64,000 bases of DNA from Rhizobium sp. NZLR1. GTDB lineage: Bacteria > Pseudomonadota > Alphaproteobacteria > Rhizobiales > Rhizobiaceae. This document shows positions 1 through 64,000 of this stretch, piece by piece. The stretch's first letter is position 1; each line of letters opens with the position of its first letter. The notes beneath the pieces were generated by a model that worked only from the letters and a program-made list of their open reading frames with translations, did not search any database and was not told the origin of the DNA. The stretch is taken from contig NZ_CP071632.1 of the NCBI RefSeq assembly GCF_017357385.1, positions 1,245,501-1,309,500 of the forward strand, written 5' to 3'. The position numbers and the translations under genes were made by a program.

Positions 1-407
1 CCGAAGAGCTCAAGATCAGGACGCGCTTGACGCAGTGCAATCAAAAGTTCGCCGTTGCCGCATCCTACATCGAGCACTCTTCCCCGCAAAGGGAGATGCG
101 CGACAACATCCTTAAGGCGCTTTCGATTGACGATGGTCTTTACTCGTCCAAGGAGATTTGCCCGGCTCTGAAATCTATTCGAGAAGGTTCCGTAGTTCGC
201 CGGATACATCAAAGACAGTTGGCTGATGTCGGGTCTCGGATTGAGATAGAAATGACCGCATCCATCGCATCGGACGTATCTGAAGAAGTCTTCACTGCCG
301 TGATATATATAGTCGCGCCCGGTAGCGACAACTGTGCAGCTGTCACTGCCGCAACCGCTGCACGTTGTAGGGGTTGATCTTATATGATTTGTCGCTTGAG
401 AGTTCAT
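1..407 (-). CDS. Class I SAM-dependent methyltransferase with N-terminal zinc ribbon (3' end outside window)
   Basis: Reading the reverse strand from the ATG at 405-407 gives an open frame to the window edge, so only the N-terminal 135 or so residues are present. Near the N-terminus there are two paired-cysteine motifs, CSGCG (about residues 16-20) and CDGCGHFYLNPRP (about 46-58), typical of the zinc-binding head of sugar C-methyltransferase-like proteins. SAM motif I follows as RVLDVGCGNGELLIAL (about residues 107-122). It is the last visible gene of the minus-strand glycan operon, 27 bases after the desaturase stop. The substrate is unknown; such enzymes often modify deoxysugars or other glycan parts. 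The family call is solid, the role is inferred from context. Confidence 0.8.
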   Translation of the reverse strand, partial: MNSQATNHIRSTPTTCSGCGSDSCTVVATGRDYIYHGSEDFFRYVRCDGCGHFYLNPRPDISQLSLMYPANYGTFSNRFQSRANLLGRVKTIVNRKRLKDVVAHLPLRGRVLDVGCGNGELLIALRQARPDLELF

Positions 408-434
408 GTTTGCCGCGTTCAATACCTTTAGACC

Positions 435-1463
435 CTAGAGAGCCAACGCATCTTGAACCGAATCTGAGAAATCATCGTTCTTACGATTTCTCGAGAGTCG
501 GATGAATTTTGCAAAACCACTGCGCTGCAGGCACCTCGGAAAATGCTCGTAGAAACCACCTTTGAGCAGGTGCCTATGAAGTTTTGCGAGATTGTGCTGC
601 GGAATGGCGGGAAAAAGATGGTGTTCGATATGATAGTTGAAATTCGCCTGGTACATAAGCCATTTCTCAAACCAATTAGGGACTGTCGTCCGGGCGAGCG
701 GCATCATGGCCCGCTCCCGTCCGTCCTCGTAAAGTGGATAATCCTCGGGCTGATGCTCCGCGATGGTGCGTATAATATTCAGGGCGATTGCCACGGCAGC
801 AATGGGATAACCCCATAACAGAATGTAGAGATACCATCGTCCCGTGACAATGCAGAGTGCAAACAGCAAGCCGTTGAAGATGATGGTCACCATCGGCGCT
901 AACCAGGAAGGCGACAGCGAGTTACCCGATGCTTTCTTTCGAGCCAGACCACCATATTTGTCAGCCGCCAGCCACACTCCCATGCCACCGCTCAGCGCCT
1001 TTACCATTACCCACGCGAGCGCCCGGAAGCCCTTGATCGGCTCGCGATAGGGGTAACCATCCTCATCCTTTTCTGTACCCAGATGTGCATGGTGGCTCAT
1101 GTGGCGTAGTCGATACGCGCCGACTGACATCCCGACAGGCGCGGCAAAGAATATATCGCACCAGATATCGTTTTTGCGGCGGCTGGAGAAGAGGTGGAAA
1201 TGCGACGCTTCGTGAACCCAAAGCAACATGCCTTGCGTTACCGCGGAGTTAATCAGGAATGGCAGCCATAGCACCCACCAAGGGCCGAAGAGCGCGATCG
1301 CCCAAGAGATAACGATCTGAACCCAGACCATCGTCGTCGCCACGATAATTGCGCGCGGTTGAGGCTGTTTCAACGATTCAAGGAAGCTCTGGTCGACAAG
1401 CCTTCTCGCTACCTTCATGCATTCATTGAACTGCGCATCCATGCAGTGACCAATCCTATCCAT
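435..1463 (-). CDS. Membrane fatty-acid desaturase family protein
   Basis: A 342-residue protein with the histidine boxes of membrane di-iron desaturases and hydroxylases: HEASHFH, then HMSHHAH, and near the C-terminus NYHIEHHLFP. Hydrophobic stretches lie between them, as expected for an enzyme that introduces double bonds or hydroxyls into acyl chains at the inner membrane. The ATG at 1463 has a GAGGG about 8 bases upstream. It sits 20 bases downstream of an FkbM methyltransferase and in the same direction, so it appears co-transcribed with glycan genes. A lipid part of a glycolipid is a reasonable guess for its substrate, but carotenoid ketolase or hydroxylase relatives share the same boxes. 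The exact reaction cannot be read from the sequence. Confidence 0.85.
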   Translation of the reverse strand: MDRIGHCMDAQFNECMKVARRLVDQSFLESLKQPQPRAIIVATTMVWVQIVISWAIALFGPWWVLWLPFLINSAVTQGMLLWVHEASHFHLFSSRRKNDIWCDIFFAAPVGMSVGAYRLRHMSHHAHLGTEKDEDGYPYREPIKGFRALAWVMVKALSGGMGVWLAADKYGGLARKKASGNSLSPSWLAPMVTIIFNGLLFALCIVTGRWYLYILLWGYPIAAVAIALNIIRTIAEHQPEDYPLYEDGRERAMMPLARTTVPNWFEKWLMYQANFNYHIEHHLFPAIPQHNLAKLHRHLLKGGFYEHFPRCLQRSGFAKFIRLSRNRKNDDFSDSVQDALAL

Positions 1464-1483
1464 CCGATAACCCTCGAAGAAAG

Positions 1484-2347
1484 TTATCTACCTTCCTTTG
1501 AGCTCTTGCTCCTAACCAGCACATTCATACCGCCACCTTCCGGTATCATCGCCCGTACTTTGTCGGCGTCTTCAGGCAGCTTCCTGCCAGATGCCATTTC
1601 ATCAATCTCGTAGCCGCCCTGCCAGAGAAGCTCCAACAATCTGTCGAAGTCTCCGGGATTCTCAGCGTAAACATAGGGGGCCAATTCAAGCATTATACGC
1701 GGCTGGAACTTTTTGAGAGTCACCGTCGCCCCAAGTAGAACCGCAAGCTCGTTTCCGTCCACGTCAAGTTTTATGAAATCGACCTTGCCGACCCCAAGAT
1801 CCCGCAATGTTTCGTCCAGCGTGCCGAGCCGCGCGCCCTGTGTCGACATGAGTCGACCGTGGTGTTCGCTATGCAAATCTTCAGCAACTTCGAGCGGCCA
1901 GCTTGAATAGACCGCTTCGGGCATCGCTTCGGATGCACTTGCCATAAGCATCATCTGGTAAGCGTCGATTCGCTGGGCGAGCGTCGGGTTGAGCGAAATA
2001 TTGGCCTTCTGTTTCGCGAATGCATGAGCCGTCGGCTCGAAGGAGATCACCCTGCCGGCTCCGCCCACCAATTGCGCCAGGGGCAACGTATGAGAACCCA
2101 CATTGGCGCCGATGTCGAGGACTATGTCTCCGTCCCCTATCAGCTCTCTATACCTATCGAGCGTTCTGACCTCGAACCCGCCCAATAGGTAGATCGCGAA
2201 ATCAACGCCGTCTCTAAGGTCCAGCGACCAATTTATTCCGCGGCGCTTCGTTATGACGGTTGCGGGTAAGCCAACGCAACCCCGGACCAACAAGACAGCT
2301 TTGGATAGAGAGCGAGCGATCAGGATTTTGTTGCTGGTGGATAACAT
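1484..2347 (-). CDS. FkbM family SAM-dependent methyltransferase
   Basis: The start is placed at the ATG at 2345-2347, giving 287 residues. It lies 16 bases after the preceding stop and has GAGG just upstream; an earlier in-frame ATG at 2440 would overlap the neighbour by 77 bases. SAM motif I is DIVLDIGANVGSHTLPLAQL, followed by VISFEP with the acidic residue that contacts ribose. The FkbM-type motif VDFIKLDVDGNELAVLLGA is in the C-terminal half. FkbM proteins O-methylate sugars and other hydroxyls, often in surface polysaccharide or lipid loci. It forms a tandem pair with the next upstream gene, but the two differ considerably, so they probably act on different positions. Confidence 0.85.
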   Translation of the reverse strand: MLSTSNKILIARSLSKAVLLVRGCVGLPATVITKRRGINWSLDLRDGVDFAIYLLGGFEVRTLDRYRELIGDGDIVLDIGANVGSHTLPLAQLVGGAGRVISFEPTAHAFAKQKANISLNPTLAQRIDAYQMMLMASASEAMPEAVYSSWPLEVAEDLHSEHHGRLMSTQGARLGTLDETLRDLGVGKVDFIKLDVDGNELAVLLGATVTLKKFQPRIMLELAPYVYAENPGDFDRLLELLWQGGYEIDEMASGRKLPEDADKVRAMIPEGGGMNVLVRSKSSKEGR

Positions 2348-2363
2348 TGTCCTCAGGCCGCCT

Positions 2364-3113
2364 CTAAGTGGTTTTGTGATTGGCGGGCGCTCTTCTTGCA
2401 ACGACCAGATTGCAATATTGGCCCGCGTTTTTTGGATCAAGGCTCTCGTAATTGAAAGCAGTGCCAGGTGGATCCGCTATGTTGTGGAACTCGAAATTCA
2501 GCATCTGTAGGAATTTGGTGAGTTCGGCCGGGTTCACGGACGCTTTCGACAAACCATAAGGCCAGAACTCCATGAATACCCGAATGTCGCGATTCTCCCG
2601 CAGGACCCGCTCGGCACCCTGTAGAACGCTCAACTCATATCCCTGAACATCGATTTTGATAAAATCGACCCGCTGCCCTGGCGAAAAGTAATCATCCAGC
2701 TTCACCAATGGGACGTCGATGCTCACTCGCCCATCGCCACTATCAAATGTTCGGTGATCGACATTCAGCTCGGCCGAAACATACAGCCTTGTGGTGCCGC
2801 TGGCCGCTCCTACCGCGGCGTGTTGCAGGGATACATTCGACAAGCCGGTTACCGTTGCTTCAAGCTTTTCGAAGTTCGCCGGCGCCGGCTCGAAGGCATG
2901 GACATGGCCGGTCGTTCCCGTCAGCGCGGAGAACATGCGGGTATATATTCCGATATTTGCACCGATATCTGCGACGATCATGCCCGGCGAAATGAGCTCA
3001 CGCATCAAAGCGCGCTCACGTCGTTCCGAAACTGCCTTCCATACGGAATAGAGAGGATAATACAGGGCATAACAATGCCGATAGAGCCAATCGGCGAGAC
3101 GTAGCAAAACCAT
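2364..3113 (-). CDS. FkbM family SAM-dependent methyltransferase
   Basis: A 249-residue protein. SAM motif I is MIVADIGANIGIYTRMFSAL, followed by HVHAFEPAPANFEKL, and the FkbM signature VDFIKIDVQGYELSVLQGAE appears in the second half. The start at 3113 is only 2 bases after the stop of the upstream methyltransferase (3116), so translation is probably coupled. It is the second of two adjacent FkbM genes in the operon. The substrate is not predictable; O-methylation of a glycan residue is the usual role of the family. The N-terminus has a short hydrophobic, aromatic stretch that could associate with membrane. Confidence 0.85.
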   Translation of the reverse strand: MVLLRLADWLYRHCYALYYPLYSVWKAVSERRERALMRELISPGMIVADIGANIGIYTRMFSALTGTTGHVHAFEPAPANFEKLEATVTGLSNVSLQHAAVGAASGTTRLYVSAELNVDHRTFDSGDGRVSIDVPLVKLDDYFSPGQRVDFIKIDVQGYELSVLQGAERVLRENRDIRVFMEFWPYGLSKASVNPAELTKFLQMLNFEFHNIADPPGTAFNYESLDPKNAGQYCNLVVARRAPANHKTT

Positions 3114-3115
3114 CC

Positions 3116-3898
3116 CTACACCTCTTCTTTTGACGTGAGGCGGACCGTGAAGAATGAGGCGAACACCTTGGGCAGCGCGACGCCTATTGCTCTGTCGAGC
3201 TTGAAGTAAGGCTTATAAGCCCAGCCAGGCACAGGAAACTTCTTCGATATCCCGCCTGTCACCATATAGGAGAGGGAGGTGAAATAGCTGATCCTTGTCT
3301 TCTCAAGGCTATAGCAATCTGCAAGCTCAGCGAGCCAGTCCGGCCGCTGAAAGAAGATCATATGTGGCATAGCCTGATTTGAGGTCGAAAGAGGACCCTG
3401 AACGGTATCCAGAACCGGGCGGCGGATACTGAAATCCACCGGCTCATGATGGAGAAGTTTATACATCGGGTAGGATAGCCAAGACAAATAAGGTTCCGTC
3501 GCATACACCCTGCCGCCCTTTGTGAGCTTGCGTGTCGCCCCGCGAAGGAACGCAAGGGGATCCTTCAGGTGATGCAGAACATTGGTCATCGTAATCACAT
3601 CGACGCTATGGTCCGCGATGTCAGGCAACCCAGCGATCTCGTGGCAATCGAAGACAAAGTCCAAATAGTCTAACTTCAGCACATCGGAGGTGATGACATT
3701 CGGTAGGAAGCGCTTGAGAGGCGACGTTCCGCTTCCGATTTCCAGAACGGTATTCGTGGCAATATCCGGTTCCTGTCGAAACATCTCCTGGTAGAGCTCG
3801 CCATACCAATGCATCAGGTTGGGATTTGCGCTTAGCCGCTCGCGATTTGCCAGCGTTTGAGCAAGATCGGCGTCATAGAGAGTGCTTTCGATTTCCAT
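3116..3898 (-). CDS. Class I SAM-dependent methyltransferase
   Basis: The start is placed at the ATG at 3896-3898, which begins 2 bases after the glycosyltransferase stop at 3901 and gives 260 residues; a longer frame to 3967 would run into that gene. The core reads NTVLEIGSGTSPLKRFLP (motif I), then an acidic strand, then VDVITMTNVLHHLKDPLAFL and a GGRVYATEPY strand, the usual order of a type-11 methyltransferase. The C-terminal third is less conserved and probably gives substrate specificity. The tight packing with genes on both sides argues for one transcript. It is the central one of the catalytic methyltransferases in this cluster; its substrate is unknown. Confidence 0.8.
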   Translation of the reverse strand: MEIESTLYDADLAQTLANRERLSANPNLMHWYGELYQEMFRQEPDIATNTVLEIGSGTSPLKRFLPNVITSDVLKLDYLDFVFDCHEIAGLPDIADHSVDVITMTNVLHHLKDPLAFLRGATRKLTKGGRVYATEPYLSWLSYPMYKLLHHEPVDFSIRRPVLDTVQGPLSTSNQAMPHMIFFQRPDWLAELADCYSLEKTRISYFTSLSYMVTGGISKKFPVPGWAYKPYFKLDRAIGVALPKVFASFFTVRLTSKEEV

Positions 3899-3900
3899 CG

Positions 3901-5232
3901 TCAGAGAAACTTTATTCGTCTTGCCGCAAAAGCCAGCATAGCCAACAGAATGGAACCATGGCGCCAACGCGAGATGTTCGTTTCACCGTAGAGTCTTTCT
4001 CGATAACCGATCGGAACCTCGACGATCTTAAGGCCCATCCGCGCGGCGCCGAAGATCAGGTCGAAATCACCAAAGGGATCGAAATCACCGAAGTAGGATC
4101 TGTTTGCCTGAAGTTTGAGATAATTGGAGCGGCTGATCACCTTGGTTCCGCATAGGGTGTCTTTGTATCTCTGGCCAAGAACGAAGGAGAAAGCCAATGC
4201 GAAAAACTTGTTGCCCAGGAGATTGAAGAAACGCATCGCCTCCTTTTCCATGGGATAGACCAAGCGAGTTCCGTTGATGAACTCGCCTTTCCCATCCTTG
4301 ATGGCGTTGTAGAATTTCGGCAAATCCTCGGGCGGGACCGTCATGTCCGCGTCAAGAATCATCAAGACTTCCTTTGTGGCCAGCGAAAAACCCTTCCTGA
4401 CGGCGTCGCCTTTACCCTTACCATCCTGTTGGGCAATCAGGATGGTGCGTTCGCCGCCATAGCGCTGTTGCGCTTCTTGGATCGCCTTCCACGTTGCGTC
4501 GGTTGAATTGCCTTCGACAAAAATGAGTTCATCATCCGGCCCCATAACCGGCAACCGTTTGACAATATCCTCGATATTTCCTGCCTCGTTTCTCGCTGGA
4601 ACTACAATTGACACCGACGGCTCGGTTTTCGATGCGGCATCGCCGACCGGCCTCGCAATCGCGATGTTGAGAAGGCAGAGAGTTCGAAAAAGCGGAAGAG
4701 GAGCAAGGCAACGGTTAACAAAGCCACTGATAAGTGGGATGTAAACCGGGATTAGAATCTTCTGGTCCAGTCGTATTAATTCGAAGTCTTCGAGCGTCAG
4801 AAGATTCTCGACGTCTTCATGGGCAAGCCAATTCGATTCAGGAACCCGCCGGCGCAGGCCGAGCTTAGATGCGAGAGTTGCAAGCGGCCGCCACATGCTG
4901 CTGTAATAGGTAAGAACAAGGCGTGTCTCAGGTGAACACAATGCACGTGCCTGAGCGAACATGCTCTGTATGTCTCGTTCGTAATGGATGAGGCCGCTGA
5001 TGACCAGATAATCAGGTTTGGTGTCAGCGACTTCTTCGATCTTGACGACCTTGTGCTCGTCAAACTCTTTCACAGGTTCAGTCGGTTGCGTTATCGAGCG
5101 AAACGTTATCTTGCCCTGAGGAAATTTACCAATCAGCAGAGGCGTCGTCGGATCGATCTCGACCACGGAATTCTGGCCCAAGACAAAGAGGCCAATGTAC
5201 TTTCTCAATTGAGAATAGAAATAGTCCCGCAT
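3901..5232 (-). CDS. Family 2 glycosyltransferase (dolichyl-phosphate-mannose-synthase-like) fused to a degenerate methyltransferase domain
   Basis: 443 residues in two parts. From about residue 205 onward it is a GT2 enzyme of the DPM1/GtrB type: VSIVVPARNEAGNIEDIV, the acidic VEGNSTDATW, and the metal-binding VLMILDADMTVPPEDL, ending in a short hydrophobic segment. Such enzymes move a sugar from a nucleotide donor to polyprenyl phosphate on the cytoplasmic face. The first 200 residues resemble the type-11 methyltransferase domain often fused in front of this GT2, including NWLAHEDVENLL and a LAPLP segment. The glycine-rich SAM loop is missing, however: the strand reads VVEIDPTTPLLIG where EIGCGxG is expected. 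It is 3 bases from the upstream flippase-like gene. Confidence 0.8.
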   Translation of the reverse strand: MRDYFYSQLRKYIGLFVLGQNSVVEIDPTTPLLIGKFPQGKITFRSITQPTEPVKEFDEHKVVKIEEVADTKPDYLVISGLIHYERDIQSMFAQARALCSPETRLVLTYYSSMWRPLATLASKLGLRRRVPESNWLAHEDVENLLTLEDFELIRLDQKILIPVYIPLISGFVNRCLAPLPLFRTLCLLNIAIARPVGDAASKTEPSVSIVVPARNEAGNIEDIVKRLPVMGPDDELIFVEGNSTDATWKAIQEAQQRYGGERTILIAQQDGKGKGDAVRKGFSLATKEVLMILDADMTVPPEDLPKFYNAIKDGKGEFINGTRLVYPMEKEAMRFFNLLGNKFFALAFSFVLGQRYKDTLCGTKVISRSNYLKLQANRSYFGDFDPFGDFDLIFGAARMGLKIVEVPIGYRERLYGETNISRWRHGSILLAMLAFAARRIKFL

Positions 5233-5235
5233 AAG

Positions 5236-6378
5236 TTACCTCGGCGCCAAGCGGTTCAAGCGCCAATGTCCCAGGATGAGGGCTGCAGGCACGACGTACA
5301 CCACAAAAAAGAGAAAATGAACGGCCGTCGCCAGGAGTAACCCCTCTGAGGGTGAACGCCCTAGCAATACGAATGCCGAAACGACGGATGCATGGAAGGT
5401 GCCGACTCCGGATGGTGCAGCTGGGATCATCAGACCCAATCCCCCGGCAAACAACACGAATAACGATTCTTGATAACTCAGCTCGACGCCGACAAACCGG
5501 GCGACGAAGATATACGCAAGGGCGTATGCCGAAAGCCACAAAACCAGCGTCAGAAAGGCCGGAACGATGGTCACGGACAGAGATAAGCTTCGTGCGGAAT
5601 TTCCGATAAAATGAATAACGTGACGGTCAAAGAAATCTTGCAGTCGCAGGAGACCGAAGACGGGCCGCAATATCGGGACAAGCCGATTGCCGAAATTCCT
5701 TACCAGAACTGCCGATAGAAATATCCCAACTATTGCACCAACCATGATGACCAACAGAGCATTTCGGTACTCGGAATTCAATGTATGGCTCAGTAAAACC
5801 AAAGAAAATATGCCGACGGAAATGATCGTCACCAAGTCAACCATCTTTTCGACCAGAAGCCTACCAAGAGCGTCTGCGTAGGGGACGGTCGCGACAACTC
5901 GGCTGTAATGTACACGCAAGAGGTCTCCACCTCTCGCAGGAAGGAACATGTTGGCGCCCAAGCCGAGTAGGGAGGCCATGAGGGACGTTCCGTAACCGAT
6001 CTTGCCATCCAACAACAGGCGCCACCGCACCGCATAACCTACCGCGATACCAAAGGTAACAAGCATAAACCAAAGGAGCGATGTGACGGATATTCCGCTA
6101 CGAAAAATCCGGATGGCTTCCTCCCAATCCACCGCCTTTAGCAAGAATATCAGGAGGAAAATGCTTATTGCCGAGGCTATAAGCATCTGCAGGCGTTGAT
6201 ATGCAGGAGCCGCCGCCGCAGCTTTGCTCCATGAGTTATACAACCTCTCACGCATCCGCCAGTGACTTGCGGCTTCAACAGCCGAACTGGGTAGAGCGTT
6301 TTTGACGGGACGTTTGAGCATAAAAGGCCTGCGTTTGAATCGATCGCAAGTGGAAGTCGAGGGTGAAGTCGACCGCAT
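5236..6378 (-). CDS. Flippase-like integral membrane protein (lysylphosphatidylglycerol-synthase transmembrane family, UPF0104)
   Basis: 380 residues, of which the first 70 are basic and cytoplasmic-looking; after that come about seven or eight hydrophobic helices. The helix SLMASLLGLGANMFLPARGG followed by DLLRVHYSR is the typical signature of this family, as is GLMIPAAPSGVGTFHASV near the C-terminus. Members are proposed lipid or lipid-linked-sugar translocases. It is the first gene of the minus-strand operon and sits directly upstream of a polyprenyl-phosphate glycosyltransferase, fitting a role in flipping the product. An alternative start at 6321 (residue 20) is possible. The function is inferred, the family is fairly sure. 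Confidence 0.8.
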   Translation of the reverse strand: MRSTSPSTSTCDRFKRRPFMLKRPVKNALPSSAVEAASHWRMRERLYNSWSKAAAAAPAYQRLQMLIASAISIFLLIFLLKAVDWEEAIRIFRSGISVTSLLWFMLVTFGIAVGYAVRWRLLLDGKIGYGTSLMASLLGLGANMFLPARGGDLLRVHYSRVVATVPYADALGRLLVEKMVDLVTIISVGIFSLVLLSHTLNSEYRNALLVIMVGAIVGIFLSAVLVRNFGNRLVPILRPVFGLLRLQDFFDRHVIHFIGNSARSLSLSVTIVPAFLTLVLWLSAYALAYIFVARFVGVELSYQESLFVLFAGGLGLMIPAAPSGVGTFHASVVSAFVLLGRSPSEGLLLATAVHFLFFVVYVVPAALILGHWRLNRLAPR

Positions 6379-6578
6379 ACAGCACTAACGGGCGGCCCGC
6401 TACCAATAGTTTCGTCGCGGCGCCACCTCAATTTATGGTACCCACAAGTCTTCTATTTCCTAGTCGCACGCAGCCTGGAATCAGCGTGATTTAGCGCTTG
6501 CTTACGACCGCGGTTGATTTAGAACGGCGCTCCGCAAAGGCTCGATATCCGGAAATTTCTAGAGCGCGGGAAATGAGA

Positions 6579-8264
6579 ATGAGTGATCAGCTTCAAGCCA
6601 GGCCGAAACTGAATAGTTTGCTTTTACTGACGATTGCTGTTCTCTTGACCCACTGGATGGCCTTCTTCAATGAAGGAATATTTGCTGAGGATGCCGGTTT
6701 ATTTCCAACATTGATCTACAATGATTGGATCGCCATCGCGGACATGTTTTCTTCAGCAGGGGTGCCGGTATTTACGTACTATGTTTGGCCGATGGCCTTC
6801 GTTGGGAACGTTTTGCTTTTAAAATCCTTTGTCATAATTGGGGTCTACTTCATTGCGATCTTCTCCTACCTCCTAGCTTCAAAGTCTGGATATTTTTCGG
6901 AGCGCGAGTCTTTGGTGCTCGCAATATTCACGCACTTGTTGCCGCTCCCCACGATCACGGTTATTTTTACATATTCGATATACTTTAATGCCTATGCCAT
7001 TTTTCTATTGGCTACATATTTATTCCTGTCAATCGAATGGATGCGCGGAAGGAGCCACTATCTCCTCCGCGGACTGGCAATTTGCATTTACTTCATTGCA
7101 TTCACGCTGAATTCCTTGCTGGTGCTCTATGCGGCTGGTTTCGTCCTCGTTTATGCGGTGTGGCTGAGAAGGACAGGGCGCCGAGTTCGCAATGCGCGGG
7201 AATTGGTCTCGACATTTTCATCATTCTGCCTTGCACGAGCGGATTTCACCATTCTGCCCTTCGTGTACTGGGTTTGTAAGGCAATTTTCTACCCTAGGTA
7301 CGGATTATACGATAACTACAATGGCTTTACCCTAAATGTTGAAAGCATTGCGGAGAATTCCTATCGATTTATATTTAATGGCACGATCTTTCCTTTGGCA
7401 AGGAGCGTTTATGATTGGAATGTTTATCTCTACTTGGGAGCTGCGGTCTGTTCGATCCTTTTTGTCGCGTGCTTTGTGTTCGCGAACAGGGGAGATGCTC
7501 GAAACGCTCAGCTAAATGAACGCTCTAGCGACGGTTTCAAAATTATCGGCTTTGGGATATTTTTACTGCTGTGTGGGACGGTCCCTTATATACTTGTTGG
7601 CAAGAGCCCCGCACCCGGCGTGTTGATGAGAAACGCGATGCTTATGCCGCTGCCGATAAGCGTGGTGGGTATCGGGATATGGCGAGTTATCAAATTCAGA
7701 TCGACCAACCTTCAAAGCCATAGGGTTGCAATCGTGGTGTTTGTATCACTTCTCACCGTCTTCATCGGCCGGTGGTGGGAGAGTTACGCGGCATGGCAAG
7801 CACGGGCAGCGAAGGATCTGGCTGTCTCTCAATATCTCGCTGATCATCCTGAGTGGTCTGCCTATTCGGTTTACTGGATAGTCGACAAGCTTCCGCTGTC
7901 TGGCGAGGTTTCGGAGTATGGGTTCGCTGACTATACCTCTAAATTCCGCATTCTTTGGGGCGGACAAACCAGGATGGCATTTACGCCCGCCCACATCTTG
8001 TTTTTTGGCGTTGATACAAAGCCGGGCGTTAGGCCCGTCCACTCCAATCTTCCCGCTCGAATCGCTTTTTTCTGCAATTCTTGGGCCAGCGCAAAAGATA
8101 TTGATTTGAGCGGCCCACAAGCGGAACTGGAAATTACAGCCACGCAAAGATCATGGAACGATGCTTCCGTCGCATCTGGATACCTCTATTACCGCTTCAT
8201 CGAGCCTAGTGGCTTGAAAAATTATCTGGCTGAACTGGTAAATGTAACGCTGCGGGCGCTTTGA
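6579..8264 (+). CDS. Polytopic membrane protein, candidate GT-C type sugar transferase
   Basis: I do not recognise this as a named family. The start at 6579 is chosen because GGGAA lies 6 bases before it; frames from 6498 or 6573 are also open. It gives 561 residues with about ten hydrophobic helices in the first two thirds and a soluble C-terminal domain of about 120 residues. The first periplasmic loop contains NEGIFAEDAGLFP, an acidic pair after helix 1 as found in GT-C transferases that take sugars from polyprenyl phosphate. The gene is clearly AT-richer than the window average and divergent from the glycan operon. GtrC/GtrS-like modification of a surface glycan is an inference from layout, not from a recognised domain. 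Confidence 0.6.
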   Translation: MSDQLQARPKLNSLLLLTIAVLLTHWMAFFNEGIFAEDAGLFPTLIYNDWIAIADMFSSAGVPVFTYYVWPMAFVGNVLLLKSFVIIGVYFIAIFSYLLASKSGYFSERESLVLAIFTHLLPLPTITVIFTYSIYFNAYAIFLLATYLFLSIEWMRGRSHYLLRGLAICIYFIAFTLNSLLVLYAAGFVLVYAVWLRRTGRRVRNARELVSTFSSFCLARADFTILPFVYWVCKAIFYPRYGLYDNYNGFTLNVESIAENSYRFIFNGTIFPLARSVYDWNVYLYLGAAVCSILFVACFVFANRGDARNAQLNERSSDGFKIIGFGIFLLLCGTVPYILVGKSPAPGVLMRNAMLMPLPISVVGIGIWRVIKFRSTNLQSHRVAIVVFVSLLTVFIGRWWESYAAWQARAAKDLAVSQYLADHPEWSAYSVYWIVDKLPLSGEVSEYGFADYTSKFRILWGGQTRMAFTPAHILFFGVDTKPGVRPVHSNLPARIAFFCNSWASAKDIDLSGPQAELEITATQRSWNDASVASGYLYYRFIEPSGLKNYLAELVNVTLRAL

Positions 8265-8492
8265 GGCTTATGGCATCACCAAAGCCGTGGCTGGCTCAAT
8301 TGGCCCTGAACCAAAGGCAGCAGTCCACGGGCGCCGTCGCGACTGCCACGGGCGAACTCAGGTGCCCGTCTTCGCGGAGACCGCTGAGTTAATCCGCGAT
8401 CTTGAGACGGCAGATCGAGGCTGTCGGTCGCTGGGTTGATCGACCCGCAAAATCCGGGGGCGCGTGCACCCGCCATTGCTAACCCATCATAT

Positions 8493-8520
8493 GGCCTCGC
8501 ATCCGCGGGGCCTTTTTCTT
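8493..8520 (+). terminator. Intrinsic terminator or attenuator ahead of the tail-fibre gene
   Basis: GGCCTCGC and GCGGGGCC pair around an ATCC loop (one T-G pair), followed by TTTTTCTT. It lies between the AT-rich membrane protein gene and the phage module, only 13 bases before the tail-fibre ATG. It may end the upstream transcript or act as a phage attenuator. Confidence 0.6.
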
Positions 8521-8532
8521 TGGAGATGATGA

Positions 8533-9573
8533 ATGCCCAGAAACCCATCAACCGGCGTCTATTCCAAACCCGCCGGCACGACACCCTCCGTTGGCCAGGT
8601 CATCGACCCGGCGCCGTGGAACGCGCTGACCACCGACCTCGGCAACGAAATCACCAATTCGCTGCCGCGCGACGGTTCGGCGCCGATGATCGCACCCCTC
8701 AAAGCCGCAGGCGGAACCCTCTCCGCACCGGGCGTCGGCTTCGCCTCGACCCCGCAGACCGGCCTCTATCTGAAAGGCGGTGGCCTGCTCGGTTTTGCCC
8801 AGAACGGCGTTGAGGTCGCGTTCGATCAGGATCTGGTCTATGCGGTGAAGTCAGGCGATTACACCGCGCTCGCATCCGACGACAACGCCGTCCATCGCTT
8901 TACCGCGGCAGCCACGCTCACCCTGACCGCAGCGGCAACGCTCGGCGCAAACTGGCACTATTGCGTCATGGCCGATGGCGGGGATGTGACGATCGATCCG
9001 AACGGTTCGGAGACGATCGACGGCGCGGCCAAGCTTATCCTCAAGGACGGTTACAGCGTCGAAATCATTTGTTCCGGGGCCGCTTTCTTCACCAACAAGC
9101 TCTTCGCCAGGATCCAGAGTAAAGCCGACAGTTCGGCGGTCGGCGATTTCATTGTCGGGCTCACCCTTTCCAACAACGTCGGCAGCCCGAATACGCATAT
9201 CGATTTTGCTGCAGGATCTGCCAGGACGGGATCGAGCTTCGTTTCCAGCGCAACGTCATTGACGAAGCGAGTGACGGGAACATTTGCGGCCGGCACCGGT
9301 GCTGGCGGCCTTGACGCGGGCGCCATTGCAGCGAACGCGACCTACTTTGCCTATGCCCTGCGCAAGGACGCAGACCTGTCTTTCGACATTGTTCTCTCGA
9401 CCTCGGCAACCATCGGCGGCGTCACCACAACGCTGCTCTCGCGCAACCTCTACATCCAGCTCGCCATGTCGGCGGCAACGGGGCTTTTCGCCGTGGCGGC
9501 GATCGTTGCCCGCATCTTCGTCCAGCAGAAAATCTCAGGAGAATTGAATGGCAAACCGCCTGCAGAAGGGTAG
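8533..9573 (+). CDS. Phage tail fibre-like structural protein
   Basis: A 346-residue protein with GGAGA upstream of the ATG. The N-terminus reads GVYSKPAGTTPSVGQVID and then SLPRDGSAPMIAPLKAAGG, a recurrent pattern of phage tail fibre and tail-spike N-terminal regions where the protein attaches to the tail. The rest is Ala/Gly/Thr-rich with short beta repeats, as in trimeric fibres, and a hydrophobic C-terminal segment. Its 3' end overlaps the endolysin start by 26 bases, a compact phage-like arrangement. No tail-assembly chaperone or receptor-binding domain was recognised. It opens a five- or six-gene phage block whose base composition matches the chromosome, suggesting long residence. Confidence 0.65.
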   Translation: MPRNPSTGVYSKPAGTTPSVGQVIDPAPWNALTTDLGNEITNSLPRDGSAPMIAPLKAAGGTLSAPGVGFASTPQTGLYLKGGGLLGFAQNGVEVAFDQDLVYAVKSGDYTALASDDNAVHRFTAAATLTLTAAATLGANWHYCVMADGGDVTIDPNGSETIDGAAKLILKDGYSVEIICSGAAFFTNKLFARIQSKADSSAVGDFIVGLTLSNNVGSPNTHIDFAAGSARTGSSFVSSATSLTKRVTGTFAAGTGAGGLDAGAIAANATYFAYALRKDADLSFDIVLSTSATIGGVTTTLLSRNLYIQLAMSAATGLFAVAAIVARIFVQQKISGELNGKPPAEG

Positions 9574-10012
9574 TGCCGCCGCGGCCATGGCTGTGGCGCT
9601 TGTCGGCTCGTTCGAGGGATTGCGCCAGAATGCCTATCCCGATCCGGCCACACAGGGACAGCCGTGGACGATCTGCTATGGCAGCACCAATGGCGTGAAG
9701 CCTGGCGATCACAAGACGGTGGAGCAATGCAAGGCGCTCTTGGCGCTGGAGCTCAAGACCTATGCGCGCGGCGTCGAAAGCTGCGTGCGCGTGCCGCTGC
9801 CGGATGCCCGTTTCGTGGCGCTGACCTCGTTTGCCTATAATGTCGGCGTCAAGGCGGCTTGCGGCTCGAGCGCGGTCAAGCTGATCAACCAGGGCAGGGC
9901 GGCCGAGGGCTGCGAGGCGCTTTTGAAGTGGAACCGCGCCTCCGGCATCACCTTTCCCGGCCTGACGCGGCGCCGGCAGAAGGAACGCCAATTCTGCCTG
10001 GAGGGCATCTGA
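9548..10012 (+). CDS. Phage endolysin (lysozyme, GH24), SAR type
   Basis: 154 residues with an AGGAG before the ATG. The catalytic region reads SFEGLRQNAYPDPATQGQ and then WTICYGST, giving the Glu/Asp/Thr triad of T4/R21-like muramidases that cut the glycan strands of peptidoglycan. ALTSFAYNVG and the C-terminal GLTRRRQKE motif are also family signatures. The N-terminus (SAAAAMAVALVGS) is weakly hydrophobic and rich in Ala and Gly, directly before the catalytic Glu, the hallmark of signal-anchor-release endolysins. Six cysteines fit disulfide switching after release. The TGA stop overlaps the ATG of the spanin by one base. Confidence 0.85.
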   Translation: MANRLQKGSAAAAMAVALVGSFEGLRQNAYPDPATQGQPWTICYGSTNGVKPGDHKTVEQCKALLALELKTYARGVESCVRVPLPDARFVALTSFAYNVGVKAACGSSAVKLINQGRAAEGCEALLKWNRASGITFPGLTRRRQKERQFCLEGI

Positions 10013-10446
10013 TGTTCTCCCTGCTCGACACGCTCAAGATGGGCGCCGGCATCGCCGCCGGCCTGATGCTCTATCACCTCTATGCCGTTTCGATCGGCTA
10101 TCCCTCGGCGGCAAGGCAGGCGCGGGCCGGCTATATCATGCTGGCCGAAAAGGGGGCAGCCGATGCGAGAGCCGCCGAGATGGAGCGGCAGCGTGACGCC
10201 GCTGCCGAGGCCACCGAAGAGCACCGCAAGCGCCTGGCAGCCGCCGAAGCGTCAGAGCAGGCGGCCAGAGACACACTCGAAATCGAGATCCAATCCTATG
10301 AGCTTCAGCTTTCGGAAAAGAACCGCGCTTGCGCTGTCACTGCTGTTGATCGTCAGTGGCTGCTCCGCCACGGTGCGGCTGAACAAGGTGGCGGTGATCA
10401 AGGGGCAGGCGGCGGCCGGCATCGCGCTGCCGCCCTTGCCCGATGA
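10012..10446 (+). CDS. Rz-like inner-membrane spanin
   Basis: 144 residues. An N-terminal hydrophobic helix (LKMGAGIAAGLMLYHLYAV) is followed by a long Ala/Glu/Arg-rich heptad region (EMERQRDAAAEATEEHRKRL and on) that should form a periplasmic coiled coil. This is the layout of i-spanins, which link the inner membrane to an outer-membrane lipoprotein and fuse the two at lysis. The start overlaps the endolysin stop as TGATG. Its 3' third shares DNA with the o-spanin gene in another frame. Sequence conservation in this family is low, so the call rests on position, topology and the nested partner. Confidence 0.75.
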   Translation: MFSLLDTLKMGAGIAAGLMLYHLYAVSIGYPSAARQARAGYIMLAEKGAADARAAEMERQRDAAAEATEEHRKRLAAAEASEQAARDTLEIEIQSYELQLSEKNRACAVTAVDRQWLLRHGAAEQGGGDQGAGGGRHRAAALAR

Positions 10447-10606
10447 TCTCCGCAGACAGGAGGCGCATGCGCCTGTTGTGGAAGGCGAGCCGGTCATCGC
10501 CATCCTCGCCCGCGAGCGCCAGGCGCTCGACCGCGCCAATGCCCGCCAGGGCCGCACCACTCGCTTCTATGACGACCTCACCAGCAGATTTGGAACACGC
10601 CGATGA
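10298..10606 (+). CDS. Rz1-like outer-membrane lipoprotein spanin, nested in Rz
   Basis: The ATG at 10298 starts inside the Rz-like gene in a different frame and runs 102 residues. The N-terminus is basic (SFRKRT), then hydrophobic, then the lipobox LLIVSGCS, so a mature lipoprotein starting at Cys is expected. A proline-containing segment (IALPPLPDD) follows, as in Rz1 proteins. The frame is open upstream of 10298 but that part makes no sense as protein. The overlap of 149 bases with the i-spanin mirrors lambda Rz/Rz1. The stop overlaps the next ATG by four bases (ATGA). Confidence 0.75.
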   Translation: MSFSFRKRTALALSLLLIVSGCSATVRLNKVAVIKGQAAAGIALPPLPDDLRRQEAHAPVVEGEPVIAILARERQALDRANARQGRTTRFYDDLTSRFGTRR

Positions 10607-12444
10607 TGAATGCCATTTCGCTTGCCCTTGTTAATCCGATGCTGAGTGGCGGGGGCGGGGGCAGCGCAGACCCCGATCGCTACATGTTCTTCGCAACCCG
10701 CAATCGCATGCCGTCGGGCACGATCGTCACCGCCGCATCCGGCACGAATTACCTGTGCAGCAAGATCGTCGTCAACACGCCGCAATATAAGACCAGAACC
10801 TTCCGCTTCCACTTGTCCGGCTTCGCCTCGACGGAAGGCGGCAACGCGCCGCAGGAGACGGTCGTCACCGGCACGATCGGCACGCCAGGCAATTCTGTGG
10901 TCGCCGATGCGATGTTCATCCGGGTCGCCGGTGTCTTTTACCAATGCACCTTCGCCGGTCTGAACACGCTGACGGTTGCCGATCAGACGAACGGCGCCTG
11001 GACCGATGAGCTGACCATTCCCGATGTCGACCCGGAAAGCGAAATCGAAATCTGGCTGTTCTATCATACCGGCGTCGGCGACAAGATCTGGCCCGTCTAC
11101 CGCATCCAGAAGCATCGCGGCGAGCGCGTCTGGGGCGCCGGCGATCTCGCCACCCTCTTGGCCTTCAAGGACACCCCGCTTGCCGACAGCACGGCGGCAC
11201 TCGATACCAATTACGCCACGCAGACGCAGCCGCAATATTACGGCCCCGACTTCATGGTCGCCAAGGGCGATTGGGACGGAAGGCCGGTCGCGCTTGCTAT
11301 CGTCGACAGCCTGGGTGAGGCGCGCCAGCAGTTTTCCGCGGCTGCCGACGCGCGCGGCAATCTCGGCTGGTTTCGCCGCTGGCTCGACCAGGACGGCGGC
11401 ATCGGCCGCATTCCCTTTCTGATGGTCGGCATGCCGGGATCCGGCTCCGTGCGTGAGCTAACCGGCAGCGGTGCGGCGATCGCGACCCGGCGCTGGGCCA
11501 TTCTCGATGAGATCGCCACCTTCAACAGCGGCAAGAAGCCGTTCACCGTCATCGCCAACCAGATGGGCCAGAACGACACGGCCGCCACCTACGCCGTCTT
11601 CTTCACCACCAACTACAGAAGCCTGATCACAAGGCTTCGGGCGCGCTATCCCGGCGTCAGGATCGTCGCCTTCCCGCCGCTCGGCCGCACCGTTTCCACC
11701 CGTACGGTGACCTTGACGTCGGTCGGCACAGTCGTAACCGCAACGATCGCATCCGGCATCAGTGGCCTGGCGACCGGCCAGACGGTTTCGATCTCCGGCG
11801 CTGCGCAGACGGAGTACAACGGCAATGTGGTGATCACGGTCACCGGGCCGACCACCTTCACCTTTAATTTCGCCGGATCGGCGACGTCGCCGGCAACGGG
11901 CTCGATCAGCGCCAACGACCTCTATGCGAGAGCGGAGTATCAAAACGTCTCGGCCAACAACAGCTGGCCGGCGGACGGCACGGATGCCTCCGGCAAATGG
12001 CGCCTTCGCAACGACATTCTCGCCAAGACGAGCGGCTGCTGCGACGATGCGATCGACACCTATGCGGCGTGGGTTTCCGGCGTCCGGGATGGCGTCTGGC
12101 CTGGTATGCTGGAGCTGCCGAGCACCACGGTGACGGTGCAGGCGGGAACGGACGGTGTCGCGAACTACACGACGATCGAGGTTGCGGATGCAAGCATTTT
12201 CGGGCCGGAACAAGAGATCAACACCTATGCCGGACCGGATGGCATTGCCCGCCTGTCGACGACCTCGATCGGCAGCATCTCCGGCAACACGATCACGATC
12301 TCGATCCCGCGCGCCACGGTGCTGCCGGTCGGCTCCATTGTCCGCCCGAGCGTCACGCCGGATGGCGTTCATCCCTATGGCGCCGTGATCGACCGTATCT
12401 CCGGCAGCATTCCCCAATCCGAAAAGCTGAAATTTTATCCCTAA
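10603..12444 (+). CDS. Phage tail-associated SGNH/GDSL hydrolase-like protein with inserted beta domains
   Basis: 613 residues. The first 225 are an unrecognised beta-rich region. Then SGNH blocks appear: AIVDSLGE (block I, Ser236), GMPGSGSVR (II), IANQMGQND (III, Asn324) and DGVHPYG (V, Asp587 and His590), the catalytic set of GDSL esterases. Between blocks III and V lie about 260 residues instead of the usual short stretch, including a Thr/Val-rich Ig-like repeat (about 366-437) and another beta segment (about 500-570). In phages such enzymes deacetylate host surface polysaccharide. The ATG overlaps the o-spanin stop; a second ATG follows at 10606. A Gly run near residue 17 may mark a hinge. 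Confidence 0.65.
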   Translation: MMNAISLALVNPMLSGGGGGSADPDRYMFFATRNRMPSGTIVTAASGTNYLCSKIVVNTPQYKTRTFRFHLSGFASTEGGNAPQETVVTGTIGTPGNSVVADAMFIRVAGVFYQCTFAGLNTLTVADQTNGAWTDELTIPDVDPESEIEIWLFYHTGVGDKIWPVYRIQKHRGERVWGAGDLATLLAFKDTPLADSTAALDTNYATQTQPQYYGPDFMVAKGDWDGRPVALAIVDSLGEARQQFSAAADARGNLGWFRRWLDQDGGIGRIPFLMVGMPGSGSVRELTGSGAAIATRRWAILDEIATFNSGKKPFTVIANQMGQNDTAATYAVFFTTNYRSLITRLRARYPGVRIVAFPPLGRTVSTRTVTLTSVGTVVTATIASGISGLATGQTVSISGAAQTEYNGNVVITVTGPTTFTFNFAGSATSPATGSISANDLYARAEYQNVSANNSWPADGTDASGKWRLRNDILAKTSGCCDDAIDTYAAWVSGVRDGVWPGMLELPSTTVTVQAGTDGVANYTTIEVADASIFGPEQEINTYAGPDGIARLSTTSIGSISGNTITISIPRATVLPVGSIVRPSVTPDGVHPYGAVIDRISGSIPQSEKLKFYP

Positions 12445-12466
12445 GGCATAGCGAGCGGCTACAGAG

Positions 12467-12835
12467 ATGACCTCCAATGACGATATTCTCCGCGCTCTCG
12501 GGCGCGTCGAGGGAAGGCTGACCGGCATCGAGGAAAACGTCGCACTTCTGCGCAATGAGGTCAGCGATGAAAAGGCCAATGCCCACGATAGCCGCGCCGT
12601 GATCCACACCCGCCTCGACGAACAGGCAAGGCAGATCGCAAATCTCGATACAAGGGTGGCGATCAGCGGCGGTGTCGACGCGCAGATCCGCGAGGAGATC
12701 AAGATCCTCAAGGGGACCGTCGAGAAGAACCAGGAGGCGGTGGCGCCGGCGCTGGAAGAATGGAAACGGATGAAATCGATCGGGTACGGGATATCGGGGC
12801 TGATCGCCTTTGCCGGGCTGACGATCGGGGGATGA
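12467..12835 (+). CDS. Coiled-coil protein with C-terminal membrane helix, phage-type (XhlA-like?)
   Basis: 122 residues, 22 bases after the SGNH gene and on the same strand. Residues 1-95 are charged with heptad-like spacing (ILRALGRVEGRLTGIEENVA and on), and the last 20 (IGYGISGLIAFAGLTIGG) form a hydrophobic helix. This is the topology of XhlA-like haemolysin or holin-accessory proteins, and similar proteins of unknown function occur in rhizobial prophages. No true holin was seen in the block, so this may be the membrane component of lysis; a SAR endolysin needs only a pinholin. The assignment is tentative. Confidence 0.55.
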   Translation: MTSNDDILRALGRVEGRLTGIEENVALLRNEVSDEKANAHDSRAVIHTRLDEQARQIANLDTRVAISGGVDAQIREEIKILKGTVEKNQEAVAPALEEWKRMKSIGYGISGLIAFAGLTIGG

Positions 12836-12891
12836 TTGCCTATGCCAGCGACGGCGCGGTGGCAGCGTTAAGGCATTGGTTGAAGATCAGT

Positions 12892-12905
12892 TGAGCAATT
12901 GCTCA
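12892..12905. repeat. Perfect 14-bp palindrome
   Basis: TGAGCAATTGCTCA is a perfect dyad in the 186-base gap between the phage block and the next small gene, 117 bases ahead of that gene's start. It could be a dimer-binding operator or a chance palindrome; nothing nearby identifies a regulator. Confidence 0.35.
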
Positions 12906-13021
12906 CGTATTCCGTGCTGCTGCCATTTTGTTGCCGACAACGGAGCAAGTAAAACAAATTTTAGACTTTGCTAACGAACAAATCTGTTCCGTGGTGGTTT
13001 TCCTCTCAGGAGGAAATAGTC

Positions 13022-13207
13022 ATGAAGAGCATGAACCATCGCCAAGTTCGCATTCCCGGTCCGCGGGAGCATGATGTCGCCGAGCATTGCCGCAAGTTCG
13101 GTATCGGTCCGGCGGAGGAGAAGAAGCTGAAGAAGCTTCTCGGATCCCGCGCGCCGCTGCACGAGATTCAGGCCAACGCTCCGCCGCGGCAGCCGCGGTG
13201 GCGCTAG
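13022..13207 (+). CDS. Small basic hypothetical protein
   Basis: 61 residues from an ATG preceded by a perfect AGGAGG 8 bases upstream; the frame is open 18 codons further but without a ribosome site. The protein is basic, with HDVAEHCRKFGIGPAEEKKL, a helix-helix pattern that recalls the short DUF3606-type proteins common in rhizobia, and a proline- and arginine-rich end. I do not recognise it with certainty. It starts the run of small genes typical of stress-induced rhizobial loci. Function unknown. Confidence 0.6.
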   Translation: MKSMNHRQVRIPGPREHDVAEHCRKFGIGPAEEKKLKKLLGSRAPLHEIQANAPPRQPRWR

Positions 13208-13734
13208 CGACGCTTCAACGACCTGTCACCCTTTCACGCCGCATTACGACGATGATTCAAAGAGTGAGAGAACGGAGCAACGAGCCCCAGAGGCGAGGGA
13301 GAAAAATCCCGCTAGCGGGCTTCCCAGGTCGCCGATAACGCTGCCGACCCACTCCGACTCGCTCAAAACCCCGCTCAGGCGGGGTTTTTGCTGGCTTGTG
13401 ATGAAAGTTCTCTGTCTTCCCCGGGGTCGAAGCATACAAGTCTAACGATTGGAACATGACGGGAACAATTGTGACTTGTTCCTCCAGCGGATGTTCCCGC
13501 ACGCGGGCCTATTTGCGGTGCCGTTCCCTGCGGAACTTCCGACAAAGACTGGCGTTGTGGCCGACGGACCGCGTAGCAGGTCTCGTCTCCTGTACCAACT
13601 GCTACCCCTGCAGTCGCTGCGCGGTCCACTCACCCATCTTATATGGCGGAAGCGCTCTGCTTCCTGGCGATGAACGGCAACGATCTCGGCCCGTCAACCG
13701 CTCGTGCAGACAAGGCGCGAGCCTTGCAAGCGGA
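13208..13734. other. Stretch without a convincing gene
   Basis: Besides the terminator at 13365-13389, the stretch has a smaller palindrome near 13308-13319 (CCCGCTAGCGGG) with T residues after it on the minus strand, which could stop transcripts from that side. Open frames exist on both strands (for example 13456-13923 plus), but they lack ribosome sites and run antisense into the next gene. The plus frame contains a cysteine cluster (CTNCYPCSRC) that I judge to be chance. Confidence 0.5.
13365..13389 (+). terminator. Rho-independent terminator
   Basis: CCCCGC and GCGGGG pair around a TCAG loop, flanked by AAAA on the left and TTTTT on the right, so it can work in both directions. It lies 158 bases after the stop of the small gene ending at 13207. 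Confidence 0.8.
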
Positions 13735-13935
13735 TCAATGCTGCAGCTGGCGCGACAGCATGAGGATGTAGTCGTCGGCGATATCGGCGACCACCATGGC
13801 GGCTTCTGCCGGCTGATATCCCTTGCAGACCGCGTCACTGACGATTTTCATCACCGCCGATTCAAGCGCCTCCCGGCAGTCGGACAGACTTTCGACATGC
13901 GGGGATTTTGCACGAAATTCTAAGACGTTATTCAT
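13735..13935 (-). CDS. Small conserved-looking hypothetical protein
   Basis: 66 residues with a strong ribosome site (GGAGGG, 6 bases before the ATG). The sequence starts MNNVLEFRAKSPHVES and has regular amphipathic helices (ALESAVMKIVSDAVCKGY, AAMVVADIADDYILML) consistent with a small helical soluble protein. I do not recognise a family. Its leader holds a perfect 9-bp hairpin (13980-14001). The position among other small genes suggests a stress- or stationary-phase role, but that is inference only. Confidence 0.65.
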   Translation of the reverse strand: MNNVLEFRAKSPHVESLSDCREALESAVMKIVSDAVCKGYQPAEAAMVVADIADDYILMLSRQLQH

Positions 13936-13979
13936 TGCATACCCTCCATTTGATGTTGCCCGGCCCCTATGCGTGGAAG

Positions 13980-14001
13980 CTGCCTCTTCGCTAAGAGGCA
14001 G
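13980..14001 (-). promoter_or_regulatory. Perfect 9-bp hairpin in the leader of a small gene
   Basis: CTGCCTCTT and AAGAGGCAG pair perfectly around CGCT, 45 bases upstream of the minus-strand start at 13935. There is no T-run, so it is more likely an mRNA structure or operator than a terminator. Confidence 0.45.
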
Positions 14002-14199
14002 GCCACGGTTCCGGCGAACTGCTTCAGGAATAAGAAACGTTACCCTGAGGATACGATGGCACAGGGCCTGACGTATTCAAGCGTATGCTGATATTAAGGT
14101 AAGCCAGTAGGGTTAATTCGTCCGCTGATGTTGCATCGTGGCCTCGCAAGCAGATGCGGGGAGCTGTTAGAGTTCCACGCCGGCAAGTCCTATCCTGCT

Positions 14200-14367
14200 T
14201 CAGGCGCTGATGCGGCGGCCGGCCTTATCAGCCTCTTTGCGATTGGCGCCGTATTTTTCGATGATGTCTTTGGCATCCTCGTTGGAAATACGGTGTTTCT
14301 TCGCGAAGTAGATGACGTCGTAGGGTCCGTCGGTCGCGGCCGCGTTTTTCGTTTTGTCATTGGTCAT
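14200..14367 (-). CDS. DUF3606-like small protein
   Basis: 55 residues from the ATG at 14367, chosen because AAGGAA lies 5 bases upstream; an ATG at 14382 is also in frame. After a disordered N-terminus, the core YDVIYFAKKHRISNEDAKDI followed by IEKYGANRKEADK matches the pattern of DUF3606 proteins (helix, then a short HTH-like helix pair) as far as can be judged by eye. These are small alphaproteobacterial proteins of unknown function. A good EcfG-type promoter lies about 100 bases upstream, so induction by the general stress response is likely. Confidence 0.65.
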   Translation of the reverse strand: MTNDKTKNAAATDGPYDVIYFAKKHRISNEDAKDIIEKYGANRKEADKAGRRISA

Positions 14368-14465
14368 GATTTTTCCTTTCATGGAAATGTAGAGCCGAGT
14401 GGCGCGTCACGTCAGGACGCGCCAGCTGCATCGTCTCATCAGGATTTGAGAGCCGGCATCACGTC

Positions 14466-14491
14466 AACGTCAGCCGGATGGGCTTCGTTCC
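14466..14491 (-). promoter_or_regulatory. EcfG (general stress sigma) promoter
   Basis: On the minus strand the sequence reads GGAAC, 17 bases, CGTT, which matches the established consensus for the alphaproteobacterial EcfG/RpoE4 sigma factor in both boxes. It points at the DUF3606-like gene starting at 14367 and begins just after the stop of the upstream small gene, so that gene would have its own stress promoter. Confidence 0.65.
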
Positions 14492-14494
14492 GGA

Positions 14495-14731
14495 TTATCG
14501 ATGAGACCGGGCTGTCGTATGTTTTTCCCAGATCTGGGTTGCCTGAGCTGCGGTGCCGGTCTTGTGGAAGCGCAGCAGGTGAAGCCCTTCCGCCCGTCGT
14601 TTTTCGTCGAAGGCGCTGTTTTCGTAGTCGGAGCCTTCGACGATGCTCTCGCTTTGAAGAACGGCCTTCAGTTCCTGTACGAAGTGTCCGGTGATGTTGA
14701 AAAGAGTTTCGTTCTCGGGTGCCTGGTTCAT
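14495..14731 (-). CDS. Small hypothetical protein
   Basis: 78 residues; AGGGAAAA precedes the ATG by a few bases. The sequence is acidic in the first half (ENETLFNITGHFVQELKAVL) and basic in the second (RRAEGLHLLRFHKTGTAAQA). No family recognised and no membrane segment or signal peptide visible. It is transcribed in the same direction as the DUF3606-like gene, with 127 bases between them that hold the EcfG promoter. Confidence 0.5.
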   Translation of the reverse strand: MNQAPENETLFNITGHFVQELKAVLQSESIVEGSDYENSAFDEKRRAEGLHLLRFHKTGTAAQATQIWEKHTTARSHR

Positions 14732-14933
14732 GGTTTTCCCTATCGGTGGTCGCGTGCCATTAAACGCGATGCTGGCTCAGCAACCGCGTTGGTAAAAAGC
14801 ATCAAGCAATCCGCGCCCCTATGGGAAGGCTGGTATCGGACAGCGCTTAGCCGTGTCTGTCTGGAGTTCCATATATGGTGCAGCAACGCCGCCCTGCGAA
14901 TCGAGGGGGCACGGCAGGTCTGAAGGCCGCACC

Positions 14934-15377
14934 TTAAACCACTTGCCTCCCAGATACCATATCAATCGAAATGCCGAAGAATATGGAGGGAGCAGGACGG
15001 TCTTCGCTTTCCGAGTTTAAGGCAAGCGATCCGGGTTCCCACCAAAACGGTTGCTTTTGCAGAAGGGACCAGGCGTGGATGCGCTCGTCATGCCGGGCCG
15101 GCGTATCGGTCAGCTCATCAGAGGTACCCTGAACAAGCACGCTCTTCCACGTTCGGTTTTCGCTGAATTCTTCAACCTGAACACAGGCGGGTGAATTGGC
15201 CCGCAATAGATCAACCTTCAGGCCCGGCATGGAAAATATAAAAAGCCGGTCCTTTTCATACGCATAATGAATGGGAACGATATAGGGATATTTGTCGCCC
15301 AGACATGCCAGGTGCCCACGGGTGTGGCTTGCCAGAAAGGCGAGGCAATCTTGTTCACCCATTTCTCGCAATTGCAT
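14934..15377 (-). CDS. Pyridoxamine 5'-phosphate oxidase-like FMN-binding split-barrel protein
   Basis: 147 residues. The start pattern MQLREMGEQDCLAFLASHTR and then HLACLGDKYPYIVPIHYAYE is typical of the small PPOX-like family that binds flavin, sometimes with F420 or heme. KSVLVQGTSDEL forms a later strand of the barrel, and a C-terminal segment returns to the dimer interface (IFFGISIDMVSGR). Members are often annotated as nitroimidazole-resistance-like or general flavoproteins; the substrate is unknown. It follows a 48-residue membrane protein gene on the same strand. Confidence 0.8.
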   Translation of the reverse strand: MQLREMGEQDCLAFLASHTRGHLACLGDKYPYIVPIHYAYEKDRLFIFSMPGLKVDLLRANSPACVQVEEFSENRTWKSVLVQGTSDELTDTPARHDERIHAWSLLQKQPFWWEPGSLALNSESEDRPAPSIFFGISIDMVSGRQVV

Positions 15378-15470
15378 TTGCGTTGTCCAGTTCCGTCGTC
15401 AGCGTTACAGACCCTCGTTTGACAAGCACAGCGAGGCGCGTCTTGGCCGTGGTCCACGGTGTTCCAGCGC

Positions 15471-15617
15471 CTACCAGAACACATCCTTGAAGACGACATA
15501 GACGATAAAAGCCACGCTGATCGCCGGCGTCAATTTCACCAGAAAGTCGATATAGCGGAACTTGCCGACATGCTGGACCAGGCTTTTCCACGAATGGATG
15601 TTTACCGTGGCTGACAT
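15471..15617 (-). CDS. 48-residue membrane miniprotein
   Basis: This frame is too short to stand out by length but has an excellent ribosome site, AAAGGAGG, 5 bases before the ATG at 15617. The product starts MSATVNIHSWKSLVQHVGKF, continues with RYIDFLVKLTP, and ends in a hydrophobic helix AISVAFIVYVVFKDVFW. Small single-helix proteins like this often regulate membrane complexes or respond to stress. The frame stays free of rare codons and its amino-acid pattern looks like protein, not noise. I do not recognise a family. Confidence 0.65.
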   Translation of the reverse strand: MSATVNIHSWKSLVQHVGKFRYIDFLVKLTPAISVAFIVYVVFKDVFW

Positions 15618-15683
15618 GATGCCCTCCTTTGGGGCCGGGGAACTCTAACGACCACTGAAGCAGTGCTCGTTCACAAACTGCCA

Positions 15684-16046
15684 CTACACCAAATATGGGT
15701 GCCAAACGTCTGCGCGACAAGGCGTGGCCGATTCCCGGTCAGGCAGAGAGATCACGCCGCTGCGCACAATCGCCAAGCGCGGCGCGAGCGCGCCGCGAGG
15801 ACGGGGCGCGCCCATAGAGGATTGTGCTTTTACCTCAACCATCGCTTCGATCAGTTTCAGGCGATCGAGTTTTTGCCGCTGATCGTCGTAGAGCCTGCCC
15901 AACAGCTCGTAGGCTAATCCCGAGGGGCTGCCTTTGACCAGTAGTCTCCCGATCACCATTTCCTGATGGGCAATGCGGCGCGCGGCCTTCACGATATGAC
16001 AACGTGCAAGCTTGAGGTCTTTCGGCCGGTATCGTGTCGAAACCAT
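15684..16046 (-). CDS. Hypothetical protein
   Basis: 120 residues with GGGGGAGC upstream of the ATG. The first 70 residues are helical and protein-like (KLARCHIVKAARRIAHQEMV, then YELLGRLYDDQRQKLDRLKL). The last 45 are basic, proline-rich and low in structure, so the gene may have acquired or lost a stop; homologs could be shorter. No family recognised. It belongs to the run of small minus-strand genes between 13.7 and 16.8 kb. Confidence 0.5.
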   Translation of the reverse strand: MVSTRYRPKDLKLARCHIVKAARRIAHQEMVIGRLLVKGSPSGLAYELLGRLYDDQRQKLDRLKLIEAMVEVKAQSSMGAPRPRGALAPRLAIVRSGVISLPDRESATPCRADVWHPYLV

Positions 16047-16096
16047 ATTCTTAGCTCCCCCGCATTTCCGTGATTCCTGAGAAAAACGGAAATACT

Positions 16097-16360
16097 CTAG
16101 CGAAAATCTTCGGCCTTGAGCGTGAAGTTGTTTCCGCGTCGATGCTGATAGGCTCTCGATGCGGCCTCCTGAATGGAAGAACGGGCGGCATCGAAGGCAT
16201 TAAGGTATGCGGCCTCGGACGAACTCTGCGTGATAGTACTGCCGAGTGCGCCTTCTTCGACCAGAAACCGGACCTCGAACATGCCGTCATAGCCGGTGAA
16301 ACGCACGCCTTTTCGCACTTCGTCGAAGCTCCGGCTTCTATTTGGAAAGATAAGTGCCAT
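16097..16360 (-). CDS. DUF1488 family protein
   Basis: 87 residues from the ATG at 16360; the reading frame is open upstream to 16450 but that part is not protein-like. The sequence MALIFPNRSRSFDEVRKGVR followed by FTGYDGMFEVRFLVEEGAL and the C-terminal FDAARSSIQEAASRAY fits the DUF1488 pattern of short proteobacterial proteins of unknown function. An AAGGA lies about 10 bases ahead of the start. No catalytic motif is visible. Confidence 0.75.
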   Translation of the reverse strand: MALIFPNRSRSFDEVRKGVRFTGYDGMFEVRFLVEEGALGSTITQSSSEAAYLNAFDAARSSIQEAASRAYQHRRGNNFTLKAEDFR

Positions 16361-16498
16361 GGCGGTCGATCCTTGGAGGTGGGCGCGGGCCGTTGACTCG
16401 GAGCCGGCGATGAACTGGATGCACGTAGAGAACGAGGAGCTTGATGCCAAAGCCTGTCGGCATGTCCGACGCCGACCGATCTCAATGGCCGACCGATC

Positions 16499-16801
16499 TT
16501 AATGGATGGTCTGCACGATGACCCTGTTCTCAAGCAAGGCCTCGGACGTCTTGATCAAGCGTACCGTGTTCGCGATGACCTCGTCGGAATAAACAGGGTC
16601 CGCACGGGAAATTTCATCCGTCATGTCGCGGAGAACGCTGTTTATCTCAAGCAGAGACGGCACAAGGTCGAGCAATCCATCAGCCGCCAGCCCGTAAGCC
16701 AGGCGACCGATCGCCTCACTGAGGTGATCTAAAAGCGCTCGCCTTTCGGAAACCGCCAATGCCGACGGCCTTGTGAGGGTCGCTTCACCGTTGAACTGCA
16801 T
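16499..16801 (-). CDS. Hypothetical helical protein
   Basis: 100 residues with a strong ribosome site (GGGAGG, 10 bases before the ATG). Predominantly helical and acidic, with ERRALLDHLSEAIGRLAYGL and LLEINSVLRDMTDEISRADP. No recognised domain, signal or membrane segment. It is the most upstream gene of this minus-strand group of small proteins and is divergent from the gene at 16977. Confidence 0.55.
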   Translation of the reverse strand: MQFNGEATLTRPSALAVSERRALLDHLSEAIGRLAYGLAADGLLDLVPSLLEINSVLRDMTDEISRADPVYSDEVIANTVRLIKTSEALLENRVIVQTIH

Positions 16802-16976
16802 GATGCGTATCCTCCCCCCTCTAAAATGGGTTTTGCGACGGCATTATCAATGGCTGCCGGCGAATGAGGTTGCGGCCAGGTGGCAAAGAGCGCAAGCTGA
16901 GCGATCGGCGGGCACGATAAGGGCACCGTCGCTTGGGGCGCGCACGTGAACCCTAGCCCCAATGAAGGAGGACACA

Positions 16977-17366
16977 ATGTCTTCCCCATCTGATCCGTTT
17001 TTCGATGTCACCAATTTGAGAATGCTGGAGCGCATTCTTCGAAAGGCCGGTTTCCGTGGCGGCGAAACTTACGCGATCGATATCAGCGAGATCAGCGCGA
17101 CGAGTTTCCTCATTCATTGTTTCCAAATAGGCATCGTCGATGAGGCCGCGCTGAGATCGGCTTTGAGAATGTATCTTGCAACCCAGTTGAGTTCGAACCC
17201 GCGTCCTCAGGCGATCGAAGACGCGTCTTTTGCAAGATGGCAGGATGACGGCGGCGCTCCGGAGAAGGCCTATCGGATTGGCCGGTATACGGCGCCCCGG
17301 CGTGCCAACGCATCGCGACGGCCGGTCGGTTATCGCTTTCCAAAAACCAGGCTGCCCGAACGATGA
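16977..17366 (+). CDS. Hypothetical protein
   Basis: 129 residues from the ATG at 16977, chosen because AAGGAGG lies 6 bases upstream. The N-terminal two thirds form a folded-looking domain (FFDVTNLRMLERILRKAGFR, then AIDISEISATSFLIHCFQIG); the C-terminal third is basic and proline-rich. I do not recognise the family. It is divergent from the small gene ending at 16499 and transcribed towards the gene at 17533. Confidence 0.55.
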   Translation: MSSPSDPFFDVTNLRMLERILRKAGFRGGETYAIDISEISATSFLIHCFQIGIVDEAALRSALRMYLATQLSSNPRPQAIEDASFARWQDDGGAPEKAYRIGRYTAPRRANASRRPVGYRFPKTRLPER

Positions 17367-17532
17367 TCGGTGAAGGCCGCCGAACGCGACAGGGCAGAAT
17401 TATCGCTTCTAAATCGCCGCATCGAACCTGATTCATGTTCGTAGTTAGGCGTGTCGTTTTTCCTGAACGGCTACACGCGTCTGAACGGCATGCATCGCGA
17501 TCTGATGTGACACGACGAAAAAGGATGAAAAC

Positions 17533-17907
17533 ATGTCCCGGAACCGCGCCGATCAAAAGGACGACGCCGGGAAACGCGCGATCATCGCTTCGGCGCAGAA
17601 GAGCGCAACGTCAAGCCCGACTGCCGACGATCTGATCACACAGGCTCGTCACGCCCGCTCACCGTCGGCCGAGCACGGGATCGATAGGGGTGCTAACCAA
17701 GCCTATGGTGTGGCGCGGACACACAAAGGTCCGTTCGACAACGCCACGGCATTCAGCGCGCCCACCTACGAGCATGATCTCCCGACGAGGCAGCAATTGG
17801 AGGCCGCCCAACGCAGCCAATCCGATGCGATAAATCAGCAGGAGGCAAACCGTCAAAGAGGCAACCACGGCAGTCAGACAAAGAGGGCGAAGCGGAAATC
17901 TCCCTGA
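17533..17907 (+). CDS. Hypothetical disordered hydrophilic protein
   Basis: 124 residues preceded by AAAGGATG. The product is very hydrophilic, rich in Ala, Gln, Ser, Asn and Lys, without hydrophobic segments (for example SDAINQQEANRQRGNHGSQT), and basic at the C-terminus. Such composition suggests an intrinsically disordered protein, seen often among stress or desiccation proteins, but I recognise no family. It is followed by a probable terminator at 18008-18027. Confidence 0.5.
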   Translation: MSRNRADQKDDAGKRAIIASAQKSATSSPTADDLITQARHARSPSAEHGIDRGANQAYGVARTHKGPFDNATAFSAPTYEHDLPTRQQLEAAQRSQSDAINQQEANRQRGNHGSQTKRAKRKSP

Positions 17908-18007
17908 GCAGACGTAGGGCGAGAGCGACCGCATTCTGCAGGTACGCATCCATGTCTTCGCCGACCAAGCCGAACACGGTTCGAACGCCACCACGCCGGT
18001 CGGTCGA

Positions 18008-18027
18008 AAGCCCGCTCTCACGGGCTT
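18008..18027. terminator. Probable bidirectional terminator between convergent genes
   Basis: AAGCCCG and CGGGCTT pair around CTCTCA, followed by CTCCTTTC on the plus side and preceded by GAAA (TTTC on the minus strand). It separates the plus-strand gene ending at 17907 from the minus-strand protease ending at 18107. The T-tracts are short. Confidence 0.5.
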
Positions 18028-18106
18028 CTCCTTTCAACCTTCAACTTGAGCCCTCAGGCCGCGCTGAACGGCACGGCGACGAAGGTCTTGCTACCAGACG
18101 CGGCCT

Positions 18107-19612
18107 TCAGACCGCGGCAAATGGCACGGCGACAAAAGTCTTGATACCGTCGCGTTCGACGAGCAGCAGCACCGATTTGCGGCCGGCCTTGCCGGCGTCG
18201 GCAATCGCGGCCTTGACGTCGCGGCTGTTGTGAACCAGCTTATCGTTGACCGAGACGATGACATCGCCCGACTGGATGCCGGCGGCAGCGGCCGACTTGT
18301 CGGGATCGACGCTGGCGACCACCGCGCCGCTGACGGCGCGCGGCAGGTTGAGCTGCTGGCGCATGTCGACTGTCAGGTCGGCAAGTCCGATCCCGAGGCT
18401 CGGCTGGCCGCTGCTCTCGCCCTTGTTGTCCGAGCTTTCGGCCGCAGCCTGCTTCTGGCCGTCCTCATTGCCGCCGACAGTGACGTTGAGATCGATCGTC
18501 TTGCCGTCGCGCCAGATGCCAAGGGATTTTTTGGCGCCCGGCGAAAGGTCGGCCACCAGCCGCGACAGATCCTTCGGCGTCTTGACGGTCTCGCCGCCGA
18601 CCGAGGTGACGATATCGCCCGGCTTAACGCCGGCCTGCGCCGCCGGCGTATCGGCGGTAACGGCGGCAACCAGCGCCCCGCCTGTCTTGTCGAGGCCGAC
18701 GGCATCGGCGACGTCTTTCGTCACCGGCTGGATCTGCACGCCGAGATAGCCGTGATCGATCGAGCCGTTTTTCTGCAGCTTGGCGACGATCGCCTTGGCT
18801 TCATCCGAGGGGATGGCGAAGCCGACGCCGACGCTGCCGCCGTTCGGCGAATAGATCGCAGTGTTGATGCCGACGACATTGCCGCTGCGGTCGACGAGCG
18901 GTCCGCCGGAATTGCCATGGTTGATCGGCGCATCGATCTGGATGAAATCGTCATAGGGCCCGCTGTGCAGGTCGCGGCCGCGCGCCGAGACGATGCCTGC
19001 CGTCACCGTCGTGCCGATGCCGAAGGGGTTGCCGATCGCCAGGATCTGGTCGCCGAGCTTCAACTGGTCGGAATCGCCCCAGGCAATCGTCTGCAGGGGC
19101 CTGGGCGCCTCGATCTTCAAGACGGCGACATCGGATTTCGGGTCGGTGCCGATCAGCTTGGCCGGCAGTTCCGTGCCGTCGTCCAGCGTCACCTTGATGT
19201 CGATGGCATTGTCGATGACATGGTTGTTGGTGACGATCACGCCGTCCGGGCTGATGATGAAGCCGGAGCCGAGCGCCATCGCCTGCTGGGAAGGCCGGTT
19301 TTTCGGTGCCTGGTGCGGCAGCGGGATGCCTTGATCCTCGAAGAACTGGCGGAACTGCTCGTCCATCGGCGAGTCCTGTTGGTCGGCGCTGACGTCGGTC
19401 GCCTTCATTGTCGTGGTGATGGTGACGACGGCAGGTTTGTCGGCATCGACGATGGACGCGAAGGAGCCGCTCGCGGCCAAGACGCCGCCGCTATCGGCTG
19501 GCGCGGCAATGGCGTTCGAGCCGTTGATGGTGAAGGGCAGACAGGCCGCGCCGGCGATGATGGCCGCCCCGACCAGCGCTGCAGCGCGGTGTTTGCTTAA
19601 GATGTGTGACAT
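18107..19612 (-). CDS. Periplasmic Do/DegP-like serine protease with two PDZ domains
   Basis: 501 residues from the ATG at 19612, which has AAGGGA upstream and begins a signal peptide (SHILSKHRAAALVGAAIIAG). The trypsin-like domain shows the triad: His in VTNNHVID, Asp in TDPKSDVAVLKI, Ser in HGNSGGPL. Two PDZ domains follow, the first with GYLGVQIQPVTKDVADAVGL and the second starting near SLGIGLADLTVDMRQQLNL. The family degrades or refolds damaged envelope proteins in the periplasm. Length and order match Deg proteases of Rhizobiales, of which several paralogs usually exist, so no gene symbol is given. It is convergent with the small gene at 17533 and divergent from a LacI regulator. Confidence 0.92.
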   Translation of the reverse strand: MSHILSKHRAAALVGAAIIAGAACLPFTINGSNAIAAPADSGGVLAASGSFASIVDADKPAVVTITTTMKATDVSADQQDSPMDEQFRQFFEDQGIPLPHQAPKNRPSQQAMALGSGFIISPDGVIVTNNHVIDNAIDIKVTLDDGTELPAKLIGTDPKSDVAVLKIEAPRPLQTIAWGDSDQLKLGDQILAIGNPFGIGTTVTAGIVSARGRDLHSGPYDDFIQIDAPINHGNSGGPLVDRSGNVVGINTAIYSPNGGSVGVGFAIPSDEAKAIVAKLQKNGSIDHGYLGVQIQPVTKDVADAVGLDKTGGALVAAVTADTPAAQAGVKPGDIVTSVGGETVKTPKDLSRLVADLSPGAKKSLGIWRDGKTIDLNVTVGGNEDGQKQAAAESSDNKGESSGQPSLGIGLADLTVDMRQQLNLPRAVSGAVVASVDPDKSAAAAGIQSGDVIVSVNDKLVHNSRDVKAAIADAGKAGRKSVLLLVERDGIKTFVAVPFAAV

Positions 19613-20152
19613 GGTGATGGTCCCTTGCGAGAGTGTTGGCTTTGGATGGCGTCGTGGTTCCACGTCTTGGGACCTGGCGTCGGATGGCGTTTGGCGCCAA
19701 TGCCTCCGATCGCAGCGCAGTCGTTGGGGTGGCGACCGGGACAATCGAAGAATTCGCGCTCGGGATTCATATGATCGCGGCCGGCGGATTTACAAATTAA
19801 ATATTGATCATGTTTATATTGCCGATTTGTAAGACATTACTGGAATTTAATCTTTGTGCCGACGGTTTTTGAACCGGGTGCCACACGCTGGGTCTTCCGG
19901 CCGAGGTTTGGCTTCGCAGCGCGTTCTCCCCAGCGATTTTCATTCGAAAATAAATGGACTTATTCCCGAATCCGTTGATCCGATCGCCGCATGCGCCCGT
20001 AATTTTGCCGACAGATGATCATGCTGCTGTTTCTGGAAATTGTCTGCCCGAAACTTGTTGCGAATATAAAATGTTAGTAGACTCTAAATTATTTCTTCTG
20101 CAGAAAGTATAGACTGCGAATCGGCGGGTTTCGCGGCAGCATATGAGGGGCG
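19613..20152. other. Divergent intergenic region between protease and LacI genes
   Basis: 540 bases, AT-rich towards the right side. It must hold promoters for both genes, but I find no convincing consensus boxes. A GGAAC occurs upstream of the protease but lacks the CGTT partner, so I do not call an EcfG promoter here. No open frame with a ribosome site was found. Confidence 0.45.
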
Positions 20153-21190
20153 ATGGGCAAGGCAGTGGAGCGGGGGCGCAACGGCAAGCGCGGCGCGCAT
20201 GTGACGTTGAGCGATGTGGCGAAGAAGGTGGGCGTCAGCCCGATCACCATCTCGCGCGCGCTTCGTAATCCTGAGATCGTCTCGGAGGATCTGCGCGAGG
20301 TGATCCTGCGCACGGTCGACGAGATGGGTTATATCCCCAATCTTGCCGCCCGGGCGCTGGCCGGCCGCCACAACGGCAGCGTCGGCGTCATCACGCCCGC
20401 CTTGCATCAATACGGCTTCACCGGCCTGATGACCGGTATGGAGGATCGCTTCCGCGGCACCGAGTTCACCGTGCAATATTCCAATACGCTGAACCATGGC
20501 GAGGGGGAGGCCGGCCTGCTGAAATCTTTCCTGACGCAGAAGCCGGCCGGCGTCATCATCGCCGGCGCCGAATCCTATCGTGATCTTCTGCCGCTGATCG
20601 AGCGTGCTGCCTGTCCCATCGCCCATATCGCCGATCTCAGCCAGGAGCCGCAAACCCTGGTCGTCGGCCTCGATCACTATGCGGCCGGCGCCGAACCCAC
20701 CCGTTTCCTGCTGTCGAAGGGCTATAACAGGATCGCTTTCATGGGCCGCGGCGCGGATGTCCGCTCGCGCCGCCGCATCGAAGGCTATGAGGCTGCGATG
20801 CGGGAAGCCGGGCGTTTCGACCCCGATCTCATTATCGGCGGCGATGCGCCAAGTCGCACCGGCCTCGGCAGGCAGCTGTTTTCCAGCCTGTTGCAGCGCG
20901 TGCCGGATATCGATGCGGTCTTTGCCCAGAGCGACGAACTGGCGCTTGGCGTTCTCATCGAATGCGCCGTGCGCGGCATCCGCGTGCCGGAGGATGTCGG
21001 CATCTGCGGCTTCAACGATCTGGAATTTTCGGCCTTCACCGAGCCGTCGCTGACGACGGTGCACATACCGCGCTACGATATCGGCTACCGCGTCGCCGAC
21101 ATGCTGCTGCGCGCCGTCCGCGGCGAGCCAGCTGATGAAGACAAGGCTGACTTGGGCTTTACCATTATTCCGCGGGGTTCCACGCGGTAA
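20153..21190 (+). CDS. LacI family transcriptional regulator
   Basis: 345 residues. The HTH reads VTLSDVAKKVGVSPITISRA, followed by the hinge helix with NLAARALAG. The periplasmic-binding-protein-like sensor domain carries SVGVITPALHQYGFTGLM and, near the end, GICGFNDLEFSAFTEPSLTT. This resembles the GntR (gluconate) branch of LacI regulators, which respond to sugars or sugar acids. No sugar catabolic gene lies next to it in this window, so its target is elsewhere or it autoregulates. GAGGGG precedes the ATG. Confidence 0.88.
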   Translation: MGKAVERGRNGKRGAHVTLSDVAKKVGVSPITISRALRNPEIVSEDLREVILRTVDEMGYIPNLAARALAGRHNGSVGVITPALHQYGFTGLMTGMEDRFRGTEFTVQYSNTLNHGEGEAGLLKSFLTQKPAGVIIAGAESYRDLLPLIERAACPIAHIADLSQEPQTLVVGLDHYAAGAEPTRFLLSKGYNRIAFMGRGADVRSRRRIEGYEAAMREAGRFDPDLIIGGDAPSRTGLGRQLFSSLLQRVPDIDAVFAQSDELALGVLIECAVRGIRVPEDVGICGFNDLEFSAFTEPSLTTVHIPRYDIGYRVADMLLRAVRGEPADEDKADLGFTIIPRGSTR

Positions 21191-21302
21191 TCTGGTCAGA
21201 CACACCGACAATAGACGTGGAGCCTAGCCTTGCGGAAGCTTGGACTGGGCATAGCCAAGATTATTCCGTAATATGGTGAAATGACAATCACTGTGCTGAA
21301 AA

Positions 21303-22223
21303 ATGGATAAGGCGGGACTGTCTTTTGACAGAATGCGCACCTTTATTCGCGTCGCCGAGCGCAGCAACCTGTCGATGGTCGCAAAGGAACTGGGCGTCGG
21401 CCAATCCACCGTGACGCGGCACCTCAATGAACTTGAGGAGGCTGTCGGTGTGCCTCTTCTCAGCCGAACCACGCGTCGCGTCACCCTTACGGAAGAAGGT
21501 AGTCGCTACTATACCAACTGCCTTCAGATATTGCGCCTGGTCGAACAGGCTGCTGAAGAAGCCAGAGATGCCCGTCAAGCCCCTGCTGGCGCAGTTCGCC
21601 TTTCCTGTACCGCAGCACTTGGCGTAATGCATGTCACGCGAATGATCTTTGACTTTCAGGACAGGCACCCGGATATCCGCGTCGACCTCAACCTGACGGA
21701 CGAGCGTATCGACCTGGTTCGCGAAGGCGTCGACGTGGCGCTCCGTCTTGGACCTCTCGCCGACAGCTCGATGAAGCTTCATGCGCTCGGAGAGAGCCAG
21801 CGGCTGCTGGTCGGCGCTCCGGCTTATTTTTCTGTCCGCGGACGGCCGCAGCGCCCGGCCGATCTGTCGCGCCACGAAACCGTTGTGATGTCCAACGTGG
21901 CAGGCAGCAATCAGCTCCTTCTTTCCTCTCCCGATGGCGCCAGCCTGATGGTCCCGGTCAGCGGCCGTTTGCGCGTCGATCACGGGCTTGCGGCGCGCGA
22001 AGCCCTTGCCGCCGGCCGCGGCATTGGTCCCACACATCTCTGGCTGGTTCACGATCTTCTGGAAGACGGCCGGCTAGAGGTCGTGCTTGGCGACTATCGG
22101 CCTTCGCCGGTTCCTGTAAGCTTGCTGATAGTTCCGGAGCGTGCAGACATTGCCCGCGTTCGACTCCTCGTCGACTTTCTGGCCGCCGAGGTCGCTAAGC
22201 TGCCGGGAATCCGGCCATCGTAA
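21303..22223 (+). CDS. LysR family transcriptional regulator
   Basis: 306 residues. The winged HTH spans FIRVAERSNLSMVAKELGVG and then QSTVTRHLNELEEAVGVPLL, and the effector domain follows with AVRLSCTAALGVMHVTRMIF and FQDRHPDIRVDLNLTDERID, typical of the large CrgA/DsdC-like branch. It points towards a convergent NmrA-type oxidoreductase (22284-23237); the 60-base gap does not suggest a shared promoter, so a regulatory link is uncertain. Effector unknown. Confidence 0.88.
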   Translation: MDKAGLSFDRMRTFIRVAERSNLSMVAKELGVGQSTVTRHLNELEEAVGVPLLSRTTRRVTLTEEGSRYYTNCLQILRLVEQAAEEARDARQAPAGAVRLSCTAALGVMHVTRMIFDFQDRHPDIRVDLNLTDERIDLVREGVDVALRLGPLADSSMKLHALGESQRLLVGAPAYFSVRGRPQRPADLSRHETVVMSNVAGSNQLLLSSPDGASLMVPVSGRLRVDHGLAAREALAAGRGIGPTHLWLVHDLLEDGRLEVVLGDYRPSPVPVSLLIVPERADIARVRLLVDFLAAEVAKLPGIRPS

Positions 22224-22283
22224 GCCTCTTGTTTTCAGGCATCCCGTTCTCGCAAAACCGCTGCCGCACCTTTGCGAGACGCT

Positions 22284-23237
22284 TCAACCTCCGAAAGAGC
22301 GCTTGTCGCCGCGCCACCCCGACGTCCGCAGAAACTGCTCCCAGCCGAGCGTTCCGGGATTCAGGCGACGGCTCCATTCGAGATCGTGCTCCTTGCCGAA
22401 ATAGCCATACTCGACAGCATATTCGACCATCCCGAGAATCTCTCGAACGAGAAGTTTGTTGGCGGCAAACTCCGGAAAATAGGCGAGCAGGCCGTCCCTG
22501 GTGAACGCATTTCGATACTCGGCCTTGAGGCCGGTCACGCGTTGAAAGGTTTCGACCATCTCCCGTGGAGAAATGATATCGCCGACGATCGGCAGCGTTT
22601 TGCCGTTGTAGCGCTCGGGGTTCGAGAAGATCTCGAGGACAACAGGCCCGGTCGCCGTCAGCGGATCGACAAAAGGTGCTGCGAAATCTTCCGGCAGATA
22701 GATCGGCAAGAGCAGGGTGTCGCCTTCCATGCGCGGCGCATAATATTCACTTAGATTCGTATAGAAGAATGCCAGCATAATGAAGGAATGAGAGATCGGC
22801 AGGCCGCGAATGTAATCTGCAACGCGCGCTTTATCGGTAAAATGCGGCGCATATTTCGTCCCACCGGTGATCTTGTCGACATTCTCGAGCGTGCTGAACA
22901 CAATGTGCCCGACGCCGGCCTCGACGGCCGCATCCGCCAGCTGCCGGCCGAGCGGAGCCTCGCTTGTCTCCGGCGGGGCGATCGGCGGCGTCATCAGAAA
23001 GGCGCCATCCGCGCCCTTGAACGCAGCAACGAACTCATTCTGGCGGCCGAGTTCGAGAGGCACGGTGGCGATTTCAGCGCCGAGCTTCTCAAGACGTAGA
23101 GCTTCGGGCGAATCCTTTTTCCGAGTGAAGGCACGGACGCGGAAGCGCTGGCTCTCAAGAAGCGTTGCAACGACGCTGCGCCCCTGTTTGCTCGTTGCAC
23201 CGGTAACCGCGATCAATAGCTTGTTGTCTGTAGACAT
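22284..23237 (-). CDS. NmrA-like NAD(P)-binding oxidoreductase
   Basis: 317 residues. The N-terminal Rossmann motif reads LLIAVTGATSKQGRSVVATL, a variant of GxxGxxG, followed by RVRAFTRKKDSPEALRLEKL as in NmrA and isoflavone-reductase-like proteins. GHIVFSTLENVDKITGG is the later strand. Members bind NAD(P) and act either as redox sensors or as quinone and azo reductases. The C-terminal half probably covers the substrate site. The gene stands alone on its strand between a LysR regulator and a penicillin-binding protein. Confidence 0.82.
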   Translation of the reverse strand: MSTDNKLLIAVTGATSKQGRSVVATLLESQRFRVRAFTRKKDSPEALRLEKLGAEIATVPLELGRQNEFVAAFKGADGAFLMTPPIAPPETSEAPLGRQLADAAVEAGVGHIVFSTLENVDKITGGTKYAPHFTDKARVADYIRGLPISHSFIMLAFFYTNLSEYYAPRMEGDTLLLPIYLPEDFAAPFVDPLTATGPVVLEIFSNPERYNGKTLPIVGDIISPREMVETFQRVTGLKAEYRNAFTRDGLLAYFPEFAANKLLVREILGMVEYAVEYGYFGKEHDLEWSRRLNPGTLGWEQFLRTSGWRGDKRSFGG

Positions 23238-23506
23238 AGCTTCATCCTTTCCCTGTCATTTGCCGCCGACCAGAGTGGCAGGCGTCTTTACAAGGCAGCG
23301 CAGTCGGTCCGTGCCGATAGCCACCTCGACTGTGGCTACCCTATCGAAACAGGCTCTATCGCTGTAGATTGCTGAAAAGCATAAGATAATGCCGTTTTAT
23401 GGATAAGTGGCGCCCGGCCGGGCGCCGATACCAGTCGGTAGCGCATCACGGATCGGAAACACCGGCAGTCAGGGAAGGACGGGCGGCTCGATCTCTGCCA
23501 TCCACA

Positions 23507-25801
23507 TCACTTTTCGCAAAGCCTTCGGCCGCCGGAATATGGCTGATAGGTACAATCGGACGGTCGAAAGGAGCGGTAGCTGCGCGAGCAGGCGGTGATG
23601 TTACAGGACTGCGGCGCGCCTTGGCCCTCGACGGCTGCTTCTGTCGATCGCACTCCGTCCAACGTCGGTTCGGTCGTCGCCTCGCGCATGAAGTCCCGCC
23701 AAATATGCGCTGGCAGGGCGCCGCCGGTCACCCCCTTCATCGGCGCGTCATCGTCATTTCCAACCCAGACACCGACGACGAGGGCTTCCGTAAAGCCGAC
23801 GAACCAGGCATCACGATTGTTCTGGCTCGTGCCGGTCTTACCGGCGGCAAACGTGCCGGGATCTGCTCCGCGTCCAGTACCGCGCTCGACCACCAACTGC
23901 AGAAGGCCGAGGAGATCGGACTGGTAGGGCGAAAGATCGACATTCGGCTTTGATTGTGAGCCAACGCGAAACGTCTTGGGCTGCCCTGCCGCTTGAAAGT
24001 CGATGATGCCCCAGGGTTTGACAGGGGCCCTGCCGAATTTGACGGACGCATAGGCGCTGGTGAGGTTAAGCAGATTTACTTCGGATGTGCCAAGCGCCAA
24101 TGACGGCGTGTTGGCCAGTGGCGCATCGATGCCGAGTTCGCGCGCGGCTGCGATCACATTGTCTAGACCCACCTCTTGCGCAAGCGTCACTGACGCGGCA
24201 TTGAGCGATCGCGCGAACGCCTCGGCAAGCGTTACCCAACCGCGATAGTTGCCACCGGAATTTTCTGGCGACCAGCCGTCAATGTCTATTGGCGCGTCCA
24301 GAACCTGGTCGGACAGAGTGAGCCCAGCCTTCAATGCTGCGTAATAGACGAACAGCTTGAAGGTGGAACCCGGCTGGCGCATCGCGGTGACGGCGCGGTT
24401 GAACTGGCTCGCCTTGTAGTCGCGCCCGCCAACCATCGCAACGACCGCGCCGTCGGGCGTCATCGCAACCAACGCCGCCTGCGATGCTGCGACCGTCTTT
24501 CCTTCACTGTCCAGGGCTCTTTTCACGACCCTTTCGGCGATCTGCTGCAATGTCGGCACCAGCGTGGTGCGCACCGTAGTCGAACCCGGCGAGGAGCCGG
24601 CGATTTCGCTCGCTTGCGGCGAAATCCAGTCGGCAAACCAGCTTCCGGAACGCGGCGTTGGTGTCGTTGGGTGCAGGCTGGCAAAGCTCGTCTTGGCTTC
24701 CGCCGTCTGCGGCGCGGTGATCTTGCCATTGGCCGCCATCGCATCGAGGACGACCATGGTGCGCTGCCGGGCGCCTTCGAAATTGTCGATGGGATTCCAT
24801 TGGCTCGGCGCCCGCAGCAATCCCGCCAGCATCGCCGACTCAGGCAGGTTGAGGGCGCCGACATCCTTGTTGAAATAGATGCGCGCGGCGGCAGGCATGC
24901 CGGTAGCCCCCGCGCCAAGATAGACGCTATTCAGATAGCGCGTCAGGATTTCCGCCTTGCCGAGCTTCCACTCCAGCCAGAATGCGATCACGACCTCCTG
25001 AATCTTTCGTTTTATTGTTCGGTCGCTGTCGAGGTATTGCAGCTTGATCAGTTGCTGGGTGATAGTGCTGCCACCCTCCACCACCGAGCCGGCCTCCAAG
25101 TTCCGCAAAAGCGCCCTCGCGATGCCCCTGGGATCGATGCCGAAATGACCCATGAACCGGCGATCCTCAATCGAAAGGACGGCATCGATCAGATGGGGTG
25201 GAAACTGGTCATATCGAGCATATGGCCCTTGATAAGGTCCCTGTCTTACCAGCGGCGCGCCGTCGGCGGTTTCCAGCACCACGACCGGCTTTAACGTTCC
25301 ATCCCGGATTTCGCTCCAGGGCACGTCTTTCAGTGCCCACACCAGAATGCTTCCGACGAGGAGACAGACAACAAGGAAGGACCCGAGAGCGAATTTCCAC
25401 CAGCCCGTAATGAGCGATGCGCTCCAACGGCTTTCACGCTTTGAACGCCGATCGCGAATACCGCGCCCGGCTTTGACCAAAGCAGTCGCCATCCAGTTGT
25501 GCTGAGCTGGCGGGATTCCAAGCGGCGCCGACCTCCTTGGCTTCGTCCTCCAAGAAAATGCGGCCGTCTTGATCTTTGCCACGGCAGAACTTGCCTGCAA
25601 ATCTTGACGTATCGCACGTAATAGAGTCCTGACGGCCCGTCTGGTTTGGTCGAAGGATCCGTGGGGCGGCTGCGGGTCTTCGCCTTGGGTGGTTCCCGGC
25701 GAATCCAAGGCGGCCGCTTGCGCTGCCGAATCTGGGGTCTGATCGCGACCCGAGCTCGAGCTGCTAACGCTTTCACCTGAGGATTCGGGAGAATTGGGCA
25801 T
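23507..25801 (-). CDS. Class A penicillin-binding protein (transglycosylase/transpeptidase)
   Basis: 764 residues. The first 130 are a hydrophilic cytoplasmic region rich in Ser, Gln and Arg; a membrane anchor follows (about 134-156). The GT51 domain has IEDRRFMGHFGIDPRGIAR (catalytic Glu212) and GGSTITQQLIK. The transpeptidase domain has the SxxK motif QPGSTFKLF (near residue 472), the SxN motif RSLNAAS and the KTG motif AGKTGTSQNNRDAW. It polymerises and crosslinks peptidoglycan. The C-terminus carries four cysteines in a short basic tail, uncommon in PBP1A. A downstream start at residue 104 (25492) is possible if the long N-terminus is not translated. Confidence 0.92.
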   Translation of the reverse strand: MPNSPESSGESVSSSSSGRDQTPDSAAQAAALDSPGTTQGEDPQPPHGSFDQTRRAVRTLLRAIRQDLQASSAVAKIKTAAFSWRTKPRRSAPLGIPPAQHNWMATALVKAGRGIRDRRSKRESRWSASLITGWWKFALGSFLVVCLLVGSILVWALKDVPWSEIRDGTLKPVVVLETADGAPLVRQGPYQGPYARYDQFPPHLIDAVLSIEDRRFMGHFGIDPRGIARALLRNLEAGSVVEGGSTITQQLIKLQYLDSDRTIKRKIQEVVIAFWLEWKLGKAEILTRYLNSVYLGAGATGMPAAARIYFNKDVGALNLPESAMLAGLLRAPSQWNPIDNFEGARQRTMVVLDAMAANGKITAPQTAEAKTSFASLHPTTPTPRSGSWFADWISPQASEIAGSSPGSTTVRTTLVPTLQQIAERVVKRALDSEGKTVAASQAALVAMTPDGAVVAMVGGRDYKASQFNRAVTAMRQPGSTFKLFVYYAALKAGLTLSDQVLDAPIDIDGWSPENSGGNYRGWVTLAEAFARSLNAASVTLAQEVGLDNVIAAARELGIDAPLANTPSLALGTSEVNLLNLTSAYASVKFGRAPVKPWGIIDFQAAGQPKTFRVGSQSKPNVDLSPYQSDLLGLLQLVVERGTGRGADPGTFAAGKTGTSQNNRDAWFVGFTEALVVGVWVGNDDDAPMKGVTGGALPAHIWRDFMREATTEPTLDGVRSTEAAVEGQGAPQSCNITACSRSYRSFRPSDCTYQPYSGGRRLCEK

Positions 25802-26217
25802 CGATTACCGCTAAAAAGCCAACGCACAATGACCTATATAGCCGGGGATGCGGACTGTTCCACCGCAAAAGGCCCCAACGGACTGCTGCGATGACAATGA
25901 CGGCAACTATGCACCAGACATCGAGAGGGCAACCGCCACGTTGAAGCCGCTCTCAGCCAGCCAGGAGGTCAAGACTTGGCGAGGGGATCAGAGCTGGGCT
26001 TCGAGAGAAGTAACGGGGTTTCTCCTTCCTCCCAGGACCATTTCAGATAGCCCCAATCGGCCGAAAGCCCAGGTGGAGAGCTTGTCGCAACGTCCCAGGA
26101 CCTGATCGATTTCATTACTGCAATTTGCGCCATCGCCGTTCGGCAGGAATCCGCCGGCCGCAGTCACCGGATTCGGCCTCGCATAAGAGGCCAGTGTTGC
26201 TGGCCCCTTATCTCTTA
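25802..26217. other. Intergenic stretch between penicillin-binding protein and cysN, with an inverted repeat
   Basis: No convincing gene. Frames at 25848-26105 (plus) and 25988-26221 (minus) lack ribosome sites and protein-like character. Near the right side ATAAG-a-GGCCAG pairs with CTGGCC-c-CTTAT around TGTTG (26183-26211), 7 bases beyond the cysN stop. There is no T-run, so it is a stabilising 3' structure or a weak terminator. Confidence 0.5.
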
Positions 26218-27714
26218 TCAAATATCACTTGCAGCGCTCGACCAGAGGTCGGCCGCTTCGGCGGCCGTCATGCGCCGCACTTCGGCCTCGTGGCTGCGGC
26301 TGGCGAAGAGTTCGCTGGCCATGATCTGTTCGGCAAGATCGGCCGGAAGCGAGAGGATGACGCGGCCTTCGCCATTGTGCAGTCCGCCGAGTTCGGTACG
26401 CTTGCCCGTCACCATGCCGCCGGCAACCGTATTGTTGGTCTCCGGGTCGATCAGGATGAAGGAGCCGGACAGCCGGTTCTGCTCATAGGGGTCGAAGATC
26501 GCCGCTTCCTCGAAGACAAGCCGGACTTTGCCGATGGCGTTCATGTAGAGCCGCTGGGCGGCAGTCCAGGTGCCGGTCTTCAGCTCGAGTTGACTGAGCG
26601 GCTGCACCTGAACGCGCTGGCGGCGCGAACCGCTCTTCAGCCAGTAGCGTTTTCCGGGCTCGATGCCCTCAGGCTGCAGCGCGACGATCTGCGCGTCGAA
26701 GGCAAGGCCGACCTGCGGCTGGGCGTCGATCGAGACGATCATGTCGCCGCGCGCCACATCGACCTGGCGGTCGAGCACCAGCGTGATCGCGTCGCCGGCA
26801 ACGGCAGCGTTGCGAACGAGATCGAAGGTGACGATCTTCGAGACATTGGCGACCATGCCCGACGGCAGGATCATGACGCTGTCGCCTGGCTTGACCGAGC
26901 CGCCGGCAACCGTGCCCTGATAGCCGCGGAAGCTTTCGCCCGGGCGCGACACGCGCTGCACCGAGAGCCGGAAGCCGACCGTCTGCGACGAGCGTACGGT
27001 CGCAAGCTCCAGCGTCTCCACCAGCGTCGGGCCGCTGTACCACGGCATGGCGGCCTGGGCGGAATAGACGACGTTTTCGCCCTTCAGCGCCGACATCGGA
27101 ATGGCGGTGATCTGCTTGACGCCGAGCGACAGGGCAAATTCCCGGAATTCATGGGTGATCTTGTCGAAGCCGGCGCGGTCGTAGCCCGTCAGGTCGATCT
27201 TGTTGACGGCAAGCACGAACTGCTTGATCCCGAGCAGCGAGGCGATCGTCGCATGACGGCGGGTCTGCTCGAGAATGCCGAAACGGGCATCGACCAGCAA
27301 GATGGCGAGGTCGGCCGTCGAGGCGCCGGTCGCCATGTTACGGGTATATTGCTCGTGGCCGGGCGTGTCGGCGACGATGAAGGAGCGCTTGTCGGTCGAG
27401 AAATAGCGATAGGCGACATCGATGGTGATGCCCTGTTCGCGCTCGGCCTGCAGGCCGTCGAGCAGCAGCGCGAAGTCGGGCAGGCCGAGATCGTTCTGCT
27501 TGCCGGTGGAATCGCGCTGCAGCGTGGCGGCCTGGTCTTCCTTGACCGCCTTGGTGTCCCAGAGCAGGCGGCCGATCAAGGTCGATTTGCCGTCATCGAC
27601 GCTACCGCAGGTAATCAGGCGCAACGGGCGCGTGTCGCGCTGGGCCTTCTGCGGCTCGGCGGCGGGCAGGCTGACGACGGTGGCGGCCGAGACGGCGGTT
27701 TGGGCTGCGGTCAT
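26218..27714 (-). CDS. cysN: Sulfate adenylyltransferase subunit 1 (GTPase)
   Basis: 498 residues from the ATG at 27714, one base after the cysD stop; the frame is open upstream inside cysD but the packed arrangement favours this start. The GTPase motifs are intact: GSVDDGKSTLIGRLLWD (P-loop), VADTPGHEQYTRNM (G3) and NKIDL (G4). CysN drives sulfate activation to APS by GTP hydrolysis together with CysD. The protein is slightly longer than E. coli CysN and no APS-kinase (CysC) domain follows the GTPase and beta-barrel domains, so this is not a NodQ-type fusion. It is the last gene of cysHDN. Confidence 0.95.
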   Translation of the reverse strand: MTAAQTAVSAATVVSLPAAEPQKAQRDTRPLRLITCGSVDDGKSTLIGRLLWDTKAVKEDQAATLQRDSTGKQNDLGLPDFALLLDGLQAEREQGITIDVAYRYFSTDKRSFIVADTPGHEQYTRNMATGASTADLAILLVDARFGILEQTRRHATIASLLGIKQFVLAVNKIDLTGYDRAGFDKITHEFREFALSLGVKQITAIPMSALKGENVVYSAQAAMPWYSGPTLVETLELATVRSSQTVGFRLSVQRVSRPGESFRGYQGTVAGGSVKPGDSVMILPSGMVANVSKIVTFDLVRNAAVAGDAITLVLDRQVDVARGDMIVSIDAQPQVGLAFDAQIVALQPEGIEPGKRYWLKSGSRRQRVQVQPLSQLELKTGTWTAAQRLYMNAIGKVRLVFEEAAIFDPYEQNRLSGSFILIDPETNNTVAGGMVTGKRTELGGLHNGEGRVILSLPADLAEQIMASELFASRSHEAEVRRMTAAEAADLWSSAASDI

Positions 27715-27715
27715 C

Positions 27716-28669
27716 TCAGAAATATCCTTCACGCTTCTTCTTTTCCATGGAGCCGGACTGGTCGCGGTCGATGGCGCGGCCCTGGCGTTCGGACACCGTT
27801 GCGATTTCGAGTTCGGCAATCACCTCTTCGAGGGTGGTCGCCTGTGAGCGGATGGCGCCGGTCAGCGGGAAGTCGCCGAGGGTGCGGAAGCGGATCATGC
27901 CTTCCTGGCGGACTTCGCCGGGCAGCAATTCCAGGCGCGGATCCTCGGCCAGGATCATCATGCCGTCGCGCTCCACGAACGGCCGCTTCTTGGCGTAATA
28001 GAGCGGCACCAGCGGAATGTCTTCGGCCTGGATGTAGCGCCAGATGTCGACCTCCGTCCAGTTCGACAGCGGGAAGGCGCGCACGCTCTCGCCCTTGCGG
28101 ATCATGCCGTTATAGACGTTCCACAGTTCCGGCCGCTGGTTGCGCGGATCCCAGCGATGGTCCGGGGTGCGGAAGGAATAGATCCGCTCCTTGGCGCGGC
28201 TGGCTTCCTCGTCGCGCCGCGCGCCGCCGAAAGCGGCATCGAACTGGCCGGCATCGAGCGCCTGGCGCAGGCCTTCGGTCTTCATGATGTCGGTGAAGGC
28301 CGCCGAACCGTGGGTAAACGGCGTGATGTTTTCGGCCGCGCCGCGCGGATTGATGTGTTCGATCAGATCGAGTTCGTACTTCTTGGCGGTCGCGTCGCGG
28401 AAGGCGATCATCTCCCGGAATTTCCAGCCGGTGTTCACATGCAACAGCGGGAAGGGCACGCGGCCGGGATAGAAGGCCTTGCGCGCCAAGTGCAGCAGCA
28501 CCGAGGAATCCTTGCCGATCGAATAGAGCATGACCGGACGCTCGAATTCGGCGGCGACCTCGCGGAAGATGTGGATGGATTCGTTTTCCAGCGCCTTGAG
28601 ATGCGGGTCGAGTGGCGCCTTGGCGCTCTGGGGATTGCTGAGTTCCGTATCCGGACGGCTATCGGGCAT
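27716..28669 (-). CDS. cysD: Sulfate adenylyltransferase subunit 2
   Basis: 317 residues. The PP-loop motif [17 protein letters not shown] binds [21 protein letters not shown] and the later [15 protein letters not shown] segment are family signatures. CysD transfers AMP from ATP to sulfate, giving adenosine 5'-phosphosulfate in a complex with CysN. It is 113 bases downstream of cysH and one base upstream of cysN, so the three genes are probably one transcript. Confidence 0.96.
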
Positions 28670-28782
28670 GTTTTACTCCAGACTGTCGATCCTTTGCGGT
28701 TTGCCGCAAAGCAGTTCCTGATGCTGGCTTTCCCAAGGCTGCGGCGGTGGCCGCGCCCGGGTTCGGTAAGCCGTGAATTTGA

Positions 28783-29541
28783 TTATTGTGCGGCGATCAC
28801 CGCGGCCTCTTCGGCGACATGCAGGCCGCATTCGCGCGTCTCGTCCTGCTCCCACCACCAGCGGCCGGCGCGTTCCGGCTCGCCGGGCTTGATTGCCCGC
28901 GTGCAGGGCTCGCAGCCGATCGAGGGATAGCCACGCTGATGCAGCGGATTGACCGGCACGCCGTTGTCGGCCACGAAGGCCTTGATTGCCTCCAGGTCCC
29001 AATCGGCGAGCGGATTGACTTTCAAGAGGTGGCGTTCGGCGTCGTATTCGGCAAACGGCGTTTCGGCGCGATTGGCCGATTGGCCACGGCGCAGGCCGGT
29101 GATCCAGATCGCAGCGCCTTCCAGCGCACGCGCCAGCGGCTTCAGCTTGCGCATGCCACAGCAGGCATGCCGGGCTTCGACACTCTCGTAGAAACCGTTG
29201 AGGCCGTATTGCGCCGCATAGGCGTCGATGTCGGCCTGTTCAGGCTCGAAGCGGCGGATCTGAATGTCGTACTGGCTTTCCGTCTCTTCGATCAGCGACA
29301 GCGTCTCGGCAAACAGCCGGCCGGTCTGCAGCGTCGCAACATCGATCGGCAGGCGGTGCGTGCCGATCTCGGCGGCGATCACCTGGTCCTCGATGCCGAG
29401 CGAGGTGGTGAACACCACGCGGCCGCCAAGGCCGGAGACCAGCGACAGACGTCCAGCGAGGTCAAGACCCGCCAGTGCGTCGTTCAGCGCCTCGGCTCTA
29501 GCAATCGGCCCTTCTTCCGCAATCGTATTGTTAACAGTCAT
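28783..29541 (-). CDS. cysH: Assimilatory adenylylsulfate (APS) reductase
   Basis: 252 residues of the PAPS/APS reductase family. GGRVVFTTSLGIEDQVIAAE is the phosphate-binding region. The cysteine pairs ACCGMRK and GCEPCTRAI are the four ligands of a [4Fe-4S] cluster, and the catalytic cysteine is in the C-terminal ETRECGLHV. Enzymes with both pairs usually reduce APS directly, as in rhizobia and plants, in agreement with the lack of a cysC gene here. It is first in the cysHDN operon and divergent from an Rrf2 regulator. Confidence 0.93.
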   Translation of the reverse strand: MTVNNTIAEEGPIARAEALNDALAGLDLAGRLSLVSGLGGRVVFTTSLGIEDQVIAAEIGTHRLPIDVATLQTGRLFAETLSLIEETESQYDIQIRRFEPEQADIDAYAAQYGLNGFYESVEARHACCGMRKLKPLARALEGAAIWITGLRRGQSANRAETPFAEYDAERHLLKVNPLADWDLEAIKAFVADNGVPVNPLHQRGYPSIGCEPCTRAIKPGEPERAGRWWWEQDETRECGLHVAEEAAVIAAQ

Positions 29542-29704
29542 GGGAATCCTGTCCTTTGTTGACGGGAGTATCGCAGCTCAGGCTTGGGTCGGACAGAAAA
29601 AGGGATTTCGAAAGCTGCGGCCGGAGGAGCAAATATCTCTCCGAAGCTGCCGCGATGCAGAAAAGCAGCCGCCCGCGGACGAAATCCGCGTTGGCAGCCT
29701 GAAT

Positions 29705-29741
29705 GTCTATAAGATTTGTAGACTTACACGCGGCCTGTCAA
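29705..29741 (-). promoter_or_regulatory. cysH promoter with overlapping dyad operator
   Basis: On the minus strand a perfect -35 box TTGACA (29736-29741) faces cysH. Starting 12 bases downstream of it, GTCTA and TAGAC form a perfect dyad with a 9-base spacer (29705-29723), covering the -10 region. A repressor on this dyad would block the promoter. The divergent Rrf2 regulator is the obvious candidate. The site is about 165 bases upstream of the cysH start. Confidence 0.55.
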
Positions 29742-29960
29742 TCCGAAATCTGAAGTGATGCCGAAAAAGATGCGGAAGACGCGGTTTAGGCGTAAATTGC
29801 GCCGGCTCGGCCGAGGGTGAAAACAAGGCCGAAAACGCTTGATCCTCAAGGCTTTCTCCGGTGCGTTCAAATTCCGTTCATGCTGGCTATGCCATAGAGG
29901 CGAAAGTACTTCCGTAGTGGTGCGAAGATTCGTGCCGCCTGTGTGTGTCGATGGTCTGAG

Positions 29961-30407
29961 ATGATTACGCAAAAGGCGAAATATGCGCTGCGGGCGCTGA
30001 CGGTTCTGGCGGATGCCGATGCTGACGAACCGGTGATGATTTCCGATATCGCCGCGCAGCAGAAGATCCCGAAAAAGTTTCTCGAACAGATCCTGCTCGA
30101 CCTGAAACATCACGGCATCGTCGTCAGCCGCCGCGGCAAGCAGGGCGGTTATCTCCTCTTGAAACCCGCCCACACCATCACCTTCGGCGAGATCCTGCGC
30201 ATCGTCGACGGCCCGCTCGCGCCGCTTCCGTGCCTGTCGATCACCGCCTATCGAAAGTGCGACGATTGCGACGGCGAGCAGAACTGCCAGATCCGCCACG
30301 TCTTCGCCAAGGTGGCTGACGCCACCCGCAAGGTGCTGTTTTCGACGACCATCGCCGATGCCGCCCAGCCGGCCCGCACCGCCGAAGTCACCCGGCTGCT
30401 CGCCTGA
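29961..30407 (+). CDS. Rrf2 family transcriptional regulator, probable Fe-S or sulfur-status sensor
   Basis: 148 residues from the ATG at 29961 (an ATG 18 bases earlier is possible). The winged HTH reads MITQKAKYALRALTVLADAD with ISDIAAQQKIPKKFLEQILL, then the wing SRRGKQGGYLLLKP. Cysteines occur as PCLSITAYRKCDDC and EQNCQIRHV, a spacing seen in Fe-S-binding relatives such as IscR, RirA and NsrR. Divergent from cysHDN with a dyad at the cysH promoter, so regulation of sulfate assimilation is inferred; CymR is a precedent for an Rrf2 protein acting on sulfur genes. Confidence 0.85.
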   Translation: MITQKAKYALRALTVLADADADEPVMISDIAAQQKIPKKFLEQILLDLKHHGIVVSRRGKQGGYLLLKPAHTITFGEILRIVDGPLAPLPCLSITAYRKCDDCDGEQNCQIRHVFAKVADATRKVLFSTTIADAAQPARTAEVTRLLA

Positions 30408-30516
30408 GCGACGATCGGCCGGTTTGCCCAGTGCTGTTGCGCGTCATTCACAACGGCAGGGTGTTGCGACCATCGCGGATGCCGTGGGTCGAAGTCACGC
30501 CTCTCGTGGACCGATC

Positions 30517-31860
30517 TCAGCTTTCCGCCAGTTCCCTGGCGCGCCGGGCCCTGATCGCTGCGGCAATGAAGACGCGCGACAGGCCGTGATAGAGCGGCTC
30601 TCGCGACAACAGGCGCGAGGTGACGTAGCCGATCATCGATACCGCCATGATCGGGATGACGGCCTGGTGATCGCCAGTCATTTCCAGAATGATGACGAAG
30701 GCCGTCATCGGCGCCTGCACCACGCCGGAGAAATATCCGGCCATGCCGAGGATCGCCGCAAGCGCGATGCCGCTGCCCATCAACTGGCCGACCGTGCTGC
30801 CGAAACCGGCGCCGATGGCGAGTGAGGGCGCGAAGATGCCGCCCGGAATTCCCGAAATCATCGACAGGAAGCCGGCAGCAAGCTTTTCGAGGAAGAACAG
30901 CAGGGGCAGGGGATTGCCTTCGACCGCGCCCTTCGCCTGGTCGTAGCCGGTTCCGAAGGTCGTACCATCAGACAGGATACCGATGACGGCGACGGCGAGG
31001 CCGCAGGCCGTTGCCAGCATGACCATCCGCCGCAGCGGCTGCGAATGCGTGAAGCGGCGGACATGCTGGCCGATATGGAGCGCAAGCCCGCTGAAGGCCG
31101 CACCGAGCGCGCCGCCGCCGATGCCGCAGACGAACACCAGTTCCCAGTCGCGCAGCGATGCCGGCGCCACCGCGGTAGAGCCGAAATAATTGTAGCTGCC
31201 GGCAAGCCCGAGGGCGGCAAGGCCGGACAGGATGACGGCGGTCAGAACCAGGCCGTTGGCGCGCGATTCATAGGTCCGGCTCATCTCTTCGATCGCAAAG
31301 ACGATGCCGGCGAGCGGCGTGTTGAAGGCGGCGGCGATGCCGGCCGCCGAACCGGCAAGGATCAGTCCGCGGGCCTGCGCCATGCCGCCGAAGCGGGCAA
31401 CCGCCAGCATGATCGATGCGCCGACCTGCACGGTCGGCCCTTCGCGGCCGATCGATGCGCCGCTGAGCAGCCCGAGCACCGTCAGCACGATCTTGCCGAA
31501 GACCAGCCGCAGCGACAGCAGGCGGGTGCGGTCTTCCGGATCGCGCAGGTGCCGGGCGGCAATCGCCTGCGGAATGCCGCTGCCCTGCGCATTCGGGAAA
31601 AACGTTGCGGCAAGAGTGGCCGACAGCATGAAGCCGAGCGGCGTAATGACGAGCGGCAGCAAAAAGCTCCATTCGCCGGAGGTGGTCACGCCGGCAAAAG
31701 CGCGCTGGGCGAGATCCGCCAGCCTGGCAAAGCCGACGCTGATGACGCCGATCGCAAAGGCGCCGAACCAGAAGATCAGCCGCGGGCGCCAGAGCGCGAG
31801 GGAACCCCATAGAACACGGGATCGACGAAGAAGTCTGGACTTGCGATACAACACGGGCAT
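30517..31860 (-). CDS. CLC family chloride channel or Cl-/H+ antiporter
   Basis: 447 residues, about ten or more membrane helices. The selectivity motifs are all present: GSGIPQ, GREGPTVQVG (gating Glu) and GIPGGIFAPSLAIG. The internal proton glutamate equivalent is in VFAIEEMSRTY and the C-terminal tyrosine in PLYHGL, so it is more likely an H+/Cl- exchanger than a passive channel. There is no C-terminal CBS pair. It is 122 bases upstream-facing of betA, same strand, with no clear link to betaine synthesis beyond osmotic balance. Confidence 0.92.
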   Translation of the reverse strand: MPVLYRKSRLLRRSRVLWGSLALWRPRLIFWFGAFAIGVISVGFARLADLAQRAFAGVTTSGEWSFLLPLVITPLGFMLSATLAATFFPNAQGSGIPQAIAARHLRDPEDRTRLLSLRLVFGKIVLTVLGLLSGASIGREGPTVQVGASIMLAVARFGGMAQARGLILAGSAAGIAAAFNTPLAGIVFAIEEMSRTYESRANGLVLTAVILSGLAALGLAGSYNYFGSTAVAPASLRDWELVFVCGIGGGALGAAFSGLALHIGQHVRRFTHSQPLRRMVMLATACGLAVAVIGILSDGTTFGTGYDQAKGAVEGNPLPLLFFLEKLAAGFLSMISGIPGGIFAPSLAIGAGFGSTVGQLMGSGIALAAILGMAGYFSGVVQAPMTAFVIILEMTGDHQAVIPIMAVSMIGYVTSRLLSREPLYHGLSRVFIAAAIRARRARELAES

Positions 31861-31982
31861 GCCGGAGCGGATGTTGAACAGAGCCTCTTCCTAAACCGGT
31901 TTGCAGGGAAAGAACCATCTCTTTCTTCGAAATTCGCCGCCGACGAACTTCGCCGACAGGCAACGATAGCTCTCTCCAACCA

Positions 31983-33632
31983 TCACCGATCGCTCACCGC
32001 CGCCCTTGGATTGACCCACGGTTCCTGGTTCGAGCGCGCCAGCGGCTGTTTGCCGAGGATATGGTCGGCGGCCTTTTCGCCAGTCATGATCGACGGTCCG
32101 TTAAGGTTGCCGTAGGTGACGTGCGGGAAGATCGAGCTGTCGGCGACGCGCAAGGCCTCGACGCCGATCACCCGGGTCTGCGGATCGACCACTGCCATCG
32201 GATCGTCCTTGGCGCCCATCTTGCAGGTGCCGCAGGGGTGATAGGCGCTTTCCAGATGTTCGCGCAGGAAGGCGTCGATCTCTTCGTCGCTTCGTACATT
32301 TTCGCCCGGCTGGATTTCCGGTCCTCGATAGTTCGCGAAGGCGCTCTGCCCGAAGAGCTCGCGGGTGAGGCGCACGCAGTGGCGGAATTTCTCCCAGTCC
32401 TCGGCATGGCTCATATAGTTGAAGCGCAGCACCGGGTCGGCCTTGGGATCGGCGGAGCGCAGCGTCACGCTGCCGCGCGATTTCGACAGATTGTAGCCGA
32501 CATGCACCTGGAAGCCGTGGCTTTTGGCCGCCGCCTTGCCGTCATAGCTGATCGCCACCGGCAGGAAATGGTACTGGATGTCGGGTTGCTTCAGCCCGGG
32601 CGCGGAGCGCAGGAAGGCACAGGCTTCGAACTGGTTCGAGGCGCCGAGCCCGCCCTTGGAAAGCAGCCATTGCGCGCCGGCCACGCCTTGCCAGAACCAG
32701 GGCAGCCAGGAATAGAGCGACACCGGCTTGGTGCTCACCTGCTGGAAGTAGAATTCCATATGGTCCTGCAGGTTGGCGCCGACGCCCGGCCGGTCGGCCT
32801 TCACCTCGATGCCCATTTCTTGGAGATGGCCGCCCGGACCGATGCCCGACAGCATTAGCAGCTTCGGCGAATTGAACGAAGAGGCCGAGACGATCACCTC
32901 GCGGCTTGCCTTGACGACCTCTATTTTGCCGTTGCGCTCGATCTCGACGCCGGTCGCCCGGCCGTCCTCGATGACGATCCGGCGCGCCAGGCCGTAGATG
33001 ATCCCGACATTTTTCCGCTTCAGCGCCGGTTTCAGATAAGCGTTGGCGGCTGACCATCGGCGGCCGGAAAAGATGGTCTGCTCCATCAATCCGAAGCCTT
33101 CCTGCTTGCTGCCGTTATAATCCTCCGTCGTCTCGAAGCCCGCCTGTTTGCCGGACTCGATGAAGGCGTGGAACAGCGGATTGGTGAAGCCGCCGCGCTG
33201 AACGTGCAGCGGCCCGTCGCTGCCGCGCCAGCCTTCCTCGCCGCCATGCGAATGCTCCATCCGCTTGAAATAGGGGAGAACATCGGCATAGGCCCAACCG
33301 CCGGCGCCGAGTTCCTCCCAGCGGTTGAAATCCTCAGCATGGCCGCGCACATAGACCATGCCGTTGATCGAGGAGGAGCCGCCGATCACCTTGCCGCGCG
33401 GCGCGGTGATGCGCCGGTTGTTGAGATTGGGCTCCGGTTCGGAAAGATAGCCCCAATTGTAGCGCTTCATGCTCATCGGCCAGGCAAGCGCTGCCGGCAT
33501 CTGGATGAACGGCCCGAAATCGCTGCCACCGGCCTCAATGACGAGGACGCTATTCTTGCCGTCGTCGGAGAGGCGATAGGCGAGCGCCGAGCCGGCGGAG
33601 CCGGAGCCGATGATGACGAAATCTGCTTGCAT
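31983..33632 (-). CDS. betA: Choline dehydrogenase
   Basis: 549 residues of the GMC oxidoreductase family. [20 protein letters not shown] is the FAD-binding motif; [20 protein letters not shown] and the C-terminal [11 protein letters not shown] and [18 protein letters not shown] carry the catalytic His and Asn. It oxidises choline to betaine aldehyde at the membrane, the first step to glycine betaine, used as osmoprotectant and, in rhizobia, as carbon and nitrogen source. It follows betB and betI in the same direction with a RIME-like repeat in the betB-betA gap. Confidence 0.95.
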
Positions 33633-33675
33633 GGTTTTTTCTCTCGCGTTTTGCTTCAGCCGTCGCGGCGCGTCG

Positions 33676-33790
33676 CCCCCTCATCCGGCTGCCGCCACCT
33701 TCTCCCCAAAGGGGAGAAGAGACGTGCCGCGGCCTCTCGGTTCCCCCTTCTACCCTTGGGGAGAAGGTGCCCGGCGGGCGGATGAGGGGG
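33676..33790. repeat. RIME-like mosaic repeat between betB and betA
   Basis: CCCCCTCATCCG at the left and CGGATGAGGGGG at the right form the outer inverted repeat; each half has an internal hairpin (CTTCTCCCC with GGGGAGAAG, and TACCCTTGGGGAGAAGG). This matches the large-palindrome structure described for RIME elements in rhizobia. It fills most of the 173-base spacer between two co-transcribed genes and may act on mRNA stability. Confidence 0.75.
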
Positions 33791-33805
33791 CTGCCTGCGC
33801 TGCGA

Positions 33806-35269
33806 TCAATAAGGCGCCGCCACCGGCCCCATGCCGACATAAACCGTCTTCAGCTCGGAATAATGCTCCAGCGCGGCCAGCGAATTCTCCCGGCCGAAGC
33901 CGGATTGTTTCGAGCCGCCGAAGGGGATTTCCACCGGGCAGAGATTGTAGGTGTTGATCCAGAGCGTGCCCGCCTCGAGCCGGTCGACGACGCGATGGGC
34001 GCGGGTGAGGTCGGCAGTGAAGACGCCGCCGGAGAGCCCGAATTCGCTGGCATTGGCGCGTGCGATCACCTCGTCCTCGTCGTCGAAATCGAGCACCGAC
34101 ATGACGGGCCCGAAGATCTCCTCGCGGGCAATGCTCATCTCGTCGGTGACATCGGCAAACACCGTCGGCTGCACGTAATAGCCTTCGCCGGAGACGTTGT
34201 TCGGAATGCCGCCGCCGGCAATCAGGCTCGCACCCTCGGCCTTGCCCTTCTCGATGTAGGAAATCACCTTCTCACGTTGCGCCCAGGAGACCATCGGCCC
34301 GACCTGCGTCGCCTCGTCCATCGGATCGCCGATCAGCATTGCCTCGGTGCGCGCCTTCAGCCGCTTCAGGAATTCGGCCTTGATCGCCTTCTGCACGAAG
34401 ACGCGGGTGCCGTTCGAGCAGACCTGGCCGGTGGAATAAAAATTGCCGAGCATCGCCCCGCCCACCGCCGAATCGAGATCGGCGTCGTTGAAAACGATCA
34501 GCGGCGACTTGCCGCCGAGCTCCATCGTCACGTGCTTGAGATTGCCGGCCGCCGCCGCCGCCACCCGGCGCCCGGTCGGCACCGAGCCGGTCAGCGACAC
34601 CTTCGCGACATCGGGGTGGTTGACGAGCAGCGGCCCGGTGTCGCGGTCGCCCTGGATGACGTTGAAGAGCCCCTTCGGCAGCCCCGCCTCATGCAGGATT
34701 TCGGCGATCTTCAGGGCGCCGAGCGGGGTGTTTTCCGAGGGTTTGAACACCATGGCATTGCCGCAGATCAGCGCCGGCGCCGCTTTCCAGCAGGCGATCT
34801 GCTGCGGATAGTTCCAGGCGCCGATGCCGACGCATACGCCGAGCGCCACGCGCTTGGTATAGGCAAAATCCTGGCCGAGCGGGATATGCGAACCGTTGAG
34901 GCCGGCCGGCGCAACGCCGCCGAAGAATTCGAAGGCATCGGCGCCTGAGGTCGGGTCGGCGACGATCGTCTCCTGGATGGGCTTGCCGGTATCGAGCGTT
35001 TCGAGTTCGGACAGCGCCCGGTTTCTCTCGCGCATGATGTCGGCCGCCCGTTTGAGGATGCGCCCGCGCGCCATCGGGCTCATCGCCGCCCATTCCGGCT
35101 GGGCGCGCTTGGCGGCCGCAATCGCCTTCTCGACGATCGCAGGCGTTGCCGCGTGCAGCCGGGCGATCACCTCGCCGGTGGCCGGATAGAGGCTCTCGAT
35201 GACGGTGCCGTCGGTATCCTCGACATATTCGCCGTCGATGAAGTGCGAGGCTTTCGGCTGGGCTTTCAT
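33806..35269 (-). CDS. betB: Betaine aldehyde dehydrogenase
   Basis: 487 residues of the aldehyde dehydrogenase family. The catalytic Glu is in [15 protein letters not shown] and the catalytic Cys in [35 protein letters not shown] is the cofactor region. It converts betaine aldehyde to glycine betaine with NAD(P)+. The ATG at 35269 follows the betI stop by one base, and its ribosome site (AAGGA) lies inside the repeat-derived end of betI. No choline sulfatase gene (betC) is present in the operon, unlike in Sinorhizobium meliloti. Confidence 0.95.
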
Positions 35270-35270
35270 G

Positions 35271-36020
35271 TCATTTGTCCTTGGGTGGTGCGATGTGGCT
35301 TTTCCTTCTCCCCTGGGGGAGAAGGTGGCCCGCAGGGCCGGATGAGGGGGCGGCAGTCTCGGCCTTTCGGCCGTTCGCTCCTGCGTCGCTCACCCCCTCA
35401 TCTGTCCCTCGGACATCTTCTCCCCGCTGGGGAGAAGGGGAAACGACGGCCAGAAGCGCATTCAGATAATCCTCGGTCAGCGCGATCGAGGCTTCGATGC
35501 CGATCGGCGCCGATTTCAGACTTTGCCTGATATAGAGCCCGTCGATCATCGCCGCAGCGCCCTCGGCGATGCGTTCTGCGGCGTCGGCGGGCAGCAGCGC
35601 CTTGAGATCGACGAGCAGGTTGGAGCGCAGCCGTCGGGCATAGATCACCAGGAAACGCCGCGTCTCCTCGGAGCGCTGCGCCTCGGCGTAAAAGGCAAGC
35701 CAGGCGGCGATCGTGTCCGGCGCAAACTGGTCGGCGTGGAAGCTGACCCGGATGACCGCCGAAAGCCTGGCGCGCGGCGTCCGGGCTGCACGGAGCGCCG
35801 ACACCGTATCGCTGCGCAATTGTCTGAGAAGCGAGCGGATCGTCTCGATCAGCAATTGTTCCTTGCTGCCGAAATAATGATGCGCCAGGGCAGGGGAGAC
35901 GCCGGCCTGGCGGGCGATGTCGGACATGGTGACGGCAAGCGAGCCGTGATCGCCGATCACCCGCAACGCCGCATCGACAAGCGCCTTCCGGCGCACCGGT
36001 TCCATTCCAACTTTAGGCAA
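35271..36020 (-). CDS. betI: TetR family repressor of betaine synthesis with repeat-derived C-terminal tail
   Basis: 249 residues. The HTH is [20 protein letters not shown], followed by [16 protein letters not shown]; the core up to about residue 194 ([11 protein letters not shown]) has the length and pattern of BetI, a choline-sensing repressor of the bet genes. The last 55 residues ([20 protein letters not shown] and on, rich in Gly, Arg and Pro) are encoded by a RIME-like repeat inserted in the 3' end, so the original stop has been lost or displaced. The gene is first of betIBA and couples to betB. A small bZIP-like tail is unlikely to fold. Confidence 0.9.
35305..35440. repeat. RIME-like repeat overlapping the betI 3' end
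   Basis: CTTCTCCCCTGGGGGAGAAG with GGATGAGGGGG on the left, and CCCCCTCATC with TTCTCCCC-GCT-GGGGAGAA on the right, the same units as in the 33.7 kb copy but with the order of halves reversed. Most of it is translated as the tail of betI. This shows the element moved or duplicated within the operon. Confidence 0.75.
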
Positions 36021-36158
36021 CCGCCAACTCCCCTATTGTCGGTAAGGATATTTTTGATTGACTGATCAATCAACAAAAATATTTGCTGAATTGATTTCGC
36101 GCACATCTTTTAGGGAAGAACTGGGGCAACATATTAGGAGTTGATCAGGAGGTGTGCT

Positions 36159-36707
36159 ATGACCAGCGTCTTCAACGAAATGCCCGCATCCTCGCTGCGC
36201 TCGAAATGGGCATGGTTTCTCGGCCTCGGCGTACTGCTTCTTATCTGCGGCCTCATCGCTCTCAGCAACCTGTTGATGGCGACCGTCGCCTCGGTCTTTT
36301 ATGTCGGCATGCTGATGCTGGCAGGCGGCGTCATCTACCTCGTCCACGCTTTTCAGTTGCGCCGTTGGGATCAAGTGCTCTTCTGGGCCCTAAGCGGCGT
36401 CCTTTATGTGCTTGCCGGCATCTGCGCCTTCATCAATCCTATCTTTACCTCGGCGGCCTTGACCCTGTTTCTGTCCATTGCCCTGCTGGTGGCCGGCATC
36501 TTCCGTCTCTGGGTTGGAATGCGGATGCGACCGCTGAAGGGCTGGCGCTGGATCGTTGCAAGCGGCGTCATAACGGCGCTGGCCGGCTTTGTCATCGCCC
36601 TGGGCTGGCCGGTGAACAGCCTCTGGATCCTCGGCCTGTTCCTGGCCGCCGATCTCATCATCCAGGGCTCGACGATGATCGCCTTCGGCCTCGGCATCCG
36701 TAGTTGA
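36159..36707 (+). CDS. HdeD-like membrane protein (DUF308)
   Basis: 182 residues from the ATG at 36159, which has AGGAGG 7 bases upstream. Six hydrophobic helices in three repeats (WAWFLGLGVLLLICGLIALS; VLFWALSGVLYVLAGICAFI; GWRWIVASGVITALAGFVIA) are the pattern of the HdeD/DUF308 family, linked in E. coli to acid resistance at high cell density. No acid-stress partner genes lie nearby, so the role is family-based only. It is divergent from betI. Confidence 0.85.
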   Translation: MTSVFNEMPASSLRSKWAWFLGLGVLLLICGLIALSNLLMATVASVFYVGMLMLAGGVIYLVHAFQLRRWDQVLFWALSGVLYVLAGICAFINPIFTSAALTLFLSIALLVAGIFRLWVGMRMRPLKGWRWIVASGVITALAGFVIALGWPVNSLWILGLFLAADLIIQGSTMIAFGLGIRS

Positions 36708-36869
36708 AGCCTTTTTGATACGCCTATTTTGACAAGGGCATGACAGGGGATTAGACTTAAGGGGTATGGACCGCTCGCCAAAAGCGGGTGGCCCTGTGTG
36801 CGATCGCCGCAAATGGTCATGCGTCCCCCAAAGGCAGGGTTCTGCCTGAATAAAAAAGGGAGGAAGTTC

Positions 36870-37112
36870 ATGCCGATGGTCACCGTTTCCATCTCTCCGC
36901 AACAGGCAGCGGGCATCCGCGCCGCCGTCGACAATGGCGGCTATGCCTCGAGCAGCGAGGTCGTCCGCGAGGCGCTCCGCCTCTGGGATACCGCCCGCAA
37001 GGTCAACGAATTCCGCGACAATGTTCTCGACGACGAGGGCGCTCCATCCGGCGGCAGATGTGTCGCCGATATGTTCGCCGATCACGAGGCCGAGCGCCGC
37101 CGCTCCGCCTGA
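36870..37112 (+). CDS. ParD-like antitoxin without a ParE partner
   Basis: 80 residues from the ATG at 36870, with GGGAGGAAG upstream. The ribbon-helix-helix core reads MVTVSISPQQAAGIRAAVDN, then GYASSSEVVREALRLWDTAR, typical of ParD antitoxins that bind DNA and neutralise ParE gyrase-inhibiting toxins. The 158 bases after it hold no toxin gene; an EAL-CBS-GGDEF gene follows. It may be an orphan antitoxin or a regulator. Confidence 0.8.
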   Translation: MPMVTVSISPQQAAGIRAAVDNGGYASSSEVVREALRLWDTARKVNEFRDNVLDDEGAPSGGRCVADMFADHEAERRRSA

Positions 37113-37270
37113 CTAAGCGCCTGATTGTATTTTTGAATTCAAAGTAAACGCGGAACGCGTGGCCGCGTCCTGCGTCTTTCACCAAACTTTCATATTGGCG
37201 AAAGGGTTCATTGATCCTTCCGGGGCATCTTCCTGACCAAGAAGAACAAGTCACAGTGGAGATCAGCCAA

Positions 37271-39094
37271 ATGAAGAGCGGGACTTCCCTGGCTGCCAAC
37301 GTCGAGCCCGGCGTCCTGCGCCGCTATGCTAGCGACCAGATCGTCACGTTTGCCAAGCTCGTGGTCGAGAACGCTTTTCAGCCGATCGTCGAGGCCGGCA
37401 CCGGCACGGTGTTCGGCTATGAATCCCTTATGCGCGGCCAGGAGCGCATCGGCTACGACACGCCGGTCGACATTCTCGATGAGGCTCATCAGGCAGGCCA
37501 ACTGCTGCAGCTGGAGCAGATGCTCGCCAGCCGCGCGCTCGCCAAATTCGCGACGCTGTCGAATTTTTCCACCTCGACGCTGTTTCTCAATCTCGATGTC
37601 CGGCTGATCCCTGATGGCGAACGCCTGGTCGAGAGCCTGCTACAGCACCTGCGAAAGGCGAATGTTCCGCCATCCTCCATCTGCTTCGAGTTCTCCGAAC
37701 GCTTCGACAACACCAGCGTGCCGGAATTTTCCGCCCTGGTGTCGAAGCTTCGCAAGGCCGGTTTCAAGCTGGCGATCGACGATTTCGGCGTCGGTCACGG
37801 CGAGATGAAGCTGCTTTGCGATCATTCCGTCGATTACCTGAAGATCGACCGCCATTTCGTCGCCGAGATCGATCGCAGCCCCCGCAAGCGCCACCTGCTG
37901 AAGAGCATCGTCAACATCGCCCACGTGCTCGGCACCCGCGTCATCGCCGAAGGCATCGAGACCGAGGCCGAATTCATCACTTGCCGCGAATATGGCGTCG
38001 ACCTCGTCCAGGGCTGGTTCATCTCCCGTCCGACGACGCACATATCCGAGCTGGCGCCCTCTTTCCCACATCTGCAGGAACTCGGAAAAAGCAAACGTAA
38101 CAGCCAGTCGCTCGACGAAATCCTCATCCGCAAGCAGATCGAACTCTTGCCGACGGTTTACGAGAACGACAGCATCGACAGCGTCTTCGAACTCTTCCGC
38201 CGCAACCCGCGCCAGGCCTTCTTTCCCGTGCTCAACGCCAATAACGAGCCGCGCGGCATCATCCACGAGCAACACCTCAAGGAATATATCTACCAGCCCT
38301 TCGGCCGCGATCTCCTGAAGAACAAGATGTACGAGCGCAGCATCTCGCATTTCGTCGAAATGGCGCCGATCGTCGGCCTCGACAGCGACGCCGAGCAGCT
38401 GATGGCGATCTTCGCCAATATGGAAGGCAGCAACTGCCTGATCCTGACCGATAACATGCGCTATGCCGGCGTCGTCTCCGCCGCCTCGCTGATCAAGGTC
38501 ATCAACGAGAAACAGCTGAAGACCGCCCAGGACCAGAACCCGCTGACCGGCCTGCCGGGCAATCGTGCCATCCGCGATTTCATGCGCCAGTCCGGCCGAG
38601 ACGGCGATGAGGTCCGCCACTTCTGCTACTGCGATTTCGACAATTTCAAACCTTTCAACGATGCCTACGGCTTCCATCTCGGCGATCACGCGATCTCGTT
38701 GTTTGCCGCGCTGATGCGCCGCTATTTTTTCGCCGAGCGCCATTTCCTCGGCCACGTCGGCGGCGACGATTTCTTCATCGGCGTCGTTGGCTGGACCAAG
38801 GAGGAGCTGACGGAAATCCTCGACCGGCTGATCAGCGATTTCCACGACGATGTGCTTGACCTTTATTCCGACGAGCACCGCGCCGCCGGCCGCATCCTCG
38901 GTCACGACCGCGCCGGCGCCGAAGCCTTGTTTCCGCTGATGCGCTGCTCGATCGGCGTCATCGAACTGCCGGAAGGCCTCGTCATCGACGATATCAACCG
39001 CGTCAGCGCCGAGATCGCCGTCATCAAATCGGCCGCCAAAGAGAGCGAGGAAGGTCTCATCTTCCATCTCCTCCAGCGCCGTGCGTCTATTTAG
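37271..39094 (+). CDS. EAL-CBS-GGDEF cyclic-di-GMP signalling protein
   Basis: 607 residues from the ATG at 37271 (GGAGA upstream). Order: an N-terminal EAL domain (FGYESLMRGQ in place of EALLR, NLDVRL, FEFSER, AIDDFGVGHGE, LKIDRHFV, AEGIETEAE), two CBS repeats (about 290-430), and a C-terminal GGDEF domain (LTGLPGNRAI, CDFDNFKPFNDAYGF, HVGGDDFFIGV). The EAL acid residues are mostly retained, so phosphodiesterase activity is possible. GGDDF deviates from GG(D/E)EF, so cyclase activity is doubtful and the domain may bind GTP as a regulator. CBS domains often sense adenosyl ligands. Confidence 0.88.
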   Translation: MKSGTSLAANVEPGVLRRYASDQIVTFAKLVVENAFQPIVEAGTGTVFGYESLMRGQERIGYDTPVDILDEAHQAGQLLQLEQMLASRALAKFATLSNFSTSTLFLNLDVRLIPDGERLVESLLQHLRKANVPPSSICFEFSERFDNTSVPEFSALVSKLRKAGFKLAIDDFGVGHGEMKLLCDHSVDYLKIDRHFVAEIDRSPRKRHLLKSIVNIAHVLGTRVIAEGIETEAEFITCREYGVDLVQGWFISRPTTHISELAPSFPHLQELGKSKRNSQSLDEILIRKQIELLPTVYENDSIDSVFELFRRNPRQAFFPVLNANNEPRGIIHEQHLKEYIYQPFGRDLLKNKMYERSISHFVEMAPIVGLDSDAEQLMAIFANMEGSNCLILTDNMRYAGVVSAASLIKVINEKQLKTAQDQNPLTGLPGNRAIRDFMRQSGRDGDEVRHFCYCDFDNFKPFNDAYGFHLGDHAISLFAALMRRYFFAERHFLGHVGGDDFFIGVVGWTKEELTEILDRLISDFHDDVLDLYSDEHRAAGRILGHDRAGAEALFPLMRCSIGVIELPEGLVIDDINRVSAEIAVIKSAAKESEEGLIFHLLQRRASI

Positions 39095-39201
39095 ACGCGC
39101 AAGGACGCTGCAGAGCTTATGCAGCGGGCGAGGCGAATTGACGCCCTTGCCATTTCCGGCCTTCCCAAGCCTGCAGGGCTGACTTATTTCCTTGGCGCAG
39201 A

Positions 39202-39244
39202 GCATTTCAAGCAAAAGTGTGCAGCGGTTTTGCGTCCGGAATGC
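39202..39244. repeat. Imperfect palindromic intergenic element
   Basis: GCATTTCAAGCAAAA on the left and TTTTGCGTCCGGAATGC on the right pair with a few mismatches around GTGTGCAGCGG, 30 bases upstream of a quinone oxidoreductase gene. The core resembles a short dispersed rhizobial palindrome that I recall from other genomes; this is memory, not a search result. Confidence 0.4.
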
Positions 39245-39273
39245 CTGAAAAATGCTTCAGGGAGGGTCGCGCT

Positions 39274-40272
39274 ATGTCACTGCCTCAGGAAATGCGTTTC
39301 GTCGATCTGCCGTCCTTCGGCGGACCGGAGGTGATGACGATTGGCAAGCGCCCGTTGCCGGTGCCGGGTGAGGGCGAGGTTCTCGTCCGCGCCGAGGCGA
39401 TCGGCGTCAACCGCCCCGATGTCGCCCAGCGCCAGGGCAGCTATCCCGCGCCCAGGGGTGCGAGCCCGATCCTCGGCCTGGAGCTTTCTGGCGAAATCGT
39501 CGCGATTGGCGCAGGCGTCAGCGGCTATCGCGTCGGTGACAAGGTCTGCGGTCTCGCCAATGGCGGCGCCTATGCCGAATATTGCCTGCTGCCGGCCGGC
39601 CAGATCCTGCCCTTTCCCAAGGGTTATGATGCGGTCAAGGCTGCCGCCCTTCCCGAAACCTTCTTCACCGTTTGGGCCAATCTTTTCCAGATGGCCGGGC
39701 TGACGGAAGGCGAGACCGTGTTGATCCATGGCGGTTCCAGCGGCATCGGCACGACGGCGATCCAGCTCGCCCGTGCCTTCGGCGCCGAGGTCTATGCCAC
39801 GGCCGGTTCAGGTGAGAAATGCGATGCCTGCGAAAAGCTCGGCGCCAAACGGGCGATCAACTACAGACGCGAGGATTTCGCCGAGGTGATCAAGGCCGAG
39901 ACCGGCCACGGCGTCGACATCATCCTTGACATGATTGGCGCCTCCTATTTCGAGCGCAATCTCGCATCGCTTGGAAAAGACGGCTGCCTGTCGATCATCG
40001 CCTTCCTCGGCGGCGCCGTTGCCGAAAAGGTCAATCTCCAGCCGATCATGGTCAAGCGGCTGACGGTCACCGGCTCCACCATGCGCCCGCGCACCGCGGA
40101 AGAAAAACGTGCCATCCGCGACGACCTGCTCTCCGAGGTCTGGCCGCTTTTGGAAGCCGGCACCGTCGCCCCCGTCATCCACAAGGTCTTTGCCTTTGAA
40201 GAGGTCGTCGAAGCCCACCGGCTGATGGAAGAGGGCAGCCACGTCGGCAAGATCATGCTTCGCCTCGGCTGA
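39274..40272 (+). CDS. NAD(P)H:quinone oxidoreductase, zinc-independent MDR (PIG3-type)
   Basis: 332 residues from the ATG at 39274 (AGGGAGG upstream). [20 protein letters not shown] starts the catalytic domain; [20 protein letters not shown] is the nucleotide motif of zinc-free MDR enzymes. Length and sequence match TP53I3/PIG3-like quinone reductases, which pass electrons from NADPH to quinones. No zinc-ligand cysteines are present. It ends inside the convergent MFS gene with a 20-base overlap. Confidence 0.9.
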
Positions 40273-41713
40273 GCGTTTTATCCGCGTTGCGGGCGACGTG
40301 CATCAATGTCAGCGCCGCCGCAATCGCGACGATGCCGGGCAGCGCCATCAGCAGGTAGAGCCAGTGCGCCGCCGACAGCGCCCCTGATATGCCACCAGGA
40401 TCAACCAGCCCGGCGCCATTGGCGATGACGCCGGCGAAGGCGGCGCCGAAAGCGCCGCCGAGCGAACTCATCGTCGGGATCGCCGAGGACGCCTTGTCCT
40501 GCTCGTTGTCGGCGACAAGCGCCAGGACCATGGCGACGAGATGCGCCCAGCCGAGCCCGACGCCGAAGCCCATCATGAACATGGCCGCCGCCGCCGGTAC
40601 GATGAAGAGCATATGGGCTTGCGGATTGTTACGCGCGAGAAAGACCGCCAGCGAAATGGTCGCCGCCGCCTCGATAAGCGCACCGGCAACGATGGCCAAA
40701 TACGCCTGCCGGCCGGTCAGCGAGCCGCTGAGGAAGGCCGCAAACGTCCAGCCGAGGGCGACGAGGGCGACGAGATAACCCGAGACAAGCGGCGTCACCC
40801 CGTGCAGGACCTGGAGGAAATAGGGAATGAAGACGTCGCTGACGAGCACGACCGTCATGGCGAGCATTGTCAGGTAAACGCGTGCAATCGGCCTGGAAAG
40901 GCTGACGGCGCCGGAGGGCAGCAGCCGGTTCGGGCTTCTCCCCTCGATGAAAAGCATGCCGGCGACCGCGGCGATCGAGGCCGCGATCAAAGCGATTTTC
41001 GCAGCCGTCGTTTCGATCGTTCCGGCGGTGCTGACCATCAGCACGGCGCCAAGCAGCAGCCCGATCTGGGCAACCGGCGTCTTGGCCTGCTCACGGTCGT
41101 CTTCGACCTCGGGCAACAGCCGCGGCGCCAGCACCGCCATCACTAGGCCGAGCGGCACCAGCACGATGAAGGCATAGCGCCAGCTGCTGCCGGCGGCGAA
41201 GAAGCCGCCGAGCGTCGGTCCGATGACGGTCGCCACACCCCAGATCGCCGCATAAAGCGTCGACGCCTTCGTCCATAGCGGCTCGGGATAGACGAATCGG
41301 ATGAAGGCATAGCCAAGCGCTGCCAGCGCCCCGGTGCCGAGACCCTGCACCGCGCGTCCGAGCAACACCACCGGCATCGACGGTGCGGCGGCGGCAATCA
41401 GGCTGCCGACGCCGAAGACCAGCGCCGCGATCACATAGATGGTGCGAAGCCCGGTTCCCCGCGGCCGCATGGCGACGAAGATCGAGCCGAGCACGGCTGC
41501 GGCGACGAACAGGCTGGTCACCCAGGAAAACAGCGCGAGCCCGCCGATATCGCGCACGATCGAAGGTGCGATGGTCGCCATGATGTAACTCTCCACCGCA
41601 TAAAGCGTCACGCCGCCGGCAAGCATCAATGTTGCCGGCAGGTGCTCGGGCAGGAAGAGGCGGAGGAGGGAGCTGGCATTGGGGACGGCTGCAGTCTGGT
41701 CGATATCGGACAT
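40253..41713 (-). CDS. MFS transporter, multidrug exporter type
   Basis: 486 residues from the ATG at 41713, twelve or more membrane helices. MFS motif A-like residues occur in [15 protein letters not shown], and motif C-like [20 protein letters not shown] in helix 5 marks an exporter. It resembles the drug:H+ antiporter branch with an acidic, Gln-rich N-terminus. It is divergent from a cysteine-containing HTH regulator 62 bases away, with a dyad between the two, so substrate-induced expression is likely. Convergent overlap with the quinone reductase gene. Confidence 0.85.
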
Positions 41714-41743
41714 GGGATGATCCCGAGATTTTGCTGGCGAAGG

Positions 41744-41769
41744 ATTATATTCCAAGTTATAAATTGGAA
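41744..41769 (-). promoter_or_regulatory. Divergent promoter and dyad operator for the MFS and regulator genes
   Basis: A perfect -10 box TATAAT on the minus strand (41744-41749) faces the MFS gene. TTCCAA and TTGGAA form a dyad with an 8-base spacer (41750-41769), directly upstream of the -10 and 6 bases before the regulator ATG at 41776. A bound regulator would cover both genes' start regions. Confidence 0.55.
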
Positions 41770-41775
41770 AATTAC

Positions 41776-42438
41776 ATGCCGCTCGGATTAAAACAAGATG
41801 TCACTTGGAAAAATATGCGCCAGTCCCCCGCCAACCGGATCCTGATCCTGATAAAGACCGAAGGCCCGCAGCTTGGCGCCGCGATCGGCGATGCGCTCGG
41901 CATTTCAGGCGAGGCTGCCCGCCAGCAGCTCGCCAAGCTGGCGGAGCAGGGGCTGGTGGAGCCGGTCACCGTCGGCGCCACGGGCCGGGGTCGGCCGCGT
42001 CAGCTCTGGCATCTCACCGCCAGCGGCAACCGCCAATTCCCCGACGGCCATGCCGAATTGGCCGCCGGCCTGCTCGGCACGCTGGTCGAACAGCTTGGCC
42101 CCGCAGCCCTCGACACCGTCATCTCCGCCCGCGAGGCGGAGACGTTGCAGCGCTATCGGCAGGAACTGGAAAGTGTCGGCGACCTTGCCGCGCGTATCGC
42201 AGGCCTGGCCGCTATCCGCACCCGCGAGGGCTATATGGCCGACAGTTGGGGCGAGGCGGACGGCTCGTTCATGCTGGTCGAAAACCACTGCCCGATCTGC
42301 GCGGCGGCCACCGCCTGCGCCGGCTTCTGCCGCTCGGAACTCGAAACCTTCCGCGCCGCCCTCGGCGCCGACGTCGAGCGCAGCGAACACATCCTGCTCG
42401 GCGCCCGCCGCTGCGCCTATCGCATCACGCCGCGTTGA
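41776..42438 (+). CDS. HTH transcriptional regulator with C-terminal cysteine cluster (COG2345-like)
   Basis: 220 residues from the ATG at 41776, with GGAAA upstream; a start 39 bases later is also possible. A winged HTH (SPANRILILIKTEGPQLGAA, then GEAARQQLAKLAEQGLVEPV) is followed by a helical domain and a C-terminal motif CPICAAATACAGFC plus a late Cys in GARRCAYRI. This layout recalls COG2345/SufR-type regulators that use an Fe-S cluster. Divergent from an MFS exporter, so local control is likely. Whether it senses drugs, redox or iron is open. Confidence 0.75.
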   Translation: MPLGLKQDVTWKNMRQSPANRILILIKTEGPQLGAAIGDALGISGEAARQQLAKLAEQGLVEPVTVGATGRGRPRQLWHLTASGNRQFPDGHAELAAGLLGTLVEQLGPAALDTVISAREAETLQRYRQELESVGDLAARIAGLAAIRTREGYMADSWGEADGSFMLVENHCPICAAATACAGFCRSELETFRAALGADVERSEHILLGARRCAYRITPR

Positions 42439-42466
42439 GGCGGAGCACACGCAAGCAACTCACGCT

Positions 42467-42491
42467 TCAAGCGGGCTGCCGCGCCTGGCGC
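42467..42491. repeat. 25-bp direct repeat, left copy
   Basis: Shares 23 of 25 bases with 43463-43487. On the minus strand it reads as RQARQPA followed by TGA, the same residues as the end of the MFS gene at the other copy; the two differences are synonymous. It lies 28 bases after the stop of the cysteine-cluster regulator. Confidence 0.8.
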
Positions 42492-42627
42492 AGGAACCAT
42501 TTTATCTAAGCCATCCGTGGATGCTCTTAACCCCTCGTCACAGCCCTTCGCCAGTGTTGGTTACCGCTTTCGTGGGGCTGGTTATTCCAGAAACACTTTT
42601 TATAGTGCCTCTTTGGGGAGATAGAAA

Positions 42628-43416
42628 ATGGTAGATGTCAAGCTTCATGCCGACCGCTTTTTGCGCAAGGTCAGCCCATCTTACCGCGTGAAGAGAAAAC
42701 ACCAAGCTGAGATCGCGCACTGGAAAGACGAGTTGCTTCGCTTGTCTCAATGGTTTCGCGACAGCTCTGTAGACTGGTGGGGTATTAAGCCACCAAACGA
42801 GCAACAAAAGTTAAAAAATTCCGATCTCTGGGAAGTGAATGCCGTAATGACGATGCATTCCGTACGGCCAAGCTACCACGAAGAATTGCGCCTTGCGAAA
42901 GATGAATTTGTTGGCAAGCGAGTACTGGAAATTGGAAGCGGCCCTCTCGCGCCATTGCTGCAATTCGAGAACTGCGAGCGTCATTGTATCGATCCACTCG
43001 TCAACATGTATTTGGAAGCAGGTTGGCCGCTGTTTGCATATGACGCGAAATTCATTTCAACCGGCGGTGAACGTCTTCCATATCCTGATGAATATTTTGA
43101 TGTAGCAATTTCAGTCAACGCACTCGATCACGTGGATGATTTCGAACGGGTTGCCTCGGAAATGCAACGCGTTCTGAAGCGAGGGGGAAAACTTTATATC
43201 GAAGTTGAGTATCACGCGCCAACGGTCGCGGAGCCAATCGTTCTCGACGATAAGAGAGTGATTGATGCTTTTGCAAGCTGCAGAATGCATATAGCGATTA
43301 AGCGCTCGGGCAAAGAAATGTTCACAACATTGGCTGAAAGATACGGATTGTTGAAGAACCAATTCGAGCGATTTGACAAAGAAGTGTTTGTTACTTTTCA
43401 CGGCGTCAAGCAATAG
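42628..43416 (+). CDS. Class I SAM-dependent methyltransferase on an AT-rich insertion
   Basis: 262 residues; GGGGAGA lies 9 bases before the ATG. SAM motif I is KRVLEIGSGPLAPLLQF, followed by FDVAISVNALDHVDDFERVA and VLKRGGKLYIEVEYH. The N-terminal 90 residues are basic and Trp-rich (WKDELLRLSQWFRDSSVDWW). Codon use and base composition are clearly AT-richer than the genes on both sides and recall the glycan block at 1-8 kb. It sits alone between two copies of a 25-bp repeat, so it was probably gained by integration. Substrate unknown. Confidence 0.82.
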   Translation: MVDVKLHADRFLRKVSPSYRVKRKHQAEIAHWKDELLRLSQWFRDSSVDWWGIKPPNEQQKLKNSDLWEVNAVMTMHSVRPSYHEELRLAKDEFVGKRVLEIGSGPLAPLLQFENCERHCIDPLVNMYLEAGWPLFAYDAKFISTGGERLPYPDEYFDVAISVNALDHVDDFERVASEMQRVLKRGGKLYIEVEYHAPTVAEPIVLDDKRVIDAFASCRMHIAIKRSGKEMFTTLAERYGLLKNQFERFDKEVFVTFHGVKQ

Positions 43417-43462
43417 TCGAACTGAATTGAAGGACATTGGAGATGCCGCTCGCAACCGGTCG

Positions 43463-43487
43463 TCAGGCCGGCTGCCGCGCCTGGCGC
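43463..43487. repeat. 25-bp direct repeat, right copy (end of MFS gene)
   Basis: Encodes the last seven residues and stop of the MFS gene on the minus strand and matches the left copy at 42467-42491 except for two third-codon-position changes. Confidence 0.8.
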
Positions 43488-44674
43488 CCGGCGCTTTCGA
43501 GATAGAGCAAGACCCCGATCGACGCGAGACCGGCGGCAGCGCCGACGAAGGCGGTGCCGGAATAATCGGTGATCGCAGTGCCGAAGGCGAAGAGCCCGGC
43601 GGCAATGCCGGTGCCGATGAAGGTGTTGAGCGAGATCAGCGAGGTGCCGAGCCCTGGCCGGTCTGCGATCAGGTCCTGCAAATAGGTGATCGGCACGCTG
43701 AGGATTGCCGCCGCCCCGCAGGCGTTGAGGAGGAGCAGCGCGTAGATGTGCCAGGGTGCCGAGGCAAATCCGAGCAGCAGCAGATAGGCGCAGTAGATCA
43801 GCGCGCCGAAGGCGAGCACATGCACGGTGCGGAACCGCCGCTGCGCCATGCCCCACATCATCATGAACGGCATTTCGAGAAAGGCCGTCAGCCCGGCGAC
43901 GAAGCCGACATCGACCACGCTTCCATCTGCCGCATGGGTGATGATCAGCGGCAGGAGCATGCTGTTTAACCGCTGCAGCCCGAAGAGCAGCGCCATGACG
44001 ATGACGCGTGAAAGCACCGAGGGCATGAAGATCCGCTTCAGCGATGCCAGGAACCCCGGCTGATCGGGGGCGGGACCGGCCGTGCCGTTTCCGGGCGCGA
44101 AGAAGAAATACAGGCAGAAACAGGTAAGGCTTGCGAAGGCGGCGATCCCGTAGGCCGGCGTCATCGACGGCGAATTGACAAGATAAAGGCCGATCATCCC
44201 CGGCGCCAGCGCCCACGAGCCGGAAAACAGCGCCCGCACCGTTGCGGTGATGCCGGCCGCCTGGCCGCGATCCATCTGGTTGGTTCTGGCGCGCAGGCTG
44301 GCAAACAGCAGCGAATAGGTGGAATTGCTCATCGGCACCAGCAACAGCGTCGAGACGATGAAGACGGCAGGGCTGTGAAAGATCGCGATCGACCCGAAGC
44401 CGAGCATGCCGGCGACGGAAAGCCCCAGCACCAGTGGCCGCCGCTCTTTCAGCCTGTCAGACCAGATGCCGAGCGCCAGGCTTGTGGTGACGTTGACGAT
44501 CGCCGAGAAGAAGATCAGCGCCGAATAGGTGCCGTTGCTCAAGCCCAGTTCGTTGATCCCGATGATCGACTGATAGGGCGCGGTCGAAGCATAGGTGAAG
44601 GCGAGCGCGACGAGCGTCACGGCCGGAATGCGGATCCGCTTATCGCGCAGGATCAAGGAAAAGGTGGATGACAT
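43463..44674 (-). CDS. MFS transporter, sugar-efflux-like
   Basis: 403 residues from the ATG at 44674, the first that starts a membrane-protein pattern (RDKRIRIPAVTLVALAFTYA); the longer open frame upstream is antisense to the asparaginase. Twelve helices, with GIWSDRLKERRPLVLGLSVA as motif A in loop 2-3. The pattern resembles the SET branch of sugar efflux transporters. The stop lies in the right copy of the 25-bp repeat. Divergent from L-asparaginase over 279 bases. Confidence 0.8.
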   Translation of the reverse strand: MSSTFSLILRDKRIRIPAVTLVALAFTYASTAPYQSIIGINELGLSNGTYSALIFFSAIVNVTTSLALGIWSDRLKERRPLVLGLSVAGMLGFGSIAIFHSPAVFIVSTLLLVPMSNSTYSLLFASLRARTNQMDRGQAAGITATVRALFSGSWALAPGMIGLYLVNSPSMTPAYGIAAFASLTCFCLYFFFAPGNGTAGPAPDQPGFLASLKRIFMPSVLSRVIVMALLFGLQRLNSMLLPLIITHAADGSVVDVGFVAGLTAFLEMPFMMMWGMAQRRFRTVHVLAFGALIYCAYLLLLGFASAPWHIYALLLLNACGAAAILSVPITYLQDLIADRPGLGTSLISLNTFIGTGIAAGLFAFGTAITDYSGTAFVGAAAGLASIGVLLYLESAGRQARQPA

Positions 44675-44953
44675 GGAGGCGGTTCCTGATGCACCACCTT
44701 TAGCTGGAACGGACACATCGGAGAAACGATAGTTTTCGATCGCTTCGGTCAATTCTTGTGATGATCGTTTGGATGATGTGATGGCTGTCCGATGGACGAA
44801 GATTGGCTGCGCGTTTCCGTCAAACTCACCGTCCGCGGAGCGGGTAGCCGCGTAGGGGCCGTCGCTGCACCGGGACAAAACGTCAACCCCGTTGGCTTTC
44901 GCGCCCTGACGCGTTATGCCTGCCGCATCCCGCCAGAACCCGAATGAGAACTC
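44675..44953. other. Divergent spacer between MFS and asparaginase genes
   Basis: Contains a short plus frame at 44792-44947 (51 codons) without a convincing ribosome site, which I do not call. No promoter boxes were clear. Confidence 0.3.
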
Positions 44954-45961
44954 ATGAACAATCCCGTCACCGTCGAAGTCACCCGCGGCCTGCTCGTCGA
45001 AAGTCGCCATCGCGGCGCGGTGGCTGTCGTCGATGGCGACGGCAAGCTTGTCTTCTCGCTGGGCGATATCGACGCCGCCGTCTTCCCGCGTTCGGCCTGC
45101 AAGGCGATGCAGGCGCTGCCGCTGGTCGAAAGCGGAGCAGCCGATGCTTACGGTTTCGGTGACAAGGAATTGGCGCTGGCCTGCGCTTCGCACAATGGCG
45201 AGGACGAGCATGTAGCGCTTGCCGCGTCGATGCTGTCGCGCGCCGGCCGAAATGCCGACGTGCTGGAATGCGGCGCCCATTGGTCGTTCCACCAGAAAAC
45301 CCTCATCCATCAGGCCCGCACGCTCGATGCGCCGACCGCGCTGCACAACAATTGCTCGGGAAAACATGCCGGCTTCATCTGCGCCTGCTGCCACCAGGAC
45401 GTCGATCCGAGAGGCTATGTCGGCTACCAGCATCCGCTGCAAGTCGAGATCCGCGCGGCGATGGAAAGCCTGAGCGGCGCCGTGCTTGGCGCCGAGAGCT
45501 GCGGCACCGACGGCTGCTCGATCCCGACCTATGCCGTGCCGCTCAGGAGCCTAGCCCACGGCTTTGCCAAAATGGCGACCGGCGTCGGTCTGGAGCCCTT
45601 ACGCGCCAAGGCATCTCGCCGCCTGGTCGAGGCCTGCATGGCCGAGCCCTTCTATGTCGCGGGCTCCGGCCGCGCCTGCACCACGTTGATGCAGATCGCC
45701 CCCGGTCGCATCTTCGTCAAAACCGGCGCCGAGGGCGTTTTCTGCGCCGCCATCCCGGAAAAGGGCATCGCCATTGCGCTGAAATGCGAGGATGGTACCA
45801 CCCGCGCAGCCGAAGCCATGGTGGCGGCGACACTCGCCCGCTTCTTCGAGGCCGAAGAGAAGGTGCATGCCGCCCTGATGGCCCATGCCGCAACGTCGAT
45901 GCGCAATTGGAACGGCATTCATGTCGGCGATGTCAGGGTCACTTCCGCCTTGGCCGGATGA
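44954..45961 (+). CDS. L-asparaginase, Rhizobium etli type (class 3)
   Basis: 335 residues. Key residues known from the R. etli ReAV structure are at matching places: FPRSACK (Ser47, Lys50), ACASHNGE (Ser79), NNCSGKHAG (Cys134, Lys137), CGTDGCS (Cys188, a zinc ligand candidate) and FVKTGAEG (Lys256). The family hydrolyses asparagine to aspartate and ammonia with a serine-lysine tandem and a zinc site, unrelated to E. coli-type asparaginases. The length is shorter than the ReAV enzyme as I recall it, so this may be the second, constitutive type of rhizobia. Intracellular; no signal peptide. Confidence 0.9.
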   Translation: MNNPVTVEVTRGLLVESRHRGAVAVVDGDGKLVFSLGDIDAAVFPRSACKAMQALPLVESGAADAYGFGDKELALACASHNGEDEHVALAASMLSRAGRNADVLECGAHWSFHQKTLIHQARTLDAPTALHNNCSGKHAGFICACCHQDVDPRGYVGYQHPLQVEIRAAMESLSGAVLGAESCGTDGCSIPTYAVPLRSLAHGFAKMATGVGLEPLRAKASRRLVEACMAEPFYVAGSGRACTTLMQIAPGRIFVKTGAEGVFCAAIPEKGIAIALKCEDGTTRAAEAMVAATLARFFEAEEKVHAALMAHAATSMRNWNGIHVGDVRVTSALAG

Positions 45962-46087
45962 GTGCGAGGCGCATGTATAAGTTATTAGAAAAATAAGAAT
46001 TACCTAATATAAAGAGGGTGCGTCCTACGATCGCGGATTCACCCCTTCGGGGCGACGTGAGCACAGTCCAAGCCATGAGGGCAGGGC

Positions 46088-46822
46088 ATGTTTGCAGGCC
46101 GCTATCTCTGGTGGATGCTGATGGGTATCGGCATCTTCATGTTCACCGCGCTAAGCCGCGACTATATCACCTGGCTCGTTATGCAATTGTCCGGCTGTGG
46201 GAATATGGCCGGCGCCTGCGAACCGGCCATCCTGACAATATCGAGCGTGCTCAAACCCGCCTGCATCTGGACCGCGATCGGCGTGCTCTTCATGGCGACG
46301 CTGCTCCGGCTTCACTATCTCTCGCTCATCTGGTTCTGGGGGCCGATCGTCGCGGTCTGGTTCGTCGCATCCACGCCGGTCCTCCTCTTCCTGGCAGCGG
46401 ACGCAACGGCTCTGACGCGACCTGCCACGGTGGCGGCGCTGCCTGTCGCCTTCCTGTTTCTGGCCGCTTTCGTCGCCTATCTCATGCTTACCCTCGAGGA
46501 TGGCGACATGCCGCTCGCAGCCTCGGTGCCGTTGCGCTTCACACTCGGCCTGACGGCCGTCTACGGCGCGCTTGCTGGGGTAGCGTTCATGTCGGAACTG
46601 TCGCGAGCCGCCGGAACCCTGCTCGACATGCCGGCACTTTCCGTCGCCATCGCGCTGGTGCAGCCACATCTGCAGACAGCGCTCACTCTTGGAACCGGCA
46701 GCATGGCGCCCGCTTATGCCGTGCTGGCGGCCTTCGTCGCGGCTCTTGCCGCAAGCCTCTTGCTGCATGCTGCCGCGCCGCCGGCCCGCCGCGCCATCAC
46801 GCTGCGGCGATCGCGCCGTTGA
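46088..46822 (+). CDS. Hypothetical polytopic membrane protein
   Basis: 244 residues with AGGGCAGGG upstream of the ATG. About seven hydrophobic helices, beginning RYLWWMLMGIGIFMFTALSR, with two cysteines in a loop after helix 1 (SGCGNMAGACE). The C-terminus is short and Arg-rich. I do not recognise a family. Another frame is open over the same DNA (46018-46833) but it is not protein-like. The 3' end overlaps the convergent DeoR gene by 26 bases. Confidence 0.6.
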   Translation: MFAGRYLWWMLMGIGIFMFTALSRDYITWLVMQLSGCGNMAGACEPAILTISSVLKPACIWTAIGVLFMATLLRLHYLSLIWFWGPIVAVWFVASTPVLLFLAADATALTRPATVAALPVAFLFLAAFVAYLMLTLEDGDMPLAASVPLRFTLGLTAVYGALAGVAFMSELSRAAGTLLDMPALSVAIALVQPHLQTALTLGTGSMAPAYAVLAAFVAALAASLLLHAAAPPARRAITLRRSRR

Positions 46823-47552
46823 GGTCGCGATAGGGCTTCAGCCGCTCGGCCGTCATCTCCGCCGGCACGATCAATCCCGCCACCTCGGAAATTCCAAGCA
46901 CAGGGCAGGGCGAGACGAGATCGAATTTCTCCTCCGTCAGCAGCACATGCGTTTCGGCCGCGCAGCCGGCGATATGCCGCTTGATTGCCGCCTCCTCGAA
47001 ATCGCCGGTGGAAAGCCCATGCACCGGATGCGCGGCAGTGACGCCGAGGAAGAACAGGTCGGGGCGCAACTGCGAGATCGCCGCTGCCGCTGCCGCGCCC
47101 GTTGCCACCATCGAATGTTTGTAGAGCCGGCCGCCGGTCAGGATCACCTCGGCGGTCGGGTGGTACTCGAGTTCGGCGGCGATCGTCGGGCTGTGGGTCG
47201 CAACCGTCAGCGGCATGTCGCGCGGCAAGTGCCGGGCGATCTCAGCCGTCGTCGTGCCGCCGTCGAGGAAGATCATCTGTCCCGGCCTGACCATCGCCGC
47301 CGCAGCAGCTCCGAGCCGTGCCTTGATCTCTGACGAGACGCTGGCCCGCGCGGTGAAATCCGGCAGGTCGGGCGAAAGCGGCATCGCGCCGCCATGCACC
47401 CGTTTCAACAGCCCCTCCGCCGCCATTTCCCGGAGATCGCGGCGGATCGTGTCTTCCGAAAGGGAAAAATCCTCGGCGACGCGCTTGGCGATCACCTGGC
47501 CATCACGGCGCAATATGTCGAGGATGAGGGTTTTGCGTTGTGACGTCAGCAT
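46797..47552 (-). CDS. DeoR family transcriptional regulator
   Basis: 251 residues from the ATG at 47552. The HTH is IAKRVAEDFSLSEDTIRRDL, followed by LKRVHGGAMPLS, then the sugar-phosphate sensor domain with MIFLDGGTTTAEIARHLP and LFFLGVTAAHPVHGLS. Such proteins repress sugar catabolic operons and respond to phosphorylated sugars. No sugar operon is adjacent; the divergent gene at 47693 might be linked. The overlap at its 3' end is convergent with a membrane protein gene. Confidence 0.88.
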   Translation of the reverse strand: MLTSQRKTLILDILRRDGQVIAKRVAEDFSLSEDTIRRDLREMAAEGLLKRVHGGAMPLSPDLPDFTARASVSSEIKARLGAAAAAMVRPGQMIFLDGGTTTAEIARHLPRDMPLTVATHSPTIAAELEYHPTAEVILTGGRLYKHSMVATGAAAAAAISQLRPDLFFLGVTAAHPVHGLSTGDFEEAAIKRHIAGCAAETHVLLTEEKFDLVSPCPVLGISEVAGLIVPAEMTAERLKPYRDLNGAIAAA

Positions 47553-47692
47553 AGGGTCTCTGCACGAAATTAAACATATTAGCCCGATATTGCACGAACA
47601 GACTCGACATTCAAGAAATATCATGCATTTTCACGAAATCCCGTGCATGAAGCCGGGAGTGCTCACGCATAAGCGGAGCGATGGAGTGGATG

Positions 47693-48049
47693 ATGTTGAT
47701 TTTGATTGCCGGCCCGTATCGGTCCGGAACCGGCGACGACCCGGATAAAATGGCCGCCAACTTGAAGCGGCTGGAGCAACCCTCGCACGCACTGTTTGTC
47801 GCCGGCCACGTGCCGATGATCGGCGAATGGTTGGCCCTGCCGATCTGGCACGCCGCCGGCGGCAAGTCGGTCGGGGACGCGCTTTACGAGGAGATTTTCC
47901 ACCCAGTCGCCGGCCGGCTGCTGCAGCTCTGCGAAGGCGTGCTGCGCCTGCCGGGCGATTCCAAGGGGGCGGATAACGACGTGCGCATCTGCAGGGAGCG
48001 CGGCATCCCGGTCTGGCATCGGCTGGAAGACGTGCCGGGCTGCGGCTGA
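47693..48049 (+). CDS. Nucleoside 2-deoxyribosyltransferase-like protein (DUF4406-like)
   Basis: 118 residues from the second of two adjacent ATGs (47690, 47693), since GGAG is 6 bases before it. MLILIAGPYRSGTGDDPDKM is close to the start of the nucleoside 2-deoxyribosyltransferase superfamily; FVAGHVPMIGEWLALPIW and DSKGADNDVRICRERGIPVW continue the fold and hold a likely catalytic acid. Function in nucleotide salvage is possible but unproven. Divergent from a DeoR regulator. Confidence 0.6.
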   Translation: MLILIAGPYRSGTGDDPDKMAANLKRLEQPSHALFVAGHVPMIGEWLALPIWHAAGGKSVGDALYEEIFHPVAGRLLQLCEGVLRLPGDSKGADNDVRICRERGIPVWHRLEDVPGCG

Positions 48050-48112
48050 AGACTTGCGCGGCGCCTCAGCGTTGCTCTTCGCTTAAGCTCAGCGCATTTG
48101 CGGCTTTGCTCA

Positions 48113-48147
48113 CTCCCTCGACCGACCCTTCGGGGCGGTTGAGGGAG
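48113..48147. terminator. Stable hairpin with TTCG loop
   Basis: CTCCCTC-g-ACCG-a-CCC pairs with GGG-c-GGTT-GAGGGAG around TTCG, 63 bases after the stop of the gene ending at 48049. No T-run follows, so it is a Rho-aided terminator or mRNA stabiliser. Confidence 0.45.
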
Positions 48148-48268
48148 ACGGCACGGCATGCCGATCATTGCTCCTCGCCCGCGCCGACGCAGAGGCAAAA
48201 CGCCATTTCCCTAGTTCCGGCGCACCCATCCCTGCGCTATATCACGTGCCGAAAGGGAGTGGATCACC

Positions 48269-48889
48269 ATGCTGACATTGTACTACGCGGCAGGAACCTG
48301 CGCGCTCGCAAGCCTTATTGCCCTGGAAGAATCAGGCCTCGCCTTCGAAACAAGAAAGCTCAGCTTCGCCAATGGCGAGCAGCGCTCGCCGGACTATCTG
48401 CAGATCAACCCGAAGGGCCGTGTGCCCGCCCTTGTCACCGAGCGCGGCGTGCTCACGGAAACCCCGGCAATCCTCAGTTTTATCGCTGAAAGCGCGCCGG
48501 ACGCCAAACTGGCGCCGCTCGGCGATGCCTTCGAATTGGCAAGGCTGCAGGCCTTCAGCAGCTATCTCTGTTCGACGGTGCATGTGAACCATGCCCATCG
48601 CCCGCGCGGCTCTCGCTGGGCCGACGATCAGGCGGCGATCGAGGCGATGAAGGCGAAAGTGCCTGAGAATATGGCGGATTGTTTCACCCTGATCGAAGAG
48701 ACGATGTTCAAAGGCCCCTGGGCGATGGGCGAGGCCTATTCGCTCGCCGATCCCTATCTCTTCGTGATGACAGGCTGGCTGCCCGCCGACGGCGTCGACC
48801 CCGACCGCTTCGCAAAGGTCAGCGACCATCACGCCCGCATGCTGCAGCGCCCGGCCGTCCAGCGGGCGCTGGCCTACGATCGAGGCTGA
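48269..48889 (+). CDS. Glutathione S-transferase family protein
   Basis: 206 residues with AAAGGGAG upstream. N-terminal thioredoxin fold (LTLYYAAGTCALASLIALEE, then INPKGRVPALVTERGVLTET, where the cis-Pro and the E-T-P of the glutathione site are visible) and helical C-terminal domain (YSLADPYLFVMTGWLPADGV). This pattern recalls the beta-class bacterial GSTs, with Cys in the GTCA segment as candidate catalytic residue. One of three GST genes within 6 kb. It overlaps the next gene's end by 16 bases, convergently. Confidence 0.88.
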   Translation: MLTLYYAAGTCALASLIALEESGLAFETRKLSFANGEQRSPDYLQINPKGRVPALVTERGVLTETPAILSFIAESAPDAKLAPLGDAFELARLQAFSSYLCSTVHVNHAHRPRGSRWADDQAAIEAMKAKVPENMADCFTLIEETMFKGPWAMGEAYSLADPYLFVMTGWLPADGVDPDRFAKVSDHHARMLQRPAVQRALAYDRG

Positions 48890-49239
48890 TATCCGGAACG
48901 GGCAGCAAGTTTCCTCGGCGCCCGGAACAGCCAGGCACCGATGAGCCGCAACCGTAATTCCTCGTCGCCGATCACGGCGGCGCGCACCGGCAGATGGGGC
49001 CAGCCGATATAATGCGCGGTCTGGAAATAGATGTCGGGCGCCATTTCGAGCAGATGATCCTTGTCGTCCAGACCTATCGAGATCACGATCGTCTCGGCGT
49101 CCTTCACCGCGACGAAGCCCCTTCCGGCGACCTTCAGCGCCGGGTTGCCATAGGAGGTGCTTTCCTCGACATCGAGCAAGCCTGCTTCCGCAGCCAGCTG
49201 CTTGAGGCGCTCAAAAATTGCATCGACGTCGCCGGCCAT
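48874..49239 (-). CDS. MmcQ/YjbR family protein
   Basis: 121 residues with the core YGNPALKVAGRGFVAVKDAE and then YFQTAHYIGWPHLPVRAA, typical of the MmcQ/YjbR fold with similarity to phosphoribosyl-binding and DNA-binding proteins. Function in bacteria is poorly known. Convergent with a GST gene and in line with another one 70 bases upstream. Confidence 0.78.
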   Translation of the reverse strand: MAGDVDAIFERLKQLAAEAGLLDVEESTSYGNPALKVAGRGFVAVKDAETIVISIGLDDKDHLLEMAPDIYFQTAHYIGWPHLPVRAAVIGDEELRLRLIGAWLFRAPRKLAARSGYQPRS

Positions 49240-49309
49240 TGTCTCACCTTCCCCTCATTGATCCGAAACCTGAAACCACGCCCGCTTCGGACAGAAAGCG
49301 GAACCTTTG

Positions 49310-49960
49310 TCAGCCGGCCGATGCAGCGGTGAACACCGCCAGCTGGGCCGCGAAAGCACGCTGATAGGCCGGCCGGGCTTCGCCGCGGGCGACATAGGCG
49401 GCAAGGTTTGGATATTCCTCCAATAGACCCGATGCTTGCGCCCTGAGCAGCACCGTCACCATCAGCAAGTCGCCGGCGCTGAATGCGCCATCGAGCCAGT
49501 CGGCATCGCCAAGGCGAGCGGAAAGGCTCCCCAGCCGTTTGCAGATGCTGTCTTCGAGAGCACGCAGGCGCTGCTCGTACCAGGGTTCGTCGCGCTCGAG
49601 GATTGTGGCGAGGCTGCGCTCGAAGATCGGTGGCTCTACTGTGTTGAGCGCGGCAAACATCCACGTGACAGCGCGTGCCCGGGCATTCGTATCCGCCGGC
49701 AGCAGTTCCGCATGGCGCTCGGCGATATGGAACACGATCGCGCCGGACTCGAACAGAGTGAGATCGCCTTCTTCATAGGTCGGAATCTGCCCGAAAGGAT
49801 GAAGCGCCAAATGCGCGGGCTCCTTCATCGTCTTGAACGAAACGAGACGAACCTCGTAAGGCTCGCCCGCTTCCTCGAGCGCCCAGCGAACGCGCATGTC
49901 ACGCGCCAGACCCCGGCCGCGATCGGGCGAGCGTTCAAAGGCGGTAATAGTAATTGTCAT
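49310..49960 (-). CDS. Glutathione S-transferase family protein
   Basis: 216 residues. Starts TITAFERSPDRGRGLARDMR, then VRLVSFKTMKEPAHLALHPF and GQIPTYEEGDLTLFESGAIV, the N-terminal GST domain with the ESGAI variant of the glutathione-binding loop. The C-terminal helices follow with GAFSAGDLLMVTVLLRA. The catalytic Ser or Cys is not obvious. Substrate unknown. Confidence 0.88.
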   Translation of the reverse strand: MTITITAFERSPDRGRGLARDMRVRWALEEAGEPYEVRLVSFKTMKEPAHLALHPFGQIPTYEEGDLTLFESGAIVFHIAERHAELLPADTNARARAVTWMFAALNTVEPPIFERSLATILERDEPWYEQRLRALEDSICKRLGSLSARLGDADWLDGAFSAGDLLMVTVLLRAQASGLLEEYPNLAAYVARGEARPAYQRAFAAQLAVFTAASAG

Positions 49961-50306
49961 CGCTTCCTCCCTATAATTTTATCCTTAGATCGATGCCGAT
50001 GTAAGGCGTGTTACAATGGCTTGAAAGACGGCTGGCGAAACACGATTCCGACACCGATGCTCGCGATAATCCTCGCCGGGGCCAGATCAATTCAGCGCGG
50101 CAAGCCTTGAGACTATCGCCAGATCCCTCGTAAGGCCCCGCCAGACGGGACATGGACCGTGGAGCCGGGCTGGATGCCGGCCGTAACGAGATTGCGGACC
50201 GTCTTGTTGGTGAAGAGGCCGCGCATCATGGCTTACCAGTTTCCACGGGGCGATGAGAAGACGTTCAGGTCGCTTGGATTGTCGCCGCGCTCGATCAGAT
50301 GCCGAC
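49961..50306. other. Intergenic stretch, possible tiny gene
   Basis: 346 bases. On the minus strand 50113-50229 encodes a 38-residue frame (MMRGLFTNKTVRNLVTAGIQ and on) with only a weak ribosome site; I list it as possible only. Nothing else stands out. Confidence 0.3.
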
Positions 50307-51284
50307 CTACTTCCGCTCGACCGTCAGTACCATCGGCATGGCCCAATTGGCCTCGGAAATCGGCCAGCTGAGCAGGTTTACGCTGTCGTCGTCCACCTGA
50401 GCTTCCCATCTAGCGTAGAATTTTTGCCGATAGTCATTCAGCCGGACACTTCGGCAGGCGAGAGGACCGCCGTCGAGATTGAGGGCCACCTTGAGATTGA
50501 GCGGCGAGGTCTTCAGAAACTCTGCCAGCCGGTCGAGGGAAAAGAACGCGTCCTTTGTCGTGCCGATGACGATACGCCCCAAATCGTCCCTGGCGACGAA
50601 GGTTCGGTTGGCGAGCCAGCGGCTTTTCACATTCACATGAGTCTGCCCGTCGTCGCCGATCAGGAGCGGATAGGAAACCATGGCGTTCGACGCGCCGGCA
50701 AAGGCGACCCGCCAATCTTGATGGGTCAGATCGCGGATATCGGCAGCGTCTTTGCCGGCAATGAAGGCGCCGGCCTTCGCGTCATATTGCTGGGGCCCCA
50801 TCGCAATACCCTCGCTGATGAACGGCGTGTCGGGCCTGCCATGCATGTCATAATAGCTGCCGTTGACGATGAGCACTGCGTTGGGCAAAGCCTTTTCCCA
50901 TTCGTCGATGCCGGTATCGCCCGCAGCCGCATTACGGGTGACGAATCGAAAGCGGGCCGGGTCAATTCTGCTGAGAAAGATCCGGTCGACCTCGCGGCCA
51001 TCGGCAAGAACCGGCAGCTCCGCCACTTCGAAGCCCGTCTCCGGCTCTTGCCAGACCAGCGGCCCGGGCAAAACGGCCGGGATTACCGGGCTCAACGCCA
51101 ACCGCATGGAGGCGGAAAGGCGCTCGTCGTCCGGTTTGACTTTGACCCAATAGGTTCCACCGCGCCGCAGGACGGTGTTGAAACCATAAACACCCGCGAC
51201 CTGCCAGAGCCAGCCGGCGCTGACGACAATGACGACCGTTAAAATTGCTAGGAGTCCGAACAGGATTTTTCGAATTGCTGGCAC
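50307..51284 (-). CDS. Phosphodiester glycosidase family protein (NAGPA domain)
   Basis: 325 residues with an N-terminal membrane anchor or signal (LFGLLAILTVVIVVSAGWLW). The NAGPA-like domain shows AVLIVNGSYYDMHG, NRTFVARDDLGRIVIGTTKD and VALNLDGGPLACRS, the usual marks of the family that cleaves sugar-1-phosphodiesters. Being exported, it may act on envelope or exopolysaccharide phosphodiesters. Not in an operon. Confidence 0.85.
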   Translation of the reverse strand: MPAIRKILFGLLAILTVVIVVSAGWLWQVAGVYGFNTVLRRGGTYWVKVKPDDERLSASMRLALSPVIPAVLPGPLVWQEPETGFEVAELPVLADGREVDRIFLSRIDPARFRFVTRNAAAGDTGIDEWEKALPNAVLIVNGSYYDMHGRPDTPFISEGIAMGPQQYDAKAGAFIAGKDAADIRDLTHQDWRVAFAGASNAMVSYPLLIGDDGQTHVNVKSRWLANRTFVARDDLGRIVIGTTKDAFFSLDRLAEFLKTSPLNLKVALNLDGGPLACRSVRLNDYRQKFYARWEAQVDDDSVNLLSWPISEANWAMPMVLTVERK

Positions 51285-51846
51285 TGAAAATCTCTTTGCT
51301 GAAACAGATAGGGCTTCGCGACGCCGGGTTGGCGTGGCGTCGCCCGAATGCAGCTCCCAAGTAAGGTTTTTCTACGGTGGAAAGGCTGCCCGCTCTGTCG
51401 AAATAGCCCCTTCAGCTTGCCAGGGCCAGTCCTCCGTAACGGCTGATTTCGCTCTCGATCTGTCTGACCAGAGTGTCGAGCGCCGGGTTTCGCCTCTTGC
51501 GCCCACGACGGAAGACATAGGAGGCGACGGCAGCCTGTCGGTGATGATCTGCATCTCAGGCGGAAGTGATGGGGTGACGATGGAGGGCGTCTGGATGACA
51601 TCACGAAATTGATTGGTCCCCTGCGAAGCCTGGACAAAGAGGCCGGCGAGCTTCAGTATCAATCCGCATTCGCTCATTCCGGTATCAGGCCCCAATAGGA
51701 GAACGCCTTTGTTTGCCGTCGCAAAATATTCAGAACGCACTGGCCGAGGCGGAAGGACGAGACGCGGCTCGAATTCAATCGAGGGCTAGTCTTGCTGCTC
51801 GGCCTTGACGCGCCAAAGCTGGCGCATGTCCAATGTCGAGAAGAAT
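51285..51846. other. Stretch without a recognisable gene, possibly eroded
   Basis: 562 bases with overlapping open frames on both strands (for example 51372-51740 minus, starting MRSEYFATANKGVLLLG), none with a family match or a good ribosome site. The DNA is coding-like in places, so a decayed gene is possible. Confidence 0.35.
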
Positions 51847-52317
51847 ATGATCATCGAATTGACTGCTTATGATTTCGACGCGTTGCTGAACGGCGCCGCG
51901 CCCGCAGATACGCGCCTTGTTCCCGATAGCGCGATCGCCCCTCCGGATGTTCTGGAGATGCTGGCGAGGATCGCCGCGGAGATCGGCGCCGAATTTACCC
52001 CCTCCGCCTGGATGATTGTCGAGGATGGCGAGATCGTCGGACTGTGCTCCATCATCCGTGCGCCTGAGAACGGCGAACTCCACATAGGCTATGGGATTGT
52101 TCCGGGTCGCGAGCGGCGTGGATACGTCACGCGCGCTATCGGAGAATTGCTCGAATGGGCGCGGAAAGACCCGCGCGTTAGGCTCGTTTCGGCCGATACG
52201 GGCGTGGAAAACATCGCCTCGCAGCGTGCCCTTGAACGCAACGGATTTATCCGCACCGGCGAACGCATCGATCCGGAAGACGGTCAGGTGATTTGCTGGC
52301 AGGCATCGATCGCCTAA
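51847..52317 (+). CDS. GNAT family N-acetyltransferase
   Basis: 156 residues from the ATG at 51847 (GAGAAG upstream); two earlier in-frame ATGs exist. The acetyl-CoA loop is in IGYGIVPGRERRGYVTRAIG, and VSADTGVENIASQRALERNG with FIRTGERI forms the C-terminal part, as in RimJ/RimL-like and general GNAT enzymes. Substrate unknown. Convergent with the 64-residue gene ending at 52331. Confidence 0.85.
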   Translation: MIIELTAYDFDALLNGAAPADTRLVPDSAIAPPDVLEMLARIAAEIGAEFTPSAWMIVEDGEIVGLCSIIRAPENGELHIGYGIVPGRERRGYVTRAIGELLEWARKDPRVRLVSADTGVENIASQRALERNGFIRTGERIDPEDGQVICWQASIA

Positions 52318-52330
52318 GCGGCGCGCACCG

Positions 52331-52525
52331 TCACGCGCATTTCGCCAGCGGCGGTTTGGCCTCGGCGGAAAACCCGGTCTCTGCTCCGAGCGGAAGATCG
52401 GCAATTTCGCGCATCGACATGCGCTCGACCTCGGGATGCCGAAGCGGATCGTCCTTCCAGACTAGCGTAGTGTCTGCACCGCCCATGGCAAGGGCGGGCT
52501 TCAAGAAAAACTTCAGCAACGACAT
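52331..52525 (-). CDS. Small hypothetical protein divergent from a LysR gene
   Basis: 64 residues from the ATG at 52525, with GAGG about 9 bases upstream. The frame is open beyond this start but only this part is protein-like: MSLLKFFLKPALAMGGADTT, then HPEVERMSMREIADLPLGAE. It is divergent from the LysR regulator at 52638, a layout that often means regulation of the small gene by the LysR protein. No family recognised. Confidence 0.55.
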   Translation of the reverse strand: MSLLKFFLKPALAMGGADTTLVWKDDPLRHPEVERMSMREIADLPLGAETGFSAEAKPPLAKCA

Positions 52526-52637
52526 GGCATGCCTCGCTTTCTCCGGCGGTGCGGGATGATGGTCGCAGGCTGTAATGTCGGCTCTCCTAAGCGGATTTTC
52601 AATTGAGATTAATGCGACGCTGCTATAGAAAAACTGC

Positions 52638-53534
52638 ATGAAGAACCTCAACACGGTCCATATCAACGGCCTCAGGGCGCTCGAAGTCGTCGGTCGTCTG
52701 GGCTCGCTGCAGGCGGCCGCCGACGAGCTCGGCGTCTCGGTCGGCGCCGTCAGCCAGCAAGTAATCAAGGCCGAAGCCCAGCTCGGTCAGGTGATCTTCG
52801 AGCGCACCGCCAGGGGAATGATCGCCACCGCAGCCGGCCGGCCCGTGCTGCTCGCGCTCAACGAGGGTTTTGCCCGTCTTTCGGCGGCGGTGTCGATCGC
52901 AAGCCGCAAGGACGATACGATCCTGACCATCTCGGTGGCGCCGGTTTTCGCCGCCCGCTGGCTCGTCTACAGGCTCGATCGCTTCGCCGAGCGTCATCCC
53001 GATATCAAGCTGCGGCTGGATGCAACGACCAATCTCGTCAACCCGGCGCTTTGCGATGTCGATATCGGCATCCGCGTCGGCACCGGCAATTGGCCTGATG
53101 TGAAGGCCGAACTGCTGCTGGAGCAGGAGATCTTTCCGGTCTGTTCGCCTGAGATGGCGGCGAGATTGCAAGAGCCAGCCGATATCCTGGCGCTGCCTGC
53201 CGTCGTCGACGGCCGCGCCATGTTCACCTGGGAGGTCTGGATGCGCGAGGCGGGGCTGTCAGGCGCGACACCCGCGACCCGCCACGTCTTCAACGATGCC
53301 TCGCTCTGCCTCGATGCGGCGATCGCCGGGCAGGGCGTCATGCTTGCCTGGCAGACCCTGGGCGCCTTTGCGCTCGCCGAAGGCCGGCTCGCTGCCCCCT
53401 TCGGCATTCGCGCCCGAACCGGCTTCGGCCATTACTTCGTCACTGCCGAAGGCACGCGCGAGCCGAAGAAGGTCAGGGATTTCAAAGCCTGGATCCGCGA
53501 GGAAATGACCGGCACGCAGGCGCTGTTCCGGTAA
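52638..53534 (+). CDS. LysR family regulator, GcvA-like
   Basis: 298 residues. NGLRALEVVGRLGSLQAAAD with ELGVSVGAVSQQVIKAEAQL is the GcvA-type HTH, the effector domain includes ILTISVAPVFAARWLVYRLD and NPALCDVDIGIRVGTGNWPD. GcvA-like proteins in rhizobia regulate diverse amino-acid or detoxification genes. A GST gene ends 2 bases downstream on the opposite strand and a small gene is divergent at 52525. Confidence 0.9.
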   Translation: MKNLNTVHINGLRALEVVGRLGSLQAAADELGVSVGAVSQQVIKAEAQLGQVIFERTARGMIATAAGRPVLLALNEGFARLSAAVSIASRKDDTILTISVAPVFAARWLVYRLDRFAERHPDIKLRLDATTNLVNPALCDVDIGIRVGTGNWPDVKAELLLEQEIFPVCSPEMAARLQEPADILALPAVVDGRAMFTWEVWMREAGLSGATPATRHVFNDASLCLDAAIAGQGVMLAWQTLGAFALAEGRLAAPFGIRARTGFGHYFVTAEGTREPKKVRDFKAWIREEMTGTQALFR

Positions 53535-53535
53535 C

Positions 53536-54201
53536 TCAGGCCTCGGCCGGCTCCAGGCTGCGGCCCGCCTGCATCGCCTTATAGGCCTGGCGAGACTGGC
53601 AGCGCTCGATCCACGCCTTGATATTGGGATGTGCGTTGAAAACGGCCTCCTCGCTCTGGGCGTAGCGCAGCACCTCGGCGATATTGAGATCGGCAACAGT
53701 GAAGCGGTCGCCGACGATCCATTCCCTGCCGGCAAGGTGGTTTTCGAGAGCCGCAAGCGGCCGGCGCAGCGCGCGGCAGGCGGCGGCGATCACCTGCTTG
53801 CCCTCATCGCTGTTTTCCAGGCCGTTATCATAGGTCAGAACGATCTTTACCGTCTCCGGCTCGACCTGCGAGGCGGCCCAGATCGACCACATCGTCAACA
53901 AACCGTCTTCTTCGACGGTTTTCCCGGAAAGCGGACCGCCATGTTTACGGGCGAGGTAGAGATTGATCGCCAGCGACTCGTGCATGACGAACTCGCCATC
54001 CCTGATGCTGGGGATCTGTGACATCGGGTTGACCGCACTAAAATCCGGGGAGTGCGTGTTGAGGGGCGCCTCTGATGCCAGCGGGTCTGCGAGCCGCCTG
54101 GCTTGCAGCACCGGCACCGACCGGAACTCCAGCCCAAGCTCCTCCGCCATCCAGTAGACGCGCGAGGCGCGCGATCGATAAACTCCGTAGATTGTCAGCA
54201 T
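53536..54201 (-). CDS. Glutathione S-transferase family protein
   Basis: 221 residues. [20 protein letters not shown] is the N-terminal strand-helix with a Ser-rich active site; [20 protein letters not shown] carries the cis-Pro and the ES motif of the glutathione site. The C-terminal helical domain has [20 protein letters not shown], with the N-capping-box pattern of GSTs. It ends 2 bases from the convergent LysR gene. Third GST of this region. Confidence 0.9.
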
Positions 54202-54325
54202 GACCGTATCCCCTCAATGTTTCCGAGAGACCGTAGTTGCGCGATCGGCCCCGGAAAAGTCCCTGCCGCTGATGGGATGATGAAAGCTTTTGATGGCGGA
54301 GTTCCAGGCACTCGCGAAAACGAAG

Positions 54326-55750
54326 TCACGAAACGCGGTTGCGCTCGACGGTGAGCTGCGCATAAGGCGAGCCGCCGCCGGCCATCTCGGCCGACACTTT
54401 CTTCTCCCACTGGAAGCCTAAAACCGCGCCTTCTGTGGTTTCCTGGAAGATGTTGTCGGTGATGACGGCGGTGCCGGCGCCATCGGCGACCGAGACGGCG
54501 CATCCCACAGGCGCCTTGCGCACCACATTGCCGCTGACGACGACGTTGCGCAGATAGGGACCCCAGCCGATCTGCATTCCCCAGCGCGGCGCGCCTTCGA
54601 TCACATTGCCTGAGATCAGCGTATCGGCCTCCGCCGCGATGCCGATGCCGAAACCGACCTCGTGCTGGTAGGGCCCTTTCAGCGTCAAGTTGCGCACGAC
54701 ATTGCCGGTCACGCTCGCCAGCCTGCCGCCCTCGTCGAAATTGGCGATCGAGATGCCGTTCGCTGCTCCGTCGATCATGTTGGCGGAAACGACGGCGCCC
54801 TCGAAGGCGAATTCCACATAGATCGCCGTCTCGCCGGATCGCCGGCACTGGTTGCTGCTGATCTGGATGTCCGATGCCGAATTTGCGCGGATCGCCGTGA
54901 AGGCGCAGTCGGAGATATGGTTGTTCACCACCATCACCCCGTCGGCACGGAAGATATTGATGCCGTTGCCGTTTTCGCCGGTGCCGCCGTCATTGGCGCG
55001 GATGTTGGAGATGCGGTTGCCGGAAACGACTGTGCCGTCCTCCGCCTTCTTCCAGCGATGCACCAGGATGCCGCCATTGCCGCAATCGGAGATCGTGTTG
55101 CCGGTGACCGAAAGATTGGCGGAATCGACCGCATAAAGCCCGGATTGCCCGGCACCGGAAATACGGCTGCGCTCGATCCGCCCGCCGCAGCGCTCCAACT
55201 GCAGCCCGTGTTTGCGGCTGCCGCCGATCTCGCAATTGTCGATCAGCAGTTCGTCGACGCCGGTAAATTGCAGCAGACCGCCGGCGTGGTCGGCGAGCGA
55301 GCGATTGCCGCCGTCGATGACGAGATTGGAAAGCTCGATGCGGCGCACGTTCTCGGCCGAAAACAGCTGGCCTTCGCCGGTGTAGACGATCCGCGAGGCG
55401 CCGGGCACGCCCGATATGCGTGTATTGTCGGGCAGGGTCAGATTGGAGATCCGGTAGGTGCCGGGCGGCAGGAAGACCGGCACGTTTTCGCGCGCCGCCT
55501 GTTTGATCATCTGCTCAAGGTTGCGGTTTTTGCGGTCGCCGCTTTCGGGAATGGCGCGATATTCCGCTGCGTCGATCGTCCCGCGCAAATTGGGCTCGGC
55601 GGCCGCCGTCCGCGGCGAGGCCAGCGCACGCGATGCCCCGCCCGCAATCGCCGAGGCGGCGAGAAGGAGCAGCATGTCGCGGCGTGAAGGCATCCCGGGC
55701 TCCCTGATCATGGCGTGTTCATTCATTGGCATGTCCATAGCAGGAAACAT
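54326..55750 (-). CDS. Tat-exported parallel beta-helix repeat protein (TIGR03808-like)
   Basis: 474 residues. The signal has a twin arginine, PSRRDMLLLLAASAIAGGAS, ending near ALASPRT. The rest shows the regular 20-25-residue rungs of a right-handed parallel beta-helix: LPDNTRISGVPGASRIVYTG, NCEIGGSRKHGLQLERCGGR, SGNRISNIRANDGG, NNHISDCAFTAIRANSASDI, SGNVIEGAPRWGMQIGWG. The length and form match a rhizobial family described as twin-arginine-translocated repeat proteins. A polysaccharide-binding or lyase-like role is possible but no catalytic site is evident. Divergent from a c-di-GMP gene. Confidence 0.82.
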   Translation of the reverse strand: MFPAMDMPMNEHAMIREPGMPSRRDMLLLLAASAIAGGASRALASPRTAAAEPNLRGTIDAAEYRAIPESGDRKNRNLEQMIKQAARENVPVFLPPGTYRISNLTLPDNTRISGVPGASRIVYTGEGQLFSAENVRRIELSNLVIDGGNRSLADHAGGLLQFTGVDELLIDNCEIGGSRKHGLQLERCGGRIERSRISGAGQSGLYAVDSANLSVTGNTISDCGNGGILVHRWKKAEDGTVVSGNRISNIRANDGGTGENGNGINIFRADGVMVVNNHISDCAFTAIRANSASDIQISSNQCRRSGETAIYVEFAFEGAVVSANMIDGAANGISIANFDEGGRLASVTGNVVRNLTLKGPYQHEVGFGIGIAAEADTLISGNVIEGAPRWGMQIGWGPYLRNVVVSGNVVRKAPVGCAVSVADGAGTAVITDNIFQETTEGAVLGFQWEKKVSAEMAGGGSPYAQLTVERNRVS

Positions 55751-55953
55751 GCCAGGGGGCCTGTCTCTTTCTGGGGCAGGCGGCCGGATTTGCGGTTATG
55801 GCGATCGGCAACGGCAGGATATCACCGCGGATTTTGTCGTCTTGTTCACCCTTTCATTTAAGCAAGCCGAAGGGAATGGGGACTACTTTGAAGGGAATTT
55901 TTCGGGTGACGATGCGGGGTGTGGGCCTTCGGCCCACCGGGGAGAATGGCGGC

Positions 55954-58251
55954 ATGCACGAACCGAGTGCCAGACGATGGGAATCGACCGATGCCCTGTC
56001 GGCCGAAACGCGGCGCGTCGTCGCCGCGACGGAGGCGATGATGGCCTCGACTGCCCATCACCTCTCCGAAGGCATCGAGAACCTGCGCCTCAAGGCAATC
56101 GTCCACGAACTTCCGGATTTCCTCTACGTCAAGGATCGTGACGGCCGCTTCGTCTTCGCCAATGCCGTCACCGCCAGCAGCCTCGGCCTCGAGAGCGCTG
56201 ATCTGCTCACCGGCAAGCGTGATTTCGACCTGTTCGATTTCGAGACGGCTCGCCGCCATTTCGATATCGAGCAGCAGATCATGGCGACGGGACAAGCCTC
56301 TATCGACATGGAGGAAAGCTACGTCCTGCCCGGCGGCAAAAGGCCGATATGCCGGCTGACCTCGAAGATACCGCTGCGCAACGACCGCGGCGAGATCGTC
56401 GGCCTGATCGGCGTCTCCCGTGATATCACCGAACGCAAGCTTCAGGAGGATCTCCATCGCGGCCAGGCGAAACTGCTCGAAATGATCGCCCGCAACGAGC
56501 CGTTGCCGATGATCCTCGAGGCGCTGGTCCTGATGATCGAGGAGCAACTGACGGATATCGATGGCTCGGTGCTGCTGCTCGACAGCGAGGGCACCAGGCT
56601 TTACCACGGCGCGGCGCCCAACCTGCCCGGCGGCTACAGCCGGCTCATCGATGGTGTCACGATCGGTCCTAAGGTCGGCTCCTGCGGCACCGCCGCCTGG
56701 CGCGGCCAAGCCGTGATCGTCGATGACGTGATGAGCGATCCGCTGTGGGAGGATTTCCGCGCCTTGATTGCCCCCTTCGGCTTCCGCTCCTGCTGGTCGA
56801 CGCCGATCGCCACCGCGCAGAATAACGTGCTCGGCACTTTCGCGCTCTATTCCAGACAAGTCCGCCGTCCCACAGAGCACGAGATGAAGCTGGTGGCGCT
56901 CGCCACCCACATTGCCGGCATTGCCATCGAGCGCAAGCGTGTCGATGACCGCATCCACTTCATGGCCCATCACGACGATCTCACCGGCCTGCCGAACCGC
57001 GCCTTCCTGAAGGAACGGCTGGCGAATATTCTCGACCAGGCCCGGCGCAACAACCGCAAGGTCACCGTCGCCTATATCGATCTCGACAATTTCAAGGATA
57101 TCAATGACGGCCGCGGCCACGCCGCCGGCGACGAGGTGCTGAAGGAAACCGCCGCCCGCATGGCCAACAGCGTCAGGGCATCCGATATGGTGGTGCGCCT
57201 CGGCGGCGACGAATTCCTCGTGGTGCTCGTCCATCAGTCGAGCCACGATGCCGGCATCACCCGCCGTCTGCGCGAGTTGCAGAAGGCCATCAACCGGCCG
57301 ATCCGCAGCTACGGCGGCGAGATCACCGTCACTTCGAGCATCGGCGTCGCCGCCTTTCCCTTCGATGGCGCAACCTCGGAAGTGCTTCTCGCCAATGCCG
57401 ACCGCGCCATGTACCGCGCCAAGGAACTCGGCCGCAACACATTGCAGCACCACGATGGCGGCAGTGCGCCGGTCGGAATGCCGCTCGGCGAGCAGGAGGA
57501 ATTGCACCAGGCGATCACCGGCGACCAGCTTTTCCTGCAATACCAGCCGCAGGTCGATGTCGCCACCGGCCGCATCACCGGCATCGAGGCGCTGGTGCGC
57601 TGGAACCATCCGGCCAAGGGCAGGGTGCCGCCGGTCAATTTCATCCCGCTTGCCGAAGAAACCGGCCTCATCGTTCCCCTCGGTCTGTGGGTGCTGAACG
57701 AGGCCTGCCGCCAAGCGCGCCAATGGCAGGATATGGGCCTGACGCCGCTGACGATCGCCGTCAACGTCTCCACCAAACAATTCGCCGATCCGGATTTTGC
57801 CACTCACGTCGCCGAGGCGCTGGAGCGCCACCGCCTGCAATCGCGCTGGCTGGAACTGGAGGTCACCGAAAGCGTGGTAATGCAGGATGCCGACCGCGCG
57901 CTCGCCATGATGGAATCGCTGCGGGCGCTTGGCGTGCGCCTGTCGATCGACGATTTCGGCTCCGGCTATTCCAGCCTGGCGGCACTGAAGACCTTCCCCT
58001 TCGACCGCCTGAAGATGGACCGTTCGCTGGTCGAAGCCCTGCCGGGCGACAAAACAGCCGTCGCCATCGCCTCGGCGGTGATTTCGCTGGCGCAGACGCT
58101 GAAGCTTTCGGTTCTCGCCGAAGGCGTCGAGACCGACGCTCAGATGGAGTTCCTGCGGCACGCGCGCTGTGAGGAGGCGCAAGGCTACCGCTTCTCCAAG
58201 CCGGTTTCGCCGGAAGAGATTCCGGCATTACTGCGGGCGCGGGACCTCTGA
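55954..58251 (+). CDS. PAS-GAF-GGDEF-EAL cyclic-di-GMP enzyme
   Basis: 765 residues from the ATG at 55954, with GGAG about 9 bases upstream; longer starts at 55798, 55876 and 55912 are possible. Order: PAS (PDFLYVKDRDGRFVFANAVT), GAF (SRLIDGVTIGPKVGSCGTAA, FRSCWSTPIATAQNNVLGTF), GGDEF (DDLTGLPNRAFLKERLANIL, VVRLGGDEFLVVL) and EAL (ITGIEALVRWNHPAKG, SIDDFGSGYSSLAALKTF, VLAEGVETDAQ). Both catalytic motifs are intact, so it may make and break c-di-GMP under sensory control. The GAF domain has the Cys-containing pattern of sensory GAFs. Confidence 0.92.
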   Translation: MHEPSARRWESTDALSAETRRVVAATEAMMASTAHHLSEGIENLRLKAIVHELPDFLYVKDRDGRFVFANAVTASSLGLESADLLTGKRDFDLFDFETARRHFDIEQQIMATGQASIDMEESYVLPGGKRPICRLTSKIPLRNDRGEIVGLIGVSRDITERKLQEDLHRGQAKLLEMIARNEPLPMILEALVLMIEEQLTDIDGSVLLLDSEGTRLYHGAAPNLPGGYSRLIDGVTIGPKVGSCGTAAWRGQAVIVDDVMSDPLWEDFRALIAPFGFRSCWSTPIATAQNNVLGTFALYSRQVRRPTEHEMKLVALATHIAGIAIERKRVDDRIHFMAHHDDLTGLPNRAFLKERLANILDQARRNNRKVTVAYIDLDNFKDINDGRGHAAGDEVLKETAARMANSVRASDMVVRLGGDEFLVVLVHQSSHDAGITRRLRELQKAINRPIRSYGGEITVTSSIGVAAFPFDGATSEVLLANADRAMYRAKELGRNTLQHHDGGSAPVGMPLGEQEELHQAITGDQLFLQYQPQVDVATGRITGIEALVRWNHPAKGRVPPVNFIPLAEETGLIVPLGLWVLNEACRQARQWQDMGLTPLTIAVNVSTKQFADPDFATHVAEALERHRLQSRWLELEVTESVVMQDADRALAMMESLRALGVRLSIDDFGSGYSSLAALKTFPFDRLKMDRSLVEALPGDKTAVAIASAVISLAQTLKLSVLAEGVETDAQMEFLRHARCEEAQGYRFSKPVSPEEIPALLRARDL

Positions 58252-58287
58252 GACTTAATCTCACAAGCCTGCCAATCGCCTCGATTT

Positions 58288-59010
58288 CTAAACACGAATG
58301 ATATTGAGCCGCAGAGCGCTGACGACGGCCTGCGTTCTCGTCGTACATCCCAGCTTCTTGATGGCGCTGCCGATGTTATGGTTGACCGCATTCTCCGTGA
58401 GATCGAGAAGCTTTGCAATTTCATTGCCCTTCCTGCCGCCGGCGGTCAGCGTCAGGCAGTCCAGTTCGCCCCGCGTAAACTCGATGGGCTTGTGTTTCTC
58501 GTTCAATGTGAGTTGTGAAAGCCGGTCATAAATGAGTGTGGCGATAAACAGGAGCTTCGCCATTTCGATCATGTCGAAATTCCGTAGCCCCGAAATCGAC
58601 ATGGCGCCGCGTCCGCCCGCGGCATCGTGAACAGGAAAATAGGCACCTTTTCCCATGCCATACCGGTAGAACAGCTCGATGACCGTGGACTTCTTGCCCT
58701 CGCCACGATCGGTATTGATCGCTTCGACATCATAATTGAACGGGCTGGTCGATCTCAGCATTCGACGGATGACCGGACTGTCGATCATCAGATTATGGGC
58801 GTCATAATAATCCACCATTTCCGCCGGCCAGTTGGTAATGATTTTGGTTGCGCCTATTTCGACGAAGTCGACCGTGGGTAGCGTCATGATCAGGAAAGCA
58901 TTCATTCCAAGGTCCTGAGTGAGGCCCTTCATATATTTGAACACTTCGTAATGCGTGTTGAAGCCTGCCGCGACTTCCTCGATTCGATTAAATTCAGCCT
59001 CGAGCTTCAT
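58288..59010 (-). CDS. LuxR family regulator, solo type
   Basis: 240 residues from the ATG at 59010 (GGAGAAAG upstream); the frame is open to 59202. The autoinducer-binding-like domain has TNWPAEMVDYYDAHNLMIDS, where the Trp57 and Pro71 equivalents of LuxR are changed (Met and Ser) while Tyr61 and Asp70 remain. The C-terminal HTH reads ELDCLTLTAGGRKGNEIAKL, then LDLTENAVNHNIGSAIKKLG. No luxI gene is nearby. The altered pocket suggests another ligand or none. Confidence 0.85.
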   Translation of the reverse strand: MKLEAEFNRIEEVAAGFNTHYEVFKYMKGLTQDLGMNAFLIMTLPTVDFVEIGATKIITNWPAEMVDYYDAHNLMIDSPVIRRMLRSTSPFNYDVEAINTDRGEGKKSTVIELFYRYGMGKGAYFPVHDAAGGRGAMSISGLRNFDMIEMAKLLFIATLIYDRLSQLTLNEKHKPIEFTRGELDCLTLTAGGRKGNEIAKLLDLTENAVNHNIGSAIKKLGCTTRTQAVVSALRLNIIRV

Positions 59011-59495
59011 GTCTTTCTCCGATCCGCCGTTCGCATGCGGGATGGCCACTGGTGTACCCGCCGAAGCGCCTGTCTCGGAAGTCGATTCCATACGCTCGAA
59101 GGCCGATTCAACTTTGCCGCCGCGGAGGAAGAATCGAACGGCCGCCAGGTACCGGAACACAAGCATAAAGGGGCGGGTAATACTTAACAAAAAGTAAACC
59201 AATCCTCGGGCTTTTGGGGACAGGCCAAGGTGAAAAATCCCCAGCTTGACCTCCGAGATCCTCGCCGAGGGATATTCTACCGTCCTGGAGTCTCTCCAAT
59301 GGAGAAGTTTAAGTCATTGATTTAGATTTGTTAATTCCAACAAAAAGCTCCCGGCGCCAAGCGCTGTTTTGCCGAGCAGTTCGGTTAATGGGTGCTTAAT
59401 GAATTTAGCGGATTTTATTTTCAGGTTGCTCGTCCAGCACAAGCCCGTGATGGGTCGCGCCAATCATTCGTTCAGACCTGAGTAGGGGGAACAGC
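59011..59495. other. Intergenic region between LuxR and chemoreceptor genes
   Basis: 485 bases, AT-rich in the right part (about 59310-59420). No gene, promoter boxes or strong hairpin identified. Confidence 0.4.
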
Positions 59496-61286
59496 ATGAA
59501 GAAAATAGCGTTTGGTTTCGGATCTGATGCCAAGGCAATATTGGCGGCAATGAGCAGGTCACAGGCCATCATCGAGTTCGACCTCACCGGCAAGATTCTA
59601 ACCGCCAATGCTAATTTCTGTGCCGCGCTCGGCTACAAGTTGTCTGAGATTGTCGGCCAACACCACAAGATATTCGTCGAGCCGGCGGACGCCGCGTCGG
59701 CCGACTATCGCGAGTTCTGGGCGAAGCTCGGCCGAGGCGAGTACGATCAGCGCCAGTACAAGCGCATCGGCAAGGGGGGCAAGGAAATTTGGATTGAGGC
59801 TTCCTATAACCCCGTCTTCAGCGGCGAAAAACCATACAAGGTCGTGAAATTCGCGACCGACATCACGAAGCAGAAGCTGCAAAGTGCTGAAGACGCCGGC
59901 AAATTGAACGCACTTTCGCGCGTCCAGGCGGTTATCGAGTTCACACCGAAGGGCGAGATTCTGTCGGCGAACGAGAATTTCTTGTCGGCTCTCGGCTATC
60001 AGATTGCGGAGATCACCGGTCGCCACCATTCCATGTTTTGCGAAAATGCTCACGTCAACAGTGACGAATATCGGCGGTTCTGGGAGCGTCTGTCGGGTGG
60101 GGAGTTCGTCGCGGATGAGTTTCTGCGCATAGGCAAGGGCGGAAAAAGGATCTATATCCAGGCCTCCTACAATCCGATTTTCGACATGAACGGCAGGGTA
60201 TTCAAGGTTGTCAAGTTCGCGACCGACGTCACTGCCCGCGTGAACAATGTCGATCAGCTGGCAGGATCGTTGATGGCCCTGTCTGGCGGAGATTTGACCC
60301 AGGAAGTCGCAACACCGTTCATTCCCACACTGGAGAAACTCCGGACCGACTTCAACGCTGCGGCTACCAAGCTCCGCGAAGCGATGCAGGTCGTCGCCCA
60401 AAATGCAACGGGTATCGCTGCCGGAGCCCAGCAAATTCGTTCCGCGTCGGACGATTTGTCAAAGCGCACGGAACAGCAAGCCGCTTCGGTCGAGGAAACC
60501 GCAGCTGCGCTTGAAGAGATCACCACAACGGTTTCCGATTCCAGCAGCCGCGCCCAGGAAGCCGGCCAGCTGGTGCGAAGGACCCGCGAAAATGCCGAGC
60601 GCTCCGGAGCGGTGGTCCGCAGCGCGGTCGAGGCGATGGGGAAGATCGAAACATCGTCCGCGGAAATCGGCAATATCATCGGCGTCATCGACGAAATTGC
60701 GTTTCAGACCAATCTATTGGCGCTTAACGCAGGCGTCGAGGCGGCACGCGCCGGCGACGCCGGCAAAGGGTTTGCGGTCGTAGCGCAAGAAGTTCGCGAG
60801 CTTGCTCAGCGATCAGCCAAAGCGGCAAAAGAGATCAAGGAGCTCATCATCGCATCCAACGAGCATGTGAAGAGCGGGGTGACCCTCGTTGGCGAAACCG
60901 GCAAGGCCTTGGAGGAAATTGTCGCCCAGGTTCAGCAGGTCAACGGCAATGTTCTCGCGATCGTCGAAAGCTCGAAGGAGCAGGCGACGGGATTGAAGGA
61001 AATCAACACCGCCGTAAACACCATGGACCAGGGTACGCAGCAGAATGCAGCCATGGTCGAGGAATCGACGGCAGCCGCCCATAGTCTCGCCAGAGAGGCT
61101 GACGCGCTCTTCCAGCTGTTAGGGCAGTTCAACATCGGCGGCCTGGCCTCACGACAACCACGCCCCGTTGTGGCAACTCCAGCTTCCAAGCCCGTCGCAT
61201 CGCCACCGCGCGCAATGGCTGCGAAGGTGAGCGCCGCCTTCCATGGCAATGCGGCAATTGCCGGCGGCGACTGGCAGGAGTTCTGA
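59496..61286 (+). CDS. Soluble methyl-accepting chemotaxis protein with two PAS domains
   Basis: 596 residues, GGGGGAA before the ATG. No membrane segment. PAS1 (about 25-125: IIEFDLTGKILTANANFCAA, YKRIGKGGKEIWIEASYNPV) and PAS2 (about 147-247) are close relatives. A HAMP-like linker follows (MALSGGDLTQEVATPF). The signalling hairpin tip, EIAFQTNLLALNAGVEAARA, is near residue 400, and the C-terminus ends in GDWQEF, a CheR-binding pentapeptide-like motif (xWxxF). Such cytoplasmic receptors sense internal redox or metabolic state. Several paralogs exist in rhizobia. Confidence 0.92.
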   Translation: MKKIAFGFGSDAKAILAAMSRSQAIIEFDLTGKILTANANFCAALGYKLSEIVGQHHKIFVEPADAASADYREFWAKLGRGEYDQRQYKRIGKGGKEIWIEASYNPVFSGEKPYKVVKFATDITKQKLQSAEDAGKLNALSRVQAVIEFTPKGEILSANENFLSALGYQIAEITGRHHSMFCENAHVNSDEYRRFWERLSGGEFVADEFLRIGKGGKRIYIQASYNPIFDMNGRVFKVVKFATDVTARVNNVDQLAGSLMALSGGDLTQEVATPFIPTLEKLRTDFNAAATKLREAMQVVAQNATGIAAGAQQIRSASDDLSKRTEQQAASVEETAAALEEITTTVSDSSSRAQEAGQLVRRTRENAERSGAVVRSAVEAMGKIETSSAEIGNIIGVIDEIAFQTNLLALNAGVEAARAGDAGKGFAVVAQEVRELAQRSAKAAKEIKELIIASNEHVKSGVTLVGETGKALEEIVAQVQQVNGNVLAIVESSKEQATGLKEINTAVNTMDQGTQQNAAMVEESTAAAHSLAREADALFQLLGQFNIGGLASRQPRPVVATPASKPVASPPRAMAAKVSAAFHGNAAIAGGDWQEF

Positions 61287-61305
61287 GACCGGGCGCGGCG
61301 GTTCC

Positions 61306-62298
61306 TCATTTCATAGCCTTGCCGATCGCTTCGATCTCGTTCGTCCAGATGCCTGCCGCATAATTCTGCGGCAGGCGCGCCAGGAGCGCGGGGTCGTCGA
61401 TGCCGGCGGAAAAATCGCTACCGCGATAGGGGCCGAGCACGAAGACCTCAGTTCCGGCATCCTGCATCCGGTTGAGAAAACGGTCCGGCCAGCCCCAGAG
61501 CCATGGCGCAATATTGATCGGCACCAGCATCATGGCGTGTCTGCAGGCATCCGGCAGCAAGCCGGTCCAGCCATAGCCGATGTAGCCGGTAAGGCAGGTC
61601 TTCAGGCTCTTGCGCGAGGCGGTCTTGAGATCGGGCACGAGCCGGCGCAGGACATCGATCGGCTCGTCGCCGCCATAAACGATGATCTTAGCCCGTCGCT
61701 CAGTGGAAAGCCCGTTCAGCACGGCTGCGAGCTTTTCACCCTCGGATGGATCACGGCTCTTGACGTTGATGAGGAAGCGCCGATCGGGAAAAGTCGAAAG
61801 CACCTCGGCAAGCGTCGGCATCATGCCGATGCCGCGGCCGCGAAACGGAAACGTCTGGCCGCCATCGGCGGTATAGCCGTAGCCAATGTCGAGCTTTCGC
61901 ATCTCCGCCATCGAATGCTCGCGCGTGACGCCGCGGCCGTCGGTGCGGCAGTCGAGCGTCCAGTCGTGAAAGACGGCGAAAGCGCCGTCCGTCGTCGGAT
62001 GCACGTCGATCTCGACAATATCGGCGCCGGCAGCAAAGCCTGCCTGCATCGAGCGGATGGTGTTTTCGAGGTAATCATGTTTCGGCGGCAGCATGCGGCT
62101 CGCCGTGCAGGTATCGTTCTTCAGATCGGTCTCGTCGAACCGCTGGGCAATGCCGCGATGGGCGAGTAGTTCAGGCTTTCCCGGACGCTGCTCCGCCAGA
62201 AGGCTGGTATTGTTGAGGTAGATGCCGGCCGCGGTCAGTGCGATTGCGCCGGCGCAATAGAAAAGCTTCCTGCCCAATGCCGCCCCTCCTGATTGCAC
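61306..62298 (-). CDS. Glycerophosphodiester phosphodiesterase family protein
   Basis: 330 residues with an N-terminal anchor or signal (LFYCAGAIALTAAGIYLN). The GDPD motifs are LLAHRGIAQRF, IVEIDVHPTTDGAFAVFHDW (Glu, Asp and His of the metal and catalytic site), and the late TEVFVLGPYRG segment. It hydrolyses glycerophosphodiesters from membrane lipids, so it is a lipid-recycling enzyme on the periplasmic side. The gap of 19 bases to the convergent chemoreceptor stop is tight. Confidence 0.88.
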   Translation of the reverse strand: MQSGGAALGRKLFYCAGAIALTAAGIYLNNTSLLAEQRPGKPELLAHRGIAQRFDETDLKNDTCTASRMLPPKHDYLENTIRSMQAGFAAGADIVEIDVHPTTDGAFAVFHDWTLDCRTDGRGVTREHSMAEMRKLDIGYGYTADGGQTFPFRGRGIGMMPTLAEVLSTFPDRRFLINVKSRDPSEGEKLAAVLNGLSTERRAKIIVYGGDEPIDVLRRLVPDLKTASRKSLKTCLTGYIGYGWTGLLPDACRHAMMLVPINIAPWLWGWPDRFLNRMQDAGTEVFVLGPYRGSDFSAGIDDPALLARLPQNYAAGIWTNEIEAIGKAMK

Positions 62299-62398
62299 CT
62301 AGAGATTCAACAGCTAGAAAGCGATTCTGGTTGTTCTTGGGCTCTTTTCCGGCTTTTCTATGCCAATGGCTTATATGCCGGAAAGGATTGTCATCGCG

Positions 62399-63229
62399 AT
62401 GGAACAACAGGACGACGAGCTCATCCATTTCGAAGCGCATGGCGCGGCCGCCTTGCCGCCGGCCGCCGTCGAAGGTCATGTTGGGCGGGACGGCGCCCGC
62501 ATCTGGTATGCGACCTATGGCGACGGCCCGCCGGTCATCCTGCTGCATGGCGGCCTCGGACATAGCGGCAACTGGGGCTACCAGGTCCCGGCGCTCCTCA
62601 GCAGCGGCCGCCGCGTTGTGCTGATCGACAGCCGCGGCCATGGAAGAAGCACCCGCGATTCCCGCCCCTATACCTATGAGTTGATGGCGGCGGACGTTCT
62701 CGCCGTCATGGACGATCTCTCTCTCGAAAGGGCGGCCTTCGTTGGCTGGAGCGATGGCGCCTGCATCGCTTTGATCCTCGCCATGACGGCGCCGTCGCGT
62801 GTCGAGGGCGTCTTCTTCTTCGCCTGCAACATGGATCCGAGCGGCACGCTGGAATTCGTCCCGACCCCGGTCATCGACCGCTGTTTCTGCAGGCATGCCA
62901 GGGATTATGCCGCATTGTCCGCGACGCCGGACGATTTTCAGCCCTTCGTCGAGGCGGTCAGCCTGATGATGCGGACGGAGCCGAATTATCAGGCTGCCGA
63001 TCTCGCCAGGGTCGACGTATCGGTCGCCATCGCCCTCGGCGAGCACGACGAATTCATCAAGCCCGAGCACGCCGAATATCTTGCCCGCGGCATTCCCAAC
63101 GCGCAGATGATCTATCTCACGGGCGTCAGCCATTTTGCGCCGCTGCAGCGGTCGGCGGAGTTCAACGCCGCGGTGTTGTCCTTCCTTGACGACATCGGCA
63201 CACAAAAAAATGAAGACTTGCGGCGTTGA
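62399..63229 (+). CDS. Alpha/beta hydrolase
   Basis: 276 residues from the ATG at 62399; starts at 62360 or 62375 are possible. PPVILLHGGLGHSGNWGYQV holds the oxyanion-hole HG, FVGWSDGACIALILAM the nucleophile elbow GWSDG, AIALGEHDEFI the Asp and TGVSHFAPLQ the His. This is a typical fold for esterases and lactonases. Substrate unknown. The first 35 residues are an extra acidic stretch. Confidence 0.88.
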   Translation: MEQQDDELIHFEAHGAAALPPAAVEGHVGRDGARIWYATYGDGPPVILLHGGLGHSGNWGYQVPALLSSGRRVVLIDSRGHGRSTRDSRPYTYELMAADVLAVMDDLSLERAAFVGWSDGACIALILAMTAPSRVEGVFFFACNMDPSGTLEFVPTPVIDRCFCRHARDYAALSATPDDFQPFVEAVSLMMRTEPNYQAADLARVDVSVAIALGEHDEFIKPEHAEYLARGIPNAQMIYLTGVSHFAPLQRSAEFNAAVLSFLDDIGTQKNEDLRR

Positions 63230-63345
63230 GCCGCGGCAGCGGAATTTCTTAAGAATTCGGTAACTTTTTCGTATCGGCAAACGTAGGATCCTCTGGGAAG
63301 GATTCGTTTGTCGTTCGTTCACGGAAACCTTCGGGCCGCCGCCCA

Positions 63346-63369
63346 CCCATGCGACTTCCTATGCATGGG
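63346..63369. repeat. Hairpin in the leader of the TPR gene
   Basis: CCCATGC and GCATGGG pair perfectly around a 10-base loop, 75 bases upstream of the ATG at 63444. It may be a leader structure or chance. Confidence 0.3.
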
Positions 63370-63443
63370 CGGATTGTGCGGTTCGATGGCCGGTGCTCGA
63401 TCCGCGGCTCCCCCGCTTGAATTGAGAAGGCCAGGGAGCCGGA

Positions 63444-64000
63444 ATGATCAGCATCGATATGGAAGAAAGAATTTCGATCGCGCGCAAATCGCTGAATGAC
63501 GCCATGGGTTTTCAGGCGTCGGGAGATCTCGAAAGCGCCGAGAAAGCCTATGTCAGAGTCCTGCACAAGGACTATCGCACGATAGATATTCTACCGCTCC
63601 TGGCGGGTGTCGTCGCAAAGAGAGGCGATGACGAAACCGCTCTCTACTACTGGAATAAACTGCTCGGCCTCAATCCCGGCCATCTCGTCGCCCTCATGGA
63701 AAAAGGTGCGCTGCTGCGCCGGCTCGGCCGGTCGGCGGAAGCGGTCGGCTGTTATGAGATGGCGCGTGGCCTGTCACCGGAAAATCCTGTCGTGCGCAAC
63801 AACCTCGCCGTGGCGCTCGCCGATTCGGGCCGGCAGCCGGAGGCGCTTGCCGAGTTTCGTCATGTTCTGCGGCTGCAGCCGGACAATATCAACGCCTGGC
63901 ATCAGATAAGGCGCATCTCTTCATCGATCGTACCCTTCTGGCACATCGCCATGATGAACGACACCAGACGCAACGACGCTTTCGAAGCGGCGATCCGCCG
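63444..64000 (+). CDS. TPR protein fused to a PRMT9-like methyltransferase (3' end outside window)
   Basis: The ATG at 63444 follows CAGGGAGCCGGA. The frame is open to the window edge, giving 185 residues. It has three or four tetratricopeptide repeats (KAYVRVLHKDYRTIDILPLL; ALYYWNKLLGLNPGHLVALM; AVGCYEMARGLSPENPVVRN; ALAEFRHVLRLQPDNINAWH). The last part, VPFWHIAMMNDTRRNDAFEA, is the entry motif of a PRMT-like SAM methyltransferase, as in PRMT9 (TPR plus methyltransferase). The SAM motif lies outside the window, so the catalytic part is inferred. Confidence 0.65.
   Translation, partial: MISIDMEERISIARKSLNDAMGFQASGDLESAEKAYVRVLHKDYRTIDILPLLAGVVAKRGDDETALYYWNKLLGLNPGHLVALMEKGALLRRLGRSAEAVGCYEMARGLSPENPVVRNNLAVALADSGRQPEALAEFRHVLRLQPDNINAWHQIRRISSSIVPFWHIAMMNDTRRNDAFEAAIR

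Follow-up and report, generated by a model that had tools for sequence, protein, structure and literature searches.

A fixed phage relic in Rhizobium most likely carries a methylating, Gtr-like cassette for O-antigen modification

The left end of a 64-kb stretch of Rhizobium sp. NZLR1 DNA (hereafter the window, on which all coordinates are based; the genome is G000 in our set) raises the question of what a glycosyltransferase, a flippase-like protein, several methyltransferases and a desaturase do together, and how they came to lie where they do. FLIP, MTGT2, MT1, FkbM1, FkbM2, DES and MT2 run on the minus strand with intergenic gaps of 2 to ~20 bp and one overlap (FkbM1/FkbM2), and TM588 is divergent from them (Table 1). 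The genes named by the first-pass annotation (a UPF0104 flippase-like protein, a GT2, four SAM methyltransferases, a desaturase and a divergent polytopic protein) are all present, and the block is AT-richer than the DNA to its right: in the window profile, GC is 49-55% over 1-8000 against 59-65% over 8001-13000, with lower values (55-58%) again at 14-18 kb. A search of 72,556 plasmids with positions 1-8264 found nothing close. On the strength of gene content, order, family, predicted fold, prophage embedding, conservation and purifying selection, all established computationally, we consider it likely that the locus is a surface-glycan modification cassette, with LPS O-antigen as its most likely target, carried as cargo by a fixed and now decayed podovirus-like prophage.

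Table 1. Genes of the cassette and of the adjoining prophage and chromosome, in window coordinates
Feature	Position	Strand	Assignment and basis
MT2	1..422 (556 bp more to the left; whole gene G000:C1:1244945-1245922)	-	class I SAM methyltransferase, zinc ribbon by eye; C-terminal part outside the window
DES	435..1463	-	fatty-acid-desaturase superfamily; PF00487, 141.2 bits
FkbM2	1484..2440	-	FkbM-family methyltransferase; PF05050, TIGR01444; start may be internal
FkbM1	2364..3113	-	FkbM-family methyltransferase; PF05050, TIGR01444
MT1	3116..3898	-	class I SAM methyltransferase; PF13489/PF08241; start taken from a 260-aa relative (listed ORF 3116-3967)
MTGT2	3901..5232	-	degenerate methyltransferase-like domain plus polyprenyl-phosphate-type GT2; phrog_841, GtrB-like
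FLIP	5236..6378	-	UPF0104 / LPG_synthase_TM, flippase-like; PF03706 122.5 bits, TIGR00374 above cut-off
TM588	6579..8264	+	polytopic, predicted GT-C fold; start set by relatives, mostly 561 aa (listed ORF starts at 6498)
Tail-fibre gene	8533..9573	+	weak PHROG tail-fibre matches; right border of cassette slot; fused to the last 50 residues of a holin-family ORF
Phage endolysin	9548..10012	+	phrog_7, 180.6 bits
Phage lysophospholipase L1-like esterase	10603..12444	+	phrog_8480, 412.1 bits
P122, last conserved prophage gene	12467..12835	+	conservation
DegP-like protease, right chromosomal flank of prophage site	18107..19744	-	trypsin and two PDZ domains

First, the core proteins fit the Gtr-type reading that had been proposed. 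The GT2 domain of MTGT2 begins at about residue 206, and the top 12 entries of its fold comparison are DPM synthase, ArnC or GtrB. The N-terminal part of the protein is a fused methyltransferase-like domain whose SAM motif is degenerate; this domain is conserved and apparently dead. Hydropathy places two hydrophobic stretches before the GT2 domain and none after it, and about 7 in FLIP, a candidate flippase that matches PF03706 alone in Pfam (E 0.001) and not the GtrA family of small flippases, PF04138. With the predicted structure of TM588, the 41 Foldseek rows ahead of the score drop are GT-C-fold chains, including three GPI-transamidase entries, whose chain U is of GT-C fold; no E falls below 0.001, and unrelated transporters are among the next rows. 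Sequence searches of the PDB with TM588 and DES gave no matches. A GtrB-like polyprenyl-phosphate GT2 and a polytopic transferase of predicted GT-C fold are present, and these two folds, together with the PF03706/TIGR00374 assignment of FLIP, back the three-part reading. They do not form a single gtrA-gtrB-gtrC operon: TM588 is divergent from FLIP here, and in G027 its relative stands in line.

If the cassette works as its families suggest, the GT2 domain of MTGT2 would load a sugar onto polyprenyl phosphate at the cytoplasmic side, FLIP would turn the lipid-linked sugar towards the periplasmic face, and TM588 would move it to O-antigen whose synthesis is encoded elsewhere on the chromosome, in the O-antigen locus. 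Methyl groups on the added or terminal sugar could come from MT1, FkbM1, FkbM2 and, in copies that have it, MT2, and DES might oxidise or desaturate some part of the product; the outcome would be a changed outer sugar coat of the kind that P22-type lysogenic conversion produces. It is from the genes that we infer the substrate, the flipping direction, the acceptor and any effect on phages or plants. Several observations count against this scheme: UPF0104 substrates vary and FLIP is not GtrA-type, the GT2 lacks a hydrophobic stretch after its domain, no Foldseek match of TM588 has an E below 0.001, FLIP-type genes are rare beside the fused GT2 outside Rhizobium, and the gene set is not fixed.

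Second, the genomic setting, which the first-pass annotation missed, is that of phage cargo. A podovirus-like prophage extends from ~15 kb beyond the window's left edge to ~12.8 kb inside it, and the cassette is embedded there with late virion genes on one side and the tail-fibre gene on the other, the position of lysogenic-conversion cargo. Terminase and major head protein genes are present, and none of the nine matches in G000 to PF00589, the integrase family that served as the recombinase search, lies inside the element; among the matches listed for the fixed copies of 22 relatives (to about E 1e-11), none lies inside either. The element has decayed in G000, with an interruption in the portal reading frame and part of a holin joined to the fibre gene (the holin-family ORF was identified in G112; phrog_1356, 8.2e-7). 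Such decay would suit a cassette that is merely a dead passenger, an account that we find hardly credible, as all eight cassette genes are open here and under purifying selection across relatives. The excerpt of PMC6117902 places one prophage in a tRNA-Leu gene of three strains; since no tRNA gene was found in the window or in the 38 kb to its left, that prophage is probably another element, and other prophages in that source could be this one. Titles and abstract starts of open-licence papers contain no description of the element among the matches listed, and the excerpts of PMC11409702 and PMC11080155 hold nothing that settles whether it has already been described.

Third, the prophage remnant is apparently old and immobile. 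It occupies one chromosomal site in 30 of 40 terminase-bearing Rhizobium genomes. At the DegP site of 20 genomes (17 without a terminase match; G001, G031 and G036 with a terminase elsewhere), 10 retain remnant phage genes, G068 has the element split over contigs, G036 carries DLH and DegP but yielded no phage gene, and 8 have neither DLH nor phage genes, some of these stretches being short. TerL distances follow those of DegP (Mantel r 0.65, p 1e-4, n=18), with weaker tracking by endolysin (r 0.28) and fibre (r 0.23), and virion genes are under purifying selection (dN/dS 0.010 for MHP and 0.109 for TerL in 6 genomes); a gene transfer agent is likewise expected to be inherited vertically, with its virion genes under purifying selection. 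Host congruence of the cassette is mixed (n=7 against DegP): r is 0.80 for FLIP (p 0.0014), 0.33 for MTGT2 (p 0.17), 0.10 for MT1 and 0.15 each for FkbM1 and FkbM2. Synonymous divergence between G000 and G002 is lower in the cassette than in its surroundings, which suggests a younger cassette in this one pair. For G000 and G028, divergence in some cassette genes equals or exceeds that of core genes (dS 0.68 for FkbM1 and 0.43 for MT1, with TerL at 0.41). The earlier proposal that the cluster was acquired thus draws support from the prophage context and, for G000-G002 only, from the lower cassette dS; it stands along with the Gtr-type set, from an annotation that had overlooked the degenerate fused methyltransferase domain and the copies at O-antigen loci described below.

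Fourth, these copies bear on the target. Among 148 genomes searched with MTGT2, 13 are bearers, and the order FLIP-MTGT2-MT1-FkbM1-FkbM2 is kept in every one (in G068 across two contigs). The co-conservation proposed as a check on the cluster therefore holds for these five genes and less tightly for DES and MT2, which have full-length forms in 9 of the 13 copies and are absent or broken in 4, and so are optional members; TM588 is absent from 4 of 9 element-borne copies (G077, G017, G056 and G068). A Burkholderia genome has FLIP-MTGT2-MT1 plus one FkbM gene in the same order, and 15 of 50,697 isolated-phage records match MTGT2, none across more than 80% of it. Outside Rhizobium, 79 loci gave 111 immediate neighbours of the fused GT2; with 15 short ones set aside, a PF08241 methyltransferase is the commonest Pfam family among the other 96 (25/96). 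FLIP had been entertained as the constant partner of the fused GT2 and was dropped, PF03706 occurring in only 4/96; an earlier custom profile for such partners had been too narrow, with 3 loci only.

The cluster also lies within the O-antigen loci of three Rhizobium genomes (G020, G080 and G032), which makes O-antigen the likeliest target; a tailoring role need not be assumed there. It could accordingly be argued that the prophage position is incidental and that the cassette strayed from a locus for main-chain O-antigen synthesis, making part of the repeat unit or the chain terminus, a view also favoured by the PF08241 neighbours. We think this unlikely: the O-antigen-locus form has a 526-aa polytopic protein that is absent from this prophage, where TM588 stands at the other end instead; neither that protein nor the polytopic proteins of the Burkholderia and Alcaligenaceae forms showed any sequence relation to TM588, and related prophages carry glycan-type genes in the same slots. 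DES raises another alternative, that the product is a lipid-linked glycolipid, or that another polymer is modified (exopolysaccharide or a membrane lipid), and that DES has a fatty acyl chain as its substrate. Its superfamily includes lipid desaturases (His boxes by eye HEASH, RHMSHH and HIEHH; 70.6 bits against the guanitoxin hydroxylase GntB, far under the cut-off of 380), and sequence cannot reveal the target. Such a product seems very unlikely, given that the O-antigen loci with cluster copies carry Wzt-type transporter and GDP-mannose dehydratase genes and that companion cargo of sister prophages includes acyltransferase-3 and hexapeptide acetyltransferases, common polysaccharide decorators.

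A modification cassette on a prophage thus remains our preferred reading, one that probably alters the bacterial sugar coat, and the slots suggest a wider role for its carrier. Of 27 fixed-site copies scored, 26 hold varied, Pfam-supported glycan-type genes in the two slots flanking the fibre gene, against none of 8 copies away from the fixed site; the 27th (G008) was judged by eye, Pfam being silent on its two putative methyltransferases (clusters 59 and 37). Relatives have other sugar-coat genes at this spot, which gives the remnant the look of a docking point where surface features are exchanged. We tentatively suggest, as an idea somewhat less likely than its converse, that a phage virion module, fixed at one Rhizobium site and stripped of integrase and early genes, serves as a surface-antigen exchange platform, whose two slots take interchangeable glycan cassettes (GT2, flippase, GT-C and methyltransferases; another set comprising a separate GT2, an SMR-like protein, an aminotransferase and a TM588-related GT-C; acyl- and acetyltransferases) exchanged through recombination between conserved virion genes. 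A particle may still form where copies are intact, as they appear to be in R. ecuadorense, G077, G107 and G028, coupling a kin-targeting particle with coat-changing genes. Coupling of fibre type to cassette type was considered and rejected (FIB C-terminal distance against cargo Jaccard distance in 25 copies, 5 of them mobile; Mantel r 0.13, p 0.043), the commonest fibre type pairing with different cassettes.

Rhizobial O-antigen affects symbiosis and phage sensitivity. If the platform idea is true, a fixed phage relic stocking exchangeable coat genes would explain how surface variation spreads between species with the O-antigen locus unmoved, and natural pairs with the same site and a different cassette are available for comparison. 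MTGT2 in turn offers a GT2 with a conserved, apparently dead methyltransferase domain alongside separate methyltransferases.

Finally, the locus can be set beside known systems. By the usual definitions of gene transfer agents and tailocins, the element resembles both as a fixed and apparently vertically inherited phage-derived gene set, with no PF00589 integrase found in it among the matches listed; it differs from gene transfer agents in the broken portal of G000, and its capsid and terminase genes mean that it is not a tailocin. Its major head protein is 62% identical to that of Bradyrhizobium phage ppBjS10J-1 and 52% to that of Myxococcus phage Mx8, and homologues of TerL, portal, MHP, TailA, TailB, P393 and fibre keep the same relative order in ppBjS10J-1, which differs in its annotated recombination and regulation genes and in having no annotated glycan cargo (many of its genes are hypothetical). 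In the same genus, the wre genes of Rhizobium etli CE3 serve O-antigen methylation, giving O-methylated O-antigen sugars; the cassette here is located away from the O-antigen locus of its host. The excerpt of PMC3688519 describes the gtrABC genes of P22-like phages of Salmonella and Shigella as O-antigen conversion operons with the transferase as the variable part. Unlike gtrABC, the cassette has a UPF0104 protein in place of GtrA, a GT2 joined to a methyltransferase domain that is apparently dead, a divergent GT-C gene, added methyltransferases and a desaturase, and a prophage without a detected integrase; like gtrABC, as far as that excerpt describes it, it is a phage-borne combination of a flippase candidate, a polyprenyl-phosphate GT2 and a variable transferase.

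The gene set proposed by the first-pass annotation was borne out: FLIP (flippase-like, UPF0104), MTGT2 (a methyltransferase-like domain fused to a GT2), MT1, FkbM1, FkbM2, DES (desaturase superfamily) and MT2 (zinc-ribbon methyltransferase, extending 556 bp beyond the left window edge) occupy the minus strand, and TM588, a polytopic protein of predicted GT-C fold, is divergent on the plus strand. The minus-strand genes are spaced by 2 to about 20 bp and overlap once; Pfam assigns every cluster gene but TM588. GC content is 49-55% across the block, 59-65% over the following 5 kb and 55-58% at 14-18 kb, and the nearest relatives of the GT2 come from Rhizobium, namely R. ecuadorense (95%) and R. 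phaseoli (93%).

This cassette sits within a podovirus-like prophage. Left of the window, the terminase small and large subunits (TerS, TerL), portal, major head protein and tail protein match PHROG families (phrog_1482; phrog_2, 84.5 bits; phrog_12082, 616 bits; phrog_9953, 437 bits; phrog_6013), and to the right follow a tail fibre (weak match), endolysin and esterase, the cluster filling the gap between the fibre and a protein of 690 aa that matches endolysin and tape-measure PHROG families. No tRNA was found around the element, and none of the nine integrase-family matches of this genome (G000) lies inside it. The portal is interrupted by an in-frame stop (557 open codons versus 708-723 in five full-length relatives), and the 346-aa fibre consists of usual-fibre residues 1-303 joined to 50 C-terminal residues from an ORF of the holin family; slot 2 (the cargo position beyond the fibre) is lost here. 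Together these lesions suggest that G000 probably makes no particle, though the cassette stays open. The major head protein is 99-100% identical in five relatives (one match partial) despite a dS of 0.24, at which its dN/dS is 0.010; judged by these values, it is under unusually strong constraint.

Features and their coordinates
Feature	Location
Window	G000:C1:1245501-1309500
Portal	L007:3778-5871 (G000:C1 about 1232.3-1234.4 kb)
Major head protein	L007:7342-8316
Fibre-holin fusion	window 8533-9573
Host O-antigen locus	L200 (G000:C1:836001-856000)
Clusters in O-antigen loci	G020:C2:803-813 kb; G080:C1:261-271 kb; G032:C413:30-40 kb
950-aa protein, O-antigen locus of G020	L119:1241-4093
Related prophages elsewhere	G077:C1:2.04 Mb; G107:C1:1.69 Mb; G112:C1:3.05 Mb; G066:C70

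The element recurs at one chromosomal site, flanked on the right by the protease gene DegP. TerL was found in 40 of 148 Rhizobium genomes (E<=1e-60) and DegP in 133 (E<=1e-150); by hand reading of both tables, 29 of the 40 carry the two on one contig and within 40 kb of each other, and LacI and LysR, which belong to this flank, add G008 as a thirtieth. Four of the 30 (G003, G030, G034, G057) have a partial or split TerL, and element remnants persist in 10 of another 20 genomes inspected there. TerL distances track those of DegP (Mantel r 0.65, p 1e-4, n=18 genomes), as do those of P122, the last conserved prophage gene (0.78), and the virion-region protein P393 (0.53), with endolysin (0.28) and fibre (0.23) tracking less. 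Among the matches listed (to about E 1e-11), no integrase lies inside the fixed copies of 22 genomes, a search that left out G001, G027 and G036. Copies elsewhere carry one 6-10 kb upstream of TerL in G077, G107, G112 and G035 (partial TerL), and about 27 kb downstream in G066. Since the outer element genes in G017 and G107 lie about 1.1-1.5 kb from DegP and DLH, another gene read at the site, an early region cannot fit there.

Gene order is recurrent: TerS-TerL-portal-head-tail-P393-[slot 1]-fibre-[slot 2]-endolysin-esterase-P122. Slot ORFs were grouped by clustering, and one or two representatives of each cluster were run against Pfam to check the labels. Before that check, all 27 scored fixed-site copies had a glycan-type label versus none of eight copies elsewhere, two of which (G036, G091) were scorable in slot 1 alone; Pfam backs 26 of the 27, the label of G008 being by eye. 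G056 and G027x were scored as fixed via the right flank, TerL being absent from their contigs. Scoring omits G084, G027a, G104, G062, G032b, G003, G030 and G068 (cut, decayed or without fibre anchor), as well as G110 (no stretch), G022, G031, G034, G073 and a second G035 copy. Slot families comprise hexapeptide acetyltransferase, acyltransferase-3 (two clusters), methyltransferases, a glycosyltransferase (PF13524), DegT, WbqC, FAD oxidoreductase, GT2 and an SMR-like 120-aa protein scoring slightly below its cut-off. A second cassette occupies slot 2 in L157, L158, L164, L172 and L187 (G112, G014, G010, G069, G057), with a TM588-related polytopic protein, GT2, DegT aminotransferase, WbqC, methyltransferases and FAD oxidoreductase, joined in G112 by a small SMR-like protein. 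Related prophages elsewhere in G077, G107, G112 and G066 lie within about 30 kb of an integrase, and none of their cargo was recognised as glycan-type.

MTGT2 itself occurs in 13 of 148 genomes (E<=1e-60): in the prophage slot in nine (G000, G002, G017, G027, G028, G056, G068, G077, G107), a form also seen in two IMG/VR contigs, in O-antigen loci in three and in another location in G049. All 13 have FLIP, MTGT2, MT1, FkbM1 and FkbM2; nine have DES and full-length MT2, both of which are missing in G027 and G049, and G077 and G017 lack DES and keep an MT2 fragment. TM588 is present in five (G000, G002, G028, G107 and G027, the last with a relative placed in line after FkbM2). Cassette genes show dN/dS of 0.07-0.20 (4-10 genomes) and core genes 0.01-0.21, except the esterase (0.38, a value mixing two esterase types). 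Between G000 and G002, dS is 0.06-0.11 for the cassette, 0.14-0.31 from TerS to P393 and 0.26 for DegP, which indicates a cassette younger than its site in this pair; G000-G028 shows no such pattern.

What might the cassette modify? Among 97 aligned rows, the GT2 D-x-D is conserved in all, and the fused domain's SAM motif approximates E-I-G-C-G-x-G in most more distant relatives. VVEIDP or VVEVDP replaces it in all 21 rows (Rhizobium, Burkholderia, Alcaligenaceae, Nodosilinea) with at least 67% identity to the window protein, several rows representing a single locus present in two collections, and seven more at 54-60% identity likewise lack the glycine motif; this degeneration in close relatives suggests that the fused domain is probably not catalytic here. 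The host's own O-antigen locus encodes an ABC-2 permease, Wzt-type ATPase and GDP-mannose dehydratase (Pfam) and, by eye, NeuB-like and zinc-ribbon methyltransferase genes. In the O-antigen-locus form of the cluster, a 526-527-aa polytopic protein, its family unassigned, sits between FkbM2 and DES. Because G000 has this separate locus, no second full-length MTGT2 was found in the genome, and cluster copies reside within O-antigen loci, the O-antigen is the likeliest putative acceptor of the cassette's product.

Among isolated phages, the closest major head proteins are those of Bradyrhizobium phage ppBjS10J-1 (62%) and of Myxococcus phage Mx8 (52%). The annotation of ppBjS10J-1 includes genes for recombination and regulation and lists no glycan cargo. 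The 950-aa protein of G020 has methyltransferase and GT2 domains, and is reminiscent of the bifunctional wreM of R. etli. The methylfucose genes of R. etli are a possible lead to the cassette's target.
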